This document shows, piece by piece, positions 1 to 64,000 of a DNA stretch of 64,000 nucleotides (positions are counted from its first letter, which is position 1; each line of letters begins with the position of its first letter). A program made the translations under genes and the position numbers. The stretch lies in the NCBI GenBank assembly GCA_944320775.1, contig CALUIV010000006.1, forward strand, positions 60,895-124,894, in the 5' to 3' direction. Below the pieces are notes generated by a model that was given only the letters and a program-made list of their open reading frames with translations, ran no database searches and was not told the DNA's origin. Source of the stretch: an uncultured Paraprevotella sp. (GTDB lineage: Bacteria; Bacteroidota; Bacteroidia; Bacteroidales; Bacteroidaceae).

Positions 1-270
1 GATCTTACGCGCTTCAGTAAGTGGAATTTCACGATTGGAATCATGAACTTCTTCATCGGCTACAACCGTACGGTTACGATAGATTTCAAAATCACCTTTA
101 TCAGGATTGACAATCACGTCATAATTTTCATCACTGCCAAACATTTTGGCAATTACACTACGAAAACTTTCCTCGAGCACACTCACCAAAGTAGCACGAT
201 CAATATTGCGGTTCTCCTTAAATTCTGCAAAAGTGTCTATCAGACTGACTGTATCTTCTTTTTTTGCCAT
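1..270 (-). CDS. nusA: NusA, transcription termination/antitermination factor (N-terminal 90 residues, cut by window edge)
   Basis: The minus strand reads from an ATG at 268-270 to the window edge, giving 90 residues that begin MAKKEDTVSLIDTFAEFKEN. This matches the NusA N-terminal RNA-polymerase-binding domain, including the typical early stretch LVSVLEESFRSVIAKMFG. NusA binds RNA polymerase, modulates pausing and stimulates intrinsic termination. It lies 79 bp downstream of rimP on the same strand, the order conserved in the rimP-nusA-infB operon, so infB is expected just outside the window. The S1 and KH domains are not in view. Confidence 0.93.
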   Translation of the reverse strand, partial: MAKKEDTVSLIDTFAEFKENRNIDRATLVSVLEESFRSVIAKMFGSDENYDVIVNPDKGDFEIYRNRTVVADEEVHDSNREIPLTEARKI

Positions 271-349
271 TTCTTTATATTGTTTTTATTTTTTCTCCTA
301 GTTCAAGATTCGATTGCCCGAATAATCCATATCGGCAATACAAAAGACG

Positions 350-817
350 TTATTTAAAATCAATCAACAAACGGACAGATTTTACTTCGTCATAAGTAAA
401 ACGTAATTCGCGATCAACTAATTTCGGGCGTTTCTGTCCTTCAGCTTTTTCCTTAACTGATACAACAACGACAAATGCCTCTTCATCAGCCTGCACCAAT
501 TCACCACGTAGTTTCTTTCCTTCGGCCGTAAGCACTTCAACTTTGCGTCCTACATGAATCTGATACTGACGAAGGACTTTAAAAGGCTGACCGATACCGG
601 CACTGCCGACTTCCAACTCATAATCTTCTTCTTCACGACTCAAATGTTCCTCAATATAACGGCTCAAGGCCACACAATCATCAATCCAGACACCTTCCGC
701 ATGGTCTATTTCCACCACAATACGATCGTCTGCACTCACACTGACATCCACCAGGAAATATTCACGTCCCTGAAGCCAGTCTTCCACTAATCCTTTAACT
801 ACGTTTTTGTCTATCAT
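350..817 (-). CDS. rimP: Ribosome maturation factor RimP
   Basis: A 155-residue protein of usual RimP length, required for maturation of the 30S subunit. Recognisable family stretches are the N-terminal VEDWLQGREYFLVDVSV, the segment EHLSREEEDYELEVGSAGIG corresponding to the conserved LEVSSPG motif, and the C-terminal Sm-like barrel with FTYDEVKSVRLLIDFK. The canonical S-S-P-G is changed to S-A-G-I-G. It is the first gene of an operon with nusA. A promoter-like -7 element lies at 883-890, and a terminator-like hairpin sits in the leader at 842-870. Confidence 0.93.
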   Translation of the reverse strand: MIDKNVVKGLVEDWLQGREYFLVDVSVSADDRIVVEIDHAEGVWIDDCVALSRYIEEHLSREEEDYELEVGSAGIGQPFKVLRQYQIHVGRKVEVLTAEGKKLRGELVQADEEAFVVVVSVKEKAEGQKRPKLVDRELRFTYDEVKSVRLLIDFK

Positions 818-841
818 TTGAATAAGATATGATTAAAAAGA

Positions 842-870
842 AAGTGAGAGACTTAAGCAGCCCCTCACTT
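842..870 (-). terminator. Terminator-like hairpin in the rimP-nusA leader
   Basis: Arms AAGTGAG and CTCACTT pair perfectly and can extend by a G-U and a G-C pair. On the minus strand the hairpin is followed by TTTCTTTTTAATC. It lies downstream of the promoter candidate at 883-890 and upstream of the rimP start. It could terminate read-through from the S41 protease operon or attenuate rimP-nusA itself. Confidence 0.5.
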
Positions 871-882
871 CACCAACAGTTG

Positions 883-914
883 CAAAGATAATATAAAATC
901 CATTTACAGACAAG
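883..914 (-). promoter_or_regulatory. Bacteroidetes-type promoter for rimP-nusA
   Basis: On the minus strand 890-883 reads TATCTTTG, an exact TAnnTTTG -7 box. An ACTTG (TTG core) lies 20 bp upstream at 911-914. Transcription would begin near 876, leaving a leader of about 60 nt before rimP. Confidence 0.6.
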
Positions 915-954
915 TAATCAAACTTTTTTTTATCTACATGAGACAAAAAAACAA

Positions 955-1347
955 TCACTTGCGAACCAGAATATTTCCATTGTCATCCTTTCTTAATCTG
1001 AATGGTTTGCCGCCCGACTGAATTTCGAATACGGCAGTTTCATCACGTGCATAATCTCCAATCATCAGAACACCTTCATGAACCGGCATTTCGGCCTCCA
1101 AGGCATAAGGCTCAAAAGGAATCCGCCCATCGAAAAGTACACTATCATTCAAAACGACCTGCAGACTGTCATCGGTAAATCCATCCTCCAGTAAAATCTG
1201 AAAGCGATCGGGACGATTCTGATCAGGAGTTCCTTGCGGAAAGCACCACAGCCAAAATACAATAACAACAGCCAATACAATCAAGGCTAAAGCCATAATA
1301 CCATACATGAACTTCATGTTATGGTTCAATTTTTTATTCATTGCCAT
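955..1347 (-). CDS. Hypothetical single-pass membrane protein
   Basis: A 130-residue protein that I cannot assign to a family. One hydrophobic helix at roughly residues 15-36 (GIMALALIVLAVVIVFWLW) is followed by a soluble C-terminal part predicted to face the periplasm. It starts 4 bp after the stop of the upstream S41 protease gene, so the two are very likely co-transcribed and perhaps translationally coupled. That pairing suggests an envelope role, but no function is visible. A second in-frame Met lies at residue 3. Confidence 0.7.
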   Translation of the reverse strand: MAMNKKLNHNMKFMYGIMALALIVLAVVIVFWLWCFPQGTPDQNRPDRFQILLEDGFTDDSLQVVLNDSVLFDGRIPFEPYALEAEMPVHEGVLMIGDYARDETAVFEIQSGGKPFRLRKDDNGNILVRK

Positions 1348-1351
1348 TTCG

Positions 1352-3007
1352 TTACTTTACAGGTTGAAGAATTTTCTCATATGCGTTCCGATCGGTCAAA
1401 ATTCGTTTCGCTTCCTTGACATCCGGGTCATCACGCAACTGCAACATAATCCCTCCCTTTTGGAAATAATACCGACGTACTATTTCATCATTAAGAAAAG
1501 GTTTGATTTTATCCTTATTCCGCATCAGATCCGTTTCAAGATCTTGTGTAAATTTAGCTTCCAATGCATCAAATTCAGCTTTAGCCGCATTATAATAACC
1601 TTCCATACGGGCAGTTTCCTTTAAAAGATTCAACACTTCGTCACTTCTGCGGTTATATGTAAAACCGCTCTCCTTCACCTTCTGGACAAAAGCAGCATAA
1701 TCTTCATCAGAAATATCAAAACTATCTGCAGCAACAATCTGCTTGTACCGGAAAACATATTCATTAACATAAGCCGGAAGTACATCATTTAAGGCCAATT
1801 CACGAACCACCGTAGGCAAACTATCTGGCTTCATCACAATATCCGGTTTAATACCTCCGCCATCTCGTACCTCGCGTCCTGCAGCAGTCTTAAATACCCG
1901 AGTCAAACTATCGGGAACGGTTCCGACCGAACCGTCAGGATTCAAATGCCGATAATCGTATGCCTGAATGCATCGGCCACTGGGAATATAATAACGACTG
2001 GTCGTCACCTTCAGACCGCCATGATAAGGCAACTCACGAACTCCTTGAACAAAGCCTTTTCCATAAGTTCGCATTCCAATGATCACAGCACGATCTAAAT
2101 CCTGCAAACTACCCGATACAATTTCTGACGCCGAAGCACTCCATCCATCAACCAATACAGCCATCGGAATATCCGGATCCACCGGCTCGCTTTGAGTATA
2201 ATAATCCTCATTAGCTGATTTCAACTTTCCTTTTGTTGAAATGACCAATTTACCCTTAGGAACAAACAAATTAACAATATTAACTGCATCGCGCAATGAA
2301 CCGCCCCCATTGCCACGAAGGTCAAGAATCAACGACTGCGCCCCTCTTTCCTTTAAATCGACTAAAGCGCGACGAACTTCCTGAGAAATATTTTCGGTAA
2401 AACTATTCAAAGCAATATAACCAATATGCTGATCCAACATATTATAATAAGGAATAGAAGGCATTTGTATATTTTCGCGTGTTATCTGGAAAACCAACGG
2501 TTCCTGATAACCGTAACGTTTTACAACCAGCTCAAAAGTTGATCCAGGTTCTCCACGAAGCAATTCACTTACTTTGTCAACCGGTAATCCTTTGACATCT
2601 TTACCGTCAATGGTCTGAATCACATCTCCTGCACGAACTCCTGCACGCTGAGCCGGGGTGTTTTCATAAGGCTCACTAATAGCCACCCGATCCTCTTTCT
2701 TTATATAACGAACCAAAGCACCTATTCCGGCATACTTTCCGGTCGTCATAGTTTTCAACTCTTCCATATTATCCTCAGAATAATAGACCGTATATGGATC
2801 TACCTGACGCAACATGGACTTAATTGCCCAACCGATTACGGTATCTGCATCCAATGTATCTACATAAAGCATATCCAACTTTTTATAGATATCACTGAAT
2901 ACCTCCAGATTCCGGTTAATTTCAAAATTATGATTGCCACTTTTCTGGGCACGGAATGGTCCTGCAACAAACAGAACCAAAGCCATCAATACAAAAATCT
3001 TTTTCAT
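1352..3007 (-). CDS. S41 family C-terminal processing peptidase (CtpA/Tsp-like)
   Basis: A 551-residue periplasmic serine protease. It has an N-terminal signal peptide (MKKIFVLMALVLFVAG), then a PDZ domain around residues 85-165 (GALVRYIKKEDRVAISE, AGVRAGDVIQTIDGK), then the S41 catalytic domain. The catalytic serine lies in WSASASEIVSGSL and the general-base lysine in RTYGKGFVQG, both intact. The C-terminal extension of about 150 residues is typical of Bacteroidetes homologues. Family members trim or degrade envelope proteins from the C-terminus. It is followed after 4 bp by a small membrane protein on the same strand. Confidence 0.93.
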   Translation of the reverse strand: MKKIFVLMALVLFVAGPFRAQKSGNHNFEINRNLEVFSDIYKKLDMLYVDTLDADTVIGWAIKSMLRQVDPYTVYYSEDNMEELKTMTTGKYAGIGALVRYIKKEDRVAISEPYENTPAQRAGVRAGDVIQTIDGKDVKGLPVDKVSELLRGEPGSTFELVVKRYGYQEPLVFQITRENIQMPSIPYYNMLDQHIGYIALNSFTENISQEVRRALVDLKERGAQSLILDLRGNGGGSLRDAVNIVNLFVPKGKLVISTKGKLKSANEDYYTQSEPVDPDIPMAVLVDGWSASASEIVSGSLQDLDRAVIIGMRTYGKGFVQGVRELPYHGGLKVTTSRYYIPSGRCIQAYDYRHLNPDGSVGTVPDSLTRVFKTAAGREVRDGGGIKPDIVMKPDSLPTVVRELALNDVLPAYVNEYVFRYKQIVAADSFDISDEDYAAFVQKVKESGFTYNRRSDEVLNLLKETARMEGYYNAAKAEFDALEAKFTQDLETDLMRNKDKIKPFLNDEIVRRYYFQKGGIMLQLRDDPDVKEAKRILTDRNAYEKILQPVK

Positions 3008-3184
3008 AACGCAAAATTAAGGATTTCAAAGTCCAAAATGCAAACAATCGTCACTTTTTAACCAAATTTCAAGCCCATAGTACCATATAAGACATGTAAC
3101 AAACAGAAAAAACAAATATTTTAAAGAAAGCGGACGACATAACATTAAAAAAACACACAAACAATATATTTTTTTACTGAAAAG

Positions 3185-3216
3185 TTTTGCATATTAAAAA
3201 TAAAGTTATACCTTTG
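3185..3216 (+). promoter_or_regulatory. Promoter for the tandem tRNA-Asn genes
   Basis: TTTTG at 3185-3189 and TACCTTTG at 3209-3216 are separated by 19 bp, matching the Bacteroidetes -33/-7 consensus. The predicted start is about 25 nt before the first tRNA. Confidence 0.75.
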
Positions 3217-3245
3217 CATCGCAATTGAGAGAAACAACAACATCT

Positions 3246-3319
3246 GCTTCAGTAGCTCAGTTGGTTAGAGCACCTGACTGTTAATCAGGGGGTCGTTGGT
3301 TCAAGCCCATCCTGAAGCG
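3246..3319 (+). tRNA. tRNA-Asn (GTT), copy 1
   Basis: A 74-nt cloverleaf with acceptor arms GCTTCAG/CTGAAGC, D stem GCTC/GAGC, anticodon stem CCTGA/TCAGG and anticodon GTT, hence asparagine. The T stem GTTGG/CCATC contains one T-T mismatch at positions 50-64, shared with copy 2. CCA is not encoded after the G discriminator. Confidence 0.96.
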
Positions 3320-3347
3320 CTATAGAAATGTTTCTTGAATTGCTACT

Positions 3348-3421
3348 GCTTCAGTAGCTCAGTTGGTTAGAGCACCTGACTGTTAATCAGGGGGTCGTTG
3401 GTTCAAGCCCATCCTGAAGCG
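3348..3421 (+). tRNA. tRNA-Asn (GTT), copy 2
   Basis: Identical over 74 nt to the copy at 3246-3319 and separated from it by 28 bp, so the two are probably processed from one transcript. It is followed directly by a strong intrinsic terminator. The same T-stem mismatch is present in both copies. Confidence 0.96.
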
Positions 3422-3430
3422 CATAAAAAA

Positions 3431-3460
3431 GGATGTATCATAATGATACATCCTTTTTTT
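3431..3460 (+). terminator. Intrinsic terminator after the tRNA-Asn pair
   Basis: A perfect 10-bp stem GGATGTATCA/TGATACATCC with a 3-nt loop, followed by a run of seven T. Confidence 0.93.
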
Positions 3461-3488
3461 GTTTTCTTCCACAAACACCTCCCGGACT

Positions 3489-3525
3489 ATAAAAAAATAA
3501 GTGTACCCCATAAATGAGGTACACT
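3489..3525 (-). terminator. Intrinsic terminator after pnp
   Basis: The stem AGTGTACC/GGTACACT (8 bp, perfect) is followed on the minus strand by TTATTTTTTT. It sits about 30 bp beyond the pnp stop codon. Confidence 0.85.
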
Positions 3526-3553
3526 ATTCATATTAACATTAAACAAAATTCGA

Positions 3554-5779
3554 TTATTCCTCTCCCTTAGAAGAATTTTCCTGACGAGGACGACGCTCAC
3601 GACGCTCTGGACGCTCACGACGAGCCGGACGTTCTACATAATCAGCTGGTTTTTCTAAAAGAACACGGCGGGACAACTTAAATTTACCTGTCTTTGGATC
3701 TATTTCCATCAGTTTTACCTTGACTTTATCGCCTTCCTTCAGACCAGACTCTTCGACTGTTTCCAAACGTTTCCAATCTATCTCAGAAATATGCAATAAA
3801 CCATCCTTACCCGGCATAAATTCTACAAAGGCTCCATAAGGCATCACACTACGAATTTCACCCTCATATACTTCGCCGACTTCAGGTATCGCTACAATGC
3901 TACGTATTTTTGCCATTGCAGCATCAATCACTTCCTTATTGGCACCACTAATCTGCACCTGACCTACTCCATCGATTTCCTCAATTGTAATCGTAGCTCC
4001 GGTTTCTTCCTGCATACCCTGAATGATCTTTCCGCCAGGACCAATCACAGCACCAATAAATTCCTTTGGAATCGTTATCTGTTCAATACGAGGAACATGA
4101 GGCTTTAATTCTGCACGCGGCTCAGCCATACATTCAGCCATACAATTCAAGATATGCTCACGTCCGGCCTTAGCCTGCATCAAAGCTTTCTCCAGAATTT
4201 CATAACTCAAGCCGTCGCATTTGATATCCATTTGGGTTGCAGTCAAACCATCAACTGTACCGGTTGTCTTGAAGTCCATATCACCCAAATGATCCTCATC
4301 ACCCAAAATATCCGACAATACAGCATACTTATCTTCTCCCGGATTCTTAATCAATCCCATGGCGATACCACTTACCGGTTTCTTCATTGGAACACCAGCA
4401 TCCATCAAAGCTAATGTACCAGCACAAACAGTCGCCATTGAAGAAGAGCCATTTGACTCAAGAATATCAGAAACCAAACGCACTGTATAAGGGAAATCCT
4501 CAGGAATCTGTCCCTTTAAACCACGCCATGCCAAGTGTCCATGACCGATTTCACGACGACCTACACCACGCTGCGCCTTAGCTTCTCCAGTTGAGAACGG
4601 TGGGAAATTATAATGCAACAAGAATTTCATCTTGCTTTGATCCAAGACATCATCAACAACCTTCTCATCCAACTTCGTACCTAAAGTACAAGTTGATAAA
4701 GACTGAGTTTCACCACGTGTAAAGATAGAAGATCCGTGAGGACCAGGCAACGGACTTACCTCACACCAAATCGGACGGATTTCTGTTGTTGCACGACCAT
4801 CAAGACGTTTGCCTTCATCAAGCACACAACGACGCATCGCGTCACGCTCTACATCATGATAATAACGGTCGATCAAGGTATTCTTCTCGGCCAATTCATC
4901 CTCGGTCAGTTCACTGTGTGCTTCGGCATAAGCTAACTTAAAGTTTTCGCGTATCTCAAGGAAAGCATCTTCACGGGCATGTTTGTCGCGATTACCTTCA
5001 CGGGCAATGGCATACGCCTGATCATAACAAGCCTTCTTACATTCTTCACGAAGTTCCTCGTCGTTAACTTCATGACAATATTCGCGTTTTACGTCTTTAC
5101 CTAATTCTTTAGACAGTTCCTTCTGCAAACGGCACATTGGTTTGATAGCTTCATGTGCCACTTTCAATGCCTGAAGCAAGTCGAGTTCAGAAACTTCCTT
5201 CATCTCGCCTTCCACCATCATAATGTTCTCTTCAGTTGCACCCACCATGATATCCATATCAGCCTGTTCAAGCTGAGCAAATGTAGGATCCACAACATAT
5301 TCTCCGTTTATACGCGCAACACGCACTTCTGAAATCGGACCTTCAAACGGTATATCAGATACGGCTAAAGCAGCAGAAGCTGCAAAACCGGCCAAAGCAT
5401 CCGGCATATCTACACCATCTGCAGAATACAGAATAACATTCACATAAACTTCAGCATGATAGTTGCTCGGGAACAAAGGACGCAAAGCACGGTCTACCAG
5501 GCGACAAGTAAGGATCTCATAATCCGAAGCCTTTCCTTCTCGCTTGGTGAAGCCTCCCGGGAAACGGCCAGCGGCCGAAAATTTCTCTCTGTACTCTACC
5601 TGCAAAGGCATAAAATCTGTTCCGGGAACGGCATCTTTTGCGGCGCAAACAGTGGCCAAGAGCATTGTGTTACCCATGGTCAGCATAACAGCTCCATCGG
5701 CTTGTTTGGCCAATTTCCCGGTCTCGATGCTGATGGTTCTTCCATCAGGCAATTCGACTGTCTTCTTAATTACGTTCAT
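3554..5779 (-). CDS. pnp: Polyribonucleotide nucleotidyltransferase (PNPase)
   Basis: A 741-residue PNPase that degrades RNA phosphorolytically from the 3' end. The order is RNase PH-like domain 1 (residues about 1-145, with [11 protein letters not shown]), an alpha-helical linker, RNase PH-like domain 2 (about 315-540, with [20 protein letters not shown]), a KH domain ([15 protein letters not shown]) and an S1 domain ([15 protein letters not shown]). The C-terminal tail is Arg/Glu-rich, a common RNA- or protein-binding extension. It is monocistronic: a terminator lies at 3489-3525 and a -7 box at 5833-5840. Confidence 0.97.
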
Positions 5780-5832
5780 CTAAATATAAAAATAATATGA
5801 TTTCCTGAATTTTCATTCTTCAAAATTCCGAG

Positions 5833-5840
5833 CAAAGTTA
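5833..5840 (-). promoter_or_regulatory. -7 box for pnp
   Basis: The minus strand reads TAACTTTG, an exact TAnnTTTG match about 55 bp upstream of the pnp start. No good -33 element is seen at the usual distance. Confidence 0.5.
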
Positions 5841-5945
5841 AACATTTTAATCAATTAAAGAAGTGTAAATCAGCCAAAAAATCAAAATCGGGTGTTTTTT
5901 TTATAAAAAATATCCGATGTACTCCTGAAAAACAGCTAAAAAGGG

Positions 5946-5953
5946 TATCTTTG
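5946..5953 (+). promoter_or_regulatory. -7 box for the TlpA-like lipoprotein gene
   Basis: TATCTTTG matches TAnnTTTG and lies 24 bp before the ATG at 5978. It is divergent from the pnp promoter. The -33 region is weak. Confidence 0.55.
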
Positions 5954-5977
5954 CATCTCAGAAAAACAAATTAAGGA

Positions 5978-7126
5978 ATGAAAAAAAATTATTTTGGACT
6001 ATTTATCTTGTTATTATTCATAATGGCCTGTCAAAAGAAAGGTCCCCAATTTGAAGTATCAGGAACCATAACTGAGGCCGAAGGAAAAACACTTTATTTC
6101 GAAGCAATGACCCTAAACGGGGTAGTCATCAATGATTCAGTAAAACTGGATAATGACGGCAATTTCTGTTTTCATGGAAATAAACCTTTAAATCCAGAAT
6201 TCTATCGGTTACGTATCGGACAACAAGGAATCAACATTTGCATCGATTCAACAGAAACAATTGGAATCCAAACATCTTTAAACAAAATGGCAACAGACTA
6301 TCAAGTAACCGGATCCGCCAATTGTGAAAAGCTAAAAGAAATCAGCCGACAACATATTGCTTTACAGAACGGCATTCGGGCAATTGCAACAGATAAAACA
6401 AAAACAGCTGGCGAACAAATGCAACAGATGAATTCTTTGGTTGAAGGATTTAAAGAAAAAGCCACAAAAGAATTTATTTACAGCGATCCAGGCTCACCTG
6501 CTGCCTATTACACATTATTCCTGACTCTAGGTAATAATCTGATATATAATCCCGTAAACAATCCGAAAGATATTCGTTTGTTTACAGCGGTAGCCAACAC
6601 ATGGAACATGAATTATCCCAATTGCCCTCGTACGGAAAACCTCAAAAACATTGCATTACAAGGATTACGCAATACCCGTAAACCTCAAAACGTAACAATT
6701 GAAATTGAAGAAGGAAAAATTCATGAGGTAGGAATTATTGAAGTCAATCTAAAAGACTTACAAGGCAAGGAACGCCGCCTGTCTGATCTAAAAGGTAAAG
6801 TTGTGCTGCTTGATTTTACAGCTTATTCAGCTCCATATTCACAACAAAGGATTATGGAGATGAGATCGCTTTATAAAAAATATGCTCCAATGGGATTTGA
6901 AATCTATCAAGTGTCATTAGATCCGAATGAACATTATTGGAAAACAGCCTGCGACAATTTGCCATGGATCTGTGTACACGATCCCAATGGCCCTGCATCA
7001 ACATTTGCACGGGTATACAACGTCGGACAATTGCCCAGCTATTTCCTGATTGACCGTAATTGTGATTTGGTAGCTCGTGAAACAGATATCCCAGACTTAG
7101 CTGCTGCTATAGAAAAACTGCTTTAA
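5978..7126 (+). CDS. DUF4369/thioredoxin-fold lipoprotein lacking the redox cysteines
   Basis: A 382-residue lipoprotein: the signal sequence ends in the lipobox IMAC. The N-terminal half resembles the DUF4369 domain (FEVSGTITEAEGKTLYFEA...), and the C-terminal third is a TlpA/ResA-like thioredoxin fold (LKDLQGKERRLSDLKGKVVLLDF, later GQLPSYFLIDRNCDLV). Where family members have W-C-x-P-C, residues 283-287 read Y-S-A-P-Y, so both catalytic cysteines are gone and disulfide chemistry is not possible at this site. The cis-proline region (QLPSYF) is kept, consistent with a folded, binding-only role. The ligand is unknown. It stands alone between divergent pnp and greA. Confidence 0.88.
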   Translation: MKKNYFGLFILLLFIMACQKKGPQFEVSGTITEAEGKTLYFEAMTLNGVVINDSVKLDNDGNFCFHGNKPLNPEFYRLRIGQQGINICIDSTETIGIQTSLNKMATDYQVTGSANCEKLKEISRQHIALQNGIRAIATDKTKTAGEQMQQMNSLVEGFKEKATKEFIYSDPGSPAAYYTLFLTLGNNLIYNPVNNPKDIRLFTAVANTWNMNYPNCPRTENLKNIALQGLRNTRKPQNVTIEIEEGKIHEVGIIEVNLKDLQGKERRLSDLKGKVVLLDFTAYSAPYSQQRIMEMRSLYKKYAPMGFEIYQVSLDPNEHYWKTACDNLPWICVHDPNGPASTFARVYNVGQLPSYFLIDRNCDLVARETDIPDLAAAIEKLL

Positions 7127-7200
7127 TCAAAAAGAAACAAATACAATTTCAGGCAAAATTTCAGGCAAAATAAAAGAGACCAAGAAAAAAACAGAAAAAA

Positions 7201-7231
7201 TTTGTTTTTTAAAATATAAACTGTACCTTTG
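7201..7231 (+). promoter_or_regulatory. Promoter for greA and its leader RNA
   Basis: TTTG at 7201-7204 and TACCTTTG at 7224-7231, with a 19-bp spacer, match the Bacteroidetes consensus. The predicted start near 7237 lies almost 100 nt upstream of the greA ATG. Confidence 0.75.
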
Positions 7232-7254
7232 CAACAAAGACACACAGAAAAGGG

Positions 7255-7289
7255 TTCCGGCATAACCTGCCGGAATTCTTTTGTTTTTT
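7255..7289 (+). terminator. Intrinsic-terminator-like hairpin inside the greA leader
   Basis: The perfect 7-bp stem TTCCGGC/GCCGGAA with a 7-nt loop is followed by TTCTTTTGTTTTTT. It lies between the greA promoter and the greA start, so it would release a leader RNA of about 50 nt unless RNA polymerase reads through. Confidence 0.7.
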
Positions 7290-7331
7290 AGCGTTATATC
7301 CAAAAGTTAATCATTTTAAAAACAGAAAAAT

Positions 7332-7799
7332 ATGGCTTATATGTCACAAGAAGGCTACGACAAATTGGTAGCCCAACTTAGAGAAATGGAGACCGTTCAG
7401 CGCCCGGCTGCTTCGGCTGCCATTGCAGAGGCTCGCGATAAAGGCGACCTGAGTGAGAACGCGGAGTATGATGCCGCAAAAGAGCATCAGGCTATGCTGG
7501 AAACCAAGATCAGCCAACTCAAAGCAATTATCGGTGATGCAAAAATCATTGATACATCCAAGCTAGATACTAGCACAGTACAGATTCTCTCTAAAGTTGA
7601 GATGAGAAACGTCAAGAACAACATGAAAATGACTTACACAATTGTTCCAGAGACAGAAGCAAACCTGAGAGAAGGCAAAATCTCCGTACAAACTCCGATA
7701 GCCCAGGGACTATTAGGTAAAAAAGTAGGTGAAATTGCTGAGATCAAAATACCACAAGGACTCATAAATTTGGAAATCCTGAGTATTTCTTACGATTAA
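7332..7799 (+). CDS. greA: Transcript cleavage factor GreA
   Basis: A 155-residue protein of normal GreA length. It rescues backtracked RNA polymerase by inserting its N-terminal coiled coil into the secondary channel and stimulating transcript cleavage. The acidic tip signature GDLSENAEYDAAKEHQ is intact, and the C-terminal FKBP-like domain includes GKISVQTPIAQGLLGKKVGE. It is followed 23 bp later by a HIT-family gene on the same strand. The long leader with a terminator-like hairpin suggests control by premature termination. Confidence 0.96.
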   Translation: MAYMSQEGYDKLVAQLREMETVQRPAASAAIAEARDKGDLSENAEYDAAKEHQAMLETKISQLKAIIGDAKIIDTSKLDTSTVQILSKVEMRNVKNNMKMTYTIVPETEANLREGKISVQTPIAQGLLGKKVGEIAEIKIPQGLINLEILSISYD

Positions 7800-7822
7800 T
7801 CAGTAAAAAACATCAGTACATT

Positions 7823-8224
7823 ATGGCAACTATTTTCACAAAAATAGCCAACGGGGAAATTCCGAGCTATAAATGTGCCGAGAACGAACAGTTTTACGCT
7901 TTTCTCGACATCAATCCATTAGTTAAAGGGCACACACTGGTTATTCCGAAACGGGAAGTAGACTACATATTCGACCTGACTGACGAGGAAATTGCAGCCA
8001 TGCAGGTTTTTGCCAAGCATGTAGCCATTGCCATCAAGAAAGCGTTCCCTTGTATCAAGGTTGGTCAGGCTGTATTAGGTCTGGAAGTGCCACACGCACA
8101 TATCCATCTGATTCCGATGCAGAGTGAAAAAGATATGCTATTCAGTAATCCGAAATGTACGTTTACTCCGGAAGAGTTTCAGGCTATAGCCGATGCTATC
8201 CGCAAAAACTTTGAAGACGAATAA
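7823..8224 (+). CDS. HIT family protein (histidine triad nucleotide hydrolase)
   Basis: A 133-residue HIT protein. The histidine triad is visible as VPHAHIHLIPM near residues 90-100, and the N-terminal motif IFTKIANGEIPSYK is typical of the Hint/HIT branch. Members hydrolyse nucleoside phosphoramidates or dinucleoside polyphosphates. It lies close behind greA and is probably co-transcribed with it. The physiological substrate cannot be read from sequence. Confidence 0.93.
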   Translation: MATIFTKIANGEIPSYKCAENEQFYAFLDINPLVKGHTLVIPKREVDYIFDLTDEEIAAMQVFAKHVAIAIKKAFPCIKVGQAVLGLEVPHAHIHLIPMQSEKDMLFSNPKCTFTPEEFQAIADAIRKNFEDE

Positions 8225-8252
8225 ATCGTTTCGTTATCATAACTGCAAATAA

Positions 8253-8292
8253 ATGGCTCTACCATTCCTGTACTCAGGTTTGATAGAGCCAT
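8253..8292. terminator. Inverted repeat between convergent genes, possible terminator
   Basis: ATGGCTCTA (8253-8261) pairs with TAGAGCCAT (8284-8292). It lies between the end of the HIT gene and the end of the blaR1-like gene. No strong T tract follows on either strand, so function as a terminator is uncertain. Confidence 0.45.
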
Positions 8293-8417
8293 AATTATAC
8301 AATTCCATCGGTCAACTAGAAAACATATAGAAATGGTCAGACTGTTTTCACAGAATTTATATATACTCCTTAATAAAACGCACAGTTAAATGCTTTGCTT
8401 TCGCAACCGACATCCAT

Positions 8418-9683
8418 TTATTGTAAAGAGAATGCTATCGGTAAAGAGTATTTCACGGCAATGTTCTGCCCGTCACGCTGCGCAGGTTCCCAATCGGGCA
8501 TGGAACGGATTGCGCGCAACGCTTCTGCATCAAGCAGCGGATCAACAGAACGGGCAACTTCCGCATCGGTAATTTTCCCGTCTTTTGTCACGACGAACTG
8601 AACAATCACCTTTCCTTTTATCCCCTTTTCAACAGCCTCAGCCGGATACTTGACGTTTTCACTGAGCCATTTCATACAGGCAACATCACCTCCTGGAAAA
8701 GAAGGATCCACATAAGAAGCTACAGAATCATCGGGCTGTTCCTTAACAGTCATCTCATGGGTTTCTACCGATTGGGACTCCTCAACAGTCGGCTTCTTTC
8801 CATCAACACAAGCAAACAAAGCCAACACGAATCCGCCAAGCGGCAGGACATACAGACTCTTAGCCTGCGTCCAGAATTTTGATTTACGTTTCATCATCAT
8901 CGTAATACGTTTTTTGAGTGAATAATTATTGAAGCTGTGGACCATATTGTAGAGCTTTGGTCCGACAGATTTTCTGATTAGTAACAACTGATAAGCGCGT
9001 GCATCAAAGCCGGAAGCAAGCACATAACGATCTGCCTCATACTCATGCACCAGCCGTAAATCCTTTTTCAGCCACCAGGCTGCCGGATTGAACCATTGAA
9101 AACAAAGGAACAGCTCAACCAATAATAAATCAAAGGAATGCCCCAATGCCGCATGTGCTCTTTCGTGAGCCAGGATGCAATCGGTCAGTGGCCCGTCATC
9201 TGCCGAGGAAAGCACAACACGCCCCAACCAGCTGAACGGTCCCATCCGGTCCGGACATCGATAATATACTTGTCCGTCAGCAGTCTGTTCCTGACGACAT
9301 CGCTTCAGCAACCGGTGTAAATAAACAAAAACCAATAAATTTTTCAATAGCAACAAGATGATACCCGCTAAATAGACGCCAAAAATCACCGCCCACGCAG
9401 CAATTCCCTGGTGCTCCAACAAACCGGCAGTTCTCTGGTCAACAACTAGTTCTTGCAGTGAGAAAGTCAACTCGGTTACTGGCATTGCTCCATCCTGACC
9501 AGCAAACGAAAACCATCCCGACACATCAAGCAACGGAAGCAATAAAGACAAAACGAGCGACATTAACAATATCATCCGGTTCAAACGATGAAAAGTCTCT
9601 CCCCGTAGAAACAACCGATAGAACAGTTCATAAAACAAAATACAAACAGACGATTTGATCAGATAAGCAAAAAATGTTTCCAT
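8418..9683 (-). CDS. BlaR1/MecR1-type M56 metallopeptidase sensor with TonB-like C-terminal domain
   Basis: A 421-residue membrane protein. The N-terminal half has several transmembrane helices, with the zinc-peptidase motif HERAH (HExxH) followed by the M56 stretch VHEYEADRYV. After another hydrophobic segment near LYVLPLGGFVLALFACV comes a linker and a C-terminal TonB domain (VEKGIKGKVIVQFVVTKDGK, DWEPAQRDG). In known systems a BlaR1-type protease senses an envelope signal and inactivates a BlaI repressor. The partner blaI-like gene lies upstream on the same strand. No beta-lactamase gene is adjacent, so antibiotic sensing cannot be assumed. The TonB fusion is common in Bacteroidetes. Confidence 0.9.
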   Translation of the reverse strand: METFFAYLIKSSVCILFYELFYRLFLRGETFHRLNRMILLMSLVLSLLLPLLDVSGWFSFAGQDGAMPVTELTFSLQELVVDQRTAGLLEHQGIAAWAVIFGVYLAGIILLLLKNLLVFVYLHRLLKRCRQEQTADGQVYYRCPDRMGPFSWLGRVVLSSADDGPLTDCILAHERAHAALGHSFDLLLVELFLCFQWFNPAAWWLKKDLRLVHEYEADRYVLASGFDARAYQLLLIRKSVGPKLYNMVHSFNNYSLKKRITMMMKRKSKFWTQAKSLYVLPLGGFVLALFACVDGKKPTVEESQSVETHEMTVKEQPDDSVASYVDPSFPGGDVACMKWLSENVKYPAEAVEKGIKGKVIVQFVVTKDGKITDAEVARSVDPLLDAEALRAIRSMPDWEPAQRDGQNIAVKYSLPIAFSLQ

Positions 9684-9795
9684 AAATCAGATTTTAGAGC
9701 GTGAGAAATATAACGCATGAAACTCATCGGATCGCTACGATTTTTAACAACAAATCTGATGCTGTCAGAAAATCTATTCGTACCTTTGTCCCATG

Positions 9796-9871
9796 CATCA
9801 TCGTAATGCGTTTTTATTGATATCAGATGCATTCGCTGCCGGCAAAGAGTAGAGCCTTGGGCCGGCAGTTT
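9796..9871 (-). pseudogene. Degenerate remnant of a blaR1 internal segment
   Basis: This spacer between blaI and blaR1 resembles the internal blaR1 segment at 8895-8970: both begin CATCATCGTAAT on the plus strand and share GTAGAGC-TTGG-CC further on. On the minus strand one frame gives TAGPRLYS..., comparable to SVGPKLYNMVHSF in the intact protein, but it ends at a stop. It is best read as the scar of an earlier blaR1 copy or gene replacement. Confidence 0.65.
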
Positions 9872-10240
9872 TTAGATTGATGATTTTCCTTTTTTCACTT
9901 GACGAATCAAATCCTTCAATTCATCAATTGAAATTTCTTCTTCCTCAACCAAAGTAGAAACAGCACCGAGCACGGATTTATTGAAATACTTATCAATTAC
10001 AGCACGAAGCGTCCCTTTCTTGAAATCATCCTCTGAAATCAACGGATAATACTCATAGGTGTTCCCATATGTTTTATGTGCCAGAAAACCTTTCTCTTCC
10101 AATCCACGGACAATCGTTGACAAGGTATTGAAATGTGGTCTGGGTTCTGAATAAAACGGAAGCAATTGCTTCACAAACATGGGACCTTCTTTCCAAAAGA
10201 AACCCATAATTTCTTCTTCTTTAGCGGTCAGTCTTTTCAT
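9872..10240 (-). CDS. BlaI/MecI/CopY family transcriptional repressor
   Basis: About 122 residues starting at MKRLTAKEEEIMGFFWKEGP. A longer reading to 10285 adds an unlikely N-terminus, so the internal Met is preferred. The winged-helix domain shows the family motifs MFVKQLLPF and NTLSTIVRGLEEKGFLAHK, followed by the C-terminal dimerisation region. These repressors bind dyads upstream of target genes and are inactivated through the partner BlaR1 protease, here encoded downstream on the same strand after a degenerate blaR1 scar. The regulon is not visible. Confidence 0.93.
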   Translation of the reverse strand: MKRLTAKEEEIMGFFWKEGPMFVKQLLPFYSEPRPHFNTLSTIVRGLEEKGFLAHKTYGNTYEYYPLISEDDFKKGTLRAVIDKYFNKSVLGAVSTLVEEEEISIDELKDLIRQVKKGKSSI

Positions 10241-10352
10241 AATATTCGAATTGTTTTTGGCAAATAACGAAAAATTATAGTTCAAAAACTAATTCTACAA
10301 GTTAATTAATACTAAACACCTGCAATTTTATTTGAACACTTCAAATATCATA

Positions 10353-10401
10353 TAGACATAGCGGCAGCCAGGAATATTAATCCTGGCTGCCGCTATGTCT
10401 A
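10353..10401. terminator. Long perfect inverted repeat, likely terminator
   Basis: Two perfect 21-bp arms (10353-10373 and 10381-10401) flank the 7-nt loop ATATTAA. It lies 17 bp beyond the metallophosphoesterase stop and upstream of blaI. The T tract is poor on both sides, but the stem is exceptionally strong. Confidence 0.7.
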
Positions 10402-10418
10402 AAACTCTTCTAAGAATT

Positions 10419-11360
10419 TTATTTGGAACGCTTTACAGTATACACAATATTACCTTCTTTATCAATCAAATGCAGCGCTAACTCCTGTTTATCTGCAGTA
10501 ATCAATGAATACCCTGTCACATCGCTGCAGAATTGAGTACCTTCTATTTTCTGAACCGGACGACTCAAAGAGCCTGAAGTATTAACAATATAATCATACG
10601 ACGTTCCCTTCTGACGAATATGTTGAAAATTATGGATATGTCCACAAAGGTAAAAATCTACATTATTATGTTTTTTCAAAATTGGATCTAACCGTTTCTG
10701 CAGATCAGTCCGTTCCGATTCACTTTTTTCCGTGTCTGCATAGATCGGATGATGCCCCACAACCAATACCCAATCTTCTTTTGCCACACTCAATACAGAA
10801 TCAATCCACTGAAGCTGACGATTATCATCCTGTAAACCAGCTTCCGGATAATCTTCCTTATCTTTCCGATATTTAGTAATCAGTGGCGCAGTATCAATCA
10901 TCACCAAACGTACCGTTACATCATCGCTTTCCAACACTTTCGTATAATATAATGACGGAACATTCCAACGTGCACTTACACGACTGTAATCCAATACGGC
11001 CTGCGTGTTGCCACGATATTCATGATTACCCAAAATAGCATACCAGGGAAGCATCAGTTCAGGATGACTATAAATCAATTCATAGTTTGTCATCCATAAA
11101 GGATCAGATATGCTACGAACCCCCTCAAAATGATGTACATCCCCTGCTGCTACAACACATTCTATATCTATATTCTCTGCCATTTTACCCATCATTTCTG
11201 CTATGGGTTTCTGATCATAATAACCATTCCGACCCAAATCGTTAGCTAAATAGAAGTTCAAAGGCTTCTCCACAGCCTTCCAAGCCGCTGTATTTTGTGC
11301 AAAAACATTTAAACCAGTCAAAACCAGTACACTAAAAAATATATTCCGTATCATTTTCAT
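10419..11360 (-). CDS. Secreted calcineurin-like metallophosphoesterase (acid-phosphatase type)
   Basis: A 313-residue protein with a signal peptide (MKMIRNIFFSVLVLTGLNVFAQ). The metal-binding motifs of the calcineurin-like fold are present in order: NDLG, AAGDVHHFEG, GNHEYRGN, VVGHHPIY and CGHIHNFQHI. The overall pattern resembles tartrate-resistant/purple acid phosphatase-like enzymes, so hydrolysis of phosphomonoesters in the periplasm is likely. It lies downstream of a TonB receptor and beta-helix lipoprotein on the same strand, but a strong hairpin at 11401-11443 separates them, so it may have its own transcript. Confidence 0.88.
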   Translation of the reverse strand: MKMIRNIFFSVLVLTGLNVFAQNTAAWKAVEKPLNFYLANDLGRNGYYDQKPIAEMMGKMAENIDIECVVAAGDVHHFEGVRSISDPLWMTNYELIYSHPELMLPWYAILGNHEYRGNTQAVLDYSRVSARWNVPSLYYTKVLESDDVTVRLVMIDTAPLITKYRKDKEDYPEAGLQDDNRQLQWIDSVLSVAKEDWVLVVGHHPIYADTEKSESERTDLQKRLDPILKKHNNVDFYLCGHIHNFQHIRQKGTSYDYIVNTSGSLSRPVQKIEGTQFCSDVTGYSLITADKQELALHLIDKEGNIVYTVKRSK

Positions 11361-11400
11361 AAGTTTTATCGAATAAATTCGTTTTTCCTAATTTTCTGAT

Positions 11401-11443
11401 AAAAAATATTCCATCACGATATCACAATCGGATGGAATATTTT
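11401..11443 (-). terminator. Terminator after the TonB receptor/lipoprotein pair
   Basis: AAAATATTCCATC and GATGGAATATTTT form a perfect 13-bp stem, with inner CGAT/ATCG pairing as well. On the minus strand the stem runs into TTTTTTATC. Confidence 0.85.
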
Positions 11444-11469
11444 CATAACAAAGTGATATTCAATGTTTA

Positions 11470-12933
11470 TTATTTTGTTCCGTAAGCACCGAAGTATGGC
11501 TTTACTGCTGGTGAACAATAAGTATTTCCATTAACTGTCAAACCACTCGTCTGGAAATATGGCTGCGCAAAAGCTTCACTTCCACTGTAGGCACCGGCAA
11601 GAATTGTAGTGGTATGGAAATCCCAAGCAGCATCGTAAACGACATTACTCATCTTGGCCGTATTGATATCATAGCTGACAAAAGAAGGATTTGGCATATT
11701 TTCCTCTGTTGCTATAATACTATGTACATCTACACCCGGAACCTGAACTCCATCATTTGTCGTATATACTTCTGTATGGTAATTCTTATGATCGTAATTA
11801 TAACCTTCCCAAGCGTATGCAATACCAGAACCTGCTTCCCATTCGCCTTCGTCGTTCATTTCACCACCCCAAATAACATCGCTTTCCTGTGAACCGGAAA
11901 TATAGCAGTTATAATCGATTACAGATTTCGTATCATAACCTTCTTCTATATTGTTCGGATCCTTCCAGCTTGGCGTTTGAGCACGATACTTACAGTTGAC
12001 CATCATATTATTGAACACATCGGCCAACACATTCTTTTCAGCATAAATACATCCGCCTTTCTCTCCGTCACGACGCCATCCGGCATTAAAAATCGTATTA
12101 TTGTATGCCTTTACCTTACCTTGAGCACGGGTTACATCATCCTGACCATCACTGGAAAGCTTCAAACCATTAGTGTTCGGAGCATACATGATATTTCCAG
12201 CAACATCGACTTTACAGCCCGCTTTAACATTAACCGCTTCTGCTCCATCGTAACCGTTTCCAGCGAAAATGTTATTAGCTATAATTGCATTACCGCCCAT
12301 CATATAAATTCCATCAGACCATCCGTAACGAATAATACTGTTCGTAATCACATAATTACCTTCCGGATTGTTGGTTGTAATCTGTGGATAAGCATCATCG
12401 CCCGCCTCATAAATACCTGCAGAAGCAGCCGGAGAACCCTCAATTACCTGGCCTCCTGTATATTCAATAGTCGTATAATTAATCAACATCTCTTTACAAG
12501 AAGGATAAGCGACAATACCACCCCATTGGTGAGCTTCTTGGAAAATATTCTCAGCCAAACGCTGATCTTCAGGAACAGACATCAAGATAGGATTTTCGGC
12601 TGTACCGTTACAATAAAGATTTCCTTTGACCACAAACTCAATCGCTACATGATTGGCACCTACACCTTCTGTCGAGAAAATCACTTGTACACCATCTTCT
12701 ATAGTCAGACTTTTACCTTCTGGCACTGTGATATGACCGGACACATTGATTCGGCTATTCCGCTTCCAAATTCCCGAAACTTCACCCGATACCGTTTGAA
12801 CTCCGGTACTGTCGTTACCAATTCCTCCCCCTTGTTCAGTTCCATCTGTATTCGGTTCCTCACTACAAGAAACTGTTGCTGTTCCGACCATAGCCAACAG
12901 AGCCATAAAGGTCAAATAATGCTTCATTTTCAT
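11470..12933 (-). CDS. Right-handed beta-helix lipoprotein
   Basis: A 487-residue lipoprotein: the signal sequence ends in VSCSEE with the lipobox cysteine. The body has repeats typical of right-handed beta-helix proteins, with many short segments such as GNLYCNGTAENPILM, NYTTIEYTGG, VITNSIIRYGWSDGIYMMGGN and IIANNIFAGN. It lies 37 bp downstream of a TonB-dependent receptor gene and is very likely its co-transcribed surface partner. Ligand binding or surface processing is inferred from position only; I see no catalytic signature. Confidence 0.82.
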   Translation of the reverse strand: MKMKHYLTFMALLAMVGTATVSCSEEPNTDGTEQGGGIGNDSTGVQTVSGEVSGIWKRNSRINVSGHITVPEGKSLTIEDGVQVIFSTEGVGANHVAIEFVVKGNLYCNGTAENPILMSVPEDQRLAENIFQEAHQWGGIVAYPSCKEMLINYTTIEYTGGQVIEGSPAASAGIYEAGDDAYPQITTNNPEGNYVITNSIIRYGWSDGIYMMGGNAIIANNIFAGNGYDGAEAVNVKAGCKVDVAGNIMYAPNTNGLKLSSDGQDDVTRAQGKVKAYNNTIFNAGWRRDGEKGGCIYAEKNVLADVFNNMMVNCKYRAQTPSWKDPNNIEEGYDTKSVIDYNCYISGSQESDVIWGGEMNDEGEWEAGSGIAYAWEGYNYDHKNYHTEVYTTNDGVQVPGVDVHSIIATEENMPNPSFVSYDINTAKMSNVVYDAAWDFHTTTILAGAYSGSEAFAQPYFQTSGLTVNGNTYCSPAVKPYFGAYGTK

Positions 12934-12970
12934 AACTTGATAATTTTAATAAATTTCTTGAATATGCTTT

Positions 12971-15604
12971 TTAAAGTTTATATCTTAATCCAATCATAAA
13001 AGTTTGTCCGCTTCTGGATTCACGTTCCACAACATTACCATTTTCTCTACGTGAATCAACATTAACCGTGTGCGGACCATTCTGAATATAACGCAATATG
13101 GGAGTATTCAACAAATTAGATGCCTTTGCAAACAAGGTCAGACCAAATTTAAAACTCTTTTCCAAAGAAGCATCTAGCTGGAAGTAACCGGCTTCCCAGA
13201 TATCATCATTATACCAGCTTGAAATATCAGCCAGACGTTTTCCGGTGTAACTGCCTAAGATTTGACCTTCCCATCCATGTTTCGGACTCCGAAACAGTAG
13301 TGACAAATTAGCGACATGAGCAGCCTGACCGTAAAGAGGACGAGTCTGTTCGATCATTTCCACATTATTTCCATTCATCTGCCGTTTGGTTGTTGTAATA
13401 GCAGAATGCGTATAAGTATAATTGGCCTTAACTCCAAACCAGTTGAAATATTTCATAATATCAACCTCTACACCAAAATTTCGGGCTGTTCCGAAATTCA
13501 TCGGCTTATACTTCAAATCCTGACCTTCTGTTATCAGACCGTATTCAATCGGATCCTGAATATTCTTATAAAACAAACCGACCATAAACTGTTCGCTTGT
13601 ACCTGGGAAGAATTCATAACGCAAGTCCAGGTTATCGGCTACGGTGTGTTTCAAATCCGGATTACCTTCTTCTTTATAATCATCACCAATAATACTGTAT
13701 GGAGCTATTTCAAAAAAGCTTGGACGGTTAATAGCCCGGGCATAAGAAAAACGCAAATTAGCATTCTTGTGTACCCCGTATTTCAAATGCAAACTGGGTA
13801 AAATATCCCAATATTTCTGATTTCCTTCCGGATCCACGCTTTCTTCAGGAAAAAGCAACTGATAACCTTGGTCTGTATGTTCAGCACGTACACCACCATT
13901 GATTTCCCAGTCATTCAAGGTATATTTAACCATTGCATATGCTGCTCCGATTTTTTCAGATGCATCATAATTCAATGCTCCTCCAATATTTCCATAAGAA
14001 CGGCGCGGATAAAACTCTATATCATCAAAATTCTCCCAATCACTGCCAGTATCTGAATTAAACGTATAATAATTACAGAAACTCGTACGAGCTTTGTCGC
14101 GATACAAACCTCCTGTTTTCAGATCAAGCGTTCCTTGATCCAGCTTCAGTTTATAGGCCAGATTCAATCGTCCTTCCAGGTCACGGTCGGAATTATGTTC
14201 CCAACGGCGCTCAGCACAGTCGGAACTCATAATACGTCCGCCCATAAATTCCATTTTCACCCGATCGGGTGTTTCATTATAGGCTCTTGAACCGTTGAAT
14301 CCCCAGTCTAAAACTAGATTTCCGTCTTTGAGAAACTGATGTTCGCCTTTTAGGGTTGAATTAAAGATATACTGATGATTCCACTCCAGACGTACAGAAC
14401 GGTTCACATCATCAAAACCATCACGTACTTCTGCCTCACGCATATCCATAAATCCATTATACCAGGTAATCTGGTTCCACTTATTAATTTTATAATCCAG
14501 TTTCAGGTGACTACCCAGTCGGCTTTGCTGTACGGAATAATCACGATGAATCACTCCATTACGTACCGACTCTCCCGGTTTATATTCAATATCGCTTTCC
14601 TTACCCCGATAGGTATTGTTGTAGCTGGCAGCCAACATAACGCCCAACTTATCATCAAAAAACCGGTCACCATAAGATAAACCGGCCGTTAAGTCTGGCA
14701 TCGGTTTCTTCTCTGTCATCCGAAGAGAAGCCGAATTAAAATCATCTGCTGTCACCGGACTTCCTGTCTGCGTCGTTCCCCAACGTTCATCTGGCGACTG
14801 ACGGACTATTTTATTCCATGCAAACGTTTTAAAATCACGATCAAAATACATGGCATTATAACCCGTTGATATATTCGCCGTAAACTGACGTTCAGATGGA
14901 GCATCTTTCATAACCAAGTTGACCGCACCACCAATACCGTCACCTTCCATATCGGCTGTTAACGATTTAGTCACTTCCAGCCGATCAAGCAATTCACTGG
15001 GAAACATATCCAATGGAACGAAACGATTCTTATTATCCGGACTGGCAATTTTCATTCCGTTAACTAAGGTATAATTATATCGTTTATCCATACCACGTAA
15101 AATTGCATACTGTCCCTCACCACTGGAGTTACGTTCAATCGTAACACCACTCATACGCTGAATAACATTAGCAACCGTAATATCCGGACTCAATTCTATA
15201 GCACGTGCACTCAATACATTAACGACGTTCAAGGCATTCTTCTCAATCAGTCGTGCCCCAGCTTCCGTACGTCCCGGATTTGAAGCTGTCACAGTCACGT
15301 CATTCAATTCAAAAACTTTGCAGACTAAAGGAATCTCAACCATTTCATCATCAGTATCCACGGTTATTTCAAATGGCTGATAACCGATATAAGAGCAAAC
15401 CAACGTACACGGTTTACCAATCTTCAGATTAAAACTTCCGTCCAAACCACTAATTACAGCCTGTGTAGGATCTTCTTTTACTGAAATCTTGGCGCCAATA
15501 ATCTCTTCGCCTGTCTGTGCATCCTTAATCTTACCTTTAATTACATTTCCGCTCACCGGTATCGCCATACAACCAATGATCAACGGAAGCCATACCTTTT
15601 TCAT
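12971..15604 (-). CDS. TonB-dependent outer membrane receptor with carboxypeptidase-like N-terminal domain
   Basis: An 877-residue receptor with a signal peptide, an N-terminal CarboxypepD_reg-like domain (IKGKIKDAQTGEEIIGAKISVKEDPTQ), a plug domain (SPDITVANVIQRMSGVTIERN, LRGMDKRYNYTLVNG, GIGGAVNLVMKDA) and a C-terminal beta-barrel ending in MIGLRYKL. It is shorter than SusC proteins and lacks a SusD partner, so it belongs to the TonB receptor/lipoprotein type rather than a glycan-utilisation pair. The operon also encodes a beta-helix lipoprotein and is followed by a phosphatase. A promoter with a PhoB-box-like element lies upstream. Confidence 0.93.
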   Translation of the reverse strand: MKKVWLPLIIGCMAIPVSGNVIKGKIKDAQTGEEIIGAKISVKEDPTQAVISGLDGSFNLKIGKPCTLVCSYIGYQPFEITVDTDDEMVEIPLVCKVFELNDVTVTASNPGRTEAGARLIEKNALNVVNVLSARAIELSPDITVANVIQRMSGVTIERNSSGEGQYAILRGMDKRYNYTLVNGMKIASPDNKNRFVPLDMFPSELLDRLEVTKSLTADMEGDGIGGAVNLVMKDAPSERQFTANISTGYNAMYFDRDFKTFAWNKIVRQSPDERWGTTQTGSPVTADDFNSASLRMTEKKPMPDLTAGLSYGDRFFDDKLGVMLAASYNNTYRGKESDIEYKPGESVRNGVIHRDYSVQQSRLGSHLKLDYKINKWNQITWYNGFMDMREAEVRDGFDDVNRSVRLEWNHQYIFNSTLKGEHQFLKDGNLVLDWGFNGSRAYNETPDRVKMEFMGGRIMSSDCAERRWEHNSDRDLEGRLNLAYKLKLDQGTLDLKTGGLYRDKARTSFCNYYTFNSDTGSDWENFDDIEFYPRRSYGNIGGALNYDASEKIGAAYAMVKYTLNDWEINGGVRAEHTDQGYQLLFPEESVDPEGNQKYWDILPSLHLKYGVHKNANLRFSYARAINRPSFFEIAPYSIIGDDYKEEGNPDLKHTVADNLDLRYEFFPGTSEQFMVGLFYKNIQDPIEYGLITEGQDLKYKPMNFGTARNFGVEVDIMKYFNWFGVKANYTYTHSAITTTKRQMNGNNVEMIEQTRPLYGQAAHVANLSLLFRSPKHGWEGQILGSYTGKRLADISSWYNDDIWEAGYFQLDASLEKSFKFGLTLFAKASNLLNTPILRYIQNGPHTVNVDSRRENGNVVERESRSGQTFMIGLRYKL

Positions 15605-15626
15605 ATCCCTGTTCTAATTTGTACTG

Positions 15627-15662
15627 CAAAGGTACATTGACCGTATTACGTAACTGTGACAG
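15627..15662 (-). promoter_or_regulatory. Promoter of the TonB receptor operon with PhoB-box-like repeats
   Basis: The minus strand has TACCTTTG at 15634-15627. No -33 TTG is seen. Instead CTGTCAC (15662-15656), a 4-bp spacer and ACGTAAT (15651-15645) lie with their end 10 bp upstream of the -7 box. This resembles the 7-4-7 layout and placement of a PhoB box; the second half-site is a weak match. Confidence 0.45.
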
Positions 15663-15799
15663 TATGATGAAAATCTGATTTTAAATGTTAAAACAGAATT
15701 TTTCCAAAAGAAATACAAAAGGTTTCATCTTTTGTTATTCTGTTTGTTACATTTACTGAAATAATATATCTTTAGATCACATAAACTTAGATTGTTATT

Positions 15800-16945
15800 A
15801 TGAAGAGCCTGCTTTATTTCAATATAATCCTATTAACGTTTACCTGCATACTTTCCGCTTGTCAGGAATCATCCAAATACAGACCCGAGTTGAATACACA
15901 AGAGGCAAAAACACAGTTGGAACAAGCTGCTCGCCATGAAGCACAAAACAATCCTCGGGAAGCATTCATCTGTTATTGGAACGCCATCGAAAAGCTTCAG
16001 GATACACAAACTCCAGACACCTTAACCCTGACAGCCGAAACCTATTGCCGTCTGGGAAATCTTATGATTCGTTACGGTTTACTGGAAAAAGCCGTAGCAT
16101 GTCACCGAAAAAGTTTTCACATGGCTGATTCAGCCGGATGCATCCAATTACGTTCTAAAGCAGCATTGGCCTTGTCCGACGACTATCAACACATGAATCA
16201 GCCCGACACGGCTGCTTATTTCCGAACATTTGGAAGCCAAACCCCAGCTCCACAAATTCCAACCAATAAAAGAACTGTAACAACCGATGTTGCAACACGT
16301 GAAAAACTTTCCGGTTGGATCGACCGTTATCTGGAATGTCGTGCCGAACAGTCAGAAGCGGCAAGAGGGCGTCGGGAAGCCCGACGCCATGCCGGCATGG
16401 CATCTGCCAGCGGATTGGTGATCATCTGTCTGCTTGCTGCCTACGGAAAGAAACGGAGAAACGAGCAACGACTCTATCATCTGCTACAATGTGAACAGAC
16501 GCATACAGCCGTATTACAGGCAGAACAGACACGTCAGGAAACGACTCGAAAAAAACTCAACGACAGGGAGAAACGACTCGACCGACTACAAGCAGAACTC
16601 ATGTCGGATACTCATGTCCGGGCACTCAACATATTGGAACGAATCAAAAATCACCCCAGTTACCAACCCGTCCAATCAAACCAAGAATGGGATGCACTGA
16701 AGTTATTGGCAACCCGGCTCCATCCGGTTGAAATGCAAGCCGCCGAAACAGCCCGGAATCTGACGCCGCGCGACCGTGAAATTCATTGTCTGGATCTACT
16801 GGGATTTACTTCCGGACAAATGGCTATATTCTATGGTATTTCGTCCGGATCGATAACAAAAGCTAAATCACGCATCCGTGAAAAAATGAAGGTGTCAATC
16901 GGGAACGACCGGCAAATGTCCGCGTCCGACCACCTATCAACATAG
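15800..16945 (+). CDS. Membrane-tethered TPR/LuxR-type regulator with a lipobox
   Basis: A 381-residue protein. The N-terminus is a signal sequence with a lipobox ending at Cys21 (CILSAC). It is followed by TPR-like helices (about residues 35-145), a single transmembrane helix near residues 196-214 (ASASGLVIICLLAAYG), a coiled coil rich in Gln, Arg and Glu, and a C-terminal LuxR-like helix-turn-helix (LTPRDREIHCLDLLGFTSGQ... ITKAKSRIREKM). This is the Bacteroidetes pattern in which a periplasmic sensor is joined through the membrane to a cytoplasmic DNA-binding domain. It may regulate the DUF2723 gene downstream. Ligand and targets are unknown. Confidence 0.8.
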   Translation: MKSLLYFNIILLTFTCILSACQESSKYRPELNTQEAKTQLEQAARHEAQNNPREAFICYWNAIEKLQDTQTPDTLTLTAETYCRLGNLMIRYGLLEKAVACHRKSFHMADSAGCIQLRSKAALALSDDYQHMNQPDTAAYFRTFGSQTPAPQIPTNKRTVTTDVATREKLSGWIDRYLECRAEQSEAARGRREARRHAGMASASGLVIICLLAAYGKKRRNEQRLYHLLQCEQTHTAVLQAEQTRQETTRKKLNDREKRLDRLQAELMSDTHVRALNILERIKNHPSYQPVQSNQEWDALKLLATRLHPVEMQAAETARNLTPRDREIHCLDLLGFTSGQMAIFYGISSGSITKAKSRIREKMKVSIGNDRQMSASDHLST

Positions 16946-16999
16946 ATAAACAAATAATTATCAAACAATTACACAAAGTCAAATGTCCGCATCCATTCG

Positions 17000-17030
17000 T
17001 TGACAGCAATTATCTGATCCGTTAACTTTG
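17000..17030 (+). promoter_or_regulatory. Promoter for the DUF2723-DUF3098 pair
   Basis: TTG at 17000-17002 and TAACTTTG at 17023-17030, with a 20-bp spacer, match the Bacteroidetes consensus. The gene starts at 17061. Confidence 0.65.
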
Positions 17031-17060
17031 CCGGCGAAAACATAAAAATCAAATCCAGCC

Positions 17061-20000
17061 ATGCAAAGTTATCACATCTACAACCGCCTTACGGGTTTCG
17101 GTGTATTCCTGACTGCGACCATTGTTTATACACTGACCCTCGAACCTTCATCCAGTTTTTGGGATTGCCCCGAGTTCATCACCTCAGCCGCTCGCCTCGA
17201 AGTAGGTCATCCGCCCGGTGCTCCCCTGTTTATGCTTTTGGGTAATCTGTTCTCCCATCTGGCTTCCGATCCTTCCAAAATCGCCTGGTGGATCAATTGG
17301 ATGAACGCGCTTTTCAGTGCGGCATGCGTGACTTTCCTTTTTTGGACCATCACGGCTTTACTCCGAAAACTCCTGACTCCACGTCAGTATGAAGACCGGA
17401 TACAAACAGCGACCATACTGACAGGCGGACTGATCGGTGCGTTGATTTATCTGTTCAGCGATACCTTCTGGTACTCAGCCGTCGAAGGCGAGGTTTATTC
17501 CTGTTCTTCATTTTTTACCGCCTTGACCTTTTGGTCGGTTCTGAAATGGGAAACATACGCTCCCGCCCCGTCAGCCGACCGTTGGCTGATCTTTATCGCC
17601 CTACTCATCGGACTTTCAATAGGAGTCCATTTATTAAATCTGCTCTGTATTCCAGCCATTGGCCTGGTTATTTATTATCGTCTGTCCTCCCGACCAAATG
17701 GCAAAGGAGTATCAGGTGTCCTGATACTTTCCGCTCTGATTGTAGCCCTCGTCCTGTTTGGTCTGTTGCCCGGCATGATGCGACTTGCCGGGAAATTCGA
17801 ACTGATGGCGGTTAACGGACTAGGACTACCCTATCACACCGGCACGTGTCTGCATTTCCTATTACTACTTATGCTACTTACTTTGTGCATCATCCTTTCC
17901 GCAAGAAGCCGACACCGTCTGCCAGCAGCCGCGGCCGCTCTGTCCGGACTGTTACTCACTGGGATGACCTTGCGCGAATCCGCAGCAACAAGCTGGACAA
18001 TCACACTGACCGCATCTGTCCTCCTCGGCTACCTGCTCCATCGGGGATGGCATCGGGCTCCTGCAACCACTTGGCGCATCCTGCACACATCGGCCTGTGC
18101 CCTTCTGATGCTGGTAATCGGTTACAGCACCTATGCCGTAATTCTGATCCGAGCGTCAGACAATCCGCCCATGAACCAGCAGGCACCCGACAATCCGTTC
18201 GCGCTGCAAAGTTATCTGGGACGAGAGCAATATGGCGAAAAGCCACTGCTCTACGGACAAACTTACATCAGTCCGCTGGCTCTGAAACAGGAAGGAAATA
18301 CGCTGCGTTATGAAACCAAAGAAGGAGCCCCCATTTACCGTCGGGCGCAACCGGCCGACGGCCATTCACGTCCCCACTACGTGGAGATCGGAAGAAAAAC
18401 CGACTACGTCTACGAACCGGAAACTTGCGTCTGGTTTCCACGTATGCACGATGCCCGATATGCTGCCGAATACCGCTGGTGGGCCGGCGAACCTACTGGG
18501 CGAACCATCAGCCGATATGACCCGCAGACGGGTAGCCGGCAAAACGTCACGATCCCATCCGCCGGCCAACATCTGCGCTTTCTGTTGCGCTATCAGATCG
18601 GATTCATGTACGTACGCTATTTTCTTTGGAATTTCGTGGGGCGACAAAACGACCAGCAAGGGCATGGCGACAGTCTGAAAGGCAATTGGCTGAGTGGCAT
18701 CGGCCCGATAGACCGTCTGGCCGGACACGACCCCGACAGCGGAGCCGGAACAAAAGGCAGGAACGTCTACTACGCATTTCCCCTGCTGCTTGGACTTATC
18801 GGCCTTTACTGGCAAAGACGTCAGGGAGCCAGGGGCCGGCGTCAGAGCCACATCGTAGGACTTTTGTTCTTCATGACCGGACTGGCCATCGTACTCTATC
18901 TGAACGACACTCCACGCCAGCCACGCGAACGCGATTATGTCTTCGCCGGTTCGTTCTATGCCTTTGCCATTTGGACCGGTATGGGTGCCGTGGCACTCAT
19001 ACGTCTGCTGAGCCGCTATCTGCAAGGCCCGAAAGCATGGCTGGCCGGCAGTCTCGTGACACTGGCTGTGCCCCTGCAGATGGCCGGCCAGAACTGGGAC
19101 GACCACGACCGGAGCGGACGCACGCTCTGTCGCGACATGGGTGCCAATTTCCGAAACTCCCTGCAACGGGAGGGCCATCCGGTATTGTTCGTCATGGGCG
19201 ATAACGACACCTTCCCCGTCTGGTATGGCGGTGAGGTAGAAGGCATACGACCCGACGTCAGAGCCTGCAACCTAATGTATCTGAGCGGAGGAGTCTACGC
19301 CGCACAAATGCGCCTTCCGGTTCGCGAAGCGCCTCCCTTGCCGTTCACACTGCCTGAGCAGTTCTGTCAGGACGGCATTCTGGATTTCGTCCGCGTCAAT
19401 CCGTCGATTCTGGTACCCGATGCAGACGGACAACCCCGGGAGGTCAGTCTGAAAACACAAATTGAAGCGATCTATCGGCAAAACCCCGAAAAGAAACCGT
19501 TCGGCGAAGATCCGTTCGAGTGGAAGAACATCGTACGCTACTGGCTGACGTCCGACGATCCGGCCATGCGTTGTATCCCAACCGATGAGATTCACATTCC
19601 GGTAGACCGAGAAACCGTGGCCCGCTCAGGCATACCGGTGCCGCCCGGCACAACAGTACCCGATACGATGGTCATACGGTTGAAAGACCGGAGCCATCTG
19701 ATTCGCACCGGCCTGCTGCTGATCGACCTGATTGCCGGATCGCAGTGGGAACGGCCGCTCTACGTGACCATCACCAGCGGATTGAACGAATATATCGATC
19801 TGTCCGAACATCTGATTCAGGAAGGACTGGCCTATCGCATTGTTCCTTACGAAGTAAAGCCAACCGACCTCGGTATGGATTTGGACCGCACATACGATTG
19901 TGTTATGAACCGTTTCGAATACGGTGGATTAGACAATCCGGATATTTATCTCGACGAGACAAATCGGAATATGGGCGCGTTACTCCAAAATCTCCAAATC

Positions 20001-20210
20001 GTTCTGGCAATGGAACTCTACCGCGACGGACAAACCGAACGTGCCCGGAAGGTTTTGGAAAAAAGCCAAGAAACTATCCGCTGCCGCGAACTCAACAACG
20101 ACGACCGACACGCGCAAGCACAGATTGCACACCTCTACCGCCTGATCGAACAACAGGAAAACGGTAAAAAAGAAAAAGAACAGAATAAAAGAAAGGAAAC
20201 AAAGATATGA
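17061..20210 (+). CDS. DUF2723 multi-pass membrane protein (GT-C-like fold)
   Basis: A 1049-residue membrane protein with the N-terminal DUF2723 signature (SSSFWDCPEFITSAARLEVGHPPGAP) at about residues 30-55. Roughly ten hydrophobic helices cover the first 350 residues, with more near residues 570-670, and a large soluble C-terminal part follows. The family is related to TMEM260, a GT-C type protein O-mannosyltransferase, so lipid-linked sugar transfer to envelope proteins is plausible but unproven here. The D-C-P-E-F motif with the acidic residues typical of GT-C active sites is intact. Its stop overlaps the next start by ATGA. Confidence 0.85.
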   Translation: MQSYHIYNRLTGFGVFLTATIVYTLTLEPSSSFWDCPEFITSAARLEVGHPPGAPLFMLLGNLFSHLASDPSKIAWWINWMNALFSAACVTFLFWTITALLRKLLTPRQYEDRIQTATILTGGLIGALIYLFSDTFWYSAVEGEVYSCSSFFTALTFWSVLKWETYAPAPSADRWLIFIALLIGLSIGVHLLNLLCIPAIGLVIYYRLSSRPNGKGVSGVLILSALIVALVLFGLLPGMMRLAGKFELMAVNGLGLPYHTGTCLHFLLLLMLLTLCIILSARSRHRLPAAAAALSGLLLTGMTLRESAATSWTITLTASVLLGYLLHRGWHRAPATTWRILHTSACALLMLVIGYSTYAVILIRASDNPPMNQQAPDNPFALQSYLGREQYGEKPLLYGQTYISPLALKQEGNTLRYETKEGAPIYRRAQPADGHSRPHYVEIGRKTDYVYEPETCVWFPRMHDARYAAEYRWWAGEPTGRTISRYDPQTGSRQNVTIPSAGQHLRFLLRYQIGFMYVRYFLWNFVGRQNDQQGHGDSLKGNWLSGIGPIDRLAGHDPDSGAGTKGRNVYYAFPLLLGLIGLYWQRRQGARGRRQSHIVGLLFFMTGLAIVLYLNDTPRQPRERDYVFAGSFYAFAIWTGMGAVALIRLLSRYLQGPKAWLAGSLVTLAVPLQMAGQNWDDHDRSGRTLCRDMGANFRNSLQREGHPVLFVMGDNDTFPVWYGGEVEGIRPDVRACNLMYLSGGVYAAQMRLPVREAPPLPFTLPEQFCQDGILDFVRVNPSILVPDADGQPREVSLKTQIEAIYRQNPEKKPFGEDPFEWKNIVRYWLTSDDPAMRCIPTDEIHIPVDRETVARSGIPVPPGTTVPDTMVIRLKDRSHLIRTGLLLIDLIAGSQWERPLYVTITSGLNEYIDLSEHLIQEGLAYRIVPYEVKPTDLGMDLDRTYDCVMNRFEYGGLDNPDIYLDETNRNMGALLQNLQIVLAMELYRDGQTERARKVLEKSQETIRCRELNNDDRHAQAQIAHLYRLIEQQENGKKEKEQNKRKETKI

Positions 20211-20500
20211 AAGAAACAGATAAAAAAGACCGGAAACAGTCGGTCTCTCCGCTGGCCCGAACCAACTATCTACTGATTGTCATCGGCTATCTCACGGTGC
20301 TGACCGGATTTCTGCTTCTGACCGGCCCGGGCACAACCAGTACACATTTCGAACCCGATCTGTTCAGTGTGCGGCGCACCGCCGTAGCTCCGGCCGTTAC
20401 CCTTGCCGGATTTTTCCTGATCGGATTCGGTGTGCTTTATCCCGTCAGGCCTTCGGAAAACGAATCCGGAACCGGGTCCACCCGTCAGCATCAGTCTTGA
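20207..20500 (+). CDS. DUF3098 family small membrane protein
   Basis: A 97-residue protein with two hydrophobic helices (YLLIVIGYLTVLTGFLLL and VTLAGFFLIGFGVLY) and the intervening DPDLFSVRR-like segment of DUF3098 (here EPDLFSVRRTAVAP). It overlaps the upstream DUF2723 gene by 4 bp, so translation is probably coupled. Its 3' end overlaps the convergent histidine kinase gene by 56 bp. The function is unknown. In other Bacteroidetes the family is often near ftsX, which is not the case here. Confidence 0.82.
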   Translation: MKETDKKDRKQSVSPLARTNYLLIVIGYLTVLTGFLLLTGPGTTSTHFEPDLFSVRRTAVAPAVTLAGFFLIGFGVLYPVRPSENESGTGSTRQHQS

Positions 20501-21824
20501 GTGAAAACGTGCAACCCTGACGAGTCAGCACCTCACGCACCAGCAAGAGTCCGATGCCCTGCCCCTCGGGCTTTGTTGTGAAAAAGGGCGTGAAGAGCCG
20601 CGGTTCGTCCTCGGGGCGGATACCCGGACCATTGTCAGCCACTTCGAGCCGGCCACCGCCTCCATCAGTGGGCACAACATGTACCGCAACGAGTCCGCCG
20701 CCTGTAGCCGCACTTTCAGCCGCATTCTTCACAATGTTAAGCAAGGCCTGTTCAAAGAGTACTGCGTCAAGCTGTACCACAGGGTCCGCCCCGTTTACGA
20801 AAGGACCTTGCAACACCACACCGCGGTCGCGGCAAATGTGCTCGAGCAGCACCCGGCAGGCAGTTACACGCCGCCCCAATGCCTCGGGCCTAAGCTGCGG
20901 TTCGGGGATACGCACCAGCTCGGCCAGACGACCGATAAAACGATTCATCGCCGTACAACGCTCGCTGCACACTTCAACAACAGAACCTATCTCGCCGCCC
21001 TCATCGTAAGGTGCGATCAATCCGCCCAGACAGTCAAGCGCCGACGTAAGCCCACCTACACTATTGTTCACCTCGTGGGCAATCATGCGGATGGCCTTTT
21101 CATAGGTCTTGCGCTCGGCCTTCCAGATTTCGGAAGTGAGGCGTTCCACGAGCAGGAAAGGATGCGACAAGCCACGATCGACAAACGAAAGCGACGAACA
21201 GCGGTAGATCATGGCATCGTTCAGACGCACCGTAACTACTTCTCCCGGAGCCAGAGCAGACAGTCGCACAGCCAAAGGCGAATCGAGCTCTGACAAGCGG
21301 CACCCTTCGACGGGCGCATCGATCGGCAAACCCAGGAAATTACGAGCTGCAGCATTGACCGACGTCAGCCGACGGTCGAAATCGAGCAATACGACGCCCA
21401 TGGGCGAAGCGCTGACGAGCAGGTCGAGAAAATGATTCTGCTCGCGCACCCGCAGGCGCTCATTCTTCAGCTGGTCCATCAGCCGGTTGAAAAGCTGCAC
21501 AATGCGGTCGGCTTCACGCTGCCCTACCGGTGCCAGCCGGCTACTGAAATCCTGTTCGCGCAACAGGTCCATGGCGTTACCGATCGTGTCGAGCGGCTTC
21601 ACCGTGCGACGATAAAAATAGTGCAGAAAAAACAAACAGCAGACAATCAGCGCCTCGGCCGCATAAAAAAGACGGTCGGAAACGGAAATCAACGTAGTCA
21701 GCAGCAAACCGACAGCCACCAAAAGTACGGCCCACAAAGCAAACAACCACTTGACCCTCATCGACCGTACGCCTACCGATAAGCCGGAACGGCACGCCTT
21801 CTTCAAAAAAGGAACAGACTTCAT
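20445..21824 (-). CDS. Sensor histidine kinase (NtrY/NtrB-like) of the efflux locus
   Basis: A 459-residue kinase with two transmembrane helices (about 25-45 and 52-70), a HAMP-like segment, a PAS domain (about 130-200, MGVVLLDFDRRLTSVNAAARNFLG), an H box with His250 in RMIAHEVNNSVGG, an N box (NIVKNAAESA), and G boxes (LEVADNGPGI, GQGIGLLLVREVL). It has almost no periplasmic loop, so the signal is likely sensed in or near the membrane. It follows the sigma-54-dependent regulator gene on the same strand and should phosphorylate it. Confidence 0.92.
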   Translation of the reverse strand: MKSVPFLKKACRSGLSVGVRSMRVKWLFALWAVLLVAVGLLLTTLISVSDRLFYAAEALIVCCLFFLHYFYRRTVKPLDTIGNAMDLLREQDFSSRLAPVGQREADRIVQLFNRLMDQLKNERLRVREQNHFLDLLVSASPMGVVLLDFDRRLTSVNAAARNFLGLPIDAPVEGCRLSELDSPLAVRLSALAPGEVVTVRLNDAMIYRCSSLSFVDRGLSHPFLLVERLTSEIWKAERKTYEKAIRMIAHEVNNSVGGLTSALDCLGGLIAPYDEGGEIGSVVEVCSERCTAMNRFIGRLAELVRIPEPQLRPEALGRRVTACRVLLEHICRDRGVVLQGPFVNGADPVVQLDAVLFEQALLNIVKNAAESAATGGGLVAVHVVPTDGGGGRLEVADNGPGIRPEDEPRLFTPFFTTKPEGQGIGLLLVREVLTRQGCTFSLKTDADGWTRFRIRFPKA

Positions 21825-21853
21825 CAGATTTACAAATTTCTCAGAATATATCC

Positions 21854-21888
21854 ATCATCACTCTACCCTAAACCATCAACCCTCATCC
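21854..21888. repeat. A/C-rich low-complexity element, copy 1
   Basis: A short run of units such as ACCCTAAACCATCAACCCTC spans the intergenic region between the response regulator and histidine kinase genes and reaches into the 3' end of the former. Related runs occur at 26220-26278 and 36193-36258. Confidence 0.55.
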
Positions 21889-23258
21889 GTATACGAAATC
21901 CCATACTTGTCCAGCCGACGATAAAGAGCCCCACGACTAATACCCAATGCTGCGGCTGCCTGCGACAGATTACGTCCCGAACGTTCGAGCGCCTGCAGAA
22001 TAGCCTGCCGTTCTATTTCGTCGAGCGTCATCCCTGTCGGCACTGCCGGAGCAGAACTATCAGCTACCGGTTCCGCCGGAACATATTGCGCCCGGAAATC
22101 ATCGGCCGAAAGTTCATCCTTGCGACAGACGAGCAACGTACGTTCTACGAGATTTTTCAGTTCACGGATATTGCCCGGATAAGGCAACGACATCAGGAAA
22201 CGTCCCGCATCTGCCCGCAGCTCTACCTGTGGCAATCCGTACTGACGGCACTGGCGTTCCAGAAAGTAGGCCGCCAGCAGCGGGATGTCCTCGCGGCGTT
22301 CACGCAGAGCGGGCAGACGCACGGTGATGAGATTGATGCGATAGAAAAGGTCCTCACGAAAGGTATGCTCGCGGATCATTTGCTGCAGGTCGGCATTCGT
22401 AGCGCTCACCACGCGCACGTCGGCCTTACGTGGCCGACTGTCGCCCAACGGTTCGTAGGTCTGGTCCTGAAGCACACGCAGGAGCTTCACCTGACAGGCA
22501 GGATCGAGCTCGCCGATTTCGTCAAGAAAAATCGTACCGCCCTCGGCCAGTTCGAAACGCCCGGCACGATCAGCTACGGCATCTGTGAATGCTCCCTTCC
22601 GGTGACCGAACATTTCGCTTTCAAACAAACTCTGCGACACGCCGCCCAGATTCACCTTGACAAGCGGCCGAGCCGCGCGCCGGCTATTGCGATGGATGGT
22701 CTCGGCCACAAGTTCCTTACCCGTACCGTTCTCGCCCATAATCAGTACGGGAGCGTTCGTGGGAGCTATGCGCCGGACTACGTCGAGCATCTCCACAATG
22801 GCCGGACTGCGGCCCACGATCAGGCTGCGGTCGAACCCGTCGGACGCCTCGCCCGCATCATCGGTACCGGCGTCGGATCGAAGGGCGTCGGCCGAAAGCT
22901 GTAAGGCCGTCTCGACGCGCTGCAGCAGCACCGCATTATTCCAGGGTTTGGTCAGAAAGTCGAAGGCTCCGGCCTGCATACCGGCCACGGCCAGCCCGAT
23001 GCTCCCCCATGCCGTCATCAGGATAACAGGGGTCTGGGGGCGGAACAGGCGGATCTGGCGCAGAAGCGTCAGTCCATCGGCTCCGTCAGTCTGACGGCCG
23101 AAATTCATATCCATCAGGATTAGTTGCGGCGTCTGTTCCCGCACGACGGCCACAGCCTCGGCCGGACCGCCCACGGCCATCACCTCGTGCCCCCCATGAC
23201 GCAGCAGGAGCGCCAGCGAGGTACGGATGGCCCGATCATCATCTACAATCAATATCAT
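21876..23258 (-). CDS. Sigma-54-dependent response regulator (NtrC family)
   Basis: A 460-residue protein starting at MILIVDDDRAI; a longer reading to 23339 would overlap the upstream tolC gene and is rejected. It has a receiver domain with phosphoacceptor Asp50 (LILMDMNFG), an AAA+ domain with Walker A GENGTGKE and the sigma-54 contact loop GAFTDA (a variant of GAFTGA), and Walker B GGTIFLDEIGEL. The arginine region is VRVVSATNADL, and a Fis-type helix-turn-helix ends the protein (LSQAAAALGISRGALYRRLDKYG). It activates sigma-54 promoters. A matching -24/-12 promoter lies at the head of this efflux operon, suggesting autoregulation. Confidence 0.94.
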   Translation of the reverse strand: MILIVDDDRAIRTSLALLLRHGGHEVMAVGGPAEAVAVVREQTPQLILMDMNFGRQTDGADGLTLLRQIRLFRPQTPVILMTAWGSIGLAVAGMQAGAFDFLTKPWNNAVLLQRVETALQLSADALRSDAGTDDAGEASDGFDRSLIVGRSPAIVEMLDVVRRIAPTNAPVLIMGENGTGKELVAETIHRNSRRAARPLVKVNLGGVSQSLFESEMFGHRKGAFTDAVADRAGRFELAEGGTIFLDEIGELDPACQVKLLRVLQDQTYEPLGDSRPRKADVRVVSATNADLQQMIREHTFREDLFYRINLITVRLPALRERREDIPLLAAYFLERQCRQYGLPQVELRADAGRFLMSLPYPGNIRELKNLVERTLLVCRKDELSADDFRAQYVPAEPVADSSAPAVPTGMTLDEIERQAILQALERSGRNLSQAAAALGISRGALYRRLDKYGISYTDEG

Positions 23259-23289
23259 ATCGGCAAAGTTAGTCTTTTTTTTCGTCCGT

Positions 23290-24804
23290 TCAGCGCACGA
23301 GTGCCTCAAAATCGGCGTCGATGTCCGTATCGGCTGCAAAATCCCAGAGCGTCAGGCTGCGAATCTGATAATAGTAATACCAGTAGGAGAAGAGTTCGTT
23401 AATGTATTTGCGGCGCGCCTCGTCCTTGCTGGTCTGGGCGTCGTTCAGGTCGAGCGTCGAGATGCGCCCGATCAGAAACGTCTGCACGTTGCTCTCGTAG
23501 CGCCGGCGCGCGATGGCATCGGCCTCGAGCGCGATCTGTAGCTGCACAGCCTGATTGTTGAACTGCTCGGTCAGTACGAACAGACTCTGGCTGAAGTCGG
23601 CTTCCTCCTTGCGCAGCTGCTGGCGCACCACCTCACGATTGCTCTCAGCCACCTTGACCTGCCCTCGGCGCTTACCCCAGTCGAGAATGGGTATCTGAAG
23701 GCCGACTTCGACCACCTGGTTGTCCTTCATCTCCGCATAGGTGCGCCCGAAATCCGTATCGCTCCCCGTAAAACCGATCTGAGCGTAGAGCGACACCTGC
23801 CGGCGATTGCCCCGGGCCTGGGCCACCTGGTAGTCGGCTTCGAGCTGGCGGCGGCGCAGATTATAGACCGTGGCGTTATGCTCCAGCGCTTTCTGCAACA
23901 CGTCGCGATATTCCAGCGACAGGGGCGGCACGCTGTCGGGCAGCACAGGGATCAGTTCTTCCCTTTCGCCCAGGGCCAGGAACGAACGCAGCGTGAACAT
24001 ATTCGATTTCAGGCTGCTCTCGCTGGCCGTCAGCGTGGAACGTGCGTTGAGCACGTTCAGACGCAGCTGGAGCAGGTCGTTCTCGCTGATTTTCCCCATG
24101 CTCCGCTTGCTTTCGGCCACCTCGCAGAGCTTTTCGGCATTCTGCAGGTTCTGGCGGGCGATGCTTACATTCTCGCGGGCCAGCAGCAGATTGAAGTAAT
24201 ACTGGATGACGGTCATCGTGACGCGCTCCGTGGCAGTCAGAAAATTAGCCTGCGCCTCGGCATAGCGGATCGGTTCGATACGGCGGTCCCACTTCACGGA
24301 GTTCACGCCGAACAGTGGCTGGCTGAGCTTGAGCGCCAGCGGTACGGACATGAACTGCCGCTCGTGGTTTCCGGTGCCGAACTGAGTCATGAAATCGAGC
24401 GATGTGGTCAGCGAGAGGGTGCCGCCCGTCAGCCAGATACGCTGGTCGACGGAAAGCGAACCGCTCAGGCTCATATAGTCGTTGCGCACATAAGTGTGCG
24501 AACCGTCGCTCTGCTGATAGGCGGTGTAGTTCTTACGGTAGCCGGGAAGCGTGGCCGAAAAATTGACTTCGGGAAGCAGTTCGGCGCGGAAGCTGCGGTA
24601 GCTCCAATAGGCCGACTTGAGCTGGCTCAGCGCCGACGCGGCATCCACACTCTGCTTGCGGGCCAGCACGATGACTTCGGAAAGAGTCAGCGTGCGGGGC
24701 GTGAGCTGCTGCGCCGCAAGCGGGACGGCTACGACTAAGAGCACGACGAAAACGGCCGCCGGCATCCGGAAAAGACGGGACAGGAAGTTCTGTAGACATT
24801 TCAT
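23290..24804 (-). CDS. TolC-family outer membrane efflux protein
   Basis: A 504-residue OEP-family protein with a signal peptide. The two-fold repeat of long helices is visible (MTVIQYYFNLLLARENVSIARQNLQNAEKL and the later LFVLTEQFNNQAVQLQIALEADAIARRRYE), as is the PILDWGKRRGQVKVAE motif typical of TolC proteins. It forms the outer membrane exit duct. It lies in the same transcription direction as the adaptor, ATPase and permeases upstream, so a complete tripartite MacAB-TolC-type assembly is encoded here. Confidence 0.93.
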   Translation of the reverse strand: MKCLQNFLSRLFRMPAAVFVVLLVVAVPLAAQQLTPRTLTLSEVIVLARKQSVDAASALSQLKSAYWSYRSFRAELLPEVNFSATLPGYRKNYTAYQQSDGSHTYVRNDYMSLSGSLSVDQRIWLTGGTLSLTTSLDFMTQFGTGNHERQFMSVPLALKLSQPLFGVNSVKWDRRIEPIRYAEAQANFLTATERVTMTVIQYYFNLLLARENVSIARQNLQNAEKLCEVAESKRSMGKISENDLLQLRLNVLNARSTLTASESSLKSNMFTLRSFLALGEREELIPVLPDSVPPLSLEYRDVLQKALEHNATVYNLRRRQLEADYQVAQARGNRRQVSLYAQIGFTGSDTDFGRTYAEMKDNQVVEVGLQIPILDWGKRRGQVKVAESNREVVRQQLRKEEADFSQSLFVLTEQFNNQAVQLQIALEADAIARRRYESNVQTFLIGRISTLDLNDAQTSKDEARRKYINELFSYWYYYYQIRSLTLWDFAADTDIDADFEALVR

Positions 24805-24862
24805 GGCGATATGGGGATTTATATTTCTTTGGTGAATCTGTTTTTTTCGTAAGGATTAAAGA

Positions 24863-26176
24863 TTATTCTTCGCGCAGCGCATCGGCCGGCGGCAGCGCAA
24901 CAGCCCGACGCACGGGGAACCACACGGCGACAAACGAAAGGACGAGCATGAGCACATAGGTGACGGCCGACACCACGGCAAAGCGCGCCCACAGGCGGTT
25001 CTGCCAGTAAGCGGGATCGGGCAGGAACGCCTTGGTCCGAAACGTCTGCTGCATCACGGGGCCCAGCCCCTCGCTGCGCACATAATGGAACACGGCCAGC
25101 AGCACGAGCAGGAAGGCCAGCGTGACGAGCAGCCACACTTCGAAATAGAAACGACCTGCCACCGCGCCGCGCGAAGCGCCCAGACTGCGCAGCACGCCAA
25201 GCTCCGAACGGCGGTCTACGGCGTGCATCCAGAACGTACCGAACAGGCCCATGAAGATGCAGATCAAAGCGAATGCGGCCAGCCCGTAGTTCAGCCGGAG
25301 CTTGCTGGTGATACCGGCTTCGAAAGTGGCTTCGCGGCTGTAGTCGGCAAAGGATTTCAGACCGGCATAGTAGAAGTTGCCCTGATTGATCCGCGGCACC
25401 ACCTCGCGTTCGAAACGGTCGCGGAACGCGCCGGCATCGACCTCGGGCTTCAGACGGAACAGGATGGACTGCCAGACGATGGTTTTGCTGACGCGCCACA
25501 AAGGTTGGCTCATCAGTGCCAGCGGGACAGGTTGCCGGGCATCGAATTGCTTGATGTCGCGGAACACGCCGGCCACTTCCACCGCACGTCCGTTGTAGCC
25601 GACTTTCCGGCCGACGGCTTCCGGCGTGCCGAAAAGTTTCCGGGCCAGTTGTTCGGAAATGGCGATCTGCCCGTCGGAACGGAAGAACGTGGAGGGCAGA
25701 CGCAACGAATCGCCCGTCAGGGCATCCTTCAGGCCCAGCACACCGGCCGGGTCGTTGCCGTCCACCTGATAATACGTATAGACCTGAATCTTGACCTCGC
25801 TGGAGTCGGGCGCCAGCAAGCGGTTGCCGTCCCAGCTGTTGCTGTTGGGAAAGCAGCTGGAGGTTCCTAAAGCCGCACTGGCCACCTCCGGACAGGACGT
25901 CAGCTCTTTCATGATCAGCTGGAACTGACGGGCACGCACGTCATCGTTGTCGTCCGCAGCCTGATAGTACAGGCCCGACGTCTCGTCGTAAACGCCCAGG
26001 TTCAGCCGGTAGATGCCCTCCGGATCGTAGCCCCGGGGAATCATCCGGTCGGCCGTAAGCACACATATCGGGTCGAGCACCATCCAAAGGAAATAGCCCG
26101 CCAGCAAAAGTTCCAGAAAAATCCAAATGTTCCGGCGACGCCGGTTCCAAAACTGATGTAATATAATTCTGTTCAT
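24863..26176 (-). CDS. MacB/FtsX-type ABC permease, A-type, copy A1
   Basis: A 437-residue permease with an N-terminal transmembrane helix (IWIFLELLLAGYFLWMVLDP), a large periplasmic MacB_PCD-like domain (GTPEAVGRKVGYNGRAVEVAGVFRDIKQ), and three C-terminal helices with the FtsX signature (RRSELGVLRSLGASRGAVAGRFYF). It ends LPPADALREE. It is the last and most diverged A-type permease in the operon, paired with the B-type gene just upstream. The locus has one ATPase for eight permeases. Confidence 0.9.
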   Translation of the reverse strand: MNRIILHQFWNRRRRNIWIFLELLLAGYFLWMVLDPICVLTADRMIPRGYDPEGIYRLNLGVYDETSGLYYQAADDNDDVRARQFQLIMKELTSCPEVASAALGTSSCFPNSNSWDGNRLLAPDSSEVKIQVYTYYQVDGNDPAGVLGLKDALTGDSLRLPSTFFRSDGQIAISEQLARKLFGTPEAVGRKVGYNGRAVEVAGVFRDIKQFDARQPVPLALMSQPLWRVSKTIVWQSILFRLKPEVDAGAFRDRFEREVVPRINQGNFYYAGLKSFADYSREATFEAGITSKLRLNYGLAAFALICIFMGLFGTFWMHAVDRRSELGVLRSLGASRGAVAGRFYFEVWLLVTLAFLLVLLAVFHYVRSEGLGPVMQQTFRTKAFLPDPAYWQNRLWARFAVVSAVTYVLMLVLSFVAVWFPVRRAVALPPADALREE

Positions 26177-26219
26177 GATTTTTTATCTCGCTAATCTGTT
26201 TTTATCCATCATTTTTAAT

Positions 26220-26278
26220 CCCTCAACACTCATCCCTCAACACTAAACTCTCATCCCTCAACCATCAACACTCAACCC
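26220..26278. repeat. A/C-rich low-complexity element, copy 2
   Basis: The spacer between the B2 and A1 permease genes consists largely of irregular units CTCAACACTCATCC, CTAAACTCTCATCC and CTCAACCATCAAC. On the transcribed (minus) strand these become G-rich units such as GTTGAGGGATGAG. Confidence 0.7.
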
Positions 26279-27604
26279 TCATCTCTTCTGATGCAACTGT
26301 TCCACAATGCTTTTCCGCAGCGACAGCAGGGCCGGAACCAGTGCCGACAGGAAATTCAGCAACAGGCAGAAGCATACGGCCACCACAAACACCGCAGGCT
26401 GCAACAGCATGCCGGCCGTAAATTCGGGCGCAGGCATGGCGGGGTCGATATTCGTGTCGAAAATGGTCAGAATCCAGTCGGACGAGAGCCACAGACACAC
26501 ATAGCTGAGCAACAAGCCCAAAAGGCTTCCCAGCGAAGTGAACAGCAGATTCTCGTTCATAATCTGACGCAACAGCCGGAAGTTGGACGCGCCATAGGCC
26601 TTGCGGATACCCAGCTCTCCGACGCGACTGTCCATGCGCGAAGCGATGATGCCGCCCAGATTCAGAGCCGGAATGAAGATCAGGGCCAGCAGGAAATAAA
26701 GGAACGGGCGCAAAGTGGCTTCAATATAAGGCGTCAGGCTGCTGCCGGCATCATGGACATAAGAGGAACGGAAACAGCTTTTCCAGTAATCGTCCGGTTG
26801 GTCAAGGATGTCGTTCTCATAAAATGGACATGTGGTATTGTAACGACGGAACGCTTCGCGCACTTCCTTTCGCAATGCATCCTTGTCGGAAGGGTTTGGA
26901 GCCGTCAGATATACATACAGACTCCCCCGCAGACGTTCGTCGCCCGTTTCCCAGAGCGCATCCGGATTGAGCGCCAACGGGAGCCACACGTCGGCCGCCG
27001 TAGCCGGAGTGACCCACGACACGTCCTGCACCACACCCGCCACTTTCAGCTCGTTGCCATTGAACAGAAACTGTCGGCCGACGGCCTCCGTCGTACCGAA
27101 CAGGCGGTTGGCCAGTCGGGCCGAAAGAACGGCCACCGGCATCGCGGCCGTGGCATCGGCATCGGAAAAAGGCCGTCCGGACAAAAAACGGAAGGTGAAC
27201 ACCCGCCAGAAACCACCGTCGACATACTTGGGCGATACGGGTAGCGCAGCCGAACGCACCGTCTGCGCGACTCTGCCCTCCTCCGCGCCCCAGGAAGCAT
27301 ACACCGCAGCCGTCGCATCGAGATGCGGCAGTCCTTTCAGGAGCTCATACGGAACGCGCGGTGAAAGAGGGCCGCCGCTGGAACCGTGACCGTTCCGTTC
27401 GTCGGCCTGCACGTATTGCAGCACCAGCGTACGGTTCCGGTTTCCTTCGGGATAGATGGGAGCGAATTTCACGTAAAAGATAATAAACAGCACCATCAGC
27501 AGGGCTACCGAAAGTGCGGTGCCCAAAATATAGATGCTCGAAAACAGCGGATTCTGACGGAGCAGAGCCCAACTACGATAAACATATTTCCGAAAACGGT
27601 TCAT
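26279..27604 (-). CDS. MacB/FtsX-type ABC permease, B-type, copy B2
   Basis: About 441 residues from MNRFRKYVYRSWALLRQNPLF; the upstream extension to 27712 is rejected because all B-type paralogues start at this equivalent Met. It has an N-terminal helix (SIYILGTALSVALLMVLFI), a periplasmic core domain (GTTEAVGRQFLFNGNELKVAGVV), and three C-terminal helices with NLGGIIASRMDSRVGELGIRKAYGAS. It ends VEQLHQKR. It is paired with the A1 gene downstream and is more diverged than B4 and B6. Confidence 0.9.
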   Translation of the reverse strand: MNRFRKYVYRSWALLRQNPLFSSIYILGTALSVALLMVLFIIFYVKFAPIYPEGNRNRTLVLQYVQADERNGHGSSGGPLSPRVPYELLKGLPHLDATAAVYASWGAEEGRVAQTVRSAALPVSPKYVDGGFWRVFTFRFLSGRPFSDADATAAMPVAVLSARLANRLFGTTEAVGRQFLFNGNELKVAGVVQDVSWVTPATAADVWLPLALNPDALWETGDERLRGSLYVYLTAPNPSDKDALRKEVREAFRRYNTTCPFYENDILDQPDDYWKSCFRSSYVHDAGSSLTPYIEATLRPFLYFLLALIFIPALNLGGIIASRMDSRVGELGIRKAYGASNFRLLRQIMNENLLFTSLGSLLGLLLSYVCLWLSSDWILTIFDTNIDPAMPAPEFTAGMLLQPAVFVVAVCFCLLLNFLSALVPALLSLRKSIVEQLHQKR

Positions 27605-27635
27605 AATCAATAAGTATTTGTTTTGTTCGTGTAAG

Positions 27636-28889
27636 TTATTCTTCGTGCAGCGCCTCTGTCGGTGCAATCCGGCTGATGCCACGCACAGGCACATAAACGC
27701 CGAAACTGACAATCAGTACCATCAGCAGCCAGACCACAGCCGAAACTATCAGATAGTGCAGTTTGAAAGACTCATACCAATAGTGCACAAAGGGACTGTA
27801 GCAAGTGTTTTCCGGCTGGTACAATCCGGTATGCAAAGCATATTGCAGATAAATAACTGCCCCCAAGAAGACAGACACGGTGGTCAGTATCAGTCCCTCA
27901 AGCAGGAACAGACGCACCATCTTCCCGGAAGTGGCTCCAAAGCTTTTCAGGATACCGATCTCTTCACGCCGGGCACGTGTCTGCATCCAGAAACTTCCGG
28001 AAACTCCGAAGAAGATACAGAACAGGAAAAACGAGCCTAACAGAAGCTGTACCCCATAATCATAGGTATTGGAAAAGTATCCCTGACTGATATAGTGGTC
28101 ATACGATTCGATCTGCACCACAAAATAGTTACCCAATTGCAACTCCCGCAAAGCCCACTCCCGAAAATCCGTCAGGAAGGCATCCGGGTCCACATCATCG
28201 CGCAAACGGAAGATAATAGCCTCCGCATTCTGAACACCAGACTTCACAAAACGGACTTGCAGGGGAGGCTTGTTCAAATGTATTTTAACAGGCCGAACGG
28301 AAGCTACAATCTTTAATTCATCTCCAAGAGGATTCTTATACCTGTGCCCGAACGAAGGAGCATCCGGAAGAATGTTCTCGGTCATAATCAATTCCCCATT
28401 CTCCAAAGTCATCCGGTCCATCTGCTCTGTTGAAGGTCCTCCGGCCGTCTGATAGCGGAAAGTGGTAAAATAATCACTTTTGGGAACGAAATCAACTTGT
28501 ATATGAAACACTGAAATATCTTCAGTAACCTGAATTGATGTCGCAGTGTAAGACCTTCCTCCCGGACCGCCTCCTCCAATCTGAAATGTAGCCGATTCCA
28601 CTCCGGGATAATTCCGGACACGATCCCGAATGCGCCACATATTTTCCTGTCGTGTCTCACTCTCTGCCGCCTCTTCACGGTAGCGGTAAGAAGACGGATC
28701 ATACTCCTGAATGGAAATACGGTACAGATTCTCCGAGTCAAAACCATCCGGCAGCATATTCACATAAGTCTGCACTGTCACGGGATCGGCAAAATGCCAC
28801 AGAATGACACTGACCACAATCAGTTCGGCCATCAGCCAGCCGTTGCGCCTCTTTCGGGCCCATAAATTCTTTAATGCCAAACGTATCAT
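27636..28889 (-). CDS. MacB/FtsX-type ABC permease, A-type, copy A3
   Basis: A 417-residue A-type permease starting MIRLALKNLWARKRRNGWLMAE, with a membrane helix, a periplasmic core with many aromatic residues and the FtsX signature RREEIGILKSFGATSGKMVRLF. It ends ISRIAPTEALHEE. It is closely similar to A5 across its length, including the C-terminal tail, so the two are recent duplicates. It starts 4 bp after the B4 stop, suggesting translational coupling of each B/A pair. Confidence 0.91.
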   Translation of the reverse strand: MIRLALKNLWARKRRNGWLMAELIVVSVILWHFADPVTVQTYVNMLPDGFDSENLYRISIQEYDPSSYRYREEAAESETRQENMWRIRDRVRNYPGVESATFQIGGGGPGGRSYTATSIQVTEDISVFHIQVDFVPKSDYFTTFRYQTAGGPSTEQMDRMTLENGELIMTENILPDAPSFGHRYKNPLGDELKIVASVRPVKIHLNKPPLQVRFVKSGVQNAEAIIFRLRDDVDPDAFLTDFREWALRELQLGNYFVVQIESYDHYISQGYFSNTYDYGVQLLLGSFFLFCIFFGVSGSFWMQTRARREEIGILKSFGATSGKMVRLFLLEGLILTTVSVFLGAVIYLQYALHTGLYQPENTCYSPFVHYWYESFKLHYLIVSAVVWLLMVLIVSFGVYVPVRGISRIAPTEALHEE

Positions 28890-28893
28890 AAGC

Positions 28894-30162
28894 TTACTTT
28901 TTCTGGTTCAACGAATAAACAATCTCCGCACGAAGGGCGTGCCATACAGGAAGCAAGGCAGAGGCAAGATTCAATACGACACAGAGCAGAAATGCGGACA
29001 GGAAAATCCAGGGTGAAAAAAGCATCTCCACAGTAACCAGAATATCCGAATTGTCCAGATAGTAGTCAATGGAAAAGAATCGGAACACCCAGTCCTTTCC
29101 CCACGCCAACAAAGCCCAGGACAAGAACAACCCGACCAGTCCGCCCATCAAAGTCAGAATCAGATTCTCATTCAGAACTTGCCGCAACAGATAGCCACGG
29201 GTGGCTCCAAATGCCTTATAAACACCCATTTCCATCAAGCGGTCTTCCATACGACCGGCAATCATGCCACTCAGATTCAAAGCCGGAACCAATAAAAAGA
29301 CCAGAACCAATCCCCCGAAAAGGTAGAGAGATTTGCGCACCATATCATCATCGATGAAGGTACCCGGCATACTCTTTGCCGAATATTGCCAAGCCGGAAG
29401 GGGGCTCTCAATCACAACCGACGTATCGCCCGTTGCCACCTGATACTTACGGAATCTCTCATCAAACTCAGCTTGCATCTGTGCCCCCTTATCCCGGTCA
29501 ACCCGAATAGAAACTGTATACGATCCACACAAAGTTGAAGGATCCTGATTTTCATCCAGACAGGTGTAAGGAATATAAATCTGCGCAAAAGTACGCGGAG
29601 TCAGACTGCTGACATCACGCACCACACCGGCCACTACATAATCGGCATAGTTGAACTGCATGGTCCGCCCCACAGCCTGTACCTCACCGAACAACCGCCG
29701 GGCCAGTGATTCCGAAATCACGGCACACTGTTTGCCGTTGCGGAAATCAGATTCAGAAAATGGTTTTCCGGAACGGAACCGAAAATCAAAGACCCGGAAG
29801 AAAGCGGCATCCGTGGCTATCGTCTTTACCTGAAGTACGCTTTTTCCATCAGGGAGCTGCACCAAAACCGGATAAGCACTGTGTATGGCAGTCACAGCCT
29901 TTGCGCTCTGAAGCGGATAAAACCAATTATTGACAGCCGTCAGGGATAAAGATCCCTTGGCGCCTTTTCCATAGATAGTTTCGGAACACCACAGCTCATC
30001 GCGGTGCTCCTCCGGATAGATGGATCCCACCCGGATATACTGAAAGGTGATGACAATCATCGTCAGCGCCACCGGAATGGCCGTACCGATAATATAAAGC
30101 GCGCCGAACAGCCTGTGCTGCCGCAGCATGACCCATGTCTGTCTGATGTATCGTCTGATCAT
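28894..30162 (-). CDS. MacB/FtsX-type ABC permease, B-type, copy B4
   Basis: A 422-residue B-type permease starting MIRRYIRQTWVMLRQHRLFG. The periplasmic core includes GEVQAVGRTMQFNYADYVVAGVVRDVSSLTP, and the C-terminal helices carry NLSGMIAGRMEDRLMEMGVYKAFGATRG. It ends IVYSLNQKK. The 5' part is almost identical at DNA level to B6 (for example around 30000-30090 versus 32568-32660), marking a recent tandem duplication. Confidence 0.91.
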   Translation of the reverse strand: MIRRYIRQTWVMLRQHRLFGALYIIGTAIPVALTMIVITFQYIRVGSIYPEEHRDELWCSETIYGKGAKGSLSLTAVNNWFYPLQSAKAVTAIHSAYPVLVQLPDGKSVLQVKTIATDAAFFRVFDFRFRSGKPFSESDFRNGKQCAVISESLARRLFGEVQAVGRTMQFNYADYVVAGVVRDVSSLTPRTFAQIYIPYTCLDENQDPSTLCGSYTVSIRVDRDKGAQMQAEFDERFRKYQVATGDTSVVIESPLPAWQYSAKSMPGTFIDDDMVRKSLYLFGGLVLVFLLVPALNLSGMIAGRMEDRLMEMGVYKAFGATRGYLLRQVLNENLILTLMGGLVGLFLSWALLAWGKDWVFRFFSIDYYLDNSDILVTVEMLFSPWIFLSAFLLCVVLNLASALLPVWHALRAEIVYSLNQKK

Positions 30163-30187
30163 ATTTTTCCTGTGTTTTTATATTGTT

Positions 30188-31444
30188 CTACTCTTCGTGC
30201 AGCGCTTCGGTCGGTGCGATCCGGCTGATACCCCGCATCGGGACATAAATGCCGAAACCCACAATCAGCATCATCAAGAGCCAGACCACAGCCGACACCA
30301 CCGCAAAATGAAGACCGAAAAATTCAAACCAATAATGTACATAAGCACTGCAGCACATATTATCCGGCATATAAAGCCCCGAATGCAAGGCATACTGCAG
30401 ATAAATCGTGCAGCCCAGCAGAACCGCCACGGTGGCCAGTCCAATCCCCTCGAACAGGAACAGGCGTAGCAGACGGCCGGAAGTGGCTCCGAAACTTTTC
30501 AGAATACCGATTTCCTCACACCGGCTGCGGGTCTGCATCCAGAAGGTTCCCGAAACGCCGAAGAAGATACAGAACAGGAAGAAGCAGGCCAGCAGTACCT
30601 TCAGCAAATAATCATACTCAAAATATGTCGTACTGTAACGGATAAAATCCTGATAAGACTCTACGCGAGTCACATAGTAATTTCCCAACTGCAATTCCTT
30701 ATCAGCCCATTCCCGGAAATTCGTCAGAAACGCAGACGGATCTATATCATCGCGCAGACGGAAGACGATAGCCTGAGCCTCCCGCGCTTTCTTTATCTCA
30801 AACTCTACCTGCTGAGGCGGAATATTCATATTGATTTTAACCGGAAGCAGAGTGGCCACCACAGGTTCTTCATGTATTTTAAACACATCCTGAAGCGTCC
30901 GCCCGAAGATCGGTCCGTCGGGCATGTAAGTCTCCGTCAGAATGTGGTCCGAATGTTTCAATTCCATCCAGTCCAGTTGCTGCGGCGAAAGTCCTCCGAC
31001 GGTCTGATAGCGGAAAGTGGTAAAATAATTGCTTTTGGGAACAAAACCCATGCAAAACACAGGCACGTTCAGCGAATCGGTCCACCAGATTGCCGATATC
31101 TGATAAGACTGGCTTCCGGGAGTAGTAGAACCAGCCTGAAATGTAGCCGATTCCACCCCGGGATAACGCCCCACCCGGTCGCGGATGCGCCACATGTTCT
31201 CCTCACGCACGTCATCCTCCGCCGCCTCCTTGCTGTAACGCAGCGAAGCAGGATCGTATTCCATAAAGGCCAAACGATAAAGATTTTCCGGATCATAACC
31301 GGCCGGCAGACAGTTCACATAAGTCTGCACGATCAGCGGATCCATCAAATGACACAGGATGACCGCCACGGCCACCAGTTCGGCCAGCAGCCAGCCGCTC
31401 CGTTTCTTGCGGGCCCAGATATTTTTCAATGCCAAACGTATCAT
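30188..31444 (-). CDS. MacB/FtsX-type ABC permease, A-type, copy A5
   Basis: A 418-residue A-type permease starting MIRLALKNIWARKKRSGWLLAE, with FtsX signature RCEEIGILKSFGATSGRLLRLF and C-terminus ISRIAPTEALHEE. The B6 stop lies 4 bp upstream, repeating the B/A coupling seen for B4/A3. Its last codons and 3' spacer match the orphan A-type tail at 32758-32815, pointing to the breakpoint used when the B/A unit was duplicated. Confidence 0.91.
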   Translation of the reverse strand: MIRLALKNIWARKKRSGWLLAELVAVAVILCHLMDPLIVQTYVNCLPAGYDPENLYRLAFMEYDPASLRYSKEAAEDDVREENMWRIRDRVGRYPGVESATFQAGSTTPGSQSYQISAIWWTDSLNVPVFCMGFVPKSNYFTTFRYQTVGGLSPQQLDWMELKHSDHILTETYMPDGPIFGRTLQDVFKIHEEPVVATLLPVKINMNIPPQQVEFEIKKAREAQAIVFRLRDDIDPSAFLTNFREWADKELQLGNYYVTRVESYQDFIRYSTTYFEYDYLLKVLLACFFLFCIFFGVSGTFWMQTRSRCEEIGILKSFGATSGRLLRLFLFEGIGLATVAVLLGCTIYLQYALHSGLYMPDNMCCSAYVHYWFEFFGLHFAVVSAVVWLLMMLIVGFGIYVPMRGISRIAPTEALHEE

Positions 31445-31448
31445 AAAC

Positions 31449-32732
31449 TTATTTTTTCTGGTTCAACGAATAGACGATTTCAGAACGCAGGGCGTTCCAT
31501 GCCGGAATCAGGGCCGAAGCCACATTCAACACCACGCAAATCAGGAAAGCCGCCAGGAACACCCAGGGTGAGAACAACATCTGCGCCGTGACCAGAACAT
31601 CCGGACCGTTCTGCAGATAGATGCCCGGAAAGATAAAGCCATAGATCCAGCCGCGTCCCCAGACCAGCACGCTCCAGGCAAGCAACAAACCCACCAGTCC
31701 GCCCAGAAGGGTCAGCACCAGATTCTCGCCCAACACCTGTCCCAACAGATAACGGCGCGTGGCCCCGAAAGCCTTGCAGATGCCCATCTCGGACAAGCGT
31801 CCTTCCATACGGCTCGAAATCATGCCGCTCAGATTCAGGGCCGGTACCAGCAGAAAAACCAGCACCAGTCCGCCGAAAAGGCGAAGTGCCTTGCCGGCGC
31901 CGTCGTCCTGATCCATCGCCCGGCCATTCACATTGTATTTCCACAGCGGGCAGGGCGGCTGCACATAACAGTAATTGGGCGCCTTTATCTGATGCATCTG
32001 CTGGTAAAGCCGGTTCCGCTCCTCGATTTCAGCCTGTACCGCCGCTCCGCCACCCGAAGGAATCCGCATGCAAACCGTAAAAGGTCCCATCAGATTATCC
32101 CGGCGCAGCGTCTGTTCGTCTTTTATAAAACAGCTGTAGGGCGCATATATCTGAGCATAAGTAAGCGGCGTCAGGGCGCTGACATCACGCACCACCCCAG
32201 CCACCGTGAAGCGGACATGGTTCATCGTAAACATCTTCCCTACAGCCTGCTCCGTACCAAACAGACGGCGCGACAACGAAGCCGTAATCACGGCGCAATG
32301 GTTGCCGTTCACCAGATCGGCGTCCGTAAAAGGCTTGCCGGACCGGAAATCGAAATCGAACACCCGGAAAAATCCCGGATCGGTCATCTTGCTCTGAACC
32401 GACACGCTCGCCTTGCCGTCGGGCAGCAGCACCTGAGCATCCCCATTGCCCCCGAAAGCCGTCACCGCCTCTGCACCCTTCATGGGATAAAACCATTCTT
32501 TCACCGCCCATAAACTGATTGAAGCCGTCCAGCTCTGCGAATAAGCCCGATTCGTAATCCACAGCTCATCGCGGTGCTCCTCCGGATAGATGGAGCCCAC
32601 CCGGAGATACTGAAAGGTGATGACAATCATCGTCAGCGCAATCGGAACGGCCGTGCCGACGATGTAGAGCACGCCGAACAGCTTGTGCTGCCGCAGCATG
32701 GCCCACGTCTGTCTGATATATCGTCTGATCAT
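31449..32732 (-). CDS. MacB/FtsX-type ABC permease, B-type, copy B6
   Basis: A 427-residue B-type permease starting MIRRYIRQTWAMLRQHKLFG, with periplasmic segment GTEQAVGKMFTMNHVRFTVAGVVRDVSALTP, C-terminal NLSGMISSRMEGRLSEMGICKAFGATRR and end IVYSLNQKK. It is a close paralogue of B4. Immediately upstream lies the tail of an A-type permease with no body, then the ATPase gene. Confidence 0.91.
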   Translation of the reverse strand: MIRRYIRQTWAMLRQHKLFGVLYIVGTAVPIALTMIVITFQYLRVGSIYPEEHRDELWITNRAYSQSWTASISLWAVKEWFYPMKGAEAVTAFGGNGDAQVLLPDGKASVSVQSKMTDPGFFRVFDFDFRSGKPFTDADLVNGNHCAVITASLSRRLFGTEQAVGKMFTMNHVRFTVAGVVRDVSALTPLTYAQIYAPYSCFIKDEQTLRRDNLMGPFTVCMRIPSGGGAAVQAEIEERNRLYQQMHQIKAPNYCYVQPPCPLWKYNVNGRAMDQDDGAGKALRLFGGLVLVFLLVPALNLSGMISSRMEGRLSEMGICKAFGATRRYLLGQVLGENLVLTLLGGLVGLLLAWSVLVWGRGWIYGFIFPGIYLQNGPDVLVTAQMLFSPWVFLAAFLICVVLNVASALIPAWNALRSEIVYSLNQKK

Positions 32733-32757
32733 AAATCCTTTATATTTTATATTTTTC

Positions 32758-32815
32758 TACTCCTCGTGCAGCGCTTCGGTCGGCGCGATCCGGCTGATGC
32801 CCCGCATCGTGACAT
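32758..32815 (-). pseudogene. Orphan 3' tail of an A-type permease
   Basis: The minus strand encodes MRGISRIAPTEALHEE followed by TAG, matching the last residues of A5 and nearly the same DNA (plus-strand GTGCAGCGCTTCGGTCGG shared). No permease body precedes it; the ATPase stop lies a few bases upstream. The 25-bp spacing from the stop to B6 equals that from A5 to B4, as expected for a tandem-duplication breakpoint inside the A-type tail. Confidence 0.85.
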
Positions 32816-32821
32816 TCCGTT

Positions 32822-33502
32822 TTAATCCACCTGTCGTCCGTCGAAGAAATGAATCGTGCGTGAAGAAAGACGCGCCTGCTCCTCATTGTGCGTTACCATA
32901 ACAATGGTGCGCCCGTCTTCCTTATTCAAACGGCACAGGATGTCCATCACCTCGGCACCCATTTTCGAATCCAGATTACCCGTAGGCTCGTCGGCCAGGA
33001 TGATTTCCGGATTGCCGATAATGGCACGGGCGATGGCCACACGCTGACACTGTCCGCCCGAAAGCTGCGAAGGCATGTGGCGCATACGATGGCTCAGTCC
33101 CACACGCTCCAACACTTCTTTGGCACGACGGGTGCGCTCGCTGCCCGACATCTTGCGGAAAAGCAATGGGAGCTCTACATTGTCGAGCACATTGAGCGTA
33201 TTGATCAAGTGGAAAGACTGGAATACAAAGCCCAGCGTGCGGTTGCGGAAAGCCGCCTGTTCGCGGTCGCTCATCTTCGGTGTGATCAGCGTACCGCCCA
33301 GCTCCAGCGTACCGCTCGTGGGATTGTCCAGCAGTCCGATAATGTTCAGCAGCGTGGATTTGCCGCAACCGGATGGCCCCATCACACTCAGGAATTCTCC
33401 TTTTTCCACACTCAGGTTTACGTTTTCCAATGCCTGTGTTTCGATCTCGTTCGTACGGTAAATCTTGTTGATACCGGTCAATTGAATCATGTTGCTCATC
33501 AT
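32822..33502 (-). CDS. ABC transporter ATP-binding protein (MacB/LolD type)
   Basis: A 226-residue ATPase with all motifs intact: Walker [11 protein letters not shown] loop [10 protein letters not shown], signature [14 protein letters not shown], Walker [13 protein letters not shown] and H loop MVTHNEEQ. Stand-alone ATPases of this size serve MacB, LolCDE and FtsEX-like permeases. It is the only ATPase in an operon of eight permeases, lying between the A7 gene and the B6 gene, so it probably energises several alternative permease pairs. In-frame Met codons at residues 2 and 5 are alternative starts. Confidence 0.96.
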
Positions 33503-33545
33503 TTTATTTTTTTAGTTTGTTTATATGCTAATTGGTTTCAAAGCA

Positions 33546-34811
33546 TCATTCCTCATGCAGCGCCTCGGTCGGCGTGACGCGGCTCATGCCCCGTGCCGGA
33601 ATCCAGATACCCAGACAAACCACGAACTGCAACAACGCCCAGGTGATCAGGGAGACGACCGCAAAATGCGTCTTGAAATGCTCAAACCAGAAACGCCCCG
33701 AATAAAGCGTACAGATATTGTTTCCATTATTTCCCAAAGGGTTGTAAAGTCCTTCTTTCAGGACATACTGCAGATAAATGAGGCAGCCTATGGCCACGGC
33801 CAGAGTAGCCAGAATAAAACCTTCGGCCAACAGGGAGCGGACGATGGTGCCCCGCGTGGCACCAAAGCTTTTCAGAATACCGATTTCCTCACGCCGACTG
33901 CGGGTCTGCATCCAGAAAGTACCGGTCACTCCCATAAAAAGGAAGAACAAGAAGAAGCCCGCCAATATACTGCGCACCCGAAGATTTTGCCTTACATCGT
34001 CGCCATCCTCGTGCATGAAATCACGGAACGGTTGCACACTGCGCACATAAGAATTGCCGGCTTGCAGATTGTTCCGAGCCCATTCGGTAAAGGCTGGCAG
34101 AAACTCGTCCTCGTCCACCCCGTCGCGCACCCGCAGCAGCATGCTCCGACCGACAGGATAAACCAGCCGCGAAGTGACCGGCATCGGAACGCCTCCTACA
34201 CGCATGCGCACCAGCGCCGTTGTGCCGACCACCTGATGCTGGTTCACCGTGTCATTCAGGCCGCGTGCCGACTGCCCCGGAAAGGCGGCATCGCTCAGCA
34301 CCACCCGGTCGGGCTGTTCAAAAGGTTCGCCCTGCAGCAAGCGGTCCAGCTGTTCATTCGTCTGACCGTCCGCCTCGGTGAAGCGCAACGTCTGAAAATA
34401 ATCCGAACCGGGAACAATTTCCATCACCCACGCATCAGTCGTCAGCGAGTCTTTCTGAAAACGCAGGAAATAGGAAGTCTGCCAGAACGGACCGGTATTG
34501 CCAAAGAACGTGGCCGATTCCACACCGTCATAGGCACGCACCCGGCGCAGCAGGTGCCACCTGTTTTCGCGGGCCTTTACCGGATTCACCTCATCGGGCC
34601 GGAAACGGGGAGACCGGGGACTATAGTCGGCCAGAACCACCCGGTAAAGATTCCGCTCGTCAAAACCGTTGGGCATCGACTCTATGGAGAAAAGCACGGC
34701 CACGGGATCAAGCAGCACCCAGACAATCATCGTGACCAGCACGAGTTCAGTGAGCAGCCAGCCGTAGCGTCTTTTTCGGGCCCACAACATTTTCAATATC
34801 ATGCGTAACAT
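33546..34811 (-). CDS. MacB/FtsX-type ABC permease, A-type, copy A7
   Basis: A 421-residue A-type permease starting MLRMILKMLWARKRRYGWLLTE, with periplasmic core and FtsX signature RREEIGILKSFGATRGTIVRSL and C-terminus MSRVTPTEALHEE. It is the first A-type copy in transcription order, paired with B8 and directly followed by the ATPase gene. This B8-A7-ATPase block resembles the ancestral unit before the downstream duplications. The periplasmic region differs strongly from A3 and A5. Confidence 0.91.
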   Translation of the reverse strand: MLRMILKMLWARKRRYGWLLTELVLVTMIVWVLLDPVAVLFSIESMPNGFDERNLYRVVLADYSPRSPRFRPDEVNPVKARENRWHLLRRVRAYDGVESATFFGNTGPFWQTSYFLRFQKDSLTTDAWVMEIVPGSDYFQTLRFTEADGQTNEQLDRLLQGEPFEQPDRVVLSDAAFPGQSARGLNDTVNQHQVVGTTALVRMRVGGVPMPVTSRLVYPVGRSMLLRVRDGVDEDEFLPAFTEWARNNLQAGNSYVRSVQPFRDFMHEDGDDVRQNLRVRSILAGFFLFFLFMGVTGTFWMQTRSRREEIGILKSFGATRGTIVRSLLAEGFILATLAVAIGCLIYLQYVLKEGLYNPLGNNGNNICTLYSGRFWFEHFKTHFAVVSLITWALLQFVVCLGIWIPARGMSRVTPTEALHEE

Positions 34812-34863
34812 AAATTCTTTCTTTTATATTTTATTCTTTTGAAAAACATTCGTCGGTTCCGGT

Positions 34864-36168
34864 TCATTTCTTCTCATCAAGCGCCCGAACAATCGGTACG
34901 CGCAAAGCCCGCCAGGCCGGAATGAGCGCCGATGCCAAATTGAGCAGCAGGCAGAACAGAAAAGCCGCCAGGAAGAGCACCGGCGAGAACAGCATGGACG
35001 GAGTGACGAGCATCTCTTCATTCGCTGCCTGCATGCGGCCGTAGGTGTCGAACAGACCGATAATCCAGTCGTGTCCCCATCCCAGCAGCATCCACGAAAG
35101 CACCAGCCCCAACAGACCGCCGGACAGCGTCATCAGCAAATTTTCGTGCACCACCCGACGCAGCAGATATCCCCTTCCGGCTCCGAACGCGCGGCTGATG
35201 CCCAGCTCCGCCAGACGGCCGTCCATGCGCCCCGAAATCATACCGCCCAGATTCACGGCCGGAACAATCAGAAAAGCCAGAAGCAGTCCGCCCCACAGAC
35301 GAATCAGCGCCGGCAGATCCACCTCCATGTTGCCCGGCACCAGATTCCGTTTCCACACGGGCATCGGTCCGTCGAGCTCCAGCCGCCTCCCGTCGGCATG
35401 CGTCGCATTGTGCCGGCGCAACAAATCGCGGACATCGGCCTGCAACTGCCGGGCCTGCCTTTCATCTTTCACCCGAAACACCGTGGTGAACCCACCGAAA
35501 CCGATTTCCGGATTCCGGTTGTCATAATCCGGCAAAAGCGTATAAGGCATCCAGATCTGGGCAAAACTTGTCGGTGTCAGGCTGCTGGCATCGCGCACCA
35601 CGCCCACGACCGTATAGGCCACATCATTCATCGTGAAACGCCTGCCCACAGCTTGCTCCGTACCGAACAGCCGGCGGGCCGTCGAAGCCGACAGCACGCC
35701 ACAGGGACGGCTCCCCTTCAGATCGGACCACGAAAACGGCCCCCCGGCCACAAAGTCAAAATCGAACACCCGGAAAAAATTCGGATCCGTATATTTCGTA
35801 CGCACCTTCTGCTCGCGCTGCCCGTCGGCAAGCTGCAACCAGTCGTCCAGCCGGTAATCATAAGCATAAACCGCCGTAACCGCCTCGGCCGAACCGAGCG
35901 GATAAAACCACTGGCGCACCATAGACTCCGAACAGTAACCGCCCCCCTTCAGCACCCCCTCGGAATTATACGCCATCACGGCACGCAGCTCGTAAAGCCG
36001 GTCGCGGTTCAGTTCCGGATAGACAGGCGCCGTCAGCAGATGAAAATACATCACCACGATCATCGTCATCGCCACCGGCAGTGCCGTCCCGATCAGATAA
36101 AGCCCTCCGAAAAGCTTGTTCTGCCACAGCAGGGCCCACGTTTGTTTCAAATCACTCTTTATCTTCAT
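34864..36168 (-). CDS. MacB/FtsX-type ABC permease, B-type, copy B8
   Basis: A 434-residue B-type permease starting MKIKSDLKQTWALLWQNKLFG, with periplasmic core GTEQAVGRRFTMNDVAYTVVGVVRDASSLTP, the C-terminal segment NLGGMISGRMDGRLAELGISRAFGAGRG and end VRALDEKK. It is the first permease of the operon, 89 bp after the adaptor gene; the gap contains an A/C-rich low-complexity element. Confidence 0.91.
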   Translation of the reverse strand: MKIKSDLKQTWALLWQNKLFGGLYLIGTALPVAMTMIVVMYFHLLTAPVYPELNRDRLYELRAVMAYNSEGVLKGGGYCSESMVRQWFYPLGSAEAVTAVYAYDYRLDDWLQLADGQREQKVRTKYTDPNFFRVFDFDFVAGGPFSWSDLKGSRPCGVLSASTARRLFGTEQAVGRRFTMNDVAYTVVGVVRDASSLTPTSFAQIWMPYTLLPDYDNRNPEIGFGGFTTVFRVKDERQARQLQADVRDLLRRHNATHADGRRLELDGPMPVWKRNLVPGNMEVDLPALIRLWGGLLLAFLIVPAVNLGGMISGRMDGRLAELGISRAFGAGRGYLLRRVVHENLLMTLSGGLLGLVLSWMLLGWGHDWIIGLFDTYGRMQAANEEMLVTPSMLFSPVLFLAAFLFCLLLNLASALIPAWRALRVPIVRALDEKK

Positions 36169-36192
36169 TTTTCTTCAGTTTTCATTCTTCCG

Positions 36193-36258
36193 CTCATCCC
36201 TCAACCATCAGCCCTAAACGCTCAACCATCAACCCTAAACCCTCATCACTCAACCACT
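36193..36258. repeat. A/C-rich low-complexity element, copy 3
   Basis: The spacer between the adaptor and B8 genes is built of units CTCAACCATCAGCC, CTAAACGCTCAACC and ATCAACCCTAAACCCTC. On the transcribed strand this gives GGGTTTAGGGTTGATGG, a telomere-like G-rich run that could form a G-quadruplex. Confidence 0.7.
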
Positions 36259-37502
36259 CAACGAATCTTCAGCACCGGTTTGTCCTTATACGCACTCAGA
36301 TCGCTCACCACCACCCGGTCACCCGTCTGCAATCCTTCGAGCACCTCCACATGATCAAAGTTACATTCACCCAGGCGTACCCGCCGGCGCACCAGTTCGT
36401 CGCCCTCCTGCACAAACAGCTGATACTCGCCCGGCCCCGTATAGAACGAAGCGTTGGTCATCCGCACCGCATCCTCGCGCACGGCTTGCACCACATAGAG
36501 ATCGGCCTTCAGCCCCGGACGCAGACGAGCCGATGCCTGATCGTCGAGCTGCACGGTGAAGGAAACCATGCCGTTGTCGCTCAACGGTGTCACCCCCGAC
36601 ACGATTCCTTCGAACACCTGGTCGTTCACCCGCGCCAGCACCTTGGCCCCCACGCCGATGCGCTCGGCATACGTGTCCGACAGGCTGCCCTCGATGCGGA
36701 AATGGCTCAGATCCGACACCACGGCCACTTCCTCGCCCTGCGCCACCTGTGCCCCGATCTGCGTGTTGACAAACGTCAGCACCGCCCGTCGCGGCGACCG
36801 GATGCGCGCATCCTCCAACGTACGCCGCATCTCAGCCATCGAACGGCGGAAAATCTCCAGATCGAGCTGCTTGATCTTCAAATCCGTCTCGCGTGCCCGG
36901 CGCTCATTGGCCACCTTCAGGCGCAGCTGTTCCAGTTCCATACGGCTCGTGGTATAGGCCAGCTCGGCCTGACGCACCTGATCGGCCGTACCCGACCCCA
37001 GACTGTCCAGATAGCGTTCGTTGCTCCAGTCCACCCGCATGCGGTCGAGCTTCATCTCGGCTATGCGGATCTGCATCTCCATATCGCTCAGATAGACGTG
37101 GTCGCCGGCCACCTGCTGTTCCAGCTGATAGCACTTCATCCGCTCCTCGTCCTGAAGTTTCTTATAATCGTTCTCGATGCTCTGCAAGTCGAGCCGCAAA
37201 AGCGGCGTGCCCACCTCGACCGTATCACCCGGACGGGCATAAACCTCCATCACGCGCGACCCCACCGGCGACGTGATGCGCTCCTCGAAAGCCGGCACCA
37301 CCTTGCCATAGGCGCTCACGCCCATCTCGATGGTGCCGCTATCCACTGTATAAAAGACCAAAGACTTTTGCTTCACACCCGTCTGCAGCCGCCCTACGAT
37401 CCAGACCACCGCCCCGATCACGACCGCTACCGCCACGCCCACCCGGAGCGCCAGCCCGATCCGCCGCCGGCGGATCTCCTCTTTCGGAATTGCTCTATCC
37501 AT
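36258..37502 (-). CDS. Membrane fusion/periplasmic adaptor (HlyD/MacA type)
   Basis: A 414-residue adaptor with an N-terminal membrane helix (LRVGVAVAVVIGAVVWIVG), a lipoyl/beta-barrel region (VTSP-like RITSPVGSRVMEVYARPGDTV), a long coiled-coil hairpin (about residues 110-220) and a C-terminal barrel (RVRLGECNFDHVEVLEGLQTGDRVVVSD). It bridges inner membrane permeases to TolC. It is the first gene of the operon, with a -24/-12 promoter about 45 bp upstream, so it defines the transcription start of the sigma-54-controlled locus. Confidence 0.93.
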   Translation of the reverse strand: MDRAIPKEEIRRRRIGLALRVGVAVAVVIGAVVWIVGRLQTGVKQKSLVFYTVDSGTIEMGVSAYGKVVPAFEERITSPVGSRVMEVYARPGDTVEVGTPLLRLDLQSIENDYKKLQDEERMKCYQLEQQVAGDHVYLSDMEMQIRIAEMKLDRMRVDWSNERYLDSLGSGTADQVRQAELAYTTSRMELEQLRLKVANERRARETDLKIKQLDLEIFRRSMAEMRRTLEDARIRSPRRAVLTFVNTQIGAQVAQGEEVAVVSDLSHFRIEGSLSDTYAERIGVGAKVLARVNDQVFEGIVSGVTPLSDNGMVSFTVQLDDQASARLRPGLKADLYVVQAVREDAVRMTNASFYTGPGEYQLFVQEGDELVRRRVRLGECNFDHVEVLEGLQTGDRVVVSDLSAYKDKPVLKIR

Positions 37503-37544
37503 AATTCAACTGATTCGTTTTTTCGATTTCACCCCACAAAGCAG

Positions 37545-37559
37545 GCAAAAGCCGTGCCA
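37545..37559 (-). promoter_or_regulatory. Sigma-54 (-24/-12) promoter of the efflux operon
   Basis: On the minus strand 37559-37545 reads TGGCAC, five bases, TTGC, the canonical RpoN promoter with 10 nt between the GG and GC dinucleotides. The predicted start is near 37533, about 31 nt before the adaptor ATG. The operon encodes its own sigma-54-dependent activator. Confidence 0.85.
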
Positions 37560-37614
37560 AAACGATTATCCGCTAACTGTCAGCCGCTTAACAAAACGGC
37601 CCGCTGTCCGGAAA

Positions 37615-37664
37615 TGGACACATCGTCCGCCCCCGCACACCGGAAACGGACGCACACCTCAAAA
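37615..37664 (-). promoter_or_regulatory. Candidate enhancer sites for the sigma-54 activator
   Basis: The plus strand has two direct copies of CCGGAAAYGGACRCA at 37618-37632 and 37650-37664, 32 bp apart (about three helical turns) and 13 of 15 identical. The first also forms the dyad TGTCC-N6-GGACA (37615-37630). They lie roughly 85-131 bp upstream of the predicted start, the usual place for NtrC-type activator sites. Confidence 0.6.
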
Positions 37665-37693
37665 AAAAGAATCGGAGCCCCGCTCGCCGGCCG

Positions 37694-37740
37694 GCAAAAC
37701 AAAGGTCGTATCCCGACTCCCGACAGAGTCCGATACGACC
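37694..37740 (-). terminator. Terminator after the orphan membrane protein gene
   Basis: GGTCGTATC (37704-37712) pairs with GATACGACC (37732-37740), with inner GACTC/GAGTC pairing. On the minus strand the stem is followed by TTTGTTTTG. It insulates the sigma-54 promoter region downstream. Confidence 0.78.
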
Positions 37741-37769
37741 ATTCCCCAGATATATGTATGTGTGCGTGC

Positions 37770-39245
37770 CTACACCTCGTCGACGGCATGCAGCCCGCGC
37801 CGCCCGAGCGCCACCCGATAGCGTTTGTAGCACACGCGTCCCTGATGCCGGAACTGCACCACCACGATGAGCCGGTACATCCGTTCGGCCGCCACCATAC
37901 GGAAACGCCCCTGCCCCGCGTAGGCCGCCACGCGCCCGTGCGGACCATCCACGCGGCGCAGCAGTCCGCCCAGCCCGAAGCGCAGGATCTCATTCACTCC
38001 GGGATAGACCATACTGCCACCATCCGCCAGCCGACGCCCGAGCAGCAGCATGCGGCGGCGGTAGAGCAGCACCGTCTCGGGCCGCGGCGCGCCCGCATCC
38101 GTTCCCGCCGCCCCGGCTACAGCCCGGCGCAGCGCACGCACATCGTCGGGCAGCCGCTCGGGCGAAACGTAGTCGAACCCCTCCTTGCCCAGCCCGATGT
38201 AGCGGCCGCGCATGTCGAGCTTCGTGCGATAGTCATAGAAGCGGCTCCCCAGGCGGTTGGCAAACCAGTAGCGCAGCAGATCCTTGATGCGGTCCTTCAT
38301 CATGTAGCTCACCACGAGCGCCACGAACAGCGGCAGCGTGAAGTTGCCATACGTCTGCTGGAAGGAGAACGACACGAGGGTGGCAAACACCATGCTCAGG
38401 CCCGCCGCCACCATGAAAGCCACCTGGCGCGCCACAAACGTATTATTGCGCTTGCGGGCCTCGAGATACAAGTCGTGCTCCACCTCACGGCGCAACGCCG
38501 CCACCTCGTCCAGCCAGGCTCCTGCCGCGTCCGCCCCTGCCCCGGGCGCCGGAAAAGGCTGTCCCAGGGCCGCCCTGCGCGCCGCCGCACGGTCGAAATA
38601 CGCCCCGAGCAACGCCCCGATCCGCCCCCTGCATGTCGCGAAACGCCCATAGAGCCGTTCCGAAAGCCGGCTCAGATAATACAAAGCCATGGCCCCCACA
38701 TAGCGGTCGGCCACAGAAGCCGCCCCCAGCACGCCTTCGGGCATCCGCCCCCGATCCGCCCCCTCGAACGGACGGCGCATCCGCCGCTCCACCTGCTCCA
38801 GATCCGAAAGCGTCTCTTCGAGCAGCGACAACAGGCGCTCCGCATCGCGTTCCAATTCCAAGGCACGCACCCGCGAACGCAAGGCGCTGCGCACCACGCA
38901 GGCCAACATCTTCAGCTGATGTTCCAAATCGGCGGCCAACGCCTCGCCCTCCTCTTCATCCACCACTCGGGCACAAGTTTCTTCCAATCGGACAAAAGGC
39001 GGCGCGTCAGTCTCCACCAGCTCGTGCAACCCATAAACAGGCGTCATCAAACGCACCTGCGAACGCACGTCACGATAAAATTCAGACTTAGGATATGTTT
39101 TCGGATTAATATAAAGCGCATCGGGCACAAACACCCACGTGTTCATCAGAAAATCGCTCACGGGCAGGCGATCGCCATCGTGCGAATAACCCACCTTGAA
39201 CTCCAGCGTGAAACGGTCGTGAATTTTAGCTTCAATATGCAACAT
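37770..39245 (-). CDS. Unrecognised membrane protein of about 490 residues
   Basis: I do not recognise this family with confidence. The start is placed at MLHIEAKIHDRFTLEFKVG because the longer reading to 39320 begins with TTG. The N-terminal part is soluble and strand-rich. The middle (about 115-270) is a long helical region rich in Arg, Ala, Glu and Leu. Two adjacent membrane helices follow (VAFMVAAGLSMVFATLVSF and FTLPLFVALVVSYMM), and the C-terminus is a basic domain. The gene is very GC-rich. It lies upstream of the efflux operon in the same direction but is separated from it by a terminator and a sigma-54 promoter. Confidence 0.75.
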   Translation of the reverse strand: MLHIEAKIHDRFTLEFKVGYSHDGDRLPVSDFLMNTWVFVPDALYINPKTYPKSEFYRDVRSQVRLMTPVYGLHELVETDAPPFVRLEETCARVVDEEEGEALAADLEHQLKMLACVVRSALRSRVRALELERDAERLLSLLEETLSDLEQVERRMRRPFEGADRGRMPEGVLGAASVADRYVGAMALYYLSRLSERLYGRFATCRGRIGALLGAYFDRAAARRAALGQPFPAPGAGADAAGAWLDEVAALRREVEHDLYLEARKRNNTFVARQVAFMVAAGLSMVFATLVSFSFQQTYGNFTLPLFVALVVSYMMKDRIKDLLRYWFANRLGSRFYDYRTKLDMRGRYIGLGKEGFDYVSPERLPDDVRALRRAVAGAAGTDAGAPRPETVLLYRRRMLLLGRRLADGGSMVYPGVNEILRFGLGGLLRRVDGPHGRVAAYAGQGRFRMVAAERMYRLIVVVQFRHQGRVCYKRYRVALGRRGLHAVDEV

Positions 39246-39401
39246 AAGCAGAAGGATGACGAATAATGAAACAAAGCCCAGAATTTTAAAAAAAAGAAAT
39301 ATCAGTCCGCCACAGCCCAAACGCCAACCGTGACCGACGAAGAAGAGAAAGTCTGAATACCTATCGGATATTTCATAAACTTAACTTTAATGATATACTT
39401 G

Positions 39402-39409
39402 CAAACTTA
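39402..39409 (-). promoter_or_regulatory. -7 box for the unrecognised membrane protein gene
   Basis: The minus strand reads TAAGTTTG (TAnnTTTG) about 155 bp upstream of the chosen start. No -33 element is evident. Confidence 0.4.
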
Positions 39410-39500
39410 CAAAAAAATCTTTGTTTTCGATACTTTTTAAATAACACTTTTAAGATCCAATATTGACAGAAAATCCGGCAACCACAAAGTGCTTTTTACG

Positions 39501-39556
39501 AGTTGGGCATCTCGTTACGATGAGATGCCCAACTGATGGACACGAGATGCCCAACT
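39501..39556. repeat. Three-arm repeat: one inverted and two direct copies of a 13-bp sequence
   Basis: AGTTGGGCATCTC (39501-39513) is the exact complement of GAGATGCCCAACT, which occurs at 39522-39534 and again at 39544-39556, 22 bp later. The first arm can pair with either of the other two, giving two mutually exclusive stems. It lies between divergent genes, upstream of the NUDIX gene. Confidence 0.8.
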
Positions 39557-39671
39557 AAAAAATTAGTCCTAATCATCCAAAACGGAAGCAAACAAATCGA
39601 CATAAAACCAGATTCTTTCGGTTTCAATCAAGATAAAAGTAGAAACAAGCGAGGTTTCAGTTTTAAAATCG

Positions 39672-39679
39672 TATGTTTG
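39672..39679 (+). promoter_or_regulatory. -7 box for the NUDIX gene
   Basis: TATGTTTG matches TAnnTTTG and lies 30 bp before the ATG at 39710. This supports the internal start over a longer reading from 39536. Confidence 0.6.
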
Positions 39680-39709
39680 CAACAGGAAAACAAGAAACAC
39701 ACCAATCAG

Positions 39710-40246
39710 ATGAAATCTCAAGAACATCCTTTCGCCCAATTTCACTTCTGCCCAAAATGCGGTTCCGCAGAATTTGAGCTCCACAACGAAAAATCACGCC
39801 ACTGCCGTGCGTGCGGATTTACTTATTATTTCAACCCAAGCGCCGCAACAGTCGGAATTATCGTCAACGAACGCCGAGAACTGTTAGTCTGCCGCCGGGC
39901 TAAAGATCCGGCCAAAGGTACACTCGACCTGCCAGGCGGGTTCTGTGACTGCCAGGAAACCGGCGAAGAAGGCATCATCCGGGAAGTTAAAGAGGAAACT
40001 GGACTGGATGTGGGCCACACAAAATATTTATTCTCTCTGCCAAACACATATTTATACTCAGGGTTCCTGGTACATACACTGGATCTTTTTTTTCAGTGCG
40101 AAATACATTCCGACGAAAAGCCACACGGTATGGACGATGTGGCAGAAACTTTCTGGCTCAGCATCGACCGGCTAAATCCCGATGATTTCGGCCTGGAATC
40201 GGTAAAACGGGGTATCCGAAAAATTATCGAAGAAAAAATCGTCTGA
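39710..40246 (+). CDS. NUDIX hydrolase with N-terminal zinc ribbon
   Basis: A 178-residue protein. The start at MKSQEHPFAQF is chosen because a promoter -7 box lies just upstream and the longer reading lacks family similarity. A four-cysteine zinc ribbon (CPKCG, then CRACG) precedes the NUDIX domain. The NUDIX box is intact: GGFCDCQETGEEGIIREVKEETGL, read as the G-x5-E-x7-REVxEE pattern. The architecture resembles NudC-like and ADP-ribose-type NUDIX enzymes that hydrolyse nucleoside diphosphates linked to another moiety. The substrate cannot be assigned. Confidence 0.9.
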   Translation: MKSQEHPFAQFHFCPKCGSAEFELHNEKSRHCRACGFTYYFNPSAATVGIIVNERRELLVCRRAKDPAKGTLDLPGGFCDCQETGEEGIIREVKEETGLDVGHTKYLFSLPNTYLYSGFLVHTLDLFFQCEIHSDEKPHGMDDVAETFWLSIDRLNPDDFGLESVKRGIRKIIEEKIV

Positions 40247-40325
40247 ATGACAGACGATAAACAGATCTATACCACAACAAGACAAAAAAAACACTAATAT
40301 ATAAGGTGTATAATACTTTTTTTCC

Positions 40326-40333
40326 TACTTTTG
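40326..40333 (+). promoter_or_regulatory. -7 box for topA
   Basis: TACTTTTG matches TAnnTTTG, 31 bp before the topA ATG at 40365. No -33 TTG is evident. Confidence 0.5.
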
Positions 40334-40364
40334 CGCACAAAATATCATAAAACCCCATTTGACG

Positions 40365-42707
40365 ATGCAAAAGAATCTGGTTATCGTGGAGTCTCCGGCT
40401 AAAGCCAAAACCATCGAAAAGTTTTTGGGAAAGGACTATAAAGTACTTTCAAGCTACGGACACATCCGCGACTTAAAGAAAAAAGAATTCAGTATCAATA
40501 CCGACAATTTCACGCCAAAGTATGAGATACCTGCCGAAAAGACCAAACTAGTAAACGAACTGAAAGAACAGGCCGATCAGGCAGAAACCGTTTGGCTCGC
40601 ATCCGATGAGGACCGCGAAGGAGAAGCCATTTCCTGGCATTTGTATGAGGTACTGAACCTGAGTCCGGAAAAAACCAAACGAATCGTATTTCACGAGATC
40701 ACCAAACCAGCCATTCTTTCGGCCATCGAACATCCGCGTGACATTGACCTGAACCTGGTCAACGCGCAACAGGCACGCCGGGTACTCGACCGTGTCGTTG
40801 GTTTTAAACTTTCGCCAATCCTTTGGAAAAAAGTGAAACCAGCCCTTTCGGCAGGACGCGTACAAAGCGTCGCCGTACGTCTTATTGTAGAAAAAGAACG
40901 CGAAGTGCAACATTTCAAGAGTGAAGCATACTACCGCATCACCGCCGTGTTCGAAGTGCCGGGTTGCGACAGCGAAGTGAAAGCCGAACTCAACCAACGA
41001 TTCAAAACTCTGGAAGAAGCTGAAGCCTTCCTGCATGCTTGCGAAAAGGCAACCTTCCAGATCGAAGATATTACCACTCGTCCACAGAAACGTTTTCCGG
41101 CAGCACCTTTTACCACTTCAACGCTTCAACAGGAAGCCGCACATAAATTAGGATTTACTGTGGCACAAACCATGATGCTGGCTCAGAAGCTATATGAATC
41201 AGGACGGATTACCTACATGCGTACTGACTCTGTGAATCTGTCATCACTTTGTATTAACGCATGTACGCAAGCCATCACGGAAATGATGGGAAAAGAATAC
41301 GTCAAGAGCCGCCAGTTCCAAACGAAATCAAAAGGAGCTCAGGAAGCACACGAAGCGATCCGTCCAACGTATATGGACCAGACACAAATCGAGGGAACAC
41401 CACAGGAAAAACGACTCTATGATCTGATCTGGAAAAGAACCATCGCATCACAAATGGCCGACGCCGAACTGGAAAAAACCACGGCTACGATCAGCATCAG
41501 CGGACAGACGGCACAATTCATCGCAACCGGCGAGGTCATCAAATTCGACGGTTTCCTGAAAGTTTACCGCGAAAGCCGGGATGAAGATCAGGAACAAGAC
41601 GAAGAAAGCAATCTGCTCCCACCACTAACAGCCGGTATGCCGCTCAACCGGAAAGAGGTCACCGCTACGGAACGGTTCACACAAAGACCGCCACGTTTCA
41701 ACGAAGCAAGCCTGGTGAAAAAACTCGAAGAACTGGGTATCGGACGCCCGTCAACCTACGCTCCGACAATCAGTACAATACAACAACGGGAATATGTGAC
41801 CAAAGACGACAAACCAGGAGAAGAACGCGAACAGATTACCCTGACGCTGACCGGAAACAAAATACGGAAAACAGAAAAGAGCATCACAATCGGTGCCGAA
41901 CGCGGCAAACTGATCCCAACCGACACCGGAATTGTGGTCAACGACTTCCTGCTTCAATATTTCCCGGAAATCATGGATTATAATTTCACGGCTGAAATTG
42001 AAAAAAAATTCGACGATGTTGCCGAAGGCAAAACTGAATGGACCGACCTGATGAAACATTTCTACGCAGACTTCGAACCGCTGGTAGAAAAAACCATGAA
42101 TATAAAATCAGACCATAAAGTTGGCGAACGGGAACTGGGTACTGATCCCAAAAGCGGAAAACCGGTGTTCGTCAAAATCGGACGTTTCGGACCGGTCGTA
42201 CAGATCGGAAGCGCGGATGACGAAGAGAAACCTAAATTCGCCCAATTGAAAAAAGAGCAAAGCATCGAAACCATTACCCTGGAAGAAGCACTCGATTTGT
42301 TCAAACTGCCACGCACATTAGGAGATTTCGAAGACAAAACCGTAACCATAGGAACAGGACGCTTCGGCCCCTATATACTCCACGACAAAAAGTTCGTATC
42401 ACTTCCTGCAACATTCGACCCGATGACCATCACCCTGGACGAGGCTATCGAACTGATTCGGGAAAAACGTCAGGCTGAACTGGACCGACATCTCAAAACG
42501 TTTGAAGAAGACCCCGAACTGGAAGTACTCAACGGACGATATGGTCCCTACCTGGCCTATAAAGGTACAAACTACCGATTGCCCAAGAATCTGGCAGAAA
42601 AAGCTAAAGACCTGACTTTAGACGAATGCCGGGCCGTGATTCAGGAACAAGATGAAAAGCCGGCAAAACCGGCACGCAGCAAACGAACCTATACCAAAAA
42701 GAAATGA
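40365..42707 (+). CDS. topA: DNA topoisomerase I
   Basis: A 780-residue type IA topoisomerase that relaxes negative supercoils. The start is the ATG at 40365, giving MQKNLVIVESPAKAKTI; an in-frame TTG two codons earlier is unlikely. The Toprim domain shows IVESPAKAKTI and LASDEDREGEAIS. The catalytic tyrosine lies in GRITYMRTDSVNLS. Instead of cysteine zinc ribbons the C-terminus has repeats of the form GRFGPYI/GRYGPYL, usual in Bacteroidetes, and ends in a Lys/Arg tail. It overlaps aroK by 4 bp. Confidence 0.97.
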   Translation: MQKNLVIVESPAKAKTIEKFLGKDYKVLSSYGHIRDLKKKEFSINTDNFTPKYEIPAEKTKLVNELKEQADQAETVWLASDEDREGEAISWHLYEVLNLSPEKTKRIVFHEITKPAILSAIEHPRDIDLNLVNAQQARRVLDRVVGFKLSPILWKKVKPALSAGRVQSVAVRLIVEKEREVQHFKSEAYYRITAVFEVPGCDSEVKAELNQRFKTLEEAEAFLHACEKATFQIEDITTRPQKRFPAAPFTTSTLQQEAAHKLGFTVAQTMMLAQKLYESGRITYMRTDSVNLSSLCINACTQAITEMMGKEYVKSRQFQTKSKGAQEAHEAIRPTYMDQTQIEGTPQEKRLYDLIWKRTIASQMADAELEKTTATISISGQTAQFIATGEVIKFDGFLKVYRESRDEDQEQDEESNLLPPLTAGMPLNRKEVTATERFTQRPPRFNEASLVKKLEELGIGRPSTYAPTISTIQQREYVTKDDKPGEEREQITLTLTGNKIRKTEKSITIGAERGKLIPTDTGIVVNDFLLQYFPEIMDYNFTAEIEKKFDDVAEGKTEWTDLMKHFYADFEPLVEKTMNIKSDHKVGERELGTDPKSGKPVFVKIGRFGPVVQIGSADDEEKPKFAQLKKEQSIETITLEEALDLFKLPRTLGDFEDKTVTIGTGRFGPYILHDKKFVSLPATFDPMTITLDEAIELIREKRQAELDRHLKTFEEDPELEVLNGRYGPYLAYKGTNYRLPKNLAEKAKDLTLDECRAVIQEQDEKPAKPARSKRTYTKKK

Positions 42708-43231
42708 CCCGAATCATTTTAATCGGTTATATGGGTGCAGGTAAGACCACACTTGGCAAAGCACTCGCTCAAGAACTGAACCTGCAGTTCTATGATCTGG
42801 ACTGGTATATCGAAGAACGCTATCATAAAACAATTGCACAAATTTTTGCCGAACGTGGAGAATACGGATTCCGGGAAATTGAACGGAATATGTTGCACGA
42901 AACGGCAGAATTTGAAAATATCGTCCTGTCGTGTGGCGGCGGAACGCCTTGTTTTTTTGACAATATGGCCTACATGAACCGACAGGCAAAAACAGTGTAT
43001 TTGAAAGCAACTCCCGAAATACTGACACAGCATCTGCGGATGAGCAAAACGGAACGACCGCTGCTGAAAGGCAAAAACGACGAAGAACTGATACAATATA
43101 TCAGTACCTCGCTCGAAACCCGAACACCCTATTACAGTCGTGCACACTACACTTTCGACGTGACACTACTGGATAATTCCGAGAATATCAAGGACGCAGT
43201 CCGATCACTTAAAGAACTATTAAACACTTAG
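42704..43231 (+). CDS. aroK: Shikimate kinase
   Basis: A 175-residue P-loop kinase that phosphorylates shikimate in aromatic amino acid synthesis. The P loop GYMGAGKTTLGKALA, the shikimate-binding DLDWYIE and RGEYGFREIE segments, and the VLSCGGGTPCF motif are intact. It overlaps topA by ATGA and is followed 5 bp later by speA, so topA-aroK-speA is one operon. Confidence 0.96.
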   Translation: MTRIILIGYMGAGKTTLGKALAQELNLQFYDLDWYIEERYHKTIAQIFAERGEYGFREIERNMLHETAEFENIVLSCGGGTPCFFDNMAYMNRQAKTVYLKATPEILTQHLRMSKTERPLLKGKNDEELIQYISTSLETRTPYYSRAHYTFDVTLLDNSENIKDAVRSLKELLNT

Positions 43232-43236
43232 TCAGA

Positions 43237-45129
43237 ATGAGAAAATGGCGTATTGAAGATTCTGAAGAGCTCTACAACATTAATGGTTGGGGCGTAAACT
43301 ACTTCGGTATCAATGAGAAAGGAAACGTTTATGTGACTCCTCGCAAAAATGGTGTCCAGGTGGACTTAAAAGAATTGGTTGACGAACTGGCACTGCGGGA
43401 CGTCGGCGTACCGGTTCTGGTCCGTTTTCCTGATATTCTGGACAACCGTATTGAAAAAACCAGTACCTGTTTTGAAAAAGCGGCACAGGAATACGATTTC
43501 AAGGGCGAGAATTTCATTATCTACCCGATCAAGGTGAACCAGATGCGTCCTGTGGTAGAAGAAATTATCAGCCATGGAAAGAAGTTTAATCTCGGACTCG
43601 AAGCCGGATCGAAACCGGAACTACACGCAGTCATTGCGGTAAATACGGATTCCGACTCGCCCATTATCTGCAACGGTTATAAGGACCAGAACTATATCGA
43701 ACTGGCCTTGCTGGCTCAAAAAATGGGTAAACGTATATTCCTCGTTGTAGAAAAACTCAATGAATTGAACATTATCGCACGTACATCCAAAAAACTGAAT
43801 GTACGCCCGAATATCGGTATCCGAATCAAACTGGCCTCATCCGGTAGCGGAAAATGGGAAGAAAGTGGCGGCGATGCCAGCAAATTCGGTCTGACATCCA
43901 GCGAATTGCTCGAAGCACTAGACTTTCTGGAAAAAAATGATTTAAAAGATTGTCTGAAACTGATTCATTTCCATATCGGAAGCCAGATCACCAAAATCCG
44001 CCGTATTCAAACGGCATTGCGCGAAGCTTCCCAATTCTACATTCAACTGCATAAAATGGGATATGACGTAGAATTTGTAGATTGTGGCGGTGGATTGGGT
44101 GTCGATTACGATGGAACCCGCTCCAGCAACAGCGAAAGCTCTGTAAACTATACGATACAGGAATATGTCAACGACTGTGTCTATACATTTGTTGATGCAG
44201 CCAATAAAAACGGAATCCGCCATCCGAATCTGATTACAGAAAGTGGACGTTCGCTGGCAGCACATCATTCCGTACTAGTCATGCAAGTACTTGAGACGGC
44301 TTCCCTCCCCCGTATGGATGAAAACTGGGAACCGGCTCCGGATGCACACCAGCTGGTCAAAGATATGTATGAAATCTGGGATCACCTGAATCCACGTACC
44401 CTGCTGGAAGACTGGCATGATGCCCAGCAAATCCGGGAAGAATCGCTCGAGTTGTTCAGCCATGGTATTGTAGACTTACGTACTCGAGCTGACATTGAAA
44501 GTATGTACTGGAGCGTAACCCGCGAAGTAAACATGCTGGCACAAACCCAGAAACATATTCCTGAAGAATTATGGTCGCTCGACAAGTTACTGGCAGACAA
44601 ATACTTCTGTAACTTCTCTCTGTTCCAGAGCCTGCCCGACTCTTGGGCTATCGACCAGTTGTTCCCGATCATGCCCATCCAGCGGCTGGATGAACGACCA
44701 GACCGTCAGGCTACCATACAGGACATCACCTGCGACTCGGATGGCAAGATTGCCAACTTCGTAACCAACAGTTACATCTCCCACAGTCTGCCAGTACATA
44801 CTTTAAATAATCGAGATCCATATTATATCGCGGTATTTTTGGTCGGTGCTTATCAGGAGATTCTGGGTGACATGCATAATCTGTTCGGTGATACCAATGC
44901 GGTACACGTCACCGTAAACGACAAAGGTTACAGCATTAATAAAACCATCGACGGTGAAACTGTTGCAGAAGTATTGGAATATGTGCAATATGAACCTAAA
45001 AAATTAGTAAGACGTCTGGAAACCTGGGTTTCCAAATCCATCCAAGAGGGTGTGATCTCTTTGGAAGAAGGAAAGGAATTCCTGAACAACTACCGTTCCG
45101 GACTTTACGGATATACTTATCTGGAATAA
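43237..45129 (+). CDS. speA: Biosynthetic arginine decarboxylase (PLP-dependent)
   Basis: A 630-residue SpeA that converts arginine to agmatine at the start of polyamine synthesis. The PLP-binding lysine lies in YPIKVNQ near residue 105, with the family motifs GLEAGSKPEL, HFHIGSQI, VDCGGGLGVDYDG and LITESGRSLAAHHS following. Its length matches the SpeA family. It is third in the topA-aroK-speA operon. A hairpin at 45140-45165 separates it from argB, which begins 64 bp later on the same strand. Confidence 0.96.
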   Translation: MRKWRIEDSEELYNINGWGVNYFGINEKGNVYVTPRKNGVQVDLKELVDELALRDVGVPVLVRFPDILDNRIEKTSTCFEKAAQEYDFKGENFIIYPIKVNQMRPVVEEIISHGKKFNLGLEAGSKPELHAVIAVNTDSDSPIICNGYKDQNYIELALLAQKMGKRIFLVVEKLNELNIIARTSKKLNVRPNIGIRIKLASSGSGKWEESGGDASKFGLTSSELLEALDFLEKNDLKDCLKLIHFHIGSQITKIRRIQTALREASQFYIQLHKMGYDVEFVDCGGGLGVDYDGTRSSNSESSVNYTIQEYVNDCVYTFVDAANKNGIRHPNLITESGRSLAAHHSVLVMQVLETASLPRMDENWEPAPDAHQLVKDMYEIWDHLNPRTLLEDWHDAQQIREESLELFSHGIVDLRTRADIESMYWSVTREVNMLAQTQKHIPEELWSLDKLLADKYFCNFSLFQSLPDSWAIDQLFPIMPIQRLDERPDRQATIQDITCDSDGKIANFVTNSYISHSLPVHTLNNRDPYYIAVFLVGAYQEILGDMHNLFGDTNAVHVTVNDKGYSINKTIDGETVAEVLEYVQYEPKKLVRRLETWVSKSIQEGVISLEEGKEFLNNYRSGLYGYTYLE

Positions 45130-45139
45130 AATAAAGACT

Positions 45140-45165
45140 CCCGGCCTTGCTTAGACAAGACCGGG
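45140..45165 (+). terminator. Hairpin after speA, weak terminator
   Basis: CCCGGCCTTG and CAAGACCGGG pair at 9 of 10 positions around a 6-nt loop. The following AATTACCTATTTATAT is only moderately T-rich, so read-through to argB is possible. Confidence 0.55.
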
Positions 45166-45193
45166 AATTACCTATTTATATATAAGAAAGTTT

Positions 45194-45967
45194 ATGAAGG
45201 AAAAACTGACTGTAGTCAAAGTAGGAGGAAAAATCGTCGAGGAAGAAAGTTCACTGAAGCAACTGTTACACGATTTTGCGAAAATAGAAGGACATAAAGT
45301 ACTGGTACACGGCGGTGGACGTTCTGCAACCAAAATAGCTGCTGAACTGGGTATCGAAAGCCAAATGGTAAACGGACGACGCATTACGGATGCAGCTATG
45401 CTTGATGTAGTCACCATGGTATACGGTGGTCTGGTAAACAAAAAAATCGTTGCCGGACTACAGGCGCAAGGAATGAATGCACTCGGACTGACCGGTGCAG
45501 ATATGAATGTCATCCGCTCGCATAAACGCCCGGTCAAAGAAATCGACTACGGATTTGTCGGTGATGTAGATCAGGTCAACGGTAATATTTTAGGAAAGTT
45601 AATTGATGAAGGGATGGTCCCCGTTATGGCTCCATTAACCCACGACGGTAAAGGAAATATGCTTAATACCAATGCCGATACGATTGCCGGAGAAACGGCC
45701 AAAGCACTTGCCAACCAATACGACGTTACCCTGATGTTCTGTTTCGAAAAGAAAGGAGTCTTAAGTGATCCGGAAAACGATGAAAGCGTCATCAGCCACA
45801 TCACAGAAGAAGATTTCCAGCGCTACACTCAGGATGGAACAATTCAAGGTGGTATGATCCCGAAACTGGAAAACGCATTCAGCGCCATTCATGCAGGAGT
45901 AAGCAAGGTTATCATTACACAAGCTACTGCTATCGACGGAACACAAGGAACCATTATTGAAAAATAA
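45194..45967 (+). CDS. argB: N-acetylglutamate kinase family (possibly N-succinylglutamate kinase)
   Basis: A 257-residue amino-acid kinase with the ArgB motifs VKVGGKIVEEESSL, VHGGGRSATKIAAELGI, NADTIAGETAKAL and GGMIPKLENA. It performs the second step of arginine synthesis. Bacteroides species are known to use succinylated rather than acetylated intermediates, so the true substrate may be N-succinylglutamate. It follows speA, placing arginine synthesis and consumption side by side. Confidence 0.94.
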   Translation: MKEKLTVVKVGGKIVEEESSLKQLLHDFAKIEGHKVLVHGGGRSATKIAAELGIESQMVNGRRITDAAMLDVVTMVYGGLVNKKIVAGLQAQGMNALGLTGADMNVIRSHKRPVKEIDYGFVGDVDQVNGNILGKLIDEGMVPVMAPLTHDGKGNMLNTNADTIAGETAKALANQYDVTLMFCFEKKGVLSDPENDESVISHITEEDFQRYTQDGTIQGGMIPKLENAFSAIHAGVSKVIITQATAIDGTQGTIIEK

Positions 45968-46091
45968 AAAAAATAATTTTCATAAGAAGCTTATAGTCTG
46001 CTAATTACGTCGCACTTAAAATAATTTTCTAAAAAAACAGCGAAATGCATGTAACTTTTTAAACGTGCAACCGTCTTTATAATTGTAAGAG

Positions 46092-46604
46092 ATGAAAGAA
46101 ATCAGTTTTCGCAACGACATTCTCCCACTAAAGGAGAAACTCTTCCGAACAGCACTGCGCATTACGATGGATTCGGCAGAAGCAGAAGATGTCGTTCAGG
46201 ATACACTGATTCGCGTCTGGAACAAACGGGAGGAATGGCCGAACATTATATCCATTGAGGCTTATTGTATGACCATCTGCCGGAATCTGGCTCTTGACCG
46301 AAATGAACGGATGGGAACAGATTACATTGAAATCGATGAACAGGTACACAAACTGACCGATGCAACAACAACTCCTTCCGAACGTCTGGAACAACAGGAA
46401 AGTTTAAAACTGGCCCAGCATCTGCTAAACCAGCTTCCCGAAAAACAACGCCTGATTATGGAACTCAGGGAAATTGAAGGGAAAAGCTATAAAGAAATCG
46501 CTGTAATGCTGGATATCAGCGAAGAACAGGTAAAGGTCAATTTGTTCCGGGCACGGCAAAAAATAAAGAAACAGTTTTCAGAAATAAACCAATATGGACT
46601 ATAA
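46092..46604 (+). CDS. ECF-type RNA polymerase sigma factor
   Basis: A 170-residue sigma-70 family member with region 2 (LFRTALRITMDSAEAEDVVQDTLIRVWNKR) and region 4 (LPEKQRLIMELREIEGKSYKEIAVMLDISEEQVKVNLFRARQ) and no regions 1 or 3, as in ECF sigma factors. It overlaps the next gene by 11 bp and forms a three-gene operon with a putative anti-sigma factor and a DUF4252 protein. No TAnnTTTG box was found upstream, which is compatible with an autoregulated ECF promoter. Confidence 0.93.
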   Translation: MKEISFRNDILPLKEKLFRTALRITMDSAEAEDVVQDTLIRVWNKREEWPNIISIEAYCMTICRNLALDRNERMGTDYIEIDEQVHKLTDATTTPSERLEQQESLKLAQHLLNQLPEKQRLIMELREIEGKSYKEIAVMLDISEEQVKVNLFRARQKIKKQFSEINQYGL

Positions 46605-47133
46605 GTATATCGAACAATTGCTCGAACGCTTTTGGAACTGCGAAACGACCCTGGAAGAAGAAGCTATTATTCGTGCTTTTTTCGCCCAAAAGGAAATACC
46701 GGAACATCTGGTACGTTACAAAAGCCTGTTCCAATATGAGCAAACCTTGAAAGAGGCTAAGTTGAGCGATGATTTCGATAAGAAAGTCCTGGCTCTGACT
46801 GAAGAAAAAGACACGGCTGTAAAAGCACGCCGCATCACCTATACGCAACGGTTGATGCCTTTGTATAAAAGTGCAGCCGTAATCGCCATGATCCTGACGT
46901 TAGGTAATGCAGCGCAGAAATCAGTCGGCATAGAAACAGACAATCAGGTTTGCGACTATAATTACGAAACATACCAGGATACTTATAAAGATCCGGAAGT
47001 GGCCTATAACCAGATTTCTTCAGCATTAAAGCTGATCTCAGAAAGTCTGGCAGCCGATAGTGACAGTGTTTCATCCGACAGTGTACAACAGGATGTGGAC
47101 AAAAATAAAACAACAGCACGTATCCGGCCATGA
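46594..47133 (+). CDS. Putative membrane-anchored anti-sigma factor
   Basis: A 179-residue protein. The N-terminal cytoplasmic part (YIEQLLERFWNCETTLEEEAIIRAFF) resembles the sigma-binding segments of Bacteroidetes anti-sigma proteins. One transmembrane helix follows near residues 91-106 (AVIAMILTLGNAA), with a periplasmic C-terminus. The start lies inside the sigma gene (11-bp overlap) and the stop overlaps the next start by 4 bp, so all three proteins are probably made together. The role is inferred mainly from position and topology. Confidence 0.75.
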   Translation: MDYKYIEQLLERFWNCETTLEEEAIIRAFFAQKEIPEHLVRYKSLFQYEQTLKEAKLSDDFDKKVLALTEEKDTAVKARRITYTQRLMPLYKSAAVIAMILTLGNAAQKSVGIETDNQVCDYNYETYQDTYKDPEVAYNQISSALKLISESLAADSDSVSSDSVQQDVDKNKTTARIRP

Positions 47134-47612
47134 AGGGAAAACTGATTTTCCTGTTGACGATGATGTCACAACAAGCAATAGGAGTACAAGGACAGGATTT
47201 TGCATCGCGGTTCATGCACGAAGTTCAAAAGGATACGACAATACGCTGCGAAACCATCAGTCCAAAAATGTTGGAAACGCTGGTAAAGACCAAGGAAGAA
47301 GAAAAGGAAAAAACAAAATCACTGATCTCAAAACTGAAAAGTGTCCGCATCATAAATGCGCCTAAACGAAGCGTTTCATATTTCCAAAAAGCGGAAACTC
47401 TATTGGAAAACAACAAGAATCGTTTCCAGGAAATCTCCGAGGATCGAAATGATGGGACAAAAAAAATATTCCTGAGAAAAAAAGACGATGTCATCCTTGA
47501 ATTAGTCCTGCTTAATCTGGATTCATTACAAAACAAACTGACCATCGTCAATCTGACTGGAGAAATGGATAATGATTTTATCCAGGAACTCTCAGAAAAC
47601 GAAGGATTATAA
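47130..47612 (+). CDS. DUF4252 secreted protein
   Basis: A 160-residue protein with an N-terminal signal-like segment and the DUF4252 pattern ISPKMLETLV, KLKSVRIINA, a run of charged residues, then LTIVNLTGEMDNDFIQEL at the end. It is third in the sigma/anti-sigma/DUF4252 operon, a combination frequent in Bacteroidetes, and may be an effector or sensor for that sigma factor. The molecular function is unknown. A strong terminator lies about 115 bp downstream; nothing else is evident between 47613 and 47727. Confidence 0.82.
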   Translation: MKGKLIFLLTMMSQQAIGVQGQDFASRFMHEVQKDTTIRCETISPKMLETLVKTKEEEKEKTKSLISKLKSVRIINAPKRSVSYFQKAETLLENNKNRFQEISEDRNDGTKKIFLRKKDDVILELVLLNLDSLQNKLTIVNLTGEMDNDFIQELSENEGL

Positions 47613-47727
47613 AATAACAAATGAACATTTTTTATGCTTTTTCTATAAACAAGTTAGTGCTTAATAAAACAAAATGAAACTGTGAAGTTTCAATTCTCTC
47701 AAATTTTTTCATAACATACTAACGACG

Positions 47728-47760
47728 AAAAAGGCTGCCTGGACAGGTAGCCTTTTTTGT
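47728..47760 (+). terminator. Intrinsic terminator after the sigma factor operon
   Basis: AAAAAGGCTGCCTG and CAGGTAGCCTTTTT form a 14-bp stem with one G-U pair and a 2-nt loop, ending in a T run. Confidence 0.9.
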
Positions 47761-47923
47761 TTGTCGGGTATAGCCAAAAGGGAAATAGTTGTCCTAACAA
47801 GTTTTAAATGAACCTTATATCCCAAACAAGCACATCAAAGAACTTAAAAACGAAGCAAGACGAAAAAAAAGGCAGAAAATTATATATATCACGGGAAAAA
47901 GAAGATAATATACTTTTTTTCGC

Positions 47924-47931
47924 TATCTTTG
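47924..47931 (+). promoter_or_regulatory. -7 box for the beta-galactosidase gene
   Basis: TATCTTTG matches TAnnTTTG and lies 65 bp before the ATG. No -33 element is clear, which may mean activator dependence. Confidence 0.5.
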
Positions 47932-47996
47932 TGACAATTATTCCATTATACTCAGAACATAAGAGAAACATATCAATTTAACTAAATTATACCATA

Positions 47997-50900
47997 ATGA
48001 GAAAAATCACATTAAGTTTGATTCTTTGCTGCATGACGATGGGCTCATTTGCCCAGCAGCCATTAGGCGGCTTCCTCTATGGAACAGAAGCCCATCCGGC
48101 CGGAACCGAATGGGAGGCACCGGAGAAACTGTCGCTCAACAAAGAACAGCCGCGCGCTTATTTCTTCTCGTTCGGCGATGTGGAAAGTGCGAAAAAAGTG
48201 CTTCCACAGAACAGTAAGTTCTGGCAAAGCCTGGACGGACAGTGGAAATTCCACTGGGCTCCGAATCCAAGCGAACGTCCGGAGAAATTCTATGAAACCA
48301 GTTACGACGTAAGCGGTTGGGATGACATTACGGTTCCTTCCTGCTGGAATGTAGCCGGTATCCAGAAAGACGGTTCACTGAAATACGGTGTGCCCATCTA
48401 CTGTAACCAGCCGGTCATCTTCAAGCACACCGTAGCCGTAGGCGACTGGAAAGGCGGTGTGATGCGCGAACCGAATAAGGACTGGACCACTTACAAATAC
48501 CGTAACGAGGTGGGTTCTTATCGCCGTACCTTCCACGTAGACGAGGACTGGAAAGACCGCGAAGTCTATATCAACTTCGACGGCGTGAACTCATTCTTCT
48601 ATATCTGGATCAACGGACAGTACGTAGGTTTCTCAAAGAACTCACGTAACACGGCCAGCTTCGACATCACCAAATATCTGGTGAAGGGAGAAAATACCGT
48701 AGCTGTAGAGGTTTACCGTAACTCTGACGGTTCGTTCCTCGAAGCACAGGATATGTTCCGCCTGCCGGGTATCTTCCGTAACACGTACCTGACCGCCACT
48801 TCAAAAGTACAAATCCGCGACATGAAGATCAATACGGATCTGACCGCCAACGGTGCCTCGGTTGAAGTAAAGGCCATGATGCGTAATCTGGACAAGAAGA
48901 AAATCAAAAACTACACGCTGCAATACAGTGTTTATGAAAACAAACTGTATTCCGACGATATCGTAGGTCAGGTAGGCGAACCGGTCGTATCCGGCAAGTT
49001 TGAACTTGACAAGGGCGAGAACACAACAATTGATACAAAGTTTGAAATTGCTGATGCCAAACTCTGGTCGGCAGAAAAGCCAAACCGCTACACACTGGTA
49101 GCTGAACTGAAAGACAAGAAGGGACGTACGGTTGATGTAATTTCTTCTTACTTCGGTATCTGCAAGGTGGAAATCCGCGACACAGAGGCTAAGGATGATG
49201 AATTCGGACTGGCCGGTCGCTACTTCTACGTCAACAACAAACCGGTGAAATTAAAAGGTGTGAACCGTCAGGAAATCAATCCGAATACGGGTAACACAAT
49301 CACTCCGGAACAGATGGAAGAGGAAATCATGATTATGAAACGCGGTAACATCAACCACGTACGTAATTCACACTACTCTTGTAATCCATACTGGTATTAT
49401 CTGTGTGACAAATACGGTATCTATCTGGAAGACGAAGCAAACTTGGAAAGCCATGAATATTATTATGGAGAGGCTTCTCTATCTCATGTTCCAGAATTCA
49501 AGGATGCCCACGTAGCCCGTGTCATGGAATTGGTACATGCCCATGTAAACCATCCTTCCATTGTCATCTGGTCATTAGGTAATGAGGCTGGTCCGGGTAA
49601 AAACTTCGTAGCAGCTTACGATGCTATTAAGGCATTTGATACCAGCCGTCCGGTACAATATGAACGGAACAATGATATCGTAGATATGGGTTCAAACCAG
49701 TATCCTTCCATTGCCTGGACCCGTGAAGCTGTCAAGGGTAAATACAACATGAAATATCCGTTCCACATCTCAGAATACGCTCATGGTATGGGTAATGCCG
49801 GCGGTAACCTGGAAGACTACTGGGAAGCCATCGAATCAACGAACTTCTTCTGTGGTGCTGCTATTTGGGACTGGGTAGATCAAGCACTCTACAATTACGA
49901 CAAAGCAACCGGAACCAAATATCTGGCCTATGGTGGTGATTTCGGCGACAAACCAAACGACGGTATGTTCTGTATGAACGGAATCCTGTTCCCAGGGCAC
50001 AATCCGAAACCAGCTTACTACGAAGTAAAGAAAGTATATCAGAACGTAGGTGTTAAAGCGGTCGACATCAAGAAAGGACAGATCGAAGTGTTCAACAAGA
50101 ACTATTTCGAACCGATGACTGATGTTTATATGGTTTGGTCGCTTTGGAAAGACGGACAGAAAGTTCAGGAAAGCAATGCTTTCAAGGGACCGCGCAACAT
50201 CCTCGGACCACGCGAGAAGGCCGTTTATACAATTCCTTTCGATTACAGCAAGTTGGATGCTAACAGTGAATATTTCGTAAAAGTACAGTTCTTGCTGGGT
50301 AAGGATATGCCTTGGGCCAAGAAAGACTATGTACAGATGGAAGAACAGCTTCTGGTCAAAGAGGCTAATAAGTTCCCAACTATCGCTGAAAGCGTTAAGG
50401 GCGAGAAAGTAAACTTCGTAGCCGGAAAAGACATGCACACCGTGAAAGGTAGCAACTTCGAGGCTAAGTTTGACAATGCAACCGGTAGCATCTACAGCCT
50501 GACTTATAACGGCAAGACGATTTTTGCCAACGGTAACGGGCCGAAACTGGATGCGCTCCGTGCACCGGTCGATAATGATAACTGGATTTATACCCAATGG
50601 TTTGCCCGCGGCCTGCACAACCTGAAACACAAAGCACTGAACGAAATTCACTATCAGCAGAAAGACGGTTCTGTAGTTATCGCATACACAGTCGAGTCTC
50701 AGGCTCCTTGTGCCGGTGGTATTCAGGGTGGCAGCTCTGGCCGTTATACGATCACAGAAGGACGTGCCTTCGGACCGGATGACTTCAAATTTACGACGAA
50801 CCAGATCTGGACAATTTATGCAGACGGTTCTATCGAGCTGGAATCAACCATCTCTTCAAGCGAACCAAGTCTGGTATTACCACGTTTGGGCTATGTAATG

Positions 50901-52004
50901 AAGACACCGAAAGACCTGAGCAACTATACTTACTACGGACGTGGTCCTCAGAACAACTATAACGACCGTAAGAACGGCGCTTTCGTTGAATTGTATCAAA
51001 GCACAGTAAAAGACCAGTTCGTCAACTTCCCGAAACCTCAGTCTATGGGTAACCGCGAGGATGTACGCTGGTGTGCCTTGACAGACAACAGCGGCAAGGG
51101 AGCTCAGTTCATCTCTACATCAACATTCTCTACATCAGCTCTGCCTTGGTCTGCCCTGCAGATGACCTTGGCTCCACATCCTTATCAGTTGCCGGAATCA
51201 GACGGAAATTACCTGCATCTGGATATGAAGGTTACTGGTCTGGGTGGTAACAGTTGTGGTCAGGGTGGTCCGTTGGAAGAAGACCGCATCAAGGCCGGTA
51301 CCCATTCTATGGGCTTCATCATCCGTCCGGCAAGCCAAAACATGACGGAAACTGCAAAAGTTTCTGCAGCAGGTGAAATGCCACTCGGAATTTCACGTGA
51401 CCGTGCCGGTAAAGTAACCATTTCTACAGAAAAGGCCGGTGCTGTTATTTGCTACAGCCTGAACAAGAGCAAGAAGGTTTATACTTATACCGAACCAATC
51501 AATATGCGTGATGGCGGTACTATTACAGCATGGTATAAGGAGAATACCAACCTGAAGACAACAATGGCCTTTAACAAGATTGAAAACGTACCTCTCGAAG
51601 TACTCTATGCAAGTAGTGTAGAAAGCGGTGAAGGTGATCCGGAACATCTGGTTGACAATGATCCTGGAACATTCTGGCACACAATGTACTCGGTAACTGT
51701 AGCCAAATATCCACACTGGGTTGATATGGACTGCGGCGAAGTGAAAACAATCAAGGGATTCACTTATCTGCCACGTCAGGACAGTAACAACGGTAATATC
51801 AAGGGTTACAAATATCAGGTAAGTAACGATGGTAAGAACTGGGGTGATGTCATTGCATCCGGTGAGTTTGAAAACAACAGAAAAGAAAAACGCGTCATGC
51901 TGGACAAACCAATTAAAGCACGTTATGTACGCTTCACAGCACTGAGTTCACAAGACGGTCAGGACTTTGCAACCGGTGCAGAACTTGGTGTATTAGCAGA
52001 CTAA
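47997..52004 (+). CDS. Secreted GH2 beta-galactosidase with C-terminal carbohydrate-binding domains
   Basis: A 1335-residue enzyme with a signal peptide (MRKITLSLILCCMTMGSFAQ). The order is GH2 sugar-binding domain, immunoglobulin-like domain, TIM barrel, beta-galactosidase small-chain domain, a chitobiase-like segment (VTISTEKAGAVICYSLN) and a C-terminal F5/8-type discoidin domain (PHWVDMDCGEVKTIKGFTYL). The acid/base Glu is in SLGNEAGPG and the nucleophile region is HISEYAHGMGN. Terminal beta-galactose release from glycans outside the cytoplasm is likely. It is monocistronic, with no SusC/D pair nearby. Codon choice looks strongly biased, as in highly expressed genes. Confidence 0.93.
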   Translation: MRKITLSLILCCMTMGSFAQQPLGGFLYGTEAHPAGTEWEAPEKLSLNKEQPRAYFFSFGDVESAKKVLPQNSKFWQSLDGQWKFHWAPNPSERPEKFYETSYDVSGWDDITVPSCWNVAGIQKDGSLKYGVPIYCNQPVIFKHTVAVGDWKGGVMREPNKDWTTYKYRNEVGSYRRTFHVDEDWKDREVYINFDGVNSFFYIWINGQYVGFSKNSRNTASFDITKYLVKGENTVAVEVYRNSDGSFLEAQDMFRLPGIFRNTYLTATSKVQIRDMKINTDLTANGASVEVKAMMRNLDKKKIKNYTLQYSVYENKLYSDDIVGQVGEPVVSGKFELDKGENTTIDTKFEIADAKLWSAEKPNRYTLVAELKDKKGRTVDVISSYFGICKVEIRDTEAKDDEFGLAGRYFYVNNKPVKLKGVNRQEINPNTGNTITPEQMEEEIMIMKRGNINHVRNSHYSCNPYWYYLCDKYGIYLEDEANLESHEYYYGEASLSHVPEFKDAHVARVMELVHAHVNHPSIVIWSLGNEAGPGKNFVAAYDAIKAFDTSRPVQYERNNDIVDMGSNQYPSIAWTREAVKGKYNMKYPFHISEYAHGMGNAGGNLEDYWEAIESTNFFCGAAIWDWVDQALYNYDKATGTKYLAYGGDFGDKPNDGMFCMNGILFPGHNPKPAYYEVKKVYQNVGVKAVDIKKGQIEVFNKNYFEPMTDVYMVWSLWKDGQKVQESNAFKGPRNILGPREKAVYTIPFDYSKLDANSEYFVKVQFLLGKDMPWAKKDYVQMEEQLLVKEANKFPTIAESVKGEKVNFVAGKDMHTVKGSNFEAKFDNATGSIYSLTYNGKTIFANGNGPKLDALRAPVDNDNWIYTQWFARGLHNLKHKALNEIHYQQKDGSVVIAYTVESQAPCAGGIQGGSSGRYTITEGRAFGPDDFKFTTNQIWTIYADGSIELESTISSSEPSLVLPRLGYVMKTPKDLSNYTYYGRGPQNNYNDRKNGAFVELYQSTVKDQFVNFPKPQSMGNREDVRWCALTDNSGKGAQFISTSTFSTSALPWSALQMTLAPHPYQLPESDGNYLHLDMKVTGLGGNSCGQGGPLEEDRIKAGTHSMGFIIRPASQNMTETAKVSAAGEMPLGISRDRAGKVTISTEKAGAVICYSLNKSKKVYTYTEPINMRDGGTITAWYKENTNLKTTMAFNKIENVPLEVLYASSVESGEGDPEHLVDNDPGTFWHTMYSVTVAKYPHWVDMDCGEVKTIKGFTYLPRQDSNNGNIKGYKYQVSNDGKNWGDVIASGEFENNRKEKRVMLDKPIKARYVRFTALSSQDGQDFATGAELGVLAD

Positions 52005-52044
52005 CCCCCAAAAACAGTTTTTCGAATACTGTATAGTTAAAATA

Positions 52045-52086
52045 AAGGCTGTCTCTAGTTCTATGAACTGTGAGACAGCCTTCTTC
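52045..52086. terminator. Bidirectional terminator between convergent genes
   Basis: AAGGCTGTCTC (52045-52055) pairs with GAGACAGCCTT (52072-52082), with inner AGTTC/GAACT pairing. TTCTTC follows on the plus strand and TATTTTAAC on the minus strand, so it can serve both the galactosidase and CPBP genes. Confidence 0.85.
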
Positions 52087-52159
52087 ATATCTGATGACAA
52101 GATATTATTCCAAACAAGAACCAGGTTTGATCTAATCGGACAAAATTAAATTTAATAAT

Positions 52160-52945
52160 TTAAACCGATTTATTCCTGTTTTTCATATGGCGTTCAAAAA
52201 GCAGAATAAAAACAATTAATAAAAAACAGGAAAGAAACATCAGCCCACCAAAAAGCCAAGGACCTGTCAAATCAATCAAACGGGCATCACTCCCCCACAA
52301 GGTCCAAGTGACAACCCCAATGAGATTGTTCAACACATGCATGAAATAGGCAGAACTCAGACTACGCGTACGCCAATAAACCCAACAAAACAACATGCCA
52401 AGCAGTATGGCACCCGGAATTTGAGCAGGATTTCCATGTACAATTCCAAAAAGTAAGGCAGACACGGCTATAGCACTCCAAGGCATCAGACCTTGTTGTA
52501 ATAAGGCTCGCTGAATACCGGCACGAAACACCATTTCTTCCGCTAATGGTCCTAGTAAAACAATAGAGAACACGCCCAAAGGATGGCGCATCAGACGATC
52601 AAAATGAACAGCCATCTCATCGGATAACTGAAACAACTCAGTCAGTCCATTTACCCAAAATAATGCAGGCAAAAGCATCAGTACAAAAAAGAGATAATCT
52701 TTCGGACGCAACCTGCCGGTCGATAAATCTTCTCTACAGACCGCTCCCATCAAAAATAAAATGACAATCGTCAATGCATTCGAAAGACAAAGAATTATAG
52801 ACAAAAACAAGGGATTTGTCACCAGTTCACCCTCTGGAGCAATCCACCCTTTGGCCAACAAAACCCCACCAAGCATTCCAATTAAAGCAGATACCCCTAA
52901 CTGAATCCCCAGAAACAGCAGCAAAATAATAAAAGCACGTTTCAT
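52160..52945 (-). CDS. CPBP-family intramembrane metalloprotease
   Basis: A 261-residue integral membrane protein with about seven hydrophobic helices and the Abi/CPBP motifs: EEMVFRAGIQR (EExxxR), LFGIVHGNPAQIPGA (FxxxH) and HVLNNLIG (HxxxN). Members are Rce1-type proteases processing membrane substrates. It is the last gene of a three-gene operon after a HAD phosphatase and ribF. The substrate is unknown. Confidence 0.9.
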   Translation of the reverse strand: MKRAFIILLLFLGIQLGVSALIGMLGGVLLAKGWIAPEGELVTNPLFLSIILCLSNALTIVILFLMGAVCREDLSTGRLRPKDYLFFVLMLLPALFWVNGLTELFQLSDEMAVHFDRLMRHPLGVFSIVLLGPLAEEMVFRAGIQRALLQQGLMPWSAIAVSALLFGIVHGNPAQIPGAILLGMLFCWVYWRTRSLSSAYFMHVLNNLIGVVTWTLWGSDARLIDLTGPWLFGGLMFLSCFLLIVFILLFERHMKNRNKSV

Positions 52946-52970
52946 TCCAATATTTATAAAAAGAACAATC

Positions 52971-53909
52971 TTATTTCTCAGATATCAACAATAAATCCGA
53001 AACCTCCCGGGCATCCCGTTTCAACTGATTTACTAATTCTCCGGTGTTCCGAAAACGTTTTTCATCCCGCAGTCGTTTTACAAAAGCCACCTGAAGATGC
53101 CGCCCATATAAATCCCCCTCAAAATGCAACAAATGGACTTCTATGGAAATCTTATTGCCATTATCCATTGTCGGCCGGTTTCCAATGTTCAACATTCCAG
53201 CATACATTTCTCCATTATCTAAAGTTACCCGAACAGCATAAACCCCAGTTTTCGGTATAAGCTGACAAGAATCATCTGGCTGGATATTAGCCGTAGGAAA
53301 ACCTAACTCATGACCTAAATGAAAACCGTGTACCACTTTCCCACTAAGAGTATACAAACGCTTCAAACATCCAGCAGCCATTTCAACCTCACCCTCAAGC
53401 AGCAAGCTGCGGACAACCGAGGAACTGACATGAACACCACTCCACTCCAATGCTTCAGCATGAACAATATCAATGCCCAGCTCCTTACCATAACGGACGT
53501 AATCCGCAAATGTATCTTTTCCTCCCCGACCAAAATGATGATCATAACCAATGACCAGTACACGTACTTGCAGACGATCACGCAAAATCTCACGCATAAA
53601 ATCATAAGCAGAAAGTGCAGCCATTTCCGGAGTAAAATGCAATAAGACACAAGCATCAACCCCAGTTTGTTCCAACAACCGACATTTTTCTGCAAGTGTA
53701 GAAAGCAACAAAGGTTTATATTCACTTTGCATCACCTGCCTGGGATGAACGTCAAACGACACTAACAGGGCATCCAATCCACGTTCCATAGCCAAGCGCA
53801 AGACTTGTTCCACCAGAAACTGATGTCCGCGGTGCACCCCGTCGAAGAAACCAATTGTGGCCACACAAGGACCGGTAGCTACTTTATTTAAATCTCTTAT
53901 TAAAATCAT
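52971..53909 (-). CDS. ribF: Bifunctional riboflavin kinase/FAD synthetase
   Basis: A 312-residue RibF. The N-terminal nucleotidyltransferase domain shows GFFDGVHRGHQFLVEQ and VIGYDHHFGRGGKDT. The C-terminal flavokinase domain shows HELGFPTANIQP, KTGVYAVRV, NIGNRPTMDNG and LYGRHLQVAFVKRLRDEKRF. It makes FMN and FAD from riboflavin. It lies 15 bp after the HAD gene and 25 bp before the CPBP gene, on the same strand. Confidence 0.96.
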   Translation of the reverse strand: MILIRDLNKVATGPCVATIGFFDGVHRGHQFLVEQVLRLAMERGLDALLVSFDVHPRQVMQSEYKPLLLSTLAEKCRLLEQTGVDACVLLHFTPEMAALSAYDFMREILRDRLQVRVLVIGYDHHFGRGGKDTFADYVRYGKELGIDIVHAEALEWSGVHVSSSVVRSLLLEGEVEMAAGCLKRLYTLSGKVVHGFHLGHELGFPTANIQPDDSCQLIPKTGVYAVRVTLDNGEMYAGMLNIGNRPTMDNGNKISIEVHLLHFEGDLYGRHLQVAFVKRLRDEKRFRNTGELVNQLKRDAREVSDLLLISEK

Positions 53910-53924
53910 TCAAGCTAACAAACA

Positions 53925-54539
53925 TTAAAGAAACAAGGGCATCCAATCATCAGCCTCCAATGGAGTAAATGTCTGCAATCCCAAATTACGGGCTGCAACA
54001 CAATTCGCCTCAAGATCATCAATAAAAATTGTGTCTGAGGGTTCCAGACTTTCAGCTTCAAGTACTTTTCGGAAAATAGCCTCATCGGGTTTCTGCAAAT
54101 GTAACTTATAGGACAGATAAATACGATCAAAATAATCCTGAGCACTCAACCCCATGATTGAAAACAAATGTCGCTCGGAATACTCCCAATGAATACTATT
54201 CGTATTGCTCAGCAAAAATACCCGGTAGCGCTGACGTAAACGAAGTAATGCTTCCAAACGCCGCTTTGGAATACGAACCAACATGCTATTCCAAGCATGA
54301 GCTAATTCCATATCTGTAATTTCCGGACGTAAATCGGCTAAATCACGCAACTGCTGATAAAAATCAGCTTCCGTACAGGTTCCGTTCTCCAACGCAACGA
54401 AAGGAGCCAGATCAAACTTATTCCATTGCTCTATCTGGCGAACACCAAGTTTTTGAAAGGCATCAAATACTGCCTGACGATCCAGATCGACCAGAACTCC
54501 GCCAAAATCAAAAATAATATTCTTCAAATCTTGTTCCAT
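53925..54539 (-). CDS. HAD-superfamily hydrolase (YihX-like)
   Basis: A 204-residue phosphatase with motif I FDFGGVLVDLD, motif II LLSNTNSIHWEY, the Lys motif LQKPDEAIFRKVLE and motif III FIDDLEANCVAARNLG. The helical cap is inserted after motif I. It resembles sugar-phosphate phosphatases of the YihX branch. It is first in the HAD-ribF-CPBP operon, and an FMN-phosphatase or other flavin role is possible from context but not shown. Confidence 0.92.
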   Translation of the reverse strand: MEQDLKNIIFDFGGVLVDLDRQAVFDAFQKLGVRQIEQWNKFDLAPFVALENGTCTEADFYQQLRDLADLRPEITDMELAHAWNSMLVRIPKRRLEALLRLRQRYRVFLLSNTNSIHWEYSERHLFSIMGLSAQDYFDRIYLSYKLHLQKPDEAIFRKVLEAESLEPSDTIFIDDLEANCVAARNLGLQTFTPLEADDWMPLFL

Positions 54540-54601
54540 AATTTATTGGTCTACAAAATAACCTCCGAATTCGATAATACCTGCAAATTTACAAATTTTT
54601 A

Positions 54602-54633
54602 TTTGCATTATTCGAAAGAATGTATTAGTTTTG
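54602..54633 (+). promoter_or_regulatory. Promoter for tRNA-Met
   Basis: TTTG at 54602-54605 and TAGTTTTG at 54626-54633, with a 20-bp spacer, match the Bacteroidetes consensus; the tRNA begins at 54662. Confidence 0.75.
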
Positions 54634-54661
54634 CAGTCGAATTCAAACGGATTCATCTATC

Positions 54662-54735
54662 GGACTTGTAGCTCAGTTGGTTAGAGCAACAGACTCATAA
54701 TCTGGAGGTCCCAGGTTCAAGCCCTGGCTGGTCCA
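54662..54735 (+). tRNA. tRNA-Met (CAT)
   Basis: A 74-nt cloverleaf with D stem GCTC/GAGC, anticodon loop CTCATAA (anticodon CAT), T arm CCAGG-TTCAAGC-CCTGG and an acceptor GGACTTG/CTGGTCC containing one mismatch and one G-U pair. It is not the initiator type. Elongator Met is the likely identity, but a CAT-reading tRNA-Ile2 cannot be excluded from sequence alone. It borders a genomic island and is the probable integration target. Confidence 0.93.
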
Positions 54736-54745
54736 CTCAAAAAAC

Positions 54746-54787
54746 AAGCGTTAATTGCACAAAATCAAGCAGTTAACGCTTTTATTT
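54746..54787 (+). terminator. Terminator after tRNA-Met
   Basis: AAGCGTTAA and TTAACGCTT form a 9-bp stem, followed by TTATTTTTA. Confidence 0.8.
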
Positions 54788-54848
54788 TTATCAAATCTCA
54801 ATGGTTCTGACAGGATCAAACCAACAAAATTACATCTCATTTACTGCA

Positions 54849-54870
54849 TTTGTTTACCGTTTGTTTACCG
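54849..54870 (+). repeat. Abutting 11-bp direct repeats before the integrase gene
   Basis: TTTGTTTACCG occurs twice back to back (54849-54859 and 54860-54870), one helical turn apart and 18 bp before the integrase ATG. This could be an arm-type recombinase site or an operator. Confidence 0.7.
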
Positions 54871-54888
54871 ATAAACACTAAATGTAAC

Positions 54889-56157
54889 ATGCTGACTATC
54901 AACGCAGAGATCAAAAAAGATGGAAAACGATCCGATGGTACTTACAATGTAAAACTCAGATTCACTCTAAATCGGAAAATGAGACGGCTGGCAACCAGTT
55001 TGTTCGTCACAAATAAGGATCTAAATAAAGATCTGAAAATCAAACAAAATTCACCTGTAAAACAAGAAATAGACAGACTTATTCTTGCCTATCAAGAAAA
55101 GTGCGCCAAGTTACAAGTAGACCTTAATAATTACTCCATAGACGAAGTAATGGATTACTTAAATGGAGAATATCAAAAACAACAAACCATTGACTTTATT
55201 AAATTCAGTAAAGAATGGATAGCCTCAACGACAATAAAAGGTGCTCCAAATTACACAACAGCCATAAATGCTTTAATTCGCTTTATTGGTAAAGAAAGTC
55301 TGGATATAAACTTGATCACTCTGGATTTTCTAGAAGAATTCAAAGCATTCTTAAATAGAGAACATGCAATACGTACCCAAAAGTTAATCCTACACAATAA
55401 ACGTGTTCCCTCAAATCGTAGCCTTTCACTTTATCTGATCTGCATAAAAAAGCTATTCAATGAAGCTAAAAAGAAGTACAATAAAATAGAAAAGAATCTG
55501 ATTCTTATCCCCCACTCGCCATTTGAGAATTTTATAATGCCAAAACAAGAAGCAACACGTAAAAGAGCAATTCCTGCAAACATTATTAAAAAAGTGTGGG
55601 AACTTCCTTACAAGGATATAAAGAAAGGATACAAGTCCACCTGTCGCTATAATTTAGCAAAAGACTGTTTTATACTTTCATTTTGTCTCATGGGAATTAA
55701 TTCGGCAGATCTTTATAATGCCACAGAAATACAAGGCAACACAATCATTTATAACAGGACTAAGACAAAAGACCGCAGACTTGATGGCGCAAAAATGATG
55801 GTTGATATTCCTAGAATAGTTCTACCAATTATAGAAAAATACAGAGACAAAACAGGTAAACGATTATTCAATTTCTATCAATATTACTGTGACGAAAAAG
55901 GTTTTAATAAAGCCATTAATTATGGATTGAAAGAAATAGGTTCTATTTTAGAAATTGACGATTTAGAATATTATGCAGCACGCCATAGCTGGGCTACTAT
56001 AGCATTAAATAAAGTTGGCATAGACAAATACATAGTTCATGCTGCATTAAATCACATAGATGATTCCATGAAAGTAACCGATATTTATATTGAACGTGAC
56101 TTTGTAAATGAGAATAAAGCAAATACTAAAGTAGTACAATATGTGTTTGGTGAGTAA
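54889..56157 (+). CDS. Tyrosine recombinase/integrase (Bacteroidetes type)
   Basis: A 422-residue integrase starting at MLTINAEIKKDGKRSDG; the upstream reading from 54850 begins with TTG and is rejected. The N-terminal arm-binding domain (TYNVKLRFTLNRKMRRLATS) is followed by a SAM-like core-binding domain and the catalytic domain. The H-x-x-R box is ARHSWATIAL, the later H is in ALNHIDDS and the nucleophile Tyr is in VTDIYIERDF. The first catalytic Arg region (FCLMGINSADLYNAT) lacks the usual Arg at that position, as in several Bacteroidetes integrases. It lies about 150 bp from tRNA-Met and should catalyse integration of the island there. Confidence 0.92.
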   Translation: MLTINAEIKKDGKRSDGTYNVKLRFTLNRKMRRLATSLFVTNKDLNKDLKIKQNSPVKQEIDRLILAYQEKCAKLQVDLNNYSIDEVMDYLNGEYQKQQTIDFIKFSKEWIASTTIKGAPNYTTAINALIRFIGKESLDINLITLDFLEEFKAFLNREHAIRTQKLILHNKRVPSNRSLSLYLICIKKLFNEAKKKYNKIEKNLILIPHSPFENFIMPKQEATRKRAIPANIIKKVWELPYKDIKKGYKSTCRYNLAKDCFILSFCLMGINSADLYNATEIQGNTIIYNRTKTKDRRLDGAKMMVDIPRIVLPIIEKYRDKTGKRLFNFYQYYCDEKGFNKAINYGLKEIGSILEIDDLEYYAARHSWATIALNKVGIDKYIVHAALNHIDDSMKVTDIYIERDFVNENKANTKVVQYVFGE

Positions 56158-56271
56158 ATGTCGTTTATAATATAATTATGATGAATTTATTATAGCAAAA
56201 AAGTCTGTAATCTTTTCAGACTACAGACTTTTCTTTTATTTTGTAGCATCACTTATAATAAATATTAATCA

Positions 56272-57249
56272 ATGGAACAATCGCAATTAATAAAGGAACT
56301 ACCAGATTTAAAGATTGGTTGGTGGGAAAGTTATAAATGTCTTGATGAACCACTTCTTGAATATGTGTGGGAAGTAGCCAACCATTTTGTAAGCTACGAA
56401 GGAGATATTTCTATAGCACCAGCTAAGTTTGTCAACAGATATATAACAAGTAAATTAACTCCAGAGGAAAATGTTTTGAGACTAAAAGAAATGGGAATAG
56501 ATAAGTCTTTAGATGATTTTATAGCCCCTAATTTCAAAAAGATGGATATATCTTTCAAAGATAGATTTCTTGAAAATGAGGACTTGCAGAATACAATTAA
56601 AGCATTTGGTCTGGACGTAAGTAAACTTTGGTATCTGCTTCTTTTTGTTCATGATTATATTGAAGACTTTGGGACAAATGCTCCATCGCTGAAAAAAAGT
56701 GAAGTTCAAGATATAGGCGACTTTGTAGATAATCTATCAGACAGCACTGGCATTATTCTAACCAAAGGAAGAAAAAAGAACTTTATTACCAGTGAAAAAA
56801 AGACTATTGAATTTATTCAATTCGCACTGGATTATTACATAAAAACATACAATGATATAATAAACCATAATTTAGCACCAAATGATAAACTTAACCTCCT
56901 TAAAGATATTGGTTTAAACCATTTTCTGGAACATGGACAAGCCATAGATTTTGAGAACCAAAGAACTCTTGAAATAACATTCAAGAAATGGAAGTTTGCA
57001 GACATGTTCCAGTATTTCCTAAAGGACAGGAAAGCTGACAAGAAAAATATATCCAACATAAATGTAAAAGTCTCAGCAGATAAAATAATGTTTATTTCAA
57101 GACTTATCTACACTGTTGGGTATGATGGAAAGCGTTACAATGAAGAATATGATCCTGATGGTAACAAAAACAGGAAGCTGTCAAATCTACTTCGAAAATA
57201 TAGAAATGAAGACTTTCCAGACTTTGCTAATCATTATTACCTATTTTAA
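56272..57249 (+). CDS. Island protein of unknown function, paralogue 1
   Basis: A 325-residue soluble protein that I cannot assign to a family. It is clearly paralogous to the 344-residue protein at 59526-60560: both begin LIKELPDLKIGW/LIEELPDLMIGW, share NEDLQNTIKAF and KLWYLLLF-type segments, and end with the conserved LISRLIYTVGYDGKRYN pattern followed by DGNKNR-LSNLLR. The conserved C-terminus, rich in Lys, Arg and Tyr, could be a nucleic-acid-binding or catalytic part, but no known motif is visible. It follows the integrase by 114 bp. AT-rich like the rest of the island. Confidence 0.75.
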   Translation: MEQSQLIKELPDLKIGWWESYKCLDEPLLEYVWEVANHFVSYEGDISIAPAKFVNRYITSKLTPEENVLRLKEMGIDKSLDDFIAPNFKKMDISFKDRFLENEDLQNTIKAFGLDVSKLWYLLLFVHDYIEDFGTNAPSLKKSEVQDIGDFVDNLSDSTGIILTKGRKKNFITSEKKTIEFIQFALDYYIKTYNDIINHNLAPNDKLNLLKDIGLNHFLEHGQAIDFENQRTLEITFKKWKFADMFQYFLKDRKADKKNISNINVKVSADKIMFISRLIYTVGYDGKRYNEEYDPDGNKNRKLSNLLRKYRNEDFPDFANHYYLF

Positions 57250-57496
57250 AAATGATGCGTACTGGATTTAACACTTTTTCTACCCACATGTGCTTCTGGA
57301 TAATTCCTTTATCATCATTTTTTTTATTGTTTCCTTTGCAATATTAAAAATACATACAAATTTTTACAAGTAAACAATTCTAAAAAAGGAGGAGGTGTAA
57401 TTTGACATTCAAATAGAAATATCCATCGTGTATCAACCCCATACTAATATGCAAAAAATAATTCCTAAATATTTTTATCTACAAGTTATTTATTAA

Positions 57497-57528
57497 TTTG
57501 AAGATATCAGAACCTTTTGTTAACTTTG
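57497..57528 (+). promoter_or_regulatory. Promoter of the candidate structured RNA
   Basis: TTTG at 57497-57500 and TAACTTTG at 57521-57528, with a 20-bp spacer, form an exact Bacteroidetes promoter. No long reading frame follows for almost 400 bp. Confidence 0.75.
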
Positions 57529-57533
57529 TGGCA

Positions 57534-57804
57534 ATTTCATGAGTCTTGAAGTGTTAAGCCTTGAAAGGACATAAGTAACGAAAGGTGTTATTGAAATTAT
57601 CTTCTACATTCAAACTTCGCAACTTTGACATAGGAATGAAGATGATGGCAGTAGCACCGCACCATTTGATATATACCAACCTTATCCAACTAAGGTTTTA
57701 GATATGATCAACTTGGTGTGGGCTATTGTTTTATCCATTCCTAAAGGTAATGCGAAGACCTGAATGTAGGATAAAGCAAATGAGTTCCCACACCATATTT
57801 TTTT
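57534..57804 (+). ncRNA. Candidate structured non-coding RNA in the island
   Basis: Starting from a strong promoter and ending in TATTTTTTT, about 270 nt contain no convincing gene. The 3' part folds into a nested hairpin: TGGTGTGGG/CCCACACCA (57714-57722 and 57787-57795), then TTGTTTTATCC/GGATAAAGCAA (11 bp with one G-U), then CATTC/GAATG and AGGT/ACCT. A separate hairpin AACCTTA/TAAGGTT lies just upstream. The outer stem plus T run doubles as the terminator. The only reading frame at the 5' end is 11 codons (MSLEVLSLERT). The stretch 57250-57496 before the promoter holds no gene. Confidence 0.65.
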
Positions 57805-57924
57805 AACCGCTTTCTTCCGGGAATTAGAAAGCATGATACATTAATCATGAAAACATAATCACAATACTTAAATAGACGTCATCATACAAATACAGTTAAT
57901 TATTCATTTATTAATTATAACTAC

Positions 57925-58452
57925 ATGAGAAACATTATTATAGCATTAATGTTAGGATATACAACCTCAACCTTTAGTGCAAAAACAGAATCTAACATAT
58001 CTGTTTCTGCAAATCAGATCTATAAAAATTCCAAGAACACATCAAATTCGGTATATATCTATGGTACAAATAAAATAGACCTGAAACTATATTTATATAA
58101 TTTAGGAACCAACGTCAATTCGTATGTCGACAGCCGGAATTGGAATTCTTATATGCGTGATGAATTTATAAATGCATATAATAATATAATAAAGGCGCTA
58201 CAAGAAAAAAGATTATCTGCTGACAGTTTTGGTAATATCACTGACCAAGAAGGTAAATTATCAAACATTGATGAAGATGATTATTGGTACAATAAAAAAG
58301 GAGAACGAATCACTGGAGAGGAATACCAAAATCTAAGTGCCCGTAAGAAAAAAAGATATATAACTTTTCATGCCAATAAAGAAGTGGCCACATATTTTTC
58401 TAGAATCGCACAGGACATAATAAAAAAGGGGGGTGCGACATCTATTTATTAA
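57925..58452 (+). CDS. Small secreted protein of unknown function
   Basis: A 175-residue protein with an N-terminal signal peptide (MRNIIIALMLGYTTSTFSA). The mature part is hydrophilic, with a Tyr/Asn/Lys-rich composition and a short DEDDYWYNKKGERITGEEY segment. No family is recognised. It is first in a run of three small genes (secreted, membrane, secreted) closely spaced on the same strand, about 120 bp after the candidate RNA terminator. Confidence 0.65.
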   Translation: MRNIIIALMLGYTTSTFSAKTESNISVSANQIYKNSKNTSNSVYIYGTNKIDLKLYLYNLGTNVNSYVDSRNWNSYMRDEFINAYNNIIKALQEKRLSADSFGNITDQEGKLSNIDEDDYWYNKKGERITGEEYQNLSARKKKRYITFHANKEVATYFSRIAQDIIKKGGATSIY

Positions 58453-58486
58453 ACCTCAAGTATTAATCAAAATAAAGACATTACTT

Positions 58487-58690
58487 ATGTGGATTTGGAT
58501 CATTATTACTGCAATAATCATTGGTGCAATTTGGGGAACTATGAGCTCTCGGGATGGAGAAAGAAGTGCTGGCGCATTTTCCGGCGCTATTGCAAGCGGA
58601 ATGGGATGCGGATACATTCTATTCCAAATATTCTTACTAGGTGCTGGAATAATATTCATATTATGGTTGTTTAATAGTTTATTCGGATAA
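58487..58690 (+). CDS. Small two-helix membrane protein
   Basis: A 67-residue protein starting at ATG 58487 (MWIWIIITAIIIGAIWGTMS); a GTG start at 58433 would overlap the upstream gene and add a hydrophilic head. Two hydrophobic helices flank a Gly/Ser/Ala-rich loop (DGERSAGAFSGAIASGMGCG), and the C-terminus is FNSLFG. It resembles small phage- or island-borne membrane peptides in general form only. It lies 3 bp before the next gene. Confidence 0.65.
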   Translation: MWIWIIITAIIIGAIWGTMSSRDGERSAGAFSGAIASGMGCGYILFQIFLLGAGIIFILWLFNSLFG

Positions 58691-58693
58691 TAT

Positions 58694-59092
58694 ATGAAAA
58701 AGATGATTATATTTGCTATTTTATTTACTTTAGCATGTTCATTAAATGCACAAACATATAAATTTATGGCTCATAGTTTTGCTTATAAATTATATGAAAA
58801 TAACAGATGGACGGAATGGAGTGAATGGGAAGAGTCACGGCTTCTTATTGTCATTAGCCTCGACAGAAGAGTGATAAATATTTATAGCGAAAAAATGCAG
58901 GAATATGACATAATTGATTATATCGGAAAAGAAGAAGACAATGATGGAGGTACATCCATAAAATATAAATGTGTGGATCAGGATGGTCTGAGATGTCACA
59001 TAAGACTCAGAGCTTTATCAGACGGAAGTGCACAATTATACGTAGACTTTAATGACTTAATGTTTGTTTATGGAATGGAAAAACGCGAATAA
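58694..59092 (+). CDS. Small secreted protein of unknown function
   Basis: A 132-residue protein with a signal peptide (MKKMIIFAILFTLACSLNAQ). The mature part is predicted to be a compact beta-rich domain (WSEWEESRLLIVISLDRRVINIYS, LYVDFNDLMFVYG). No family is recognised. Third of the small-gene run. A weak hairpin (ATGCCT/AGGCAT, 59119-59139) follows. Confidence 0.65.
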   Translation: MKKMIIFAILFTLACSLNAQTYKFMAHSFAYKLYENNRWTEWSEWEESRLLIVISLDRRVINIYSEKMQEYDIIDYIGKEEDNDGGTSIKYKCVDQDGLRCHIRLRALSDGSAQLYVDFNDLMFVYGMEKRE

Positions 59093-59525
59093 ATGCATGA
59101 TTTGTAAAGGTTTAAGCTATGCCTTTTTCTGATAGGCATGATTGTTTTGTCTTATAAAAGATATTTTTGTATCCAAATAGATTGGAAAAGGAACCACCAC
59201 TCATAAAATTTTTACCATCTATCAATGAATAGTCAGGCAACCCTATCAATGGCATTATAGCATAAATCATTAAAAAGCAGACGAGTAACCTTCGAGACAA
59301 ATATGAATTATTAGATAATATGCCTTGGCAATAAAAGACAAAATTCTCTATTATACAACTAAAAAACATTCCAAACCAAATGAAAAGATAATGCTATCTT
59401 AAAAACATTAACTCTTACTTACCTTTAATCCAGAACTTAAAACAGTTATAGATAAGATTTTAAATAGAGAACATACCCGATAATAAACATATAATTTTAC
59501 TCTTCACTTCGTAAAACTTCCAATA
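59093..59525. other. Intergenic stretch without a supported gene
   Basis: About 430 bp of AT-rich DNA. A minus-strand frame of 85 codons at 59112-59369 has a hydrophobic segment but no start signal, promoter or recognisable similarity, so it is not called. Only the weak hairpin near 59119-59139 is notable. Confidence 0.6.
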
Positions 59526-60560
59526 ATGATTATGTCTAATGAAAAACACCACCTAATAGAAGAACTACCCGATTTAATGATTGGTTGGGACAGAGCATAC
59601 GAGTATCAGGATGTTCCGCTTTTGGATTATGCTTGGGAAGTAGCCAATTATTTTCTACCAGACTATGTAGAAACAGATCAAGAGATGGTACCAGCCGAAT
59701 CCATTGCTCCTGCACTATTCGCAAACAGATACTCTGAAAGAAATCTTTCTATTGAAGAGAGATATGAAAGAGCGAAACAAATGGGGATGTGCAATACAAC
59801 CTTTGAGAATTATTCTAAGGATCATAAGGCATATCGAAAATTAGATGATTCATTTAAGGAAAAATTTCTCATGAATGAAGACTTACAAAATACCATCGAG
59901 GCCTTTCACTTGGACATCAGCAAATTTTGGTATTTGCTTCTATTCATTTATGACTTTATAGAGGACTTAGAAATAAACACACCTGATATAAAAAAATCCA
60001 CTTTGGAAGACTTTAGCTATTTTTATGCCAACCTGTTAAAAAGTACCAATATCACTTTGCGGGAAAACAACAAAAAACGTTATATTGTGGAACGAGAAGA
60101 TACAATCAATATTATCCGGATTGCATTACAACACTTCATCAACACTTACAGTGAGATTGTACATAACGAGCAAGATGATAGAAACACCATGCTTAAGAAA
60201 TTAAAAGAAATTGGACTGAAAGGATTCATTGATAACAACCTACCACAAAATTTTATCTTCGCTGAAAGAGATGGTTTGGACATATCTCATAAAAAATGGA
60301 AATTTACAGATATGTTTCTATTCTTTTTTGTGAACAGGAAAGCTTATTCAACTCCCAATAAAAAGATTAAAGTCTCCAAGGATAAGATGATGCTTATTTC
60401 GCGACTGATTTATACAGTTGGTTATGATGGCAAAAGATATAATCATGAATACGACTCGGAAGGCAATAAAAATCGCATGTTATCCAATCTTCTTAGAAGA
60501 TATAAGAAAGAAAAATTTCCATCCGTTATAGCTAAAAACTATCATGTAATATCACTTTAA
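59526..60560 (+). CDS. Island protein of unknown function, paralogue 2
   Basis: A 344-residue protein paralogous along its whole length to the product of 56272-57249, with a few short insertions. Shared blocks include the N-terminal ELPDL-IGW, the central MNEDLQNTIEAFHLDISKFWYLLLF, HKKWKFTDMF, and the C-terminal LISRLIYTVGYDGKRYN block. The second Met (59532) gives an N-terminus closer to paralogue 1 and may be the real start. The 3' flank also resembles that of paralogue 1, so gene and flank were duplicated together. No function is recognised. Confidence 0.75.
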   Translation: MIMSNEKHHLIEELPDLMIGWDRAYEYQDVPLLDYAWEVANYFLPDYVETDQEMVPAESIAPALFANRYSERNLSIEERYERAKQMGMCNTTFENYSKDHKAYRKLDDSFKEKFLMNEDLQNTIEAFHLDISKFWYLLLFIYDFIEDLEINTPDIKKSTLEDFSYFYANLLKSTNITLRENNKKRYIVEREDTINIIRIALQHFINTYSEIVHNEQDDRNTMLKKLKEIGLKGFIDNNLPQNFIFAERDGLDISHKKWKFTDMFLFFFVNRKAYSTPNKKIKVSKDKMMLISRLIYTVGYDGKRYNHEYDSEGNKNRMLSNLLRRYKKEKFPSVIAKNYHVISL

Positions 60561-60755
60561 AAACAAAAAGGAAATACATACTACAAAGTTGCATCCTTCT
60601 ACTACATTTTTTGCGTACTGAAATGAATATGTTTTCTACACACATAAACATCGGAGCCAAAACTTTGCCTTTTACGAATTATAAGCTAACTTTACATTGT
60701 CAAAAACATTTATCTATCATTTTCCACAAAATAAAAAATATAAACTATTAAATAT

Positions 60756-60854
60756 ATGTTTGCAATCTTTTTTAATATCGCATGCAATATTATTGCTTTT
60801 AATATCCATTGGGCTTTAGGATTATTGTCTTTAGGATTATGGTTCAGAAAATAA
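60756..60854 (+). CDS. Possible 32-residue hydrophobic peptide
   Basis: ATG at 60756 opens a 32-codon frame for a hydrophobic peptide (MFAIFFNIACNIIAF, then ALGLLSLGLWFRK) ending in TAA. One membrane helix with a basic C-terminus is a form shared with small membrane toxins and other small membrane proteins. It is the only candidate in the 438-bp gap 60561-60998. No promoter box was identified, so it may be chance. Confidence 0.4.
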   Translation: MFAIFFNIACNIIAFNIHWALGLLSLGLWFRK

Positions 60855-60998
60855 GATTTAGACAACTTATATTTCCCAAAAAAATTCTAATAACACAAAT
60901 AAGCCCTATATTTAAAAGTACAAATCTTTAGTTATTCAATAAAGAGAGAAAACTTTATCAAGTTCAATTTAACTTTCAACAATAAAAATCAGACATTT

Positions 60999-61529
60999 AT
61001 GGATGCAATAATTTTCAAAGATAATGTGTATGTCTACATTAGACGTAAAGAATGTAAAGATGAAAATATAAAGCAAAAAGAAGAAGTTTTTGAATTTCCA
61101 GACATAAGTCAAATTAATACCTATAATTTATATGGTGGTAGAGTAGAAATCAAACTGAGGCAAAACATAGATAAATGTGAAATAAAAATAGATGGAATAT
61201 CCATTCTCAAATTAGAAGAAAACTTGAATCTTGAAGATAAATTATCACCTAGCATAGTTTGTGCTTATCTTAACCAGCTTCATCAGCTTGGCATTGATAC
61301 TTTCTTAGCAAATTACAAAGTTGCCATAGAGAATCTAAAAATAGAAACAATGAACAAATTAAACGAGAGCAAAACAACAAACAACAAAACATTGATTTCA
61401 GATCTTAATGATATATTGGATAAGCTTACAGCCATTTTATTCGCTTTATGGATGAATATGAATGCAGGACTAGATAATCATATATATACAGAAACTTATA
61501 ATAATATCATAAACTTATATTTTCAATGA
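60999..61529 (+). CDS. Small partner protein of the HSP90-like/NOV-like ATPase
   Basis: A 176-residue soluble protein with no recognised family. The N-terminal half is strand-rich and charged (VYVYIRRKECKDENIKQKEE), and the C-terminal half is helical (LNQLHQLGIDTFLANYKVAIENLK, LNDILDKLTAILFALWMNMN). The stop overlaps the start of the 801-residue ATPase gene by ATGA, so the two are translationally coupled and probably act together, perhaps as regulator, specificity subunit or adaptor. Confidence 0.72.
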   Translation: MDAIIFKDNVYVYIRRKECKDENIKQKEEVFEFPDISQINTYNLYGGRVEIKLRQNIDKCEIKIDGISILKLEENLNLEDKLSPSIVCAYLNQLHQLGIDTFLANYKVAIENLKIETMNKLNESKTTNNKTLISDLNDILDKLTAILFALWMNMNAGLDNHIYTETYNNIINLYFQ

Positions 61530-63931
61530 ATGGGATAGGTGAAATCTTCGATAATACGGACAAAGAGCAATTGTTGTCAATACCAGCACAACGCCTTATC
61601 GAAAAATTGTCTTTATTGAAGAACAGAAAATCTGTCGCTTTAAGAAGATGGTTTTGGGAGCTCCTTCAAAATGCCAGTGATTATAATGAATCTGTCTCTG
61701 TAAGACTAGATATTTATCCAAATAGGGTCGATTTCAGGCATAATGGAGAGCCTTTCAGTTTACGTGATGCACTAAATCTAATTTCACCGGATTCAAATAA
61801 AAGAGAAGACCAAATCCATAAAGACAATATCGGAAAGTTTGGTACAGGATTGGTGTCAACTCATATTCTGTCTGCAGTAATTCATACAGAAGGAATATGT
61901 AAAATAGAAGACAAAGGATATTTTCATTTCTCAGTAGACTTGAATCGAGAAGATTTTGAAAAGAAAGAACTGCTAATCCAAACAATAAACACTACAAAGA
62001 ACAGTTTAAAGGATTCCTTGAAAGAAACACCATATACCAACGATTTCCATACACTGTTTTCATATAACCTTGATAAAACCTTGCCATCTTTAACACCTAC
62101 AAGTTGCCACGATATTGATTTGGAATATCTATACAACGTGCTCCCTTATACTCTTTGTTTTATGCCTAAAATTAAGTCTGTAGAAATCAAAGACTATAGA
62201 AATGGAGAACATTATTATTCCATATCAATCATAAATAGAATTAATAATTCAATTCAATTTAAAATAATAAAAGATGGATGTGTTACTGAGCCTTTATTTA
62301 AATATTTCGAATATAACAATATAGCATCTGTTGTTCCTATAGAGAATAATACTATCCTTGCATATCCAAAAGAAGTATCTAAAATATTCTGCGGCTTACC
62401 TTTAATAGGAACAGAAGACATTGGCTTACCCATAGTTATAAATAGTTTTGGATTTGAGCCAACCACAGAAAGAGAAGGAGTTGAACTAGAACCTGTAAGT
62501 AATGAAGAGAATAGAAAAATTATGTTCGACTCTATAGAATTATACAAAAAAATATTGGATTACGTTGAAGAGAAACAACTACAACATGCTTATTTACTTA
62601 CACATATCAGACGTAAATACAATGGAACACAAGCATCCAATACTCAATTTTACAATCAAGTCATCACCCCATACAAACAACAGATATTAAATCATTCTAT
62701 TGTTCCAAGTGCATGTGGTGACTTCGTAAAACTGTCTCAAATAAAACTTCCTATAAATGATTCTAAACCAGATGATGTTCTATATACAAATGCATCTTTC
62801 ATATCCAAAGAATTATTACCCATTGAAGAAGAATATAAAGGATGGTTTGAGGCTACAGATTTTACATTATTTCCAGAGCATAAATACAACTATGAAGATT
62901 TAGCTTCAGCAATAGAATCAATCAACAATCTATTCTCCACAGGTAAGAATCTAGAGGATACCAAGAAGTGGCTGAAGCAGTGCATATTATACTTAAAGAT
63001 GTGCAATAAATATATATTCTCAGAAAAGAAAATACTCCCAAACCAAATAGGAACTTTATGTCTGGCAAGAAATTTATATGTTGATTTGGAACTTCCAAAA
63101 GAATTAAAAGAAGTCTATAATCAACTGTATGAATCAGAGAAGAAAAAAATAGAAGATAAATTATTAGATAAAGAGTTCAATGACTTTGATGTAGTTAATT
63201 GCATTTATAAAATAGAAGATATTGCAAAAGAGATTGACTCTGAAATTCAAAATAAATTTGCTAAAGAAGCAGGTAATATAAGTTCAATTGTCAAACCATT
63301 GAACGGACTCTATTCATGGATGTCGCAAACAGAAGCCACCAAAGAACAACTACAGATGTGGTTTCATTGGTATTATCCCAAACGCGCCTCTCTTATAGTC
63401 GATATGCTAACAGACACACAAAGAGAACAAGCTCTAACAATTGCGCAAAGTGGTAAAATGGAAGTATTAGCAAAATTAGCTTCGTCCGAATTAACTTCTG
63501 AAGAATTTAATTTGTTAATAGCAAACATAAAAAAACTACCAGCTGCACTTGGATTGCTAGGAGATAAAGTAGATGATAGAATTTTTGCAGATTCAGAGAC
63601 TGGGGACATAGGAGAAGAACTGGTGTACAAAGATTTACTTCAGAAATATCCAAAAACAAAAGGCTATACTGTAGAATGGAGCAGTAGAGATAAAAATGAA
63701 CCATGCTATGATTTTGAGATTCAATTTAATGGTAAAACGATCTGCTATTATGACGCTAAAACGACAACTAGAGGATTAGCTAATGCTGACTCTATTCCAT
63801 TCTTCATGAGAAAATCCCAATGGAAATTCCTAAATGAACTATCAGAAGACAAAGCTTATTATATAGCCAGAGTTTTTATTGGCGACAATGAAAATATTCA
63901 ATATATTCGCATTATCATGAATAATTGCTGA
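61526..63931 (+). CDS. HSP90-like (GHKL) ATPase with C-terminal DUF3883/NO VEIN-like nuclease-type domain
   Basis: An 801-residue protein. The N-terminal third is a sacsin/HSP90-like GHKL domain: N box Glu45-Leu-Leu-Gln-Asn49 in WELLQNASD, G1 region RHNGEPF (71-77) and G2 region NIGKFGTGLVS (101-111). A long alpha-rich middle follows. The C-terminal 110 residues match the DUF3883 (NO VEIN C-terminal) pattern, with GEELVYKDL (Glu697), YDFEI (Asp729) and YYDAKTT (Asp743, Lys745) in the spacing expected of PD-(D/E)xK nucleases, then RKSQWKFL. An ATP-gated nuclease is inferred. Its setting in an integrase-borne island favours a defence role. Confidence 0.82.
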   Translation: MNGIGEIFDNTDKEQLLSIPAQRLIEKLSLLKNRKSVALRRWFWELLQNASDYNESVSVRLDIYPNRVDFRHNGEPFSLRDALNLISPDSNKREDQIHKDNIGKFGTGLVSTHILSAVIHTEGICKIEDKGYFHFSVDLNREDFEKKELLIQTINTTKNSLKDSLKETPYTNDFHTLFSYNLDKTLPSLTPTSCHDIDLEYLYNVLPYTLCFMPKIKSVEIKDYRNGEHYYSISIINRINNSIQFKIIKDGCVTEPLFKYFEYNNIASVVPIENNTILAYPKEVSKIFCGLPLIGTEDIGLPIVINSFGFEPTTEREGVELEPVSNEENRKIMFDSIELYKKILDYVEEKQLQHAYLLTHIRRKYNGTQASNTQFYNQVITPYKQQILNHSIVPSACGDFVKLSQIKLPINDSKPDDVLYTNASFISKELLPIEEEYKGWFEATDFTLFPEHKYNYEDLASAIESINNLFSTGKNLEDTKKWLKQCILYLKMCNKYIFSEKKILPNQIGTLCLARNLYVDLELPKELKEVYNQLYESEKKKIEDKLLDKEFNDFDVVNCIYKIEDIAKEIDSEIQNKFAKEAGNISSIVKPLNGLYSWMSQTEATKEQLQMWFHWYYPKRASLIVDMLTDTQREQALTIAQSGKMEVLAKLASSELTSEEFNLLIANIKKLPAALGLLGDKVDDRIFADSETGDIGEELVYKDLLQKYPKTKGYTVEWSSRDKNEPCYDFEIQFNGKTICYYDAKTTTRGLANADSIPFFMRKSQWKFLNELSEDKAYYIARVFIGDNENIQYIRIIMNNC

Positions 63932-63975
63932 AAACGGTTGATATCCGTTCACCCAAAACGGTGATATCCGTTCAC
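63931..63975. repeat. Tandem 21-22-bp repeat after the ATPase gene
   Basis: AAAACGGTTGATATCCGTTCAC (63931-63952, shown here as AAAACGG, TTGATAT, CCGTTCAC) recurs at 63955-63975 with one T fewer. Each copy contains the inverted half-sites AACGG and CCGTT. The pair starts at the ATPase stop codon. Confidence 0.75.
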
Positions 63976-64000
63976 TTTTCATCCTCTAAACCTATGGCGA

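Follow-up and report, generated by a model that had tools for sequence, protein, structure and literature searches.

What do two overlapping genes do at the end of a 64,000-nucleotide stretch of Paraprevotella DNA (the window), where a 176-aa open reading frame leads into one of 801 aa that joins an HSP90-like ATPase to a C-terminal domain with nuclease-type residues? Open reading frame calls place the small gene 5′ of the large one, the two sharing an ATGA, as an earlier note on this DNA had claimed, and its description of a two-gene unit also holds, the small gene adjoining the large one in four further loci. We consider the pair to be an anti-phage or anti-plasmid module, with a probability of about 0.6, in which an HSP90-like switch would control a nuclease and the small partner would act as sensor, adaptor or lock. 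Judged from sequence, the pair is probably a compact two-gene variant of Tiamat. The features on which this reading draws are collected in Table 1.

Table 1 Features of the gene pair and of the island that carries it, in window coordinates.
Feature	Position	Strand	Remarks
tRNA-Met gene, island insertion site	54662..54736	+	
Attachment repeat, 50 bp (duplicated tRNA end)	54690..54739	+	identical to G000:C21:5096-5145
Tyrosine integrase of the island carrying the pair	54850..56157	+	Phage_int_SAM_5 4.8e-10 (Pfam); phrog_216 integrase 5.4e-4
Small partner gene, 176 aa	60999..61529	+	undescribed family
Gene overlap ATGA	61526..61529	+	putative translational coupling
Large gene, 801 aa: HSP90/sacsin-like ATPase and C-terminal NO VEIN (DUF3883)-type PD-(D/E)xK domain	61526..63931	+	
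GHKL/Bergerat ATPase domain, residues ~36-145	61631..61960	+	domain ends approximate
NOV_C-type PD-(D/E)xK domain, residues 686-801 (~116 aa)	63581..63928	+	Glu697, Asp729, Asp743-x-Lys745, Gln765
End of repeated insertion sequence, breaking the contig at the 3′ end of the large gene	63926..64000	.	

The N-terminal two thirds of the 801-aa protein are an HSP90/sacsin-type ATPase: residues 4-554 match the PADLOC TmtA (Tiamat) profile PDLC03967 with an E-value of 5.4e-109, NCBIfam assigns the sacsin-like ATPase family NF047352 (2e-16), and an ATPase profile compared with solved structures retrieved HtpG (7u4c_A, 4e-05). Foldseek matches of the predicted model were HSP90 and MORC2 structures (50 of 670 matches listed). 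The earlier note had read GHKL N, G1 and G2 boxes from the sequence, and the N and G2 boxes are upheld, with motifs I (Glu/Asn) and III (GxFGxG) present and Glu45, Asn49, Asp52 and Gly103-x-Phe105-Gly106-x-Gly108 invariant in 46/46 aligned sequences, the window included; the G1 box, however, is non-canonical, reading His72-Asn73-Gly74, with His in 45/46. The canonical motif II Asp is thus absent from the window protein, where a sacsin-like Asn73 follows His72, and Asp occupies position 73 in some relatives. Human sacsin differs from Hsp90 in a similar way, with Asn for the adenine-binding Asp79 and, four residues further along, Phe for Met84 (PMC9880540); the window protein has Asn73 and Phe77 at the corresponding positions.

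The candidate catalytic residues of the C-terminal domain, Glu697, Asp729 and Asp743-x-Lys745, had likewise been singled out beforehand, and they are kept, with Asp or Glu at 743, throughout an alignment of the window protein with 15 relatives of 29-56% identity: Glu697, Asp729, Lys745 and Gln765 are invariant in 16/16 sequences, counting the window, and position 743 is Asp in 14 and Glu in two. When the C-terminal set is taken to 18 sequences, four cyanobacterial proteins among them, Glu, Asp, Asp and Lys are still invariant and Gln765 varies; the E...D...(D/E)xK pattern is present in 16/16 full-length and 18/18 C-terminal sequences. The proposed fusion to a NO VEIN/DUF3883 domain is supported through homologues, the window protein itself lying below detection: Pfam NOV_C does not match it at E<=1, and matches 8/16 full-length sequences at E<=0.1 and, with a best E-value of 1.5e-11, 14/18 homologous C-terminal domains at E<=1. 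Related C-termini at the loci L024 and L033 have NOV_C matches of 7.5e-9 and 2.2e-6. DUF3883 has been described as ‘a novel REase domain’ (PMC3710099) and as ‘presumably’ a type II restriction enzyme (PMC10609329).

A PD-(D/E)xK core, which the earlier note had proposed to look for in a predicted structure, is visible there as an order of elements: helix 690-707, strands 714-718, 730-734 and 737-745, helices 751-756 and 763-771, and strands 777-784 and 790-796 follow the alpha-beta-beta-beta-alpha-beta core, in a comparison of order and not of superposed coordinates. The E-D-(D/E)xK residues fall on the elements expected to carry them, namely the 690-707 helix and the strands 730-734 and 737-745 of the prediction. 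Model confidence is modest in part of the domain, with block means of 72 and 58 within residues 741-760 and values of 54-64 across the linker (631-690). A profile of the C-terminal domain retrieved two chance matches and no nuclease from solved structures, and the 50 of 670 Foldseek matches listed, all of the HSP90/MORC kind, include no solved nuclease.

The family of the small gene is undescribed, and we detected it only beside the ATPase of the window's clade. It adjoins the ATPase gene in 5/6 members of this clade, the window included, lying upstream in four and downstream in one (L046, from a Flavobacteriaceae genome), and is missing from the sixth, L042. The four other copies share 28-44% identity with that of the window, and the family's conserved stretches are LYggRV, DGI, YLN, G-x-D-x-F, NYK and MN. 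A beta-rich N-terminal part and a helical C-terminus are predicted, in a weak model (64.7); a fold search gave no significant match (best E 0.17), Pfam and PHROGs gave sub-threshold matches only, and NCBIfam and PADLOC none. Among the full-length NOV_C loci from the same search, a small homologue was detectable in 0/8 outside the clade, as in 0/4 cyanobacterial NOV_C loci, and the family profile returned from 393 genomes of the order, besides the window's own copy, nine marginal matches of 16.8-19 bits, three of them with internal stops, which we took as noise; viral contigs and plasmids yielded none. The co-occurrence that the earlier note had proposed to look for is thus seen in four other loci, although some loci, L040 among them, have neighbours that look ordinary by eye. 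As the pairing occurs within a single clade, it does not characterise ATPase-NOV_C proteins in general.

This distribution bears on an alternative that we regard as unlikely, though the strongest of those considered, namely that the large protein makes up the whole defence system, as in Tiamat, with the small gene as a dispensable clade-specific accessory or passenger. The loci without a small homologue, both outside the clade and, as L042, within it, are what such an arrangement would predict, but adjacency has persisted in five clade members despite the low identity of the relatives to the window's copy, the small gene was retained in L046 even though it has changed sides there to lie downstream, and no copy away from the ATPase emerged from the order genomes, marginal matches aside, or from viral contigs and plasmids.

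Both genes are carried by an integrase island inserted in a tRNA-Met gene. At the other copy of the attachment repeat, on contig C21, ARAGORN finds no tRNA gene. PADLOC matched the large gene alone among seven island genes of the window and none of three open reading frames of C21, and the remaining non-integrase island frames of the window gave sub-threshold or no matches in Pfam, NCBIfam, PADLOC and PHROGs. The insertion sequence supplies the last codon and the stop of the large gene from position 63926, leaving the conserved residues unaffected; it is flanked by a 7-bp target duplication (63919-63925, equal to C21 76-82), and its ends are inverted at 14/20 bases. The mobile island, together with low G+C (0.273 and 0.321, the flank having 0.432) and a small upstream gene with an ATGA overlap, would also suit a toxin-antitoxin-like addiction unit in which the small protein acts as antidote to a nuclease toxin and maintains the island in the population. 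We think this improbable, given that usual toxins of such units are far from the size of an 801-aa ATPase-nuclease, that the eight other full-length NOV_C relatives and an AlbA_2-associated branch lack the small gene, and that the gene order is reversed in L046.

Relatives of the ATPase are patchily distributed, occurring in 7/301 genomes of the family and 9/395 of the phylum (E<=1e-5, own genome included). Scans of plasmids gave relatives of the ATPase part only; a scan of phages gave none for the large protein, and no relative was returned by single-protein scans of genome contigs and viral contigs or by alignment queries of viral contigs. In a sister branch, 34/80 loci have a common downstream gene family instead, with SLFN_AlbA_2 in 31/34, TIR_2 in seven and HEPN in two, these and the other neighbour tallies being raw, uncontrolled counts. 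Shango SngA/B/C and PDC-S06 lie beside L039, type I restriction families also occur among the neighbours of relatives, and L040, L049, L051 and L058 stand, by eye, among ordinary genes. These ordinary neighbours, the HSP90 fold and the cellular roles of NO VEIN and sacsin would allow a sacsin/NO VEIN-like ATPase that serves as chaperone or in genome maintenance, has a C-terminus binding nucleic acid without catalysis and takes no part in defence, but the E-D-(D/E)xK conservation, the patchy distribution and the carriage as island cargo make this very improbable.

The defence module is favoured because E-D-(D/E)xK is kept in every full-length sequence and the partner is adjacent in nearly all clade members, because the sister branch has its AlbA_2/TIR/HEPN family downstream and relatives have Shango and restriction families nearby, and because VcSduA offers a precedent in which ATPase and nuclease sites are both needed (PMC12137116); the TmtA match and the island context lend further support to defence. 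The lack of a match to a solved nuclease, the modest C-terminal and weak small-protein models, the other island genes without a PADLOC match and the relatives among ordinary genes weaken it. In the mechanism that we infer, residues 1 to ~640 would be an ATP-driven HSP90/sacsin-like clamp joined to the putative nuclease (686-801). Invader nucleic acid or protein would trigger ATP binding and clamp closure, most likely as a dimer, which would unite or unmask two C-terminal nuclease domains; foreign DNA would then be cut (restriction) or the cell's own nucleic acid destroyed (abortive infection). The small protein, probably translated in coupling with the large one, would be a dedicated partner that provides recognition or holds the enzyme off.

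More tentatively, this ATPase family could serve bacterial immunity at large as a switch whose outputs can be exchanged: a fused PD-(D/E)xK nuclease in one branch, an adjacent AlbA_2 protein with or without TIR or HEPN domains in another, and, in the window's clade, an added dedicated small partner as infection sensor or safety lock. Were this so, Tiamat would be an HSP90-gated nuclease. Ways in which such a switch might be coupled to various effectors are suggested by the small partner and by the AlbA_2-TIR/HEPN genes next door in sister branches, which could also connect bacterial defence with how sacsin and NO VEIN arose. As the short two-gene form retains conserved catalytic candidates, control of an immune nuclease by an HSP90-type ATP clamp becomes directly testable. 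In the literature covered, searches on an ATPase-AlbA_2 link, TmtA/HSP90-like, NO VEIN, and sacsin in phage defence listed no publication on this family.

Among known systems, Tiamat, a single-gene system, shares the N-terminal HSP90-like ATPase (PADLOC TmtA, profiles PDLC03964-PDLC03972), and the TmtA-class proteins of L031 and L024 have NOV_C at the C-terminus as well. In L031, PDLC03967 spans residues 13-1057 (profile 6-1061) and the C-terminus reaches NOV_C at E 7.1e-4 and 20.0 bits, just under the Pfam cut-off of 22.1, and shows E-D-ExK-Q on inspection by eye; the C-terminal profile built here matches the window and L024, not L031. The window protein differs in its length (801 aa versus profile lengths of 1063-1782), in a best stretch covering profile positions 4-567 of 1063 and not the whole TmtA profile, and in its clade's conserved small partner. 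Plant NO VEIN has an HSP90-like ATPase and NOV_C within one protein, as the window protein joins such an ATPase to a NOV_C-type domain (PF13020), although here below Pfam detection and in a bacterial operon in a mobile setting. A 2026 review counts Tiamat among systems with ‘largely uncharacterized’ mechanisms (PMC12926258).

Human sacsin differs from the window protein in having J and HEPN domains where the latter has a nuclease-type domain (PMC3710099); a lead from AbiA and the sacsin HEPN domain (PMC11077055) was dropped, that domain being a different one. MORC/paraMORC proteins of restriction systems combine GHKL and S5-type ATPase modules that work with RE-fold nucleases (PMC2292703), an ATPase-nuclease pairing like that seen here, with MORC2 among the fold matches; there the components are mostly separate genes accompanied by helicases and methylases, whereas here they are fused, and Pfam finds no helicase or methylase among the adjacent island genes. 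The work on VcSduA (Shedu type I-D) sets this GHKL system beside the DUF262-based GrwAB and describes an N-terminal GHKL ATPase and a C-terminal PD-(D/E)xK nuclease, with alteration of either site abolishing phage protection (PMC12137116). Its nuclease is DUF4263, which is absent from Pfam scans of the window protein, the full-length relatives and the C-terminal domains, and a single gene suffices there; the window protein has the same order, GHKL ATPase followed by PD-(D/E)xK domain, with an ATPase of sacsin type.

The large protein, whose only match in its own genome is itself, is as long as its relatives at loci L039 and L041, and its gene is joined to the small gene by an ATGA overlap (Table). 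Residues 4–554 match PDLC03967, a PADLOC model of the Tiamat protein TmtA (E 5.4e-109), and residues 40–119 match the NCBIfam sacsin-like ATP-binding domain (E 2e-16); Pfam HATPase_c gave only a hint (E 0.23), and a 46-sequence ATPase profile reached HtpG (E 4e-05). All 46 sequences, including that of the window, share Glu45, Asn49, Asp52, a GxFGxG box, Arg141 and Arg316; at a guess, Arg141 or Arg316 is the catalytic arginine. The GHKL boxes claimed in the earlier note are thus borne out at Asn49 and the glycine-rich box, but the G1 box reads His-Asn-Gly, not the usual Asp-x-Gly. Like sacsin, in which Asn160 and Phe164 are described as standing where Hsp90 has Asp79 and Met84 (PMC9880540), the window ATPase has Asn73 and, four residues on, Phe77. 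An AlphaFold2 model (mean pLDDT 86.5, 46 sequences) retrieved HSP90, TRAP1, GRP94 and MORC2 structures among the best 50 of 670 Foldseek rows, with low TM-scores in those rows (0.16–0.29 on the query), probably owing to differently angled domains and an unshared C-terminus.

Features of the gene pair and its surroundings
Feature	Position	Strand	Remark
tRNA-Met	54662-54736		
50-bp exact repeat of tRNA-Met 3' part	54690-54739 and G000:C21:5096-5145		C21 is another contig of the same genome (G000)
Integrase	54850-56157		
Small gene	60999-61529	+	176 aa
Large gene	61526-63931	+	801 aa
Insertion-sequence end	63926-64000		contig's end; recurs at both ends of a stretch of contig C25

Residues 686–801 align lengthwise with 13 full-length relatives, as they do with four cyanobacterial proteins whose ATPase part is longer. 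A profile built from the window protein and those 13 relatives recognised, at E<1e-19, 17 of the 80 ATPase proteins (13 being its own members), and L054 weakly. The nuclease-type residues proposed earlier, Glu697, Asp729 and Asp743-x-Lys745, are kept: in a full-length alignment of 16 sequences, where the divergent C-termini of L045 and L052 are less surely placed, Glu697, Asp729, Lys745 and also Gln765 are invariant and position 743 is Asp in 14 and Glu in 2; of these five positions only Gln765 varies in a C-terminal set of 18 sequences, 743 being Asp throughout. Pfam NOV_C matches 14 of these 18 domains at E<=1 (best 1.5e-11), the window's own domain giving no match at that threshold. In the predicted structure, helix 690–707, strands 714–718, 730–734 and 737–745, helices 751–756 and 763–771, and strands 777–784 and 790–796 follow the order of the restriction fold, with the motif residues on or beside the expected elements. 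DUF3883 has been described as 'a novel REase domain' (PMC3710099) and counted, 'presumably', with type II restriction enzymes (PMC10609329). A profile search with the domain found no solved nuclease, and the best 50 of 670 Foldseek rows for the whole protein held no nuclease structure. We consider it likely that the domain is an active nuclease. In a further group of relatives, L045, L047 and L052–L054 (889–929 aa), the C-terminal domain is nuclease-like but divergent, as observed in L045 and L052; within this group the C-terminal profile matches L054 only, weakly.

The small protein was sought by BLAST and profile in 80 loci kept out of 323 found. Homologues, 28–44% identical to the window's copy, occur in four, immediately upstream of the ATPase gene in L039, L040 and L041 (gaps 12, −8 and 11 bases) and immediately downstream in L046 of Nonlabens (gap 1); some other loci, such as L047 and L061, have little DNA upstream of that gene, and a partner may be missed there. 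On a quick tree of 81 ATPase regions, the window, L039–L042 and L046 form one clade (SH-aLRT 99), five of whose six members have the partner, which requires two changes on the tree; L042 carries at the partner's place an 80-aa ORF with no detected similarity to the small protein. No partner was found at eight other full-length NOV_C loci (L043, L044, L048–L051, L055, L058) or at four cyanobacterial ones, no small protein in 300 other genomes of the family, and nine marginal matches only among 392 other genomes of the order. In its model (pLDDT 64.7) a beta-rich N-terminal part is followed by C-terminal helices, and a fold search with it gave nothing significant. On balance, we lean slightly towards the partner being needed.

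When the genes directly adjoining the 80 loci on the same strand were clustered, one large family emerged, a downstream gene shared by 34 loci (within L061–L117; gap −11 to +16 bases). SLFN_AlbA_2 is found in 31 of these 34, along with TIR_2 (7), CAP12-type TIR (4) and TIR (2), possibly overlapping, HEPN (2) and GAF (2). One side of the tree (21 rows) holds mostly fused-nuclease proteins, 14 with NOV_C, including the window's, and five divergent; the other (60 rows) holds the 34 AlbA_2 loci, with the four cyanobacterial NOV_C proteins among them. The HSP90-like ATPase and AlbA_2 gene thus form a recurrent unit in a sister branch, on which a literature search returned nothing relevant. Two-gene units are thus common among these ATPases; this favours the idea that the ATPase acts as a switch but does not prove it.

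PADLOC was run at E<=1e-10, without a control set, on 81 neighbours from 13 loci (137 families, 25 of them listed). The matches listed include a type I methyltransferase (two members for one model) and, once each, a type I REase, a specificity subunit, SngB, SngC, HEC-05 and PDC-S06. L039 is neighboured by Shango SngA, SngB and SngC and by PDC-S06, and the L023 protein, apparently on the same contig as L050, by a REase-ARP protein (E 8e-43); by eye, the neighbours of L040, L049, L051 and L058 are mostly ordinary.

The pair is carried in an island. The C21 copy of the repeat contains no tRNA gene, and past it lie two genes (named by eye) with relatives across this tRNA-Met in the same-genus genome G132, there with two longer ORFs in between; in another species of the genus (G188), what follows the tRNA-Met is, by eye, an integrase-like ORF distinct from the window's integrase, together with other small genes. 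These arrangements indicate that the tRNA-Met is probably an insertion hot spot. The window is the final 64 kb of its 124,894-base contig (C6). The insertion sequence's other end opens C21 (bases 1–75), the ends are inverted (14/20 bases), and a 7-bp target duplication is present at 63919–63925 and at C21 76–82, so that one element most likely joins C6 to C21, giving the island a known extent of about 14 kb plus this element. Sited exactly at the large gene's 3' end, it supplies the last codon and stop, leaving the conserved residues unaffected. G+C is 0.313 in the window's island part, 0.273 and 0.321 in the pair, and 0.432 in bases 45001–54600. The island also holds paralogous genes at 56272–57249 and 59526–60560 (325 and 344 aa, 49% identical), with no family match above threshold, and, at C21 1989–4598, an 869-aa gene with a weak C-terminal PDDEXK_1 match (E 0.0011, below cut-off), a possible second nuclease.

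In VcSduA, a GHKL ATPase is joined to a PD-(D/E)xK nuclease and phage protection requires both sites (PMC12137116), and restriction systems are accompanied by MORC/paraMORC ATPases (PMC2292703). By analogy with these precedents, the pair would be an ATP-gated nuclease acting in defence (probability roughly 0.6); that it serves defence is likely. The outcome would be restriction or abortive infection, indistinguishable here. Pfam recognised no methylase among the window's island genes, and self/non-self discrimination would therefore fall to the trigger, DNA modification or the partner.

Among the closest named comparisons is Tiamat. In L031, from a same-phylum genome, residues 13–1057 match PDLC03967 nearly end to end, NOV_C appears at 897–977 (E 7.1e-4; 20.0 bits, cut-off 22.1), and an E-D-ExK-Q pattern was read by eye; L024 matches another TmtA model (E 1.3e-224) and NOV_C (7.5e-9). 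The C-terminal profile detects the domain in L023, L024 and L033, and gives no match to L031. At L024 (4794–7171), the 1549-aa TmtA-class protein lies beside a 214-aa gene and another encoding a reverse transcriptase (RVT_1 5e-18). Since L031 and L024 combine TmtA with NOV_C, at least some PADLOC-Tiamat proteins carry a nuclease-type C-terminus; together with its own TmtA match, this makes the window protein a short Tiamat-class protein, 262 residues short of the nearest TmtA model, and the pair is a variant of an already known kind of system, the variant itself being new.
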